Both the position numbers and the translations under genes were made by a program. Source: a virus. Taken from it: a stretch of 27,162 bases of DNA. Shown in pieces: positions 1 to 27,162 of the stretch. The stretch lies in IMG/VR virus record IMGVR_UViG_3300032265_000762, positions 1-27,162 of that record; one strand, written 5' to 3'. The notes under the pieces are model-generated. The model made no database searches, was not told where the DNA came from, and saw nothing but the letters and a program-made list of their open reading frames with translations. The stretch's first letter is position 1; each line of letters opens with the position of its first letter.

Positions 1-2892
1 AAAATTAGCATCAGTCAAAATCTTGGCCCATGGGCTCCATACGTTTGCTACATCTCTACGACTGCGTATATAATTATCAGCATGAGATCCAGTTGAACCA
101 CTCCATCCAATCAACAATTCTCCGCCGCCTGCGCCGCCTAGTGTGATTACATTTCCATATGTTGTGGGATATCCATTATTATAAACACTACGTAGTGTTA
201 ATGCGTTATTGGGCTCACCTTGGCCATAGCCTTCTGCAGTGATATTGCCACGATTAGTAATGGCGCCGCTGGTAACAGCAGTCTTGACATTAAAATTACT
301 TGGATCCCAAAGAAAAGAATCTTGTATATCGTTGGTGCCCCATACCAATCTTGGTTGATCTGTATTGAACTGATCTAAATTAAATTTTGTATATATACCA
401 GTTTGGTCAGCATGATTAGTACCTATATTGACAAAATAAGCATAATCTGAATAAGTAGAATTGGTAGCAGTTGAAGCGTTTCCGATCAGATTGCCAAAGA
501 ATCTACCGTTTTGCCCAACAGATATATTTCCCTGCATCGCAAGATGACCATTGGGTTGGAATTGTCCAGAATATAAACCATTGTTGGTTATGTTTATATA
601 ACCATCCGATTCATGATAAAAACCTGTATCCTGCCCTACATCGTATCCAAATGCTATACTTGGAGAAGTTGCTGTGCCTTCGCCGGCAAAAATTCTTTTG
701 CCTTGAGCATACACCGATCCCGTTAAATCTCCTGTTACATTGCCAGTAACATTTCCTGTAATGTTAATACTCCAAGTACCTGTTGCGCCAATACCGGTAA
801 GTGTTGGAGTGTAGTCATTGAAATTGCCACTGTGTAGCATTTTGTTCCAGCCAGTACGGCCGTTACCGTTAGTTGAACGATAGAACAGATTGTTAGAATT
901 ATAATAATCACCAGCAAACTGCATGGCATAATAGTTTGACTCGTTTGTATGAGTAGTGCTTAACAAGTGATACCAACTGGAATCTGCTGGCCAACCTTGG
1001 GCCACTCTAGGAGCGGAATTTTGAAAAAATCCACTACGAGTACGTTGACTAATATCTGTGGCATACGCACTGATAATGCCATCAGAACTAATAGTTATTG
1101 TACCACTGAAAGATCCAGTTGAAGCACTAACCGTTCCGCCACTTTGACTGGTTGCAGTAGTGGCATTACCAAAAAGACTTCCAGTTACATCGCCTGTTAC
1201 ATTGCCAGTTACATTTCCTGTTACATTACCAGTGTGTAATCCAGTTGTATTACCAGTTACATTTCCTGTTACATTTCCTACTACAGGACCAGTATGTGTT
1301 CCGGCAGTATTACCTGTTACATTTCCTACTACAGGACCAGTATGTGTTCCAACAGTATTACCTGTTACATTACCAGTTACATTGCCTGTCACATTACCTT
1401 GTAAATTTCCGGCAAAGTGATCTAACGCTGTTAATAAAGATCCAGTTACATTACCACTCACATTGCCTATTAAATTACCAACAAAATGATCAGTAGCAGT
1501 ATGTATAGCACCAATAATGTTTCCTTGGACATTACCAATTACATCGCCAAGTACGTTTCCAACTTGTTGTCCAGAATGATTGCCAAATGTATCGCCATGT
1601 AAGTTGCCGGTCACATTTCCTGTTAAATTACCAACTACGTTACCGCTTACATTACCTTGTACATTTCCGTGAATATTGATATTGTAAGTATTATTATCAT
1701 TATAAACAAAATTGTTTGGTTTGTTTGGATAGATGTTGTTCCAATCCACTTGATTAGCCACGTTGGCCACATTGGCAAGAGTAGCTACGTCGGCCAATGC
1801 CGCATGATCTGCTTGAGATGCGTTGTCTGCTTTGCCAATAAAATGTGGACTGACGATGGCGCCGTTTAAATCTCTGACAACAACAGTGTTAGGACTGCTG
1901 GGCACACTGGCTGGTTGGTAATTGCCTGCGCCATCATTTAGCGTGTCTGATCGTTGTGCTGTAGAAAATATATAGCCAGCATACAAATTATTAAATTTAA
2001 GATTTGTACTACCTAAATTTGTAGCTAAATTAGCACTTGGTAATACATCATTATTGACTAGCGTTAAAGGAGTATTTGAGCCGGCATTTGTTTGAAATTG
2101 TAGTTTAAAAGATGCAGCTTGTAGTGTTGGTATTGAACTATTATTCAATAGTGTCATTGCTGTGCCAACACGAACACCCGAGTCAGGAGTTTGTATACTT
2201 GTTAAAAATACAGGGTTGGTAACTGGAGCATAAAAACTGGGAGGATTATTTCCTAAATTGTCTGCGTTAGTGCTAGTGCCATGTACTTTGTAATTTGAAT
2301 TTAATGTTATTCCCTGGAATATAGTAGTAAATCCCGGAATAGCAACCTTTGGTGTAAAATCAGTATAAGAACTTATTATAAAATATATATTACCATCTAC
2401 TATGGCTTGTTGTACAGGATGCGAATTATTGTCAGTATCCGCAATAGTAGTACTAAGCATTTCTGTAGTACCAAATCCTGTTACACTTTGCGGTCCTACT
2501 AATATGTAGGTCGATCCGTTATATACTTTTAGTTGATTGTTTGCTGTATCATACCACATATCTCCTAGTGTAGGAGTACCTGCTGGATTTTGTCCGCCAG
2601 CAGAAGTAGGACCAACTTGACTAACAGCAAGAGTTTTCCAGCCACCGCCGTCATATATGTTTAATTTTAAAGCATTGGTAGTTGAATTAAACCAAGTCTG
2701 ACCTTTTACAGTTTTTACTGGTTGACTAGTACCAGCAAAATGTTGCAACAGCCATAAAAAATTATCGTTTTGTTTTTCACCGTATCCGGCATAGTTTTTA
2801 CCAATAAAGCTAATGCTTGTTGTGGTATTAACTACACCGTCTGCTACTACAGCAAATGGTGTTCCATCAAAATTTGTTATGTTATATGACAT
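1..2892 (-). CDS. Tail-fibre protein with NVTG-repeat stalk (partial, C-terminus outside window)
   Basis: The frame is open from the ATG at 2892 to position 1 (964 codons, no stop), so the C-terminus is missing. Residues 1-100 match the N-termini of the next two fibre genes: a Gly-Lys-Asn-Tyr-x-Gly-Tyr-Gly element, NDNFLWLLQHFA, VKGQTWFN and LGDMWYDT. About residues 405-580 form a Gly-every-fourth-residue stretch dominated by NVTG, probably a repetitive trimeric stalk. Two segments that resemble the pyocin-knob type of fibre module follow, one ending in GWNKMLHSGNF (about 840-1010) and one ending in WSPWAKILTDANF (1-215). The role inferred is a trimeric receptor-binding fibre on the baseplate. 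It is the last of three fibre genes, 34 nt after the preceding stop. Its ribosome-binding site is weak (GAGCGAAC before ATG). The fibre identity is quite sure; the receptor is unknown. Confidence 0.87.
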   Translation of the reverse strand, partial: MSYNITNFDGTPFAVVADGVVNTTTSISFIGKNYAGYGEKQNDNFLWLLQHFAGTSQPVKTVKGQTWFNSTTNALKLNIYDGGGWKTLAVSQVGPTSAGGQNPAGTPTLGDMWYDTANNQLKVYNGSTYILVGPQSVTGFGTTEMLSTTIADTDNNSHPVQQAIVDGNIYFIISSYTDFTPKVAIPGFTTIFQGITLNSNYKVHGTSTNADNLGNNPPSFYAPVTNPVFLTSIQTPDSGVRVGTAMTLLNNSSIPTLQAASFKLQFQTNAGSNTPLTLVNNDVLPSANLATNLGSTNLKFNNLYAGYIFSTAQRSDTLNDGAGNYQPASVPSSPNTVVVRDLNGAIVSPHFIGKADNASQADHAALADVATLANVANVANQVDWNNIYPNKPNNFVYNDNNTYNINIHGNVQGNVSGNVVGNLTGNVTGNLHGDTFGNHSGQQVGNVLGDVIGNVQGNIIGAIHTATDHFVGNLIGNVSGNVTGSLLTALDHFAGNLQGNVTGNVTGNVTGNTVGTHTGPVVGNVTGNTAGTHTGPVVGNVTGNVTGNTTGLHTGNVTGNVTGNVTGDVTGSLFGNATTATSQSGGTVSASTGSFSGTITISSDGIISAYATDISQRTRSGFFQNSAPRVAQGWPADSSWYHLLSTTHTNESNYYAMQFAGDYYNSNNLFYRSTNGNGRTGWNKMLHSGNFNDYTPTLTGIGATGTWSINITGNVTGNVTGDLTGSVYAQGKRIFAGEGTATSPSIAFGYDVGQDTGFYHESDGYINITNNGLYSGQFQPNGHLAMQGNISVGQNGRFFGNLIGNASTATNSTYSDYAYFVNIGTNHADQTGIYTKFNLDQFNTDQPRLVWGTNDIQDSFLWDPSNFNVKTAVTSGAITNRGNITAEGYGQGEPNNALTLRSVYNNGYPTTYGNVITLGGAGGGELLIGWSGSTGSHADNYIRSRRDVANVWSPWAKILTDANF
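1153..1668 (-). repeat. In-frame 12-nt (GNVT) repeat array in the fibre stalk
   Basis: On the minus strand this stretch encodes a tetrapeptide-periodic sequence, mostly G-N-V-T with variants such as GNLT, GNVS, GNTA, GDVT and GTHTGPVV. The DNA is degenerate in units of 12 nt. Two longer units are embedded: a 48-nt direct repeat, and a TA(T/L)DHF(V/A)GNL element present twice (around 1413-1430 and 1483-1500). All units are multiples of three, so copy-number change would keep the frame. A short further NVTG run occurs near 724-765. Confidence 0.9.
1265..1350 (-). repeat. 48-bp tandem direct repeat (two copies)
   Basis: The 38-nt stretch at 1265-1302 recurs without a mismatch at 1313-1350, a period of 48 nt. 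The 10-nt linkers after each copy differ at only two positions. Each unit encodes sixteen residues combining NVTG, NTAG and THTGPVVG elements. This is the most recent-looking duplication inside the longer degenerate array. Confidence 0.9.
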
Positions 2893-2926
2893 GTTCGCTC
2901 TGCTCTGTTGTTATTCAATATTTACC
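2893..2926 (-). promoter_or_regulatory. Gap with weak late-promoter-like octamer
   Basis: This 34-nt gap separates two fibre genes. Read on the minus strand it contains GGTAAATA (2926-2919), matching the T4 late promoter TATAAATA at 6 of 8 positions. It is the weakest of three such sites in the window. A direct repeat AGAGC AGAGC follows just before the start codon. In AT-rich DNA a 6/8 match has little weight alone. Confidence 0.3.
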
Positions 2927-4570
2927 TTACAGGTTAAACTGGTAAATCCAGGTACCTGATCCGTTTAACTGAAATTGTCTTATAGATGAATCATCTGTTA
3001 CAAATACTCTACATAGTGTGCCTGACTGATGTTCTGTGTTTGGAAAAATTTTAGATAAAAAATCTGATGCTATTTGCGAGTTTGCTCTCGCTCCAACAGT
3101 CAATGTTATTGCCACACTGGCTGTTTGTACTTGTGTGGTTACATAATTTTTATTTGCCGCATCAGTTCCGTTTACTGGAGTAGCTACACTGGTAATAGTT
3201 GCGTTATTAACATCAATTGATCCATTTCCTTTTGGTTGAAGATAGATATTGCCGTTTGGCTGTAAAGCATTTACGTAACCGATAATGTTTGTATTGATAC
3301 TAATATTGGCTGCTTGTAAACTAATTAGTGTGCCTACCGTGGTTAAACTACTATTTGTAATGCCGGTTCCTAGAGTTGATCCAGACAATACATCTAGCCC
3401 ATTTATTTTAAAAGTTTTTCCACTAGTTAAATTAATACCTTCACTACTGTTCCAACCCGTGCCATCATTTGTCCAGGTAAACGTTTTATCCGTAGTACCA
3501 TGTAGAGTAAATCCTCCACCATTGGCTAATGTATCAGTTGGCACAGTTACCTTGTTTAATTCAATATTTTTATCTGCCAATGTAATTGTTGTAGAACTTA
3601 CAGTTGTAGTTGTTCCCTTAACTGTTAAATTACCTTCAACAATAACACTTCCTGCTACATCTAATGTAGCCTGCGGAGATTGAGTATAAATTCCCACATA
3701 TTGACTAGCAGAATTAATAAACAATGCAGGTTGTGTTCCTGAACCATTTAACAATTGAATTAAAAAGTTTTGATTAATACTGTTTGATTTAATTTGAAAC
3801 AAACTGGCATTTACATCGAACTCTGTATTGGCACTTGGTCCCAAAATTAATGGGGTAGTATTTTGAATACTTAATATACCAGTACTTTGACTGTTATCAG
3901 TTGTTGATAAAAAACTTTCAGCTGTTTTTAAAGAACCGGTGGCAGCTATCAACGCTTGCGATGATGTTGTTGGAACATTAAAAATAAAATTTGGTATAGA
4001 ACTGGCTGTAAATCCAACTCCTACTGTAGCAGGTATACCGGCCGGTGCTTCGCTGAATGTAAATGATTCTTTAGTAAATACTCCTAATAACTGTTGTGCT
4101 AACCACAGCAACACAACTGTATGACTAATTTGATTGGTATCTAAATGGTCTTCAATTGTAAATCCTGAAACACCTTGTGCCGCTGTATATGCTGGTCCGG
4201 CTAGTAATGTGTTTATACCGTCATTAAAATATAGCTGTTCACGAACATTATCAATCCATAAATCACCTGACGAGATACTACTTGGAATAGTACTGGAAAC
4301 AATTGACCCGCCACTTACTACAAATTGTACGCCATTGTATACTTTTAATCGGTTGACACTGGTGTCAAACCATAACTGTCCTTGTATAGGGCTGTTAGGT
4401 GGAGTACTATTGGAAAAATTTTCTAATAAATGTACAAAATTTTCATTGATAAAATTACCGTAGCCCGAAGCATTTTTTCCAATTAACGCTAAATCAGTAG
4501 AGGTATCGATTGATCCGTCTGTTATACTAGTTATTGCTGTACCGTTGGTTAAAAGAATTGAATAAGTCAT
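2927..4570 (-). CDS. Tail-fibre protein, 547 aa
   Basis: The N-terminal ~95 residues (LALIGKNASGYG, NENFVHLLENFS, IQGQLWFDTSVNRLKVYNG, then SSGDLWIDN) align with those of the two flanking fibre genes and probably form the shared baseplate-docking part. The middle has VGIYTQSPQATLDVAG, like the VGIGTxSPxxxLDVxG motif common in phage fibres. VEGNLTVKGTTTTVSSTT and LADKNIELNK follow, typical of T4-like tail structural proteins. Near the end lies ATPVNGTDAANKNYV, another widespread fibre motif, then a short beta-rich tail with no recognisable adhesin domain. Its ATG shares one base with the upstream stop (TAATG) and has no strong Shine-Dalgarno sequence, so translation is probably coupled. It may be a short or accessory fibre; the exact role is unknown. 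Confidence 0.85.
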   Translation of the reverse strand: MTYSILLTNGTAITSITDGSIDTSTDLALIGKNASGYGNFINENFVHLLENFSNSTPPNSPIQGQLWFDTSVNRLKVYNGVQFVVSGGSIVSSTIPSSISSGDLWIDNVREQLYFNDGINTLLAGPAYTAAQGVSGFTIEDHLDTNQISHTVVLLWLAQQLLGVFTKESFTFSEAPAGIPATVGVGFTASSIPNFIFNVPTTSSQALIAATGSLKTAESFLSTTDNSQSTGILSIQNTTPLILGPSANTEFDVNASLFQIKSNSINQNFLIQLLNGSGTQPALFINSASQYVGIYTQSPQATLDVAGSVIVEGNLTVKGTTTTVSSTTITLADKNIELNKVTVPTDTLANGGGFTLHGTTDKTFTWTNDGTGWNSSEGINLTSGKTFKINGLDVLSGSTLGTGITNSSLTTVGTLISLQAANISINTNIIGYVNALQPNGNIYLQPKGNGSIDVNNATITSVATPVNGTDAANKNYVTTQVQTASVAITLTVGARANSQIASDFLSKIFPNTEHQSGTLCRVFVTDDSSIRQFQLNGSGTWIYQFNL

Positions 4571-6834
4571 TATAGGACACCAGTGAAGATTATGTAATTA
4601 ATAGTTTCGTAAGGATTCATAATGTTAATTGGTACACTGTGCGCTGTCGCATTAACACTGCCACTATTAGGTAATCCCGATCCTTGGCCAGATTGATTTT
4701 GAACTGGCAATCCAAGACCTGTTTGCGCATTTGGATCCGAGCCTGCTCCCGGAATACCTGCGGCATAATATTGAGTTACACCGTCAGGACTTAACGTATG
4801 TTTATGATCCGGCAAATTAGTAACACTTAACGAAATTTGTTGGTTACCTGCTCCAGTGCCAATTATGTCAGCTGTAACATCGCTTACACGATTAGCAGGG
4901 CCACCACCTGCTGAAATCTGTGTGCCCGAACCGTCTTTATAAGGAACAGTTATTCCGTTACTCATATTGTCTCGGCCCAATGGGAATCTACCTCTTAAGT
5001 CAGGTAACGCAAATGTGCCTTGCCCTTGTAATAGTATTGCCGCTTTATAATTGTAACCAATAATGTTATATAAGGCTGAATACTTTGAAATTTGTACTTC
5101 ACTGCCATCGCATAACAAATAACCAGTCGGCAGCCCTGTTCCAGCATATGGAAAAATACAACCAACTGGCACTGTTGCCACATGATTAAATAATGTCTGT
5201 TTAGACATCTGTACTAGGCCAGCGCCTGTTTGATAAACTAATAAGGCATCGTTAGCATAACTGTCAGTTGCTGAAGTTCTTGCTGTGTTATCTGATCTAG
5301 TAGTAATAAAATTTTGATTAATTTGTGTATTAAATATTGCTTTACCGTCTGAACTTTGACCATTAAAGCTAACAATATTGCTAACTACGTCGCCCGACAA
5401 ACTAAATTGTGTTGGACTTGCTAGTTTTGCCGCACTACCGTTTACACTTCCCGCTAACGCACCAGTAAAAGATCCATTAAATGTACCAACAAAACTTTGA
5501 GCGTATACATTTCTAAATGGGCGAGTAGCAGTTCCAATGTCATATAAACCAGCACCTGCTGTAACATACGGAATATTTAGACTGGTTGCCTCAGATGAGC
5601 TTATACTATAACCTGGAACAATAACAGCGCCAGCTACTGGTATACCTGAAGCTAGGTTATTTAATATTACACCGCCGCCTGTATTGTTAGGCTGACTAGC
5701 AAATACTGAAATATCTTTTCCAAAATTACTATTTAAAGCAACACCGAGGCCGCCGGTAGTAACAATGCTACCAGTAGTTGTACTTGTAGAATTAGTAGTA
5801 CCTGTCACTATTAATTTTCCTGGACCGCCAGAAGGTATATTAGTTGTATCGGGTTTAATAGTCAATGTGCCCATGACATCTAATGTAGACGATGGTGCTG
5901 TATTGTTAAATCCTATACCGACTGTACCGTTTGCTTGAAAATATACTAAAGTCTGGGTAGCAGTGCCATTATTTAAATTAAACGCAACATTATGTCCGCT
6001 AGTTATACTAGTAAAAATTGTAGTGTTAGAGCTAACACCAATATTGAAACCTAACGCAGTACCAACGTTGATACCAGAATTTGATTTTACATTAAATGTG
6101 CTAGTTGTTGTGTTAGTCGTACCTTCTGTAGTTAAAAAGTTAGAAGATAATAGAGTTTTTCCGTTGACTAATAAAGAATCTGCAGATTGCGCAGTACCCC
6201 AGAATCTGGTTAATCCCGAACTAGCATCTATTGAACTTAAATTAATACCCTCATTGATTGTGGTAAACCCTGGAATTGCCAATTTAGGAATAAAAGTATC
6301 TTTGCTAGTTATTGATATTCTATAGCTGGTACCTGTTGTAGAACTAGAAGCATAATTACAAACCACACTATGAGTCACGTTATTAGTATCAACTATGTTT
6401 TCAACAATAGGACCTGTTAATGTACCCTGACTAAACTGTGGGCCAACCAATAACCAGTTAGATCCTGAAAACAAATATAATTGACTGTTAGCAGTATCTA
6501 CCCATAAGTCGCCTTGCAGACTATTTGATACTGAAGGTGCTGTAGCAGATTTTTTTAAGTTACCAGCCGATGTCCAAGTTGTGCCGTCCCAGATTTTAAG
6601 ACTGCTAACTCCATTATCGTACCATAACTGTCCTTGGACTGGGTTGAGAGGAGCGGTAGGTGCCGCAAAATTTTCTAATAAATGTAGAAAATCGTTAGCA
6701 ATTATTGGAGCATACCCGTTATAGTTTTGTCCCACAAATGTAAGACTAGTTTGTGTATTTAGACTTTGGTCTTGTACAATAATGGCAGGTTTTGCCGGAT
6801 TGTTCGATTCGGTGTAAGTAACTGGATAGGTCAT
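4570..6834 (-). CDS. Tail-fibre protein with C-terminal tail collar domain, 754 aa
   Basis: Residues 1-100 carry the docking segment shared with the two downstream fibres (LTFVGQNYNGYA, NDFLHLLENFA, VQGQLWYDN, LQGDLWVDT). A VGIGFNNTAPSSTLDVMG motif lies near residue 320. From about residue 550 the protein has a phage tail collar domain (PF07484 type): VPVGCIFPYAGTGLPTGYL, CDGSEV, then FALPDLRGRFPLG near 605-618, LPDHKHTL near 677, and a terminal NPYETINYIIFTG. The HKH element recalls the HxH metal-binding motif of T4 gp12/gp37 trimers. This suggests a short-tail-fibre or collar-type receptor-binding protein. AGGAG seven nt before the ATG, inside the end of the preceding gene, supports this start. 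The upstream gene ends one nt before it. Family assignment is firm; the gp12 analogy is inference. Confidence 0.9.
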   Translation of the reverse strand: MTYPVTYTESNNPAKPAIIVQDQSLNTQTSLTFVGQNYNGYAPIIANDFLHLLENFAAPTAPLNPVQGQLWYDNGVSSLKIWDGTTWTSAGNLKKSATAPSVSNSLQGDLWVDTANSQLYLFSGSNWLLVGPQFSQGTLTGPIVENIVDTNNVTHSVVCNYASSSTTGTSYRISITSKDTFIPKLAIPGFTTINEGINLSSIDASSGLTRFWGTAQSADSLLVNGKTLLSSNFLTTEGTTNTTTSTFNVKSNSGINVGTALGFNIGVSSNTTIFTSITSGHNVAFNLNNGTATQTLVYFQANGTVGIGFNNTAPSSTLDVMGTLTIKPDTTNIPSGGPGKLIVTGTTNSTSTTTGSIVTTGGLGVALNSNFGKDISVFASQPNNTGGGVILNNLASGIPVAGAVIVPGYSISSSEATSLNIPYVTAGAGLYDIGTATRPFRNVYAQSFVGTFNGSFTGALAGSVNGSAAKLASPTQFSLSGDVVSNIVSFNGQSSDGKAIFNTQINQNFITTRSDNTARTSATDSYANDALLVYQTGAGLVQMSKQTLFNHVATVPVGCIFPYAGTGLPTGYLLCDGSEVQISKYSALYNIIGYNYKAAILLQGQGTFALPDLRGRFPLGRDNMSNGITVPYKDGSGTQISAGGGPANRVSDVTADIIGTGAGNQQISLSVTNLPDHKHTLSPDGVTQYYAAGIPGAGSDPNAQTGLGLPVQNQSGQGSGLPNSGSVNATAHSVPINIMNPYETINYIIFTGVL

Positions 6835-6835
6835 C

Positions 6836-7444
6836 TTATACTCCTACTAGCCCGGTTAAACTTTGAATGCGCACAGTATAATCGATTTGTATTAAGCGGT
6901 TTAAACTTTTTAATACAGGATGAAAAATAACATGAGTTAATAATAAAGTTGATCCATCTGAATTGTAACTTTGTAGGCCTAATTCGTCAAACACATACGT
7001 AGCTTCTGTGCTAGTCGCTGTATCATATGCGCCTTGTCCGCTTGGCTCGCCGTAATCTAACAAACAAGTAACAAAAATATCTGTATAATTCGTTCCGGTT
7101 ACATGTCGACTTTCGATAAAATTTCTGCTAGGGTCTAAGTTTGTACTAGAATTATTGTTTACTACTTTAGTATATGTTTGGTTGTAAAGACTAGCATTAG
7201 TTCCGCTGGTATTTGGAGTGAGATATGTAATAATTCCGGTTGGATCTATGCTGGTTCCGCCGTTACCAAAACCCATTTGATAGATAAAACCCTGGCCACT
7301 ATTAGCCATACTTTCTGCTAGGGCTATACTGATGTTTTCATAGTGAATAGCATTACGTTTATTCACATAAATTTCTTTAGAAACCGGGTCGTGGATCTTA
7401 ATGTGACCCTCGATATGAATTCCTGTTGCGTCTTTAGTCTGCAT
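6836..7444 (-). CDS. Uncharacterised putative tail/baseplate structural protein, 202 aa
   Basis: I do not recognise a named family. Early motifs are IKIHDPVSKEIYVNKRNAIH and MGFGNGGTSIDPTGIITYL. The C-terminal third has YVFDELGLQSY, LLLTHVIFHPVLKS and NRLIQIDYTVRI. There is no signal peptide or membrane segment. The compact, ordered beta-rich sequence and its place between the giant baseplate protein and the fibre genes suggest a virion structural part, for example a fibre-attachment or wedge protein; that is inference from context only. The start is supported by a GAGAG run about seven nt upstream and by the late-promoter-like octamer 20 nt upstream. It ends one nt before the next start, and its last codons contain that gene's Shine-Dalgarno sequence. 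Confidence 0.75.
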   Translation of the reverse strand: MQTKDATGIHIEGHIKIHDPVSKEIYVNKRNAIHYENISIALAESMANSGQGFIYQMGFGNGGTSIDPTGIITYLTPNTSGTNASLYNQTYTKVVNNNSSTNLDPSRNFIESRHVTGTNYTDIFVTCLLDYGEPSGQGAYDTATSTEATYVFDELGLQSYNSDGSTLLLTHVIFHPVLKSLNRLIQIDYTVRIQSLTGLVGV

Positions 7445-7464
7445 ATCAATCTCTCTTTATCTTA

Positions 7465-7472
7465 TATTTATC
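7465..7472 (-). promoter_or_regulatory. T4 late-promoter-like octamer before the 202-aa gene
   Basis: In the 47-nt gap between the giant gene and the 202-aa gene the minus strand reads GATAAATA, matching the T4 late consensus TATAAATA at 7 of 8 positions. It sits 20 nt before the ATG at 7444, which leaves room for a short leader and ribosome-binding site. It would allow the fibre genes to be transcribed independently of the 15.6-kb gene upstream. Confidence 0.5.
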
Positions 7473-7491
7473 AAAGCCATTATCTGGTAGT

Positions 7492-10400
7492 TTAACTCTT
7501 GTAATCTGTGTACCAAATACCTGGACTAACCTTTAAAAACTCAGCAATTTTACTGTTATCATTTAGAATGTTAACTGGGTTATTTTTATCACCATCCCAA
7601 GCAGTACCAATTTGTTTGATTACAGTAATATGGGTTCCTTTGTTTAACAAATTAGTCAATGTTAAAGATTTAGATATTCCATCTACTGTAAAATCTGCTG
7701 GCAATGCTATATCACCTGCTGGGCTATAAGGGTTAACATTAACGTTGTGAACACTATACCCTTGTTTTTTCAAGCGAATATTGCCTATGAAGAATGTCCA
7801 GTTAGCACTATCGGCACTGAATGTTGCTCCACTTGAGTGCGCATTTGTACATCTATAGGTATAGCTACCTATGTTAACAATATCTCCAACATTGTATGTA
7901 ACTCCAGAGGCCCATGCTGATCCATCGTTATAACCGCCAACAAACACTTCGATATCGCCAGGAACTTCTGCTAGGACTTCGTGAGTTTTTGCGTCTTTTA
8001 TCGGATATAATTGCGGAGCAAAACTTAAATTAACAGTATTTGTTCCGTCACTTATGATTTGTTCTGTCAACGTTGTTTCGGTATAAGGTATAGTTTCAGT
8101 TGGGCCGATATCTTGAACAAACGCACCTGCTTTATGTAACTTATAAACTCCTGTACCTAGTGTACCACGACGTAATCGGCTTAATGTATTTCCATTTTTA
8201 GCAAAATATTCAATACGTTCCCCTCGTATTTCAATTACGCCTGGCTTATTAGCTGTAGGATTTGGTACATCAAAATTGTCAGCGTCAGTTAAAACCATAC
8301 GGGTATCGTTCAAATGTAAATCTTGAGCAAGTGTAGTCCTCTTGCTCAAACTCAATCGTTTGTAACTTACTCTGTTTAACATGTCTTTGAACTGCATGTA
8401 AGCAATTCCTGGGGATAATACATTACTGCCAAATGTAATAAATGTTAAACGATCAGTTTTATTAGGTAATACTGCCAACTGAACGCTTTGTTTATCGTCG
8501 TTTAATTTGTAGTCAATCGTAGGTGTGAGTAATGTGCCGTTTTTAGTAATCCAAACATAACCGTCATCTAAGATTGTTCTATCTAGTTTTATTAAACCTG
8601 AAGCTAGATTTTTATAGTAATAGTACTCAACAGTATTTGGTGTTAACGAAATATTAGACGTTACATCAATACTAGATCTGCGTATGTCTAGCATACTATG
8701 ATTATATGAGCTAGTTACCTCAACTGTGTGTGTATGGTCGTAGGCTTGAGTAAATGTAATTGTCTTTGCTATCGGATCGTAGAAATAGCTTTCGTCAGTG
8801 GTAATACTTACAAGTAATGTTGTTCCTTTGTACAGTGTATAAGCATTTTTTGTCAGCGTAATAATAATTCCAGAAAGATCTACAGTATAGTCTGCGCCTA
8901 ATTTTAAAGTTATACCATTGGCTATAACATTAATATTTTGAATTGTTGCTGAGTAAGGAACAATCTTTGCTGGATCAATATTATAGTTTAGTCGATTTTT
9001 TCCGATTGTAAAATAGTTATCGTTAGGACCCGATAAGATAGTTTGATCTACTCGAACTATCATATTAGATTCGTTTGGTAAACTTGTTCCAACTGGATAG
9101 GCTAATGAATATGTTAGATTTACTCCGTTAGTTGGTATAATTTCTTTGTTTGTCACAACAAATGTTTGCTGTGCTCCACTAACTATAATAAAATTAATTA
9201 AACTTCCTGCTGTTGGAGGTGTAACAAATTTAAAACCAACTGCATTAGCAAAATCGTATGTGGCATCTGTTTTAAATATTCTTGGATTTGCCGCTAGTCC
9301 ATCAACATAAATTACTGATGTGATATCTTTCAACCAAGGTGCTTTAGTTACAAATTCAGTAGTAATTCCGTCGCCGACAAAATAGTCAAGATCAAGTATG
9401 TTAGAACCAGCAAATCCTATATTGAATACAGTTACAACAGTATGAGCTGCAGGCGTTACAGTTAGCGTAATTTTTTTATTTCTGTAATCAACTGCATAAT
9501 CAATTCCTTCAGTTTTTATTACACTACCGACCTTAACAATTAACGCTTTTGGACTATTAGGTTGTTGTGCCAATGTGTAAACGTTTTGTGTACCGTCTGC
9601 AATAAAATTTTCTACTTGAATATTTGCGGCGCCCGAATTAGATCTATCATAAACTTTAATAGCAACAGCGTCTACTACTTGCCCAGGTACAACTTCTTCG
9701 GGAGCCGGACTAGTAGTAGGAGTAACCATGCCATCGCCGTCGACTATGATATCATCTGCCGACAGACCCGTAGCAGTACCATACGCTAGATCTCCGCCAA
9801 CTAGAGAAGTATCATAATCGTTAGCATTTGGTAATATAGATCCGTCGCTGGTACTACGTCTAAAAATAAATTCGTCACCAGTTAATACTGTATATGTGTT
9901 TGGTATTGCAAATGTCTTTTGATATAATCCTGGAGCAACTTGACTATCGGGTATGCCATCAGATACTAAAGTTGACATTATAGCATTTTTATTAGTTTGA
10001 TTAATAGTACCGTAATTTGTATCGTCTAACCTAGTAGGACTAATTTTTCCGGTAATATTTAAAACTGTTATGCTCGGTAATCCTGTTGGATATACAATAT
10101 TGTTAAGTACGGCAGTTCCATTAGCATTGATTGTAATATCGGTTGGCTGTGCTAGTGTTTTAGTAAAAGTTAATTCAACACCTGAATTAATATTTGCGTA
10201 CAAAATTGTATTAATAGCAACTGTTTGACTGTCAATAATAGCAGTAACACGAGAATTATAAATCAAAGAACTAATGGTCAAACAAGATACTATATCATTA
10301 ACATTAATGTATGTTGTATCGGTAACAGTTAATTGTGTACTACCCGAGAAGTTAAATGTAAATGTTAAATTGCCACTAGGAATACTGTCAGGAGCTCTAT

Positions 10401-13400
10401 TCAATGTGACTGTATTTGTTGCTAGATTAACACTAGCAACTTTATGTATAGCACTACCAATGATAGTGCCCGCTTGTGTTTTTGTTCCAGTAGCTTTACT
10501 TAGATAGCTTACACTAGTTGTTGTACAAGCAGTAACAGTATATGTTCCATCATAAACAACTGGTAACACATTGTTAACAATAATTGTTTGACCTATACTG
10601 TATGGTGGGGTTGATACTGGATCAAATGTTAGTGTAACTGTTGTTCCATCACCGCTAGCACCTGTAGTTGTTAATACAGCTACATTCGAACTAAAACCTA
10701 CTCCAATAATACCCATACCTGGAAAAATTCCGCTAGCATCGACCACAACTAAAGTTGTTTCATAGCTGCCGTCTGGATTATATGTGGTAATATGTCCGGA
10801 CGTATTGATATGACTAATTGTTGTGGCTGTTGGACTGTTATCAACAATATTATAACCAAATTCTAATTGATTAGCATAGGTGCCAGTTCTGTTATCGTAA
10901 GAATCAATATTATTTTTAATTTGATAAACGTTTATTTCTGTACCGTTAGCAGGTACGTATGGCAAGGTAAAACTATGTGTGTTAGCTGCCACGGTTACAA
11001 AGTAATCGTCAAAGCTACTATCAAAGTTATCCCATTTATCTTTATAATACGGGCTTGATCCCCATCCTGTTTGTACATTAAATCCAAGTCCGTTAACTAT
11101 AGCACCACCATAATCGATACCTGTCATTAACTGTGCTAGATCTTTTCCTAACATACCAGTGCCAGGTTCGTAATAAAATTCAATACGATCTGCGGCATTT
11201 AACATGGCTGGATTAATTAAGTAAGTTACAGATAATACAGATCCATCAGCAGGAGCATTACCTATAGCAAATTTTAATAATCCTGAATATTGTGTGTAAC
11301 CGTTAACTGTTGAAGCCACTGTGCTTAATGTATATAACTCTCTTAAAACTGGAATTCCGTCAACAGTAATTGTACTTTGTCCTACACGAATATCCGGAGC
11401 CCAAGTTAATGGGAATTTCAACTGACTTCCGTTGCCACTAAACGTCTGAGTTTGTTGTAATTGAGTTATGTAATTTGTGTGTGATACACGGTCAAATCTC
11501 ATGCCAATAGTAGTAGTACGAATAACAGTTTCACCAATAATAGCAACTGCCCTAGCTTGTACTCCACCGACACGTAGTCCACCGTCTAAAGTAATTGTAG
11601 GAGTTGTTAAGTATCCGCTACCTGGTGTTAATAAAACAACACGAGTCACAACACCGTTGCTGATAAAGGCTCTACCAGTAGCACCAAGGCCGCTTTCGCT
11701 AGTAAAGACTACCTGAGGAGGAATATTATACCCGGATCCGCCGTTGATTAATACAATTTCTGTTACAATAAAACCTACGTTGTCTAACCAGAATTTCCAA
11801 GGATATGTTTCTATAGCAGTATCGCCAGCAGAAAGTTTACCGTGTTGAACAGTCACATCAATTATACCGACTTTGCCATTTTCATAAATTGGCATTACAT
11901 CAAAATCAGTAATAGGTAACTGAGCTGTGTCTAAACTTTCATAGTTGCTTACATATTCTCTAACTTTTGTTCTATAAGGTTTAACCTCCGCAACATAGTC
12001 TTCAAAGTTTGCTAAATTATCAACTGGATAATTCACTGGCTGATTTAACGCACCAACATTGTGTTGTGCTTTAACAAAACTAGTTTTAAATATCCAATCT
12101 ACATATACTTGTTCGCTCAATACATAATGAACACTATTGAAGAAAAGATTTAAGTATTCTTGTTTTAAATTATCTATAAAAATATTATTTTTAATAGTGT
12201 TTAAGATAATTCTTAGTTCAGCTGACGCAACCGTATCAAATCCTTCCACGTCAAAGATACTAGCATCGTAACCAACATTTGTTCCTGAAAAATTATATAA
12301 ATTTTTATTAAATTGTATAGTTCCATTTTGTATACCTACAGTTTGATAACTTTGTGTCCAATCAAAGGATACTACACTACTATATCTTTCCAATAAGGTC
12401 CAATTTCCTGAATTATTATTATTAACTCGAACTAATATACCTATACCACTATCCCTCAGTTGACTAATTTGATCTGCGATAGTATATAATTCAGAAAAAT
12501 TGTTAACTACAAAATCTGGAGCATCAAATTGAGAATATCCAGTAGCATACCAGTCAGCGTAACTCCAGTAATTTCTTACATCATAACTTTGTGTTAGTGT
12601 TCTAGACCATTGTTTGTAGACAGGATCGTAAGTGTATACACTCCATTGATTGTTTGCTTGACTATCACTATGAACTAGTACAGCATAGTTTCTAATAGAA
12701 CATTGTGTATTATTATCATACCCGTTGCCTGGAGATAAAATAGTAGCACCGATAACTTGTCCAAGAGCGTTAATAGTTGCTCTTACTACTGCGCCTGTTC
12801 CTGATCCAGAAATTTCTATATATGGAGATGTTGCTAGTCCATTTATACTAGGGACGTAGCCTTTACCAGCAAAATTTATTATAATACCTGTAACTTGTCC
12901 GTTTGTAACAATTGGACTTAAGTTTGGTTTAGAAAAACTAGCAATAGTAGCATATGGTAACTCAGCATCTGTATCCAATATAGCATCGTACAAGCCAGCA
13001 ACCACGGTTGGTTCTTTATCATAACTTGTTAAACTGCTAATGTTAAGTTCAGCAATTTGATTATTAATCATTACACCATTTGCTTGTTCGATCAACTGCT
13101 TCAATGCTTCGAATCGATTAATGAACATACCCTGTCTAGGTCTGTTTTCTATACCGTATTTTAATTTAAATGGTAGTCGTGGATCAGGGACTACTTTACC
13201 TTGTTTATCTATTCCGCACAAACTATCAAACCATTTTTGTTCAATTGTTTTAGGTAAATTAATATTAGGATCATTGCTAATCATTTTGTACTGTGTATGT
13301 ACATTCTGATCAGTTTTATCTATTTCCCAATATTCTACGGACAGTACAACATCCGATGCTGTTAGATAACCTTTAACATTAGTTAAACTAAATGTGCTCA

Positions 13401-16400
13401 ATCCAGTAATTGCTAGATATGTATAATCTTGTCCTCGAGGATTAGCAATTAGACTTGCCACATCCATAGCTGACATGTTTCTTCCAGCCACATACGGAAT
13501 TACAGTTTTATTCTTAACCCAGAAATAGTAAGTATTTTTAAATGTTTTACTAATTTTATCATATGACTGAGTTACCGCATAAGCTGTATCACCGTACAAA
13601 CTCTTGCCGCTTATTCCGCTAGCTAGACCGGCATTGGTATCAGCTTGGAGATCCCATTGACTTGGCTTTAGTGTAGAAGATACCCATTCGTAGATATCTA
13701 TACTAGCATTAGTAGCTAATTGATTCCATGTGCTATTTCTATAAACAATGTCCTGATCGTAACTGTTAATAAATTTAGCTGTTCTTAGATCCCACCATAA
13801 TTGACCAATTTGTTTTTTTGACCATATACTAGTAGTATTCACGACCAAATTGCTTGGTCCTATGCTATAGACTGCTGGATCATAAAAAGTTTTATATCTA
13901 ATTTCTTCTTCGGCAGGTCCTGGAATTTTTCCTTGTATTGGATCTACTACATCTAAATATTTTAATAAACTACCAGTCGCTCTGTTATACAAAAATGCTT
14001 TTTTAATTTTTTTAACATCGGCAACTGGTACTTGATTTGTGTGTATTGTCCAAGTATATGTGTTTGGTAGTTTATAATAATTATAAACTACACCTGTGTA
14101 AGTATAAGAATTTACAGTGGTATTAGGAGCCCCAGCAAAAATTTGATTTGATCCTACGGCAAATGCCAATCCTAAACCGTCAGTAGCAGAACTAGTTGCC
14201 GATATTGTTTCGCTGTATACCCATTTTGTATCATAGCGATCGTATATGTCAATGCGCCCAGATGAATTAACTGTCGAAAAGACTACCAATGTCTTATAAT
14301 CATTCATAAAGGCAATTTTAGTTCCAAAATCATCTACAACATCTGATCTAGGATTGACAGAATAAGTGTTAGTGGTATCATATTGGCCAGTTGCTAACAA
14401 CGGATATACTTTAACAACGCCAGTTGTCGAAGCTTCTGGATCGCTGACAGCAATGTATTGAGCCGAGTCTGAAACACTGATACTTGAAGCAAACGCAGTT
14501 GTTGTTCCCGATATTGTCTGACTAAAGACAAAGCCATTGCCTGAATTTTTGTATATTGTAAGAGATCCAATTTGTGATCCACCGCTTGCCGCAACAGCCA
14601 AAGTCAATCCATCATTACTTACGTTTATCGAACTACCAAAATTGCTACCTGTAGTTGCTCCCATATAGGTGATATCATACTGCCAGCTGGTTGTAACAAA
14701 ATTTAGTACACCCGACGGTGTGCTATCTGGGCTTCCTGAAAGTTCAAGAGTTGTACTACTTAATACTGCCGTAACTGTTTGGCCGGTGATAAATCCTACA
14801 CCCTGAACTACTAGTCCTACTGTAATACCCGTAGTACTAGTAACTACTAGTGTAGCATAACTACTACCAATAGGATTGTAAGCAGAACTTGCTTTAATGT
14901 TGGAAGTATAAATTAATTTATAAACGCGGCCTGTACCGCTGTTATATCCAACTGCTCCTACATATAATTCATTAGTATTAAATGCGATTGTTGATCCAAA
15001 TTGTTCTCCGGTAACGTGACTTGGATCTAATCCAACAGAAGGACTTACAATAGAATCTACTAATGAATAACTATTTCCAAATGATTGTTGATATAAACTA
15101 ATCACACCTTGATTAGTATTCGAACTGTTATTAGCTATTGAAGTAATATCTACTGGAATATATGGTATTTGTTTCCAAGCTGATATGCCGTACGGCGCAA
15201 CAATTTGATAACCATTAACAAATCCAGTAATAGGTGTTGGTAAAGTTACTAACAAATCATTTATAATATCTAAACCGCCAACACTGCTACCTTTGATTAA
15301 TACCTGATCTCCTGCAAGATACCCTGTTCCTGTGCCCGACACTGTAACAGTATAACCAGCTAGGACGGGTTTGACAGTAAATTTTGCTCCAGACGCTAAT
15401 ACTAAAGAACCTGACAAACTTGTATAAGTTTGCGGCGGAGTTCCTACACTTGACCAAGTGATAGTACTGATAGATGCTTGAGCAACTGACTGAACTACAA
15501 TAGTGATATCGTTAACCGAATCTACACCGCCTACTTGAGATCCTAAAATAGTAATTCTATTACCTACTTTGTAACCTGCTCCGCCGGATATAACATTTAC
15601 TGTATAACTTGTTCCAATTACTACAACATTGAATCGAGCACCTTGGGCTTGATTTTGAGTAATGCCTGTTACATTACTATATTGATGTAATAACGCATTG
15701 GTTGTTTGATAATAATAGGTACCGTCCGTTACAATAGCCTTAGCAATGTAATCAGTATTGTTAGGTGTAGAATATATGCCTTTGTAATTAGTTGCCACAT
15801 ATCCAGATGTAGGACTGCCTATTGCTAGCCATTTTTTATCATTACTTATTGCCACAGTAGTGGCAGCAGATGCTCTTGAATTTTTATTTACTGACCCTAC
15901 TAGGACACTAAAATCTGATATATTTTGTCCACCAAGATGTGATACATCGACAGTTAGATGATCGTTTACTTGATAGTTTGTGCCGCCGTAGTTTAATAAA
16001 ATACTAATCACTAGTCCATTGGCAACTGTTACTGTGGCTGTAGCTCCTGATCCGGTACCAGTAGTAGTGTATTTCAAAGGAACATTTGGATATACAGTTG
16101 TTCCAGTAGCTGGTACATAACCTGAGCCGCAATTATTACTTACTTGAACTTCAAAAGGAGTATTTGATTGACCTCCAAGATATTTTGCGTCTGCTGTTAG
16201 TATCTGACCACTTACATACTGCGTATTATATCTTACTAATTGAACAAATGTAACTACGCCATTGGTGATTGTAATGTTTGCTACTGCATCAGTTCCGGTA
16301 CCGCCGATCAACGGCACATTAGAATATGAAGCTATACCGTTGGCTGGCAAGTAACCTGACCCACCTGATACCAAAGTTAGTGATAAACCTAAGCCAGACG

Positions 16401-19400
16401 TATTAAAAGATGTCAGTGTGCCTTGTACACCCAATCCAGGTGTTCCAGAATAGTTAGCTGAAATAAAAGGTGTTTGAATTAATTGATTTCTTGACCAATC
16501 AGTTACTATACCCGCTTTTGAATATATAGCTGTTTGTCCGTCTGATGCTGTTATTGCTGCAATATCTCCAGCTTTATTCATAGCAATCGCACGACCAAAA
16601 TTATGATTATTAGCTAATGCCTGGTCATTAATGACTGAACTATAGTATACAGGATCATAAATCCAGCTAGCCCAATTGGTATTAGATGCTGAAATTTTAT
16701 CAGTCCATAACAACTGTCCAACTACCGGAGTTAGTGGGTTTAAAGATTCCAGTTGATCTATCGATGAATTTAAAGCACGTTGAGATATAAAATAAAATAT
16801 TTCAATAGTTGCTAGGTCATTAAAAGGAGCAAACACTACATTAGGTTTTAAATTAACTGTAAATGAATTTGTAGTCGTTGCTGTTATCACATAGAAACTA
16901 TTTATTTTTGCCGTACCTATAATTCCAACGCAATCTCCTATATTGAATGTAACTGTAGTAGCTACTGTAATAGTGATTGTATTTGGTGTAGGACGAGTAT
17001 CAGATGTAACAGATCCTACCGATCCGGCAGCATATTTTAATGTGTATCTATAAACATTCCAGTCATAAGGAGGAGGAGCAAACGCACACCATATATAATT
17101 GCCATCAACATATTTTGTTGGATCATAAGAAGTTATATCTGACAAATGACCTAAACTTAAATTAACATCTTTTGAATTCACATAGCCTGCGCTGAGCAAC
17201 AAAGGTTTATATTTTTTAAGAACGGGCCACGGGTTAGAATCGTATCCGTTAGGTAATACATATACATCGCTGGGCAAAACTTGTGTGATAAGTGGATTTA
17301 AATTTTTATCTATTTGATTAACTAAACTGTACCCTTGGGGATTACTTCTTACTAGTCCTTCATTTAATACAAATTCAATTTGTTGATATGCGTTAGCCGC
17401 ACCATATTGGCCGACTCTTACTGCCCACTCTTCATAAAATACTAGACTTTCTTTGTGCTCGCTACTAAGCACATCAAATAATTTATTAAGAACATTCTGC
17501 GTACCTTTTTCTCTAATCATTCCTTGGTAGAATTTAAATTCACTAACATCATCTTGAATAATATTATCGAGATACTGACGTTTTTGATAACCAATTAAAT
17601 GCTGACCCATTTTTTGTTGTGCACTATCAAAGCTGTCGACATCGAGTCCATAAAAATCCTGGAACTGTGTAGCAATGTTCGTCCAGTTAGGAATTATCTG
17701 ACTAGTTGGTTTTTTAGATAATTCTGTCCATTGTGTTAAATCAAAAATTTCTTTACCTGGTAAAAAAGCATTAGCACTATAATAGTATCCTTGATAATTT
17801 ATAATATCACCAAGATTATAATCTTGCCACTGTTGCCAGTTTTGTATTTTTGCTGCATCAAAAATAAATCCTGGAATGTCAAGGCCGCCGTACCAGCCAG
17901 TGGTAATATAACCTGAAACTTTGATACGTTCTTGTCTGTAACCACTTTCTGGATTGTAGATAGTATCATTAAATATTGTAGTGTTATTAAGAATAACAAC
18001 ATGCTCATGCTGAACAAGATAAAAACTTGCTCCGTAAATACCGTCTTTATTTCTTGGACTATATTGTACTGTATTGTTTTTTCGATAGCTATCTAAATCT
18101 GCTTTAGATATAGCTGTACCATTTACTTTAAATATTTCATATTGATTAAAAGGATTATTAATATCGTCTACTACATTTAATGGAGTTACAAACGTAATAT
18201 TACCAGCGGCCGGACTTAAACTTATAACACTTGCTCCGTCAACACTCAATCCGTCTAACTTGTTAAAATAACTATATTCAAATACGTCCGATGCTGGTAC
18301 ATTTCGTAAAGCACTATAGTATTCACCATTGTATCGAACAATATTTCCGTAAGGAACTACTAGATTTGGTGTCCAATCTGCCCATTTATCGTGTCCAGTA
18401 CTCCATTTTTGAGTCGACCAAAACATAAACTCTTTGGCACTAGTTTCCCAGTTGCTTACAATTCCTAAATTAAGATTGAATTGATTGAATAGGAATCCTT
18501 GATCTTTTAAATATTCACCGTAGCCTAACAAGAAATCAACTACATCCTGTTGAGTACTAAATGTTGTTCCATAAGGTACTGTAATTGCTTGTGTATTATC
18601 CCATGCTTTTCTAAAATTAGCAGTAATGCCACCGATGATTGGTAAGAACGGTAAGCTAACAAATTGTGTATTATCAAAAGTTACACCCGAAGTCGTTAAC
18701 ACTAGTGCTTTGAAAAATCCGCCGTTATATTTTATAATGGTTCCTGCGGCATACTGTTCATTAGGCGCCCAGTTAACAAAACTTTCTGAAATACCGCCAA
18801 CATTTATGTCAGCACCTGGTTGAGAATAAGCATAGTACTTAAAGTATGGTTGGGTCTGACTGTAACCACTTACTTGGTAACCGCCTTGCAATCTAGTTAC
18901 GATAACTCCACTGTATGTTAATTTTTTAGTAGGACTAGAACTATTCAAGAACACTTGATAATCTTCTTTTGGAATAAAAACACTACCTTTGCTACTAGGA
19001 GTTTTGCTATCTAATAATAAATTAAACTGATCTTGATTTGTAAAAGAACCAACTCTATAGGACAGACGAATATCCATAGTTGTTAGATCATTGGCATAAC
19101 CTTCATAGGATTTTAAATTATTACTAAAAATATAATTTAAAATAAGATTGACCACATAGTTAATAACTCCAGCAGTTTGTACTCGAGTAGTGCTAGAAGA
19201 AATACTAGGTAGTATAATATCTCGAGGCCTGATTCTTAATCCAGTGTCCTTGTAAATCAATTGATTAGCTTTGTTTTTCACAACACGACTTCTATCTAAC
19301 AACACACCAAATGTTTTAGATGGAGTCAATAATGCGCTTGTAATTAACAAGCTAAATGGATAATGACTGCTCCGACGCCAACTGGCCTCAACAGGAGCAA

Positions 19401-22400
19401 CATCACCAAACACAAAGTTAAAATCTATACTGGGTTTTATTGTGCCTAATGCTAGTCCTGAGAATAAAGGACTAATAAGATTTCCAGATTCGTCAACCGG
19501 AATATGATTCATCAAAAATGGTTTTACATAATCTGCCAAATAGATGCCTGGTGATCCTGGAGCTCTTAGCATACCGTCTGCAATATCTTGCCACATTACT
19601 CGGTTATCTTTGGTATACGGAGCAGGACCATACATTTGATCCCACCAGCTAGGTTTAATAGTTTGTCCTAACATTTCCCAAGGACAAATATTAGGTCGGT
19701 CAGTGTTCAATAACCAACGATACACACCTCTCCAGTACCCTGGTAAACTTGTCTTATCGGGAGCACTATTCTTGGAATAGTTGTAGGTAAAACTATTGTT
19801 ACTATCATAACTTAATGGTTTTGAAAAATCCACACCGACTTCTTTAGCCCAACGATAAAAATTAGGAGCTAGCACCTCATTAAATTCATCTCGAGTATAT
19901 GAGTTTGTTTTACCGTAGCTAGGAATTAGATTATGTACATCAAATATATCTGGATTATATTCAACTTTGATATTATTAAAAATACGTTTTTCTAATTCTA
20001 AGATTAAATCATCACGATAATCTCCATAAGCCAGTACTTGACTGCCATCGTGACCTTGTATCATTAATTGAGGAGCAACTAGTGTGGTATCTAGATAAAT
20101 CTGTGGCTCGTACTTGGGATAGATGCCTAATTTAGTAGGTGTTTCTGGAACAAAAGACCCATCTGTATTATCATATTCCACTGTTGTAATTACATCACCG
20201 TTATTCATTGTTAACGAGTCTGTCATTACTACAAAACCTTGATTGTTAAATGTATAATCTCTACCGTAAATTAATTGTAAACCATTTAGATAAACACCCA
20301 CTGCTTTATTTGAAAGAGTTTCTAGTGTAAATACCGTACTTAGTGGATATGTTTTAATTCTATAATCTACAACTGTGATATTTGTACTTACTTTTGCTCC
20401 ATAAGGAACCATATCGCTAAAATAATAAGGAGCTGTTTTAGGCTTATTACCATTTATTTTTTGCATTATAAGTTCTAACATCACTGACGGTTCAGCATCA
20501 ATACCTAAGTTTTCAGCTGTGGTAATAAAAATTCGTTTAAAATGATTATAGTCATCTCTACTTTGTTCAATAGCTCGTATAACATTGTTTGCCTCGCTGG
20601 TAATATGATACATTGACAAACTTGCCGGACCGCTATGCTGTACAAATTTAGTGCCATATGCTGATGTATTTCCTAAGTCTCTAAGATTACTGCGACCTGG
20701 AAATGAACCAACAAATACTGTTTCTAAATTATCTACTATACTGTTAACATGATCCGATACTTCGCCGAGTGTGAAATCGCCCATTGAGTTGTTTAGTGGA
20801 TTGTTTTGTAAATTAATAGGTATTTCATAATAGCCTTTGCTGTTAATAGGCTGAGCTGCAAACGCTCTAATAGTCAATACATCGGTCAATGCTATTGGAG
20901 TTGCCAATACTATTTTTTTAAACAGTTGACCGTCTACTAATTGCCATAAACTAAGATCTACTCTTTTACCGTTTACATATACTCTAACAATTAGATCAGA
21001 TAAATTTGAAATATCATCAAATATATCTAAATTAAAATTATTTGTTTTATTAGAATTTTCATAAATTCTAATGGCGGCTTGAGTATTTGTAACTAATGAA
21101 GTTTGCCAGCCATTATTGTATACTGTATTACCGGCATAAGTTTGACCAACAAGATAACCCACATTGATATTTTTTATTAGTAATGCTGTATCTTTTTTGT
21201 ATTGAAAACTATCTGTGGCAAGATTAAAATTAAAAACAATATCGCCTATGTTACTAACATTTTTATAACTTAATGGGAATCCCAAAGTTTTATCAGCAAA
21301 ACCAGATCCGACTTTGTAAGAAAATACGGCTGTACCTTTAAATGTTGATCCTGAATAAACGCCGGTATCTCCATAGCTAATGCCGTTATCGTCTACAACA
21401 TCAAATAACGGAGTCTGATTGGTATCCCTCTTTTGCTGGCTTTTAATCCATGTTGTACCATTAAACCAATACATTAAACTTTGATTAGTAATACCTTGAT
21501 TAATTAATACTGTTTGATTTAATTCAGGTGTAACTATTTCAACTAAATGTATTTGTTTTGATTGACCTGTATGTTTTACATCTATGAATTCTACACGATA
21601 TATTTTATTAGTCACTAATGTATCAGTATCTGCTGTAAATAAAATTGTCTGATTATTTGCTAATGAGATTCCGTCAATACTATAGCCTGCTGAACCTTCG
21701 ATGGTTGAAAATGCATCTGTTGTAAAATTGTCAATTAGATCAACATCATCTATGGCAACTGTGCCAAAATTAAATAATTTTAAATCTGCTTTAAATTCAA
21801 TAATAGGACGAGTTGCCCTTGCCAATTGATTTAAATTAGGAATATCTCCGTTGGCCACAGCACTAGCAGTTATTACATCTTGGTGGAACCAACGATTATA
21901 ACGTGACCAAGGATTATGATCTCGGCTGGCACGATTAATCACAATGTAATCTGCAACCGCCGCATAGCCTGTTGCATCACTAAAGGGTTCTTGATCAAAC
22001 GGTGTGTTATCAAATTCAACAGTCTGTGATACAGTATACGGACTAACAATTTCTAAAACACTTTGAGGAACTAGTTTAATCGCAGTACCAACACCTTCTA
22101 CATAGTAGTTTCCTGTAGCATATTTTGCCGGTGTAACATTGCCGCCAAAATTAACTTTCATTCCGTTACTTAGTTGTGTACCATTGGTTAATTTATAAGT
22201 TTTTTTACCTAATACATCTGCTTCAACATTGATATAAGTATTTTGATCAATGTCATAAATTTCTATCACGCCGCCGAGATTAATATCATTTTCACTTTGA
22301 TAATAAATCATAGTAGGAGCATCGTTGGCTATGGTCCAAGTAATCGTTCCTTTCTGTACAGCATACGTGTCTATGCCAGAATTTAAATATCTGTCTACTT

Positions 22401-23049
22401 TGCCAGTAGTTCTTGATAATTTAAAACTAAACGCATTTCCTGGACTGTTGATTTCAAATGTATAAGTTTGACCTTTGTATAATTTTAATACAGGATTTGG
22501 AGTAAACCCGTTAGGAGTAAACACATACTGATTATCTTCACCTACGGCAACTAGATCAACTTTTATAGTACTAACTACTTTTTGTTGCTGACCAAACACA
22601 GTAATTGGTTCAGGGCCGTAAGGAATCCAATAATAATTTTGAAAATTAATTATTTTATCCCAATCAATGTGCGGATCCCAACTGTAAAATTCTTCTTGAT
22701 TTAATCTGGAGTGATTGGCAGTATTGCCGCCAAATACTCCTAATTGATTAATATAGTCGATGTAATCTTTATAAAATGTTACATTGTTTAAACTATCTTG
22801 AATTACAACACTGGGCTCTAATTGATAATTTTGTCTATTTGTTTCTACAGCAGTAACATAGATATCCGATCCTGTGGCTGCCTTGGCATTTTTTCTTCCA
22901 ATATAACCGTTAACCTTTTTTACCGAACCTGGTTGATATAATTGGTCAAGTGTTGCTTGTAAGAATTTTTTATTGCCAGGAGTTTGATAAAACCCAGGTA
23001 ATAAATTAGAAGTAAGACTGCTGTTTCCAAAAGGCGTATTATTAGCCAT
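7492..23049 (-). CDS. Giant virion structural protein, probable baseplate component, 5185 aa
   Basis: A single uninterrupted frame of 5185 codons, roughly 560 kDa if unprocessed. The N-terminus (LLPGFYQTPGNKKFLQATL, then WDPHIDWDKIINFQNYYW, PYGPEP) and the segments CPWEMLGQTIKPSWWDQMYG, ETPTKLGIYPKYEP, YQKRQYLDNIIQDD with EFKFYQGMIREKGTQNVLNK, and near the C-terminus GVIEIRGERIEYF with LRRGTLGTG resemble virion structural proteins I associate with T4-like marine phages. Recognisable modules in order: degenerate cupredoxin-like domain (164-266), three CBM5/12-like modules (1424-1778), seven-bladed FG-GAP-like propeller with insertions (2144-3003), GxGY repeats, SGI..G..GVGF modules (about 4097-4300), tandem dG..F beta modules (about 4480-4870) and a fourth CBM-like module (5043-5089). 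It follows gp6, where T4 has gp7 and gp8. The ATG overlaps the gp6 stop by 8 bp and has GGAG six nt upstream. No signal peptide or membrane segment is evident. Structural role fairly sure; exact T4 counterpart unknown. Confidence 0.9.
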   Translation of the reverse strand: MANNTPFGNSSLTSNLLPGFYQTPGNKKFLQATLDQLYQPGSVKKVNGYIGRKNAKAATGSDIYVTAVETNRQNYQLEPSVVIQDSLNNVTFYKDYIDYINQLGVFGGNTANHSRLNQEEFYSWDPHIDWDKIINFQNYYWIPYGPEPITVFGQQQKVVSTIKVDLVAVGEDNQYVFTPNGFTPNPVLKLYKGQTYTFEINSPGNAFSFKLSRTTGKVDRYLNSGIDTYAVQKGTITWTIANDAPTMIYYQSENDINLGGVIEIYDIDQNTYINVEADVLGKKTYKLTNGTQLSNGMKVNFGGNVTPAKYATGNYYVEGVGTAIKLVPQSVLEIVSPYTVSQTVEFDNTPFDQEPFSDATGYAAVADYIVINRASRDHNPWSRYNRWFHQDVITASAVANGDIPNLNQLARATRPIIEFKADLKLFNFGTVAIDDVDLIDNFTTDAFSTIEGSAGYSIDGISLANNQTILFTADTDTLVTNKIYRVEFIDVKHTGQSKQIHLVEIVTPELNQTVLINQGITNQSLMYWFNGTTWIKSQQKRDTNQTPLFDVVDDNGISYGDTGVYSGSTFKGTAVFSYKVGSGFADKTLGFPLSYKNVSNIGDIVFNFNLATDSFQYKKDTALLIKNINVGYLVGQTYAGNTVYNNGWQTSLVTNTQAAIRIYENSNKTNNFNLDIFDDISNLSDLIVRVYVNGKRVDLSLWQLVDGQLFKKIVLATPIALTDVLTIRAFAAQPINSKGYYEIPINLQNNPLNNSMGDFTLGEVSDHVNSIVDNLETVFVGSFPGRSNLRDLGNTSAYGTKFVQHSGPASLSMYHITSEANNVIRAIEQSRDDYNHFKRIFITTAENLGIDAEPSVMLELIMQKINGNKPKTAPYYFSDMVPYGAKVSTNITVVDYRIKTYPLSTVFTLETLSNKAVGVYLNGLQLIYGRDYTFNNQGFVVMTDSLTMNNGDVITTVEYDNTDGSFVPETPTKLGIYPKYEPQIYLDTTLVAPQLMIQGHDGSQVLAYGDYRDDLILELEKRIFNNIKVEYNPDIFDVHNLIPSYGKTNSYTRDEFNEVLAPNFYRWAKEVGVDFSKPLSYDSNNSFTYNYSKNSAPDKTSLPGYWRGVYRWLLNTDRPNICPWEMLGQTIKPSWWDQMYGPAPYTKDNRVMWQDIADGMLRAPGSPGIYLADYVKPFLMNHIPVDESGNLISPLFSGLALGTIKPSIDFNFVFGDVAPVEASWRRSSHYPFSLLITSALLTPSKTFGVLLDRSRVVKNKANQLIYKDTGLRIRPRDIILPSISSSTTRVQTAGVINYVVNLILNYIFSNNLKSYEGYANDLTTMDIRLSYRVGSFTNQDQFNLLLDSKTPSSKGSVFIPKEDYQVFLNSSSPTKKLTYSGVIVTRLQGGYQVSGYSQTQPYFKYYAYSQPGADINVGGISESFVNWAPNEQYAAGTIIKYNGGFFKALVLTTSGVTFDNTQFVSLPFLPIIGGITANFRKAWDNTQAITVPYGTTFSTQQDVVDFLLGYGEYLKDQGFLFNQFNLNLGIVSNWETSAKEFMFWSTQKWSTGHDKWADWTPNLVVPYGNIVRYNGEYYSALRNVPASDVFEYSYFNKLDGLSVDGASVISLSPAAGNITFVTPLNVVDDINNPFNQYEIFKVNGTAISKADLDSYRKNNTVQYSPRNKDGIYGASFYLVQHEHVVILNNTTIFNDTIYNPESGYRQERIKVSGYITTGWYGGLDIPGFIFDAAKIQNWQQWQDYNLGDIINYQGYYYSANAFLPGKEIFDLTQWTELSKKPTSQIIPNWTNIATQFQDFYGLDVDSFDSAQQKMGQHLIGYQKRQYLDNIIQDDVSEFKFYQGMIREKGTQNVLNKLFDVLSSEHKESLVFYEEWAVRVGQYGAANAYQQIEFVLNEGLVRSNPQGYSLVNQIDKNLNPLITQVLPSDVYVLPNGYDSNPWPVLKKYKPLLLSAGYVNSKDVNLSLGHLSDITSYDPTKYVDGNYIWCAFAPPPYDWNVYRYTLKYAAGSVGSVTSDTRPTPNTITITVATTVTFNIGDCVGIIGTAKINSFYVITATTTNSFTVNLKPNVVFAPFNDLATIEIFYFISQRALNSSIDQLESLNPLTPVVGQLLWTDKISASNTNWASWIYDPVYYSSVINDQALANNHNFGRAIAMNKAGDIAAITASDGQTAIYSKAGIVTDWSRNQLIQTPFISANYSGTPGLGVQGTLTSFNTSGLGLSLTLVSGGSGYLPANGIASYSNVPLIGGTGTDAVANITITNGVVTFVQLVRYNTQYVSGQILTADAKYLGGQSNTPFEVQVSNNCGSGYVPATGTTVYPNVPLKYTTTGTGSGATATVTVANGLVISILLNYGGTNYQVNDHLTVDVSHLGGQNISDFSVLVGSVNKNSRASAATTVAISNDKKWLAIGSPTSGYVATNYKGIYSTPNNTDYIAKAIVTDGTYYYQTTNALLHQYSNVTGITQNQAQGARFNVVVIGTSYTVNVISGGAGYKVGNRITILGSQVGGVDSVNDITIVVQSVAQASISTITWSSVGTPPQTYTSLSGSLVLASGAKFTVKPVLAGYTVTVSGTGTGYLAGDQVLIKGSSVGGLDIINDLLVTLPTPITGFVNGYQIVAPYGISAWKQIPYIPVDITSIANNSSNTNQGVISLYQQSFGNSYSLVDSIVSPSVGLDPSHVTGEQFGSTIAFNTNELYVGAVGYNSGTGRVYKLIYTSNIKASSAYNPIGSSYATLVVTSTTGITVGLVVQGVGFITGQTVTAVLSSTTLELSGSPDSTPSGVLNFVTTSWQYDITYMGATTGSNFGSSINVSNDGLTLAVAASGGSQIGSLTIYKNSGNGFVFSQTISGTTTAFASSISVSDSAQYIAVSDPEASTTGVVKVYPLLATGQYDTTNTYSVNPRSDVVDDFGTKIAFMNDYKTLVVFSTVNSSGRIDIYDRYDTKWVYSETISATSSATDGLGLAFAVGSNQIFAGAPNTTVNSYTYTGVVYNYYKLPNTYTWTIHTNQVPVADVKKIKKAFLYNRATGSLLKYLDVVDPIQGKIPGPAEEEIRYKTFYDPAVYSIGPSNLVVNTTSIWSKKQIGQLWWDLRTAKFINSYDQDIVYRNSTWNQLATNASIDIYEWVSSTLKPSQWDLQADTNAGLASGISGKSLYGDTAYAVTQSYDKISKTFKNTYYFWVKNKTVIPYVAGRNMSAMDVASLIANPRGQDYTYLAITGLSTFSLTNVKGYLTASDVVLSVEYWEIDKTDQNVHTQYKMISNDPNINLPKTIEQKWFDSLCGIDKQGKVVPDPRLPFKLKYGIENRPRQGMFINRFEALKQLIEQANGVMINNQIAELNISSLTSYDKEPTVVAGLYDAILDTDAELPYATIASFSKPNLSPIVTNGQVTGIIINFAGKGYVPSINGLATSPYIEISGSGTGAVVRATINALGQVIGATILSPGNGYDNNTQCSIRNYAVLVHSDSQANNQWSVYTYDPVYKQWSRTLTQSYDVRNYWSYADWYATGYSQFDAPDFVVNNFSELYTIADQISQLRDSGIGILVRVNNNNSGNWTLLERYSSVVSFDWTQSYQTVGIQNGTIQFNKNLYNFSGTNVGYDASIFDVEGFDTVASAELRIILNTIKNNIFIDNLKQEYLNLFFNSVHYVLSEQVYVDWIFKTSFVKAQHNVGALNQPVNYPVDNLANFEDYVAEVKPYRTKVREYVSNYESLDTAQLPITDFDVMPIYENGKVGIIDVTVQHGKLSAGDTAIETYPWKFWLDNVGFIVTEIVLINGGSGYNIPPQVVFTSESGLGATGRAFISNGVVTRVVLLTPGSGYLTTPTITLDGGLRVGGVQARAVAIIGETVIRTTTIGMRFDRVSHTNYITQLQQTQTFSGNGSQLKFPLTWAPDIRVGQSTITVDGIPVLRELYTLSTVASTVNGYTQYSGLLKFAIGNAPADGSVLSVTYLINPAMLNAADRIEFYYEPGTGMLGKDLAQLMTGIDYGGAIVNGLGFNVQTGWGSSPYYKDKWDNFDSSFDDYFVTVAANTHSFTLPYVPANGTEINVYQIKNNIDSYDNRTGTYANQLEFGYNIVDNSPTATTISHINTSGHITTYNPDGSYETTLVVVDASGIFPGMGIIGVGFSSNVAVLTTTGASGDGTTVTLTFDPVSTPPYSIGQTIIVNNVLPVVYDGTYTVTACTTTSVSYLSKATGTKTQAGTIIGSAIHKVASVNLATNTVTLNRAPDSIPSGNLTFTFNFSGSTQLTVTDTTYINVNDIVSCLTISSLIYNSRVTAIIDSQTVAINTILYANINSGVELTFTKTLAQPTDITINANGTAVLNNIVYPTGLPSITVLNITGKISPTRLDDTNYGTINQTNKNAIMSTLVSDGIPDSQVAPGLYQKTFAIPNTYTVLTGDEFIFRRSTSDGSILPNANDYDTSLVGGDLAYGTATGLSADDIIVDGDGMVTPTTSPAPEEVVPGQVVDAVAIKVYDRSNSGAANIQVENFIADGTQNVYTLAQQPNSPKALIVKVGSVIKTEGIDYAVDYRNKKITLTVTPAAHTVVTVFNIGFAGSNILDLDYFVGDGITTEFVTKAPWLKDITSVIYVDGLAANPRIFKTDATYDFANAVGFKFVTPPTAGSLINFIIVSGAQQTFVVTNKEIIPTNGVNLTYSLAYPVGTSLPNESNMIVRVDQTILSGPNDNYFTIGKNRLNYNIDPAKIVPYSATIQNINVIANGITLKLGADYTVDLSGIIITLTKNAYTLYKGTTLLVSITTDESYFYDPIAKTITFTQAYDHTHTVEVTSSYNHSMLDIRRSSIDVTSNISLTPNTVEYYYYKNLASGLIKLDRTILDDGYVWITKNGTLLTPTIDYKLNDDKQSVQLAVLPNKTDRLTFITFGSNVLSPGIAYMQFKDMLNRVSYKRLSLSKRTTLAQDLHLNDTRMVLTDADNFDVPNPTANKPGVIEIRGERIEYFAKNGNTLSRLRRGTLGTGVYKLHKAGAFVQDIGPTETIPYTETTLTEQIISDGTNTVNLSFAPQLYPIKDAKTHEVLAEVPGDIEVFVGGYNDGSAWASGVTYNVGDIVNIGSYTYRCTNAHSSGATFSADSANWTFFIGNIRLKKQGYSVHNVNVNPYSPAGDIALPADFTVDGISKSLTLTNLLNKGTHITVIKQIGTAWDGDKNNPVNILNDNSKIAEFLKVSPGIWYTDYKS
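7783..7923 (-). other. CBM5/12-like module 4 of the giant protein
   Basis: Residues 5043-5089 read GSAWASGVTYNVGDIV, then YTYRCTNAHSSG and NWTFF. This is the W..G..Y..GD.V...G..Y.C...H.......W pattern of small chitin-binding type 3/CBM5-12 modules and is the clearest of the four. It lies near the C-terminus, far from the other three. Confidence 0.6.
8440..9620 (-). other. Tandem beta modules of the dG..F type in the giant protein
   Basis: Roughly residues 4480-4870 contain repeated segments with a short hydrophobic start, an F(x)xDG-T...F/Y element, a V.VDG or V..NG turn and a following DY: FIADGTQNVYTLAQQP, YFVGDGITTEFV, IIPTNGVNLTYSLAYP and ITKNGTLLTPTIDYKLND. Related copies occur elsewhere (FSGNGSQLKFPL near 11430; VYLNGLQLIYGRDYTF near 20290). 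They look like repeated immunoglobulin-like or fibre beta sandwiches; the fold is inferred. Confidence 0.5.
10155..10765 (-). other. SGI..G..GVGF-type modules, one apparently split by an insertion
   Basis: Residues near 4097-4300 hold VVDASGIFPGMGIIGVGF, then about 70 residues of different character (TTGASGDG through TQAGTII), then VNLATNTVTLNRAPDSIPSG and NLTF. The two outer parts together equal the unsplit module at about residues 2735-2785 (TTGITVGLVVQGVGFITG, then TLELSGSPDSTPSGVLNF). A further related module follows (TVTDTTYINVNDIV to SGVELTF). Confidence 0.55.
11580..11740 (-). repeat. GxGY repeat pair in the giant protein
   Basis: Near residue 3770 the sequence reads GGSGYNIPPQVVF, GLGATGRAFISNGVVTRV, PGSGYLTTPTITLDGG. 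This is the GSGY.. P.V...G......A.....GVVT.V.....GSGY pattern common in phage fibre and tail proteins. A similar pair occurs at about 12720-12870 (GKGYVPSINGL, PGNGYDNN). Confidence 0.65.
14041..16620 (-). other. Seven-bladed FG-GAP-like beta-propeller with inserted modules
   Basis: Seven blade signatures of the form F-G-x-[AST]-[IV]-x-[FVM]..D....A[VI]....G.V.[IV]Y occur at about residues 2151 (FGRAIAMNKAGDIAAITA), 2392 (ASAATTVAISNDKKWLAIG), 2684 (FGSTIAFNTNELYVGAVG), 2804 (FGSSINVSNDGLTLAVAA), 2853 (FASSISVSDSAQYIAVSD), 2908 (FGTKIAFMNDYKTLVVFS) and 2959 (LGLAFAVGSNQIFAGAP). Blades 4 to 7 are about 50-55 residues apart; blades 1-2, 2-3 and 3-4 are about 240, 290 and 120 apart because extra modules are inserted. 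FG-GAP/integrin-alpha-like propellers usually have seven blades. I see no strict calcium-binding DxDxDG loops. Confidence 0.7.
15240..16380 (-). repeat. GxGY/LGG repeat modules inserted between propeller blades
   Basis: Between blades 1 and 2 and between blades 2 and 3 lie repeated units: GGSGYLPANG near 2226 and GSGYVPATG near 2307, each followed by a segment ending in YLGGQS or HLGGQN; then GGAGYKVGNRITILGSQVGG near 2487 and GTGYLAGDQVLIKGSSVGG near 2570, both ending in ND(I/L). The last two are close paralogues of each other. Confidence 0.7.
17716..17850 (-). other. CBM5/12-like module 3 of the giant protein
   Basis: Residues 1734-1778 read NWQQWQDYNLGDIINYQGYY, then FLPGKEIFDLTQWTELS. 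The pattern W..Y..GD...Y.G.YY.A....PG......W..L matches a CBM5/12-type fold, with several exposed aromatics that could stack on sugars. No cysteine is present. Confidence 0.55.
18252..18390 (-). other. CBM5/12-like module 2 of the giant protein
   Basis: Residues 1554-1600 read KWADWTPNLVVPYGNIVRYN, GEYYSAL, then a short loop to FEYSYFNKLDG. It has the W....Y...IV.Y.G.YY.A layout seen in the other copies; the terminal Trp is replaced by Phe/Tyr. Confidence 0.5.
18649..18780 (-). other. CBM5/12-like module 1 of the giant protein
   Basis: Residues 1424-1467 read FVNWAPNEQYAAGTIIKYNG, GFFKAL, then TFDNTQFVSLP. The W....Y..GT.I.Y.G.F..A spacing matches modules 2 and 3. It lacks the terminal Trp, so it may be structural rather than sugar-binding. 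Confidence 0.5.
22252..22560 (-). other. Cupredoxin-like domain lacking copper ligands
   Basis: Residues 164-266 have the cupredoxin layout: YVFTPNGFTPNPVLKLYKGQ, TYTFEINSPGNAFSFK, then TIANDAPTMIYYQSENDINL and GGVIEI. In copper-binding relatives the ligands are a His in the PGH element and C-x2-H-x2-M before GG. Here these positions hold Asn, Ser, Asp and Leu, so the fold is probably kept without type 1 copper. Confidence 0.6.
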
Positions 23050-26000
23050 TAGATGCTCCGTTTGTTGCGCTGGTTATATTTTGTGTATTAAGAACTGTGG
23101 TTAATGCGTTGCCTGTTACTGTTTTAAGATTGGCGCTGGTTAATCCCGATACTATAACTATATCGCTAGCTTGGGCACAACTTATAAAAATCTGATTGCT
23201 AGGACATTGAATTTCAAACAAACTACCAAAGTATTGGCCTGCTTGCTTTGGAACGATAACAAAACTAGTAATGTCTGGATTTAATTGTGTTAGTACATAC
23301 GTGGATAATTCAGTAAAATAGAATGTATCACCAAAATTCCAATTATCTAGGGAAAAGAAAGTATTGATAGCTGTTAATATTCTAGCAATGATATTAGAAC
23401 TACTGGCAGTACTGCTTGAATTTTGAACTACATTAAATGTTGCTTGTAAACTTAAATCTGCTTGGGCTCCAAACAATAATTTATAGCTGACTGGATGATA
23501 AACAATTTCATCGCTAATTGATTTGATTAAATTTAAATTAGGACTCAATGCTGAATTTAATTCGTTACTGCTTGGAGGCAACGGTTCCGTTGTTACTGCT
23601 CCTGAATTAATCCATTGTCTAAAGTTAGTATCATAAGTTTTTGTTAAAACATAAACATCCATGATATTACTTGCGCTAGGATCAATACGACTATCATAGT
23701 CAGCACTATGAGTATATTGAAATTTTAATTTATCGCGACCAACATACACTTTGTAATCTAATGTTGGAACAAATCCAGCACCGTTGACATACTGTGCCAC
23801 GTAGTTAGTGTCAACAAAATAATAATATTGCCCGTTGATTCCGCTTCCTGGTTTAGTTGGTAAAATTGTAACCGGACCTTTGCCGCCAACTACTGGATCG
23901 TTTACCACATATTTGTAATCTTCTTCGCCTTGGCTTATCATATATCTTTGTTGAACGATGTAAGTTGTAGCATTGTCGGGCGCAACTATATCTAAAAATA
24001 ATTGCGGATCATCAACTATACCACTATTTGTACTATCAGCAAAACTAACAACTATTTTACTAGGATCAATATATCCATCTTGGCCATTGTATTCGCTAAT
24101 AACATTCCAAGTATAATCAAGTGTAAATGGTATAGTAGAACTTGGTTGTTTGTTTACACTTAATATTTTTATAACATCTTCAACTATGGCAGTATTAATG
24201 GTGTCATAAATTTTATTGTTTGTATCAAAATAGAATGTAACTTGTGAATCGCTTTCAAAAACATATCGAAGTTGTCTCGAAGTTACTGTGTAATATTCGT
24301 TATTAGTCGTAAACAACAACATCCAGCTAGAATCTTTGTTGGCATTAGTAAGATCGCCTTGATTACCTAAACTAAAAGATCCTGATGTATTTAAATTTGT
24401 TTCAAATATAATTTGCCAAGTTTGTGTAGATCCATTATAACTTAGGCCAAATGGTTTATTAGCAAACAACAAATCAATCATAGTTGTTATTACTGTTGAA
24501 CTAAATGTACGAGTAAAATTAGGAATAATCTGACTTACGATTGCGCCAGTTGGTATCGATTTGTTCAACATGATTGCGCCATAACCAGAGGCTAACATTC
24601 CAGTATAAGAACTATTAACTAGCAATCCGCGGCCATCGCCAGATACAGATACAACTTCAGCCCACATATACCCAGTTGCGCCAGCTTGAGTTGTATCACC
24701 TGATACTAAAATATTATTATCAGTTGTATCAAAATATTGTGTTGCTGGATTAGGAACTGTAAATTGTATCAAAGATCCTGGTGTAAGATACTGTAATGAA
24801 GTATTCGTATAGCTACTAACTTGTAACGGTTCAGCATTGGTAGTAGTATCAATAAATCCTGTCGAGTTTGTTGTACTAGATGTCACTTGATTCCAAGCTA
24901 CATTACTGTTAGTTAAAGATATTAGATATTGTTGATAAAAGAAATTTCTTAGATTTGGATCATTTAATGTATCATAAATTTGTCCTAATATCACTCCTTG
25001 AATATCAGTTTGTGTTATATAACTAAAATTAAAACTAGATATAAAGGGCTCCTGATATATAACACCATCGTCAGCAAATAAATTTGTACTACTGTATTTT
25101 CCTGTAGGATCTACTAGGTCAAAATAACGACTGATACCACTGCTGGTGCGATTAAGAGCTTTTACCTTAGCAACTTCCGTAGTTGAACTCAGTGGACTAA
25201 TATTATAATCTTCTCCGGTAATCATACGGTTTTGTGTATAATATGTTTGAGGAGCATTGGTTTTAACACTAGCATTAGTTTCGCTAGAAGCTGAATTTGA
25301 AACCGTTGTTTGTAAAGTTAAACTAATAGATAGTTCCTCGCTAGTTCCTTGAGCACTTGTATAGGGAATAGTTATTGATACATTTCTAATATCGGTTGGG
25401 TTTACAGTATAATTAAGATTATTGCTAACTCTATAGTAAGTTCTAAAATTGCCTAATGGCAAATCTCCAAATATTCCATCGCTAAACTGTAAACTGACTG
25501 CATCTGTAGCCCTAGTAATTACACTATAAATTGTTTTAATTTTACTATTCAAACTATTATAGATAATATTGTTGCCAATAGTCGATGGAACTTGCGTCCA
25601 AAGAGTAGATTCTAGACCATTAGTATCTAATTGATAAACCCACAGATCGGTATTATTAATATTTTGTGTAGCAATATCTATTTGTTGATTACTGCTAGGT
25701 TGTGTGACTGTAAAATTTCCTACATTTAAACTGCCTTGTGTAAAATTAAAAAAGAATCCTGTTCCGGCACTACCAGCACCATACCCATCGTCCTTGTATA
25801 CACATGCAATGCTGTTGGCAATCTTTGGAGGTTCTTCATAAATGTATGATTGATTTTTAAAAGTAGTACTGGTTATTTCAAATGTCATGTTACGGCCAGC
25901 AACGGGTTTACTAAAACTGTAAACTGGCACATCTGCGTTAGTAGCATTAAATCTATACTGAGCTGTAGGTACGCCATAAATTGTTGCTTTATCGGCAGGA

Positions 26001-26515
26001 TTTCCATATTGCTGAGTTTGTGGCATGGCCGCGTTTAGCACACTGATAAATTGATCGTACCAATTAGGATTTGAACTGTCATTCCAAGTAACGTACTGTC
26101 CTGATAAATTACGACCATTGCTATCCAATACACTTTCTGTAGTAGATATAACGCTAAATTTTAATAGGCCAGATGCAGCTGTATTTCTTTGAGCATTATA
26201 TCCAATCATACGTGCTAGGCGTAGTACACTGTCTCGTCGACTAGCTAACTCAAGGAAGTTTTCACGGGCATTTAGGTCAACACGGAAAGCTATACTTTGG
26301 CCCACATACGCTATAAGGTCAATCAGGGCAAGGTATTCGCTGGACTCAATATAATCGTTAAAATCTTCAGGAAAATTTGTACGGATATAGTCAATCATTG
26401 TACGGCGTAAGTTGTCAAAGTCGTAGCTTTGGAAGTCGGCGTTCTTGAATGATTGATAAATTTTCTGCCAGTCTTCGCTGACTAACAGGTTGTTTAGTCT
26501 ATCCGTTGAGCTCAT
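23042..26515 (-). CDS. 6: gp6-like baseplate wedge protein, 1157 aa
   Basis: The N-terminal ~130 residues are typical of T4-like gp6: DNLRRTMIDYIRTNFPEDFN, DYIESSEYLALIDLIAYVGQ, SIAFRVDLNARENFLELASR, RDSVLRLARMIGYNAQR. The C-terminus keeps the gp6 pattern NWNFGDTFYFTELSTYVLTQ, FVIVPKQAGQYFGSLFEI and NQIFISCAQASDIVI (about 1057-1120). gp6 dimers form the ring that joins neighbouring wedges of the baseplate. T4 gp6 has 660 residues; the extra ~500 lie in the middle (for example NSASSETNASVKTNAP, EPFISSFNFSYITQTD, and a PVVGGKGPVTILPTKPGSG region). The ATG at 26515 has AGGA six nt upstream. It follows the gp25-like gene after 47 nt and overlaps the giant gene by 8 bp. The identification is firm. 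Confidence 0.93.
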   Translation of the reverse strand: MSSTDRLNNLLVSEDWQKIYQSFKNADFQSYDFDNLRRTMIDYIRTNFPEDFNDYIESSEYLALIDLIAYVGQSIAFRVDLNARENFLELASRRDSVLRLARMIGYNAQRNTAASGLLKFSVISTTESVLDSNGRNLSGQYVTWNDSSNPNWYDQFISVLNAAMPQTQQYGNPADKATIYGVPTAQYRFNATNADVPVYSFSKPVAGRNMTFEITSTTFKNQSYIYEEPPKIANSIACVYKDDGYGAGSAGTGFFFNFTQGSLNVGNFTVTQPSSNQQIDIATQNINNTDLWVYQLDTNGLESTLWTQVPSTIGNNIIYNSLNSKIKTIYSVITRATDAVSLQFSDGIFGDLPLGNFRTYYRVSNNLNYTVNPTDIRNVSITIPYTSAQGTSEELSISLTLQTTVSNSASSETNASVKTNAPQTYYTQNRMITGEDYNISPLSSTTEVAKVKALNRTSSGISRYFDLVDPTGKYSSTNLFADDGVIYQEPFISSFNFSYITQTDIQGVILGQIYDTLNDPNLRNFFYQQYLISLTNSNVAWNQVTSSTTNSTGFIDTTTNAEPLQVSSYTNTSLQYLTPGSLIQFTVPNPATQYFDTTDNNILVSGDTTQAGATGYMWAEVVSVSGDGRGLLVNSSYTGMLASGYGAIMLNKSIPTGAIVSQIIPNFTRTFSSTVITTMIDLLFANKPFGLSYNGSTQTWQIIFETNLNTSGSFSLGNQGDLTNANKDSSWMLLFTTNNEYYTVTSRQLRYVFESDSQVTFYFDTNNKIYDTINTAIVEDVIKILSVNKQPSSTIPFTLDYTWNVISEYNGQDGYIDPSKIVVSFADSTNSGIVDDPQLFLDIVAPDNATTYIVQQRYMISQGEEDYKYVVNDPVVGGKGPVTILPTKPGSGINGQYYYFVDTNYVAQYVNGAGFVPTLDYKVYVGRDKLKFQYTHSADYDSRIDPSASNIMDVYVLTKTYDTNFRQWINSGAVTTEPLPPSSNELNSALSPNLNLIKSISDEIVYHPVSYKLLFGAQADLSLQATFNVVQNSSSTASSSNIIARILTAINTFFSLDNWNFGDTFYFTELSTYVLTQLNPDITSFVIVPKQAGQYFGSLFEIQCPSNQIFISCAQASDIVIVSGLTSANLKTVTGNALTTVLNTQNITSATNGASNG

Positions 26516-26533
26516 AATATGTCCTAATAAGTG

Positions 26534-26541
26534 TATTTATT
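26534..26541 (-). promoter_or_regulatory. T4 late-promoter-like octamer before the gp6-like gene
   Basis: In the 47-nt gap between the gp25-like and gp6-like genes the minus strand reads AATAAATA, 7 of 8 matches to the T4 late consensus TATAAATA, 18 nt before the gp6 ATG. It occupies the same relative position as the octamer before the 202-aa gene. Confidence 0.5.
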
Positions 26542-26562
26542 GATTAAAATTATGTGCGTAGT

Positions 26563-26994
26563 TTATTGTCCGGTCAACAAACCGTTCTGCTGATCAAACT
26601 TTAACTGTAGGTTTTGCTGTATATTATAGGGCAAATATGTTAATTTACATTCAATCTGTATGCCTTGATCGTATGGTGTAATAAGAATATCGCTAGCTTG
26701 AACTCGAGGATCGTAATTTAGTATTTCATTTACATTTTGTAGTATAAGATTTTGTATTTCAGCAGTTAGTGGCTCAAACAATAGTGTCCATATGATACTA
26801 CCAAACGCAGGCTGCATTAATCTTTCGCCTTGTCGTACATAAAAATGATTCAGTATATCTTGCTTGATTAATTCAAAATCATACAATCTAAAATCTTTTG
26901 AATTTTTGTTAACTGTACTAAATCCCCTGTATTTTTGAGGAGCAGGAGGAACAGCTTGTGCTGTTTTAAGTGTCAATCGATTTTGTATGGTCAT
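26563..26994 (-). CDS. 25: gp25-like baseplate wedge protein, 143 aa
   Basis: This is a GPW/gp25 family protein (PF04965 type). Key segments are YDFELIKQDILNHFYVRQGE, RLMQPAFGSIIWTLLFEPL, then NEILNYDPRVQASDILITPY and a final beta stretch IQIECKLTYLPYN. The length is close to T4 gp25 (132 aa); the N-terminal ~35 residues are a basic, probably flexible extension. In T4, gp25 sits at the inner wedge core beside gp6 and gp53 and links the baseplate to the sheath, so the adjacent gp6 gene fits. The start has a strong AGGAG (27000-27004) five nt before ATG. The ATGA junction overlaps the upstream stop by 4 bp, suggesting coupled translation. The identification is firm. Confidence 0.93.
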   Translation of the reverse strand: MTIQNRLTLKTAQAVPPAPQKYRGFSTVNKNSKDFRLYDFELIKQDILNHFYVRQGERLMQPAFGSIIWTLLFEPLTAEIQNLILQNVNEILNYDPRVQASDILITPYDQGIQIECKLTYLPYNIQQNLQLKFDQQNGLLTGQ

Positions 26995-27162
26995 GAATTC
27001 TCCTGATTTTTAGTAAAGGTATCGGTGGTTGTTGTATATGTTTTCCAAGCGTCTGGAACTTGTATTGCTGTTGCCGCTTCTCGATCTGTAGCATCGGGCT
27101 TAAATAATGTAGCATCTAAGTTTTCGTGATGTGGATAGGGTTCGGTAGTTGGAGTACGTGCC
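26991..27162 (-). CDS. C-terminal end of an upstream structural gene, possibly a gp5-like baseplate hub protein (partial)
   Basis: The minus strand is open from the right edge to a TGA at 26993-26991, giving the last 56 residues of a protein that begins outside the window. They include RTPTTEPYPHHENLD, then LFKPDATDRE and a Thr-rich end. The stop overlaps the gp25 start as ATGA. The short EPYPHHENLD element resembles, from memory, the C-termini of hub/tail-lysozyme proteins of T4-like phages, and gp5 upstream of gp25 would fit, but 56 residues are too few to prove this. Coding status is supported by the open frame, the overlapping stop and the ribosome-binding site of the next gene lying inside it. 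Confidence 0.6.
   Translation of the reverse strand, partial: ARTPTTEPYPHHENLDATLFKPDATDREAATAIQVPDAWKTYTTTTDTFTKNQENS

Follow-up and report, generated by a model that had tools for sequence, protein, structure and literature searches.

Does the giant tail protein encoded by this viral DNA contain a single beta-propeller and, if so, to what family does it belong, how did it come to lie there and what might it do? We analysed the whole of a 27,162-base IMG/VR virus record (referred to below as the window), which carries seven large genes, all on the minus strand.

The giant protein and its neighbours

Three of the seven genes are the following.

7492..23049, minus strand: giant ORF P0001, 5185 aa, virion structural/baseplate protein of the phrog_10938 family
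23042..26515, minus strand: gp6-like baseplate wedge protein (phrog_10646, E = 5.9e-294)
26563..26994, minus strand: gp25-like baseplate wedge protein (phrog_261 and phrog_43)

The remaining four code for a protein of 202 aa and for three proteins of fibre type, the last of which is cut by the end of the window; this truncated protein (1–2892) contains long runs of GNVTGNV-like repeats.

The phrog_10938 profile, which represents a virion structural protein, matches P0001 on both sides of the propeller (E = 9e-240 in the N part and 8.5e-65 in the C part) and thus extends over the scaffold. The gene order in T4 is 25-6-7, and P0001, with the gp25-like and gp6-like genes directly before it, occupies the position of gene 7. 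Its homologues in cultured jumbo phages are likewise placed after the gp6 gene, and one of them, gp355 of PA5oct, carries an ESI-MS/MS mark in its database record. Position alone is too little to name P0001 gp7; scaffold profiles matched no phage chain and revealed no gp7-type homology in the PDB, and we found no solved structure of the scaffold that would place the propeller in the virion. From the phrog_10938 match and the gp25/gp6 context, we assign P0001 as a baseplate protein of an uncultured large phage, in keeping with the original prediction that the propeller is part of a phage tail protein.

Elsewhere in the P0001 scaffold, two CBM_5_12 modules score just over the Pfam cut-off (aa 1426–1456 and 5045–5076), and aa 161–266 resemble phrog_677, a baseplate wedge tail fiber protein connector (E = 3.7e-11).

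Predicted fold and family of the propeller

Seven FG-GAP-like blades had been predicted for P0001. The seven blade signatures, FGRAIAMNKAGDIAAITAS, AATTVAISNDKKWLAIGSP, FGSTIAFNTNELYVGAV, FGSSINVSNDGLTLAVAA, AFASSISVSDSAQYIAVSDP, FGTKIAFMNDYKTLVVFS and GLAFAVGSNQIFAGAP, were indeed found and span aa 2154–3008 (window 14026–16590), where the AlphaFold2 model also has its strands. The zone and its predicted blades (from the AlphaFold2 model, blade 1 by DSSP) are as follows.

13990..16728, minus strand: whole propeller zone with the strands of the host hairpin, aa 2108–3020
16477..16590, minus strand: blade 1, aa 2154–2191
15046..15858, minus strand: blade 2, aa 2398–2668, split by insertion 2
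14662..15000, minus strand: blade 3, aa 2684–2796, split by insertion 3
14509..14640, minus strand: blade 4, aa 2804–2847
14356..14481, minus strand: blade 5, aa 2857–2898
14200..14319, minus strand: blade 6, aa 2911–2950
14026..14163, minus strand: blade 7, aa 2963–3008

The blade periodicity is not a product of chance, since a profile of compact relatives (n = 19, P0001 left out) scores P0001 with E = 2.8e-98, and P0001 freed of its three insertions with E = 1.7e-110 in a single end-to-end stretch, whereas the best of 200 shuffled controls reached E = 0.03. Twelve relatives were found at first, and a profile search then gave 205 matches. In compact relatives such as L011, the propeller zone measures ~485 aa and is free of any large insertion; that of L012 (3300–8747) reaches ~1,800 aa, far above the other relatives. 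The ORF of L001, a 98%-identical relative, shifts frame inside blade 7 (around 10600–10850), and its alignment with the window shows a two-base difference that may be either an error or a real change. A scan of bacterial and archaeal genomes found no relative. In tblastn searches of cultured phages, the window propeller matched the Atu_ph07 flank alone and the compact propeller of L014 matched nothing, and our literature search returned no paper joining FG-GAP, phage, beta-propeller and baseplate.

The AlphaFold2 model of L011 (11 sequences; pLDDT 73.7, pTM 0.76) has 28 strands that form seven sets of four. Compared with the PDB by Foldseek, this model gives 1,148 matches at E up to 0.001, with G-beta chains on top (TM by target up to 0.75); integrin alpha5 aligns over 473 columns with a TM by query of 0.56. 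Among its best matches in BFVD are FG-GAP repeat proteins from uncultured Caudovirales and from giant viruses, which are the closest predicted viral structures and were compared by structure only. The model of the window protein (964 aa, 26 sequences; pTM 0.68) contains all 28 blade strands, and its blades are mostly at pLDDT 83–97; insertion 1 is unstructured (pLDDT about 25). Its best PDB match is integrin alpha5, with the alphaX and alphaM integrins close behind. Overall superposition on alpha5 is poor (TM by target 0.47, rmsd 19 Å), probably due to the unstructured insertion 1, and we therefore infer ring closure in P0001 from its compact relatives.

The zone might instead be a string of separate beta-sandwich modules with an apparent periodicity, as the missing Pfam match of the window's own sequence and the lack of a confident model for insertion 1 could suggest. 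We rejected this explanation as highly improbable: AlphaFold2 (for L011 and for the window), Foldseek and the family profiles all yield one seven-bladed propeller, and structure prediction gave neither separate sandwiches nor fewer than six blades. Residues ~2108–3020 are thus predicted to form what had been proposed for them, one seven-bladed, four-stranded beta-propeller; the closed ring, like every structure obtained here, is a predicted one.

Sequence searches of Pfam, NCBIfam and the PDB with the window's own propeller gave no match, and its relatives were therefore used for the family assignment. L011 and L024 score 29.9 and 51.4 bits, respectively, against FG-GAP_2 (PF14312; cut-off 23), several further relatives also exceed the cut-off, and 21 of the 26 alignment members match FG-GAP_2 at E up to 0.1 (best 1.3e-13). 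PF01839 has no match over cut-off in the window and is seen at E = 0.094 in a single one of the 26 members. The calcium motif DxDxDGxxD is absent from all 66 aligned propellers, and a looser six-residue calcium motif occurs in eight of them, the window not being among these. By definition, integrin alpha-type propellers have calcium-binding DxDxDG loops in several of their blades (PMC3192720). We consequently rejected an integrin-type (PF01839) propeller for the window and, judging from the relatives, assign it to the FG-GAP_2 (PF14312) type. The likeness to integrin alpha lies in the seven FG-GAP-like blades, and some integrins carry an alphaI domain in a propeller loop; the difference is that integrin propellers belong to PF01839 and have calcium motifs, whereas the P0001 propeller belongs to PF14312 and has none. 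The integrin-alpha-type propeller of the original prediction therefore survives in its blades and not in its family, and the profile comparison suggested with it succeeded for FG-GAP_2 in the relatives and failed for the window itself and for PF01839.

Propellers in phage baseplates are already known (phiKZ gp131, phi11 gp45). The seven-bladed propeller of phiKZ gp131C (PDB 4GBF) is located at the periphery of a jumbo-phage baseplate and is a suggested receptor binder, and phi11 gp45 (PDB 5EFV) is a receptor-binding protein with a propeller platform on the baseplate (PMC4901313, PMC6115969). The former is the C-terminal domain of a separate protein, unlike the scaffold-inserted propeller of P0001, and the profile of the propeller described here gave no sequence match to it. 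The latter has five blades and is trimeric and stand-alone, whereas P0001 has seven blades within a scaffold protein.

Insertion of the propeller and of its loop modules

In the cultured jumbo phages PA5oct, Atu_ph07 and SCTP-2 and in about 25 contigs, the two flanks of the propeller are joined by a short stretch. PA5oct gp355 and Atu_ph07 gp180, proteins of the phrog_10938 kind, resemble P0001 in having the same scaffold on both sides of this site and in following gp25-/gp6-like genes, but have no propeller. Atu_ph07, the giant protein of which is propeller-less, has a separate 'hemagglutinin' (UniProt A0A2L0UZX4) with a similar predicted propeller. The empty site is clearest as a hairpin in L237, where it reads GELIWVDENTNNKWAVYKKGVYSWAQYRTQVDSVDLSKI and was confirmed by eye; at the same position in the window, about 870 residues separate QLLWTDKISASNTNWASWIYDP from WTIHTNQVPVADVKKI. 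Flanks and loop insertions of P0001 are located as follows.

16651..16716, minus strand: N-side strand of the host hairpin (QLLWTDK...NWASWIYDP), aa 2112–2133, which runs on into the C side in relatives without the propeller
13600..14037, minus strand: conserved C-side flank (KIKKAFLYN...DPIQGKIPG...YDPAVY...LWWDLRT), common to propeller-less jumbo phages
15892..16452, minus strand: insertion 1 in loop 1D-2A, aa 2200–2386, two GSGY modules, phrog_6005-like
15124..15795, minus strand: insertion 2 in loop 2B-2C, aa 2419–2642, GAGY and GTGY modules
14692..14886, minus strand: insertion 3 in hairpin 3C-3D, aa 2722–2786, SGI..GVGF module

Judged from this comparison, the propeller in its entirety sits as an insertion in a hairpin of the giant protein. 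Propeller scores across the 253 loci with the flank are 0 (28 loci), 10 (L237) and 65 or more (224 loci), with a clear gap between empty and occupied members. As the loci are redundant and were retrieved through their similarity, these shares should not be read as frequencies; some loci also overlap, and the collections contain fragments. A tree built from the flank requires two changes in the presence or absence of the propeller, which fits a single gain plus a loss in L237, although the root is unsure. We propose that a single lineage of large phages acquired an FG-GAP_2 propeller, probably in one event, at the tip of a beta-hairpin in the baseplate protein. A propeller has its two ends next to each other, so the strands of the scaffold that flank it could still pair. 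Small beta modules would then have entered loops 1D-2A, 2B-2C, 3C-3D and, rarely, others; some of these modules are also present in other parts of the same protein family.

The three enlarged gaps of the original prediction, 2180–2390, 2420–2680 and 2715–2800, lie close to the insertions mapped above, and their proposed modular nature is supported by related phages, in that compact relatives do without them and P0001 aligns end to end once they are removed. Insertion 1 is also carried by L001, L097, L098 and L214. When extra length of at least 25 residues was counted in the 66 aligned propellers, it occurred in loop 1D-2A of 10 sequences, 2B-2C of 41 and 3C-3D of 42; rarer slots are 6B-6C (seven sequences), 4B-4C (two), 4D-5A (one) and 6D-7A (one), and A-B loops were never extended. 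The loop insertions are confined to a few fixed slots and differ between relatives in presence and length. In the usual propeller layout, D-A and B-C loops share one face, so all slots except 3C-3D would be on one face. The modules that make up insertions 2 and 3 are also found in C-terminal parts of proteins of the family, and P0001 has a second GVGF module far outside the propeller (aa 4082–4233). In the slot-2 region, L060 and L067 carry CBM_5_12-like stretches that stay below the cut-off, in L067 by a small margin.

Conservation and possible role

Compared with more distant relatives, the propeller core shows 37–50% identity, whereas the N part of the protein shows 57–74% and the C part 53–68%; the segment preceding the propeller (aa 1901–2107) is as variable as the propeller. 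On these alignments, the propeller is less conserved than the scaffold. Faster evolution also fits a loose structural constraint, and we identified no ligand, receptor or catalytic residue in the propeller.

On balance, we lean towards a propeller inserted in the baseplate scaffold as an exposed, fast-evolving platform, the modular loops of which would contact host glycans or receptors. We infer that each scaffold copy in the virion would bear one propeller projecting from the baseplate, and that the variable loops and modules of this propeller would touch host surface glycans or other receptors as the phage adsorbs. Receptor binding would agree with the variable nature of the zone and with the carbohydrate-binding-like stretches in some relatives.

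While a host-contacting platform is the most likely role, its main rival is a purely structural platform that would dock or space baseplate proteins or fibres and never touch the host. Several fibre genes adjoin the structural protein, the inserted modules are also found C-terminally in the same proteins and may be general structural filler, and phages that do without the propeller exist. The surface of a docking platform, however, should be conserved to roughly the same degree as the scaffold, which does not hold for the propeller, and the insertions vary between relatives; we regard this explanation as possible but doubtful. Propeller folds occur commonly in enzymes that act on glycans, and one of the 26 members has a weak match to a lactonase propeller (E = 0.026), as might be expected if the domain degraded surface polysaccharides like some seven-bladed propellers. 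Such an activity is unlikely, given that no enzyme family exceeds the cut-off in the members whose match tables were read and that the closest structural neighbours (G-beta and integrin) are binding propellers. Tentatively, the host-contacting platform may work as a cassette, in which a fixed seven-bladed ring in the scaffold gains and loses binding modules in its loops and thereby changes baseplate attachment, an arrangement that would have arisen independently of the integrin alphaI domains.

If contact with the host is indeed its role, uncultured large phages of a widespread group carry a probably host-facing module (224 of 253 flank loci, a count that includes redundancy and sampling bias), of which our searches of cultured phages gave no example. 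The members at hand include some that have and some that lack the propeller, and likewise for each loop module; they allow one to trace, step by step, how a nested domain insertion grew in a virus particle.
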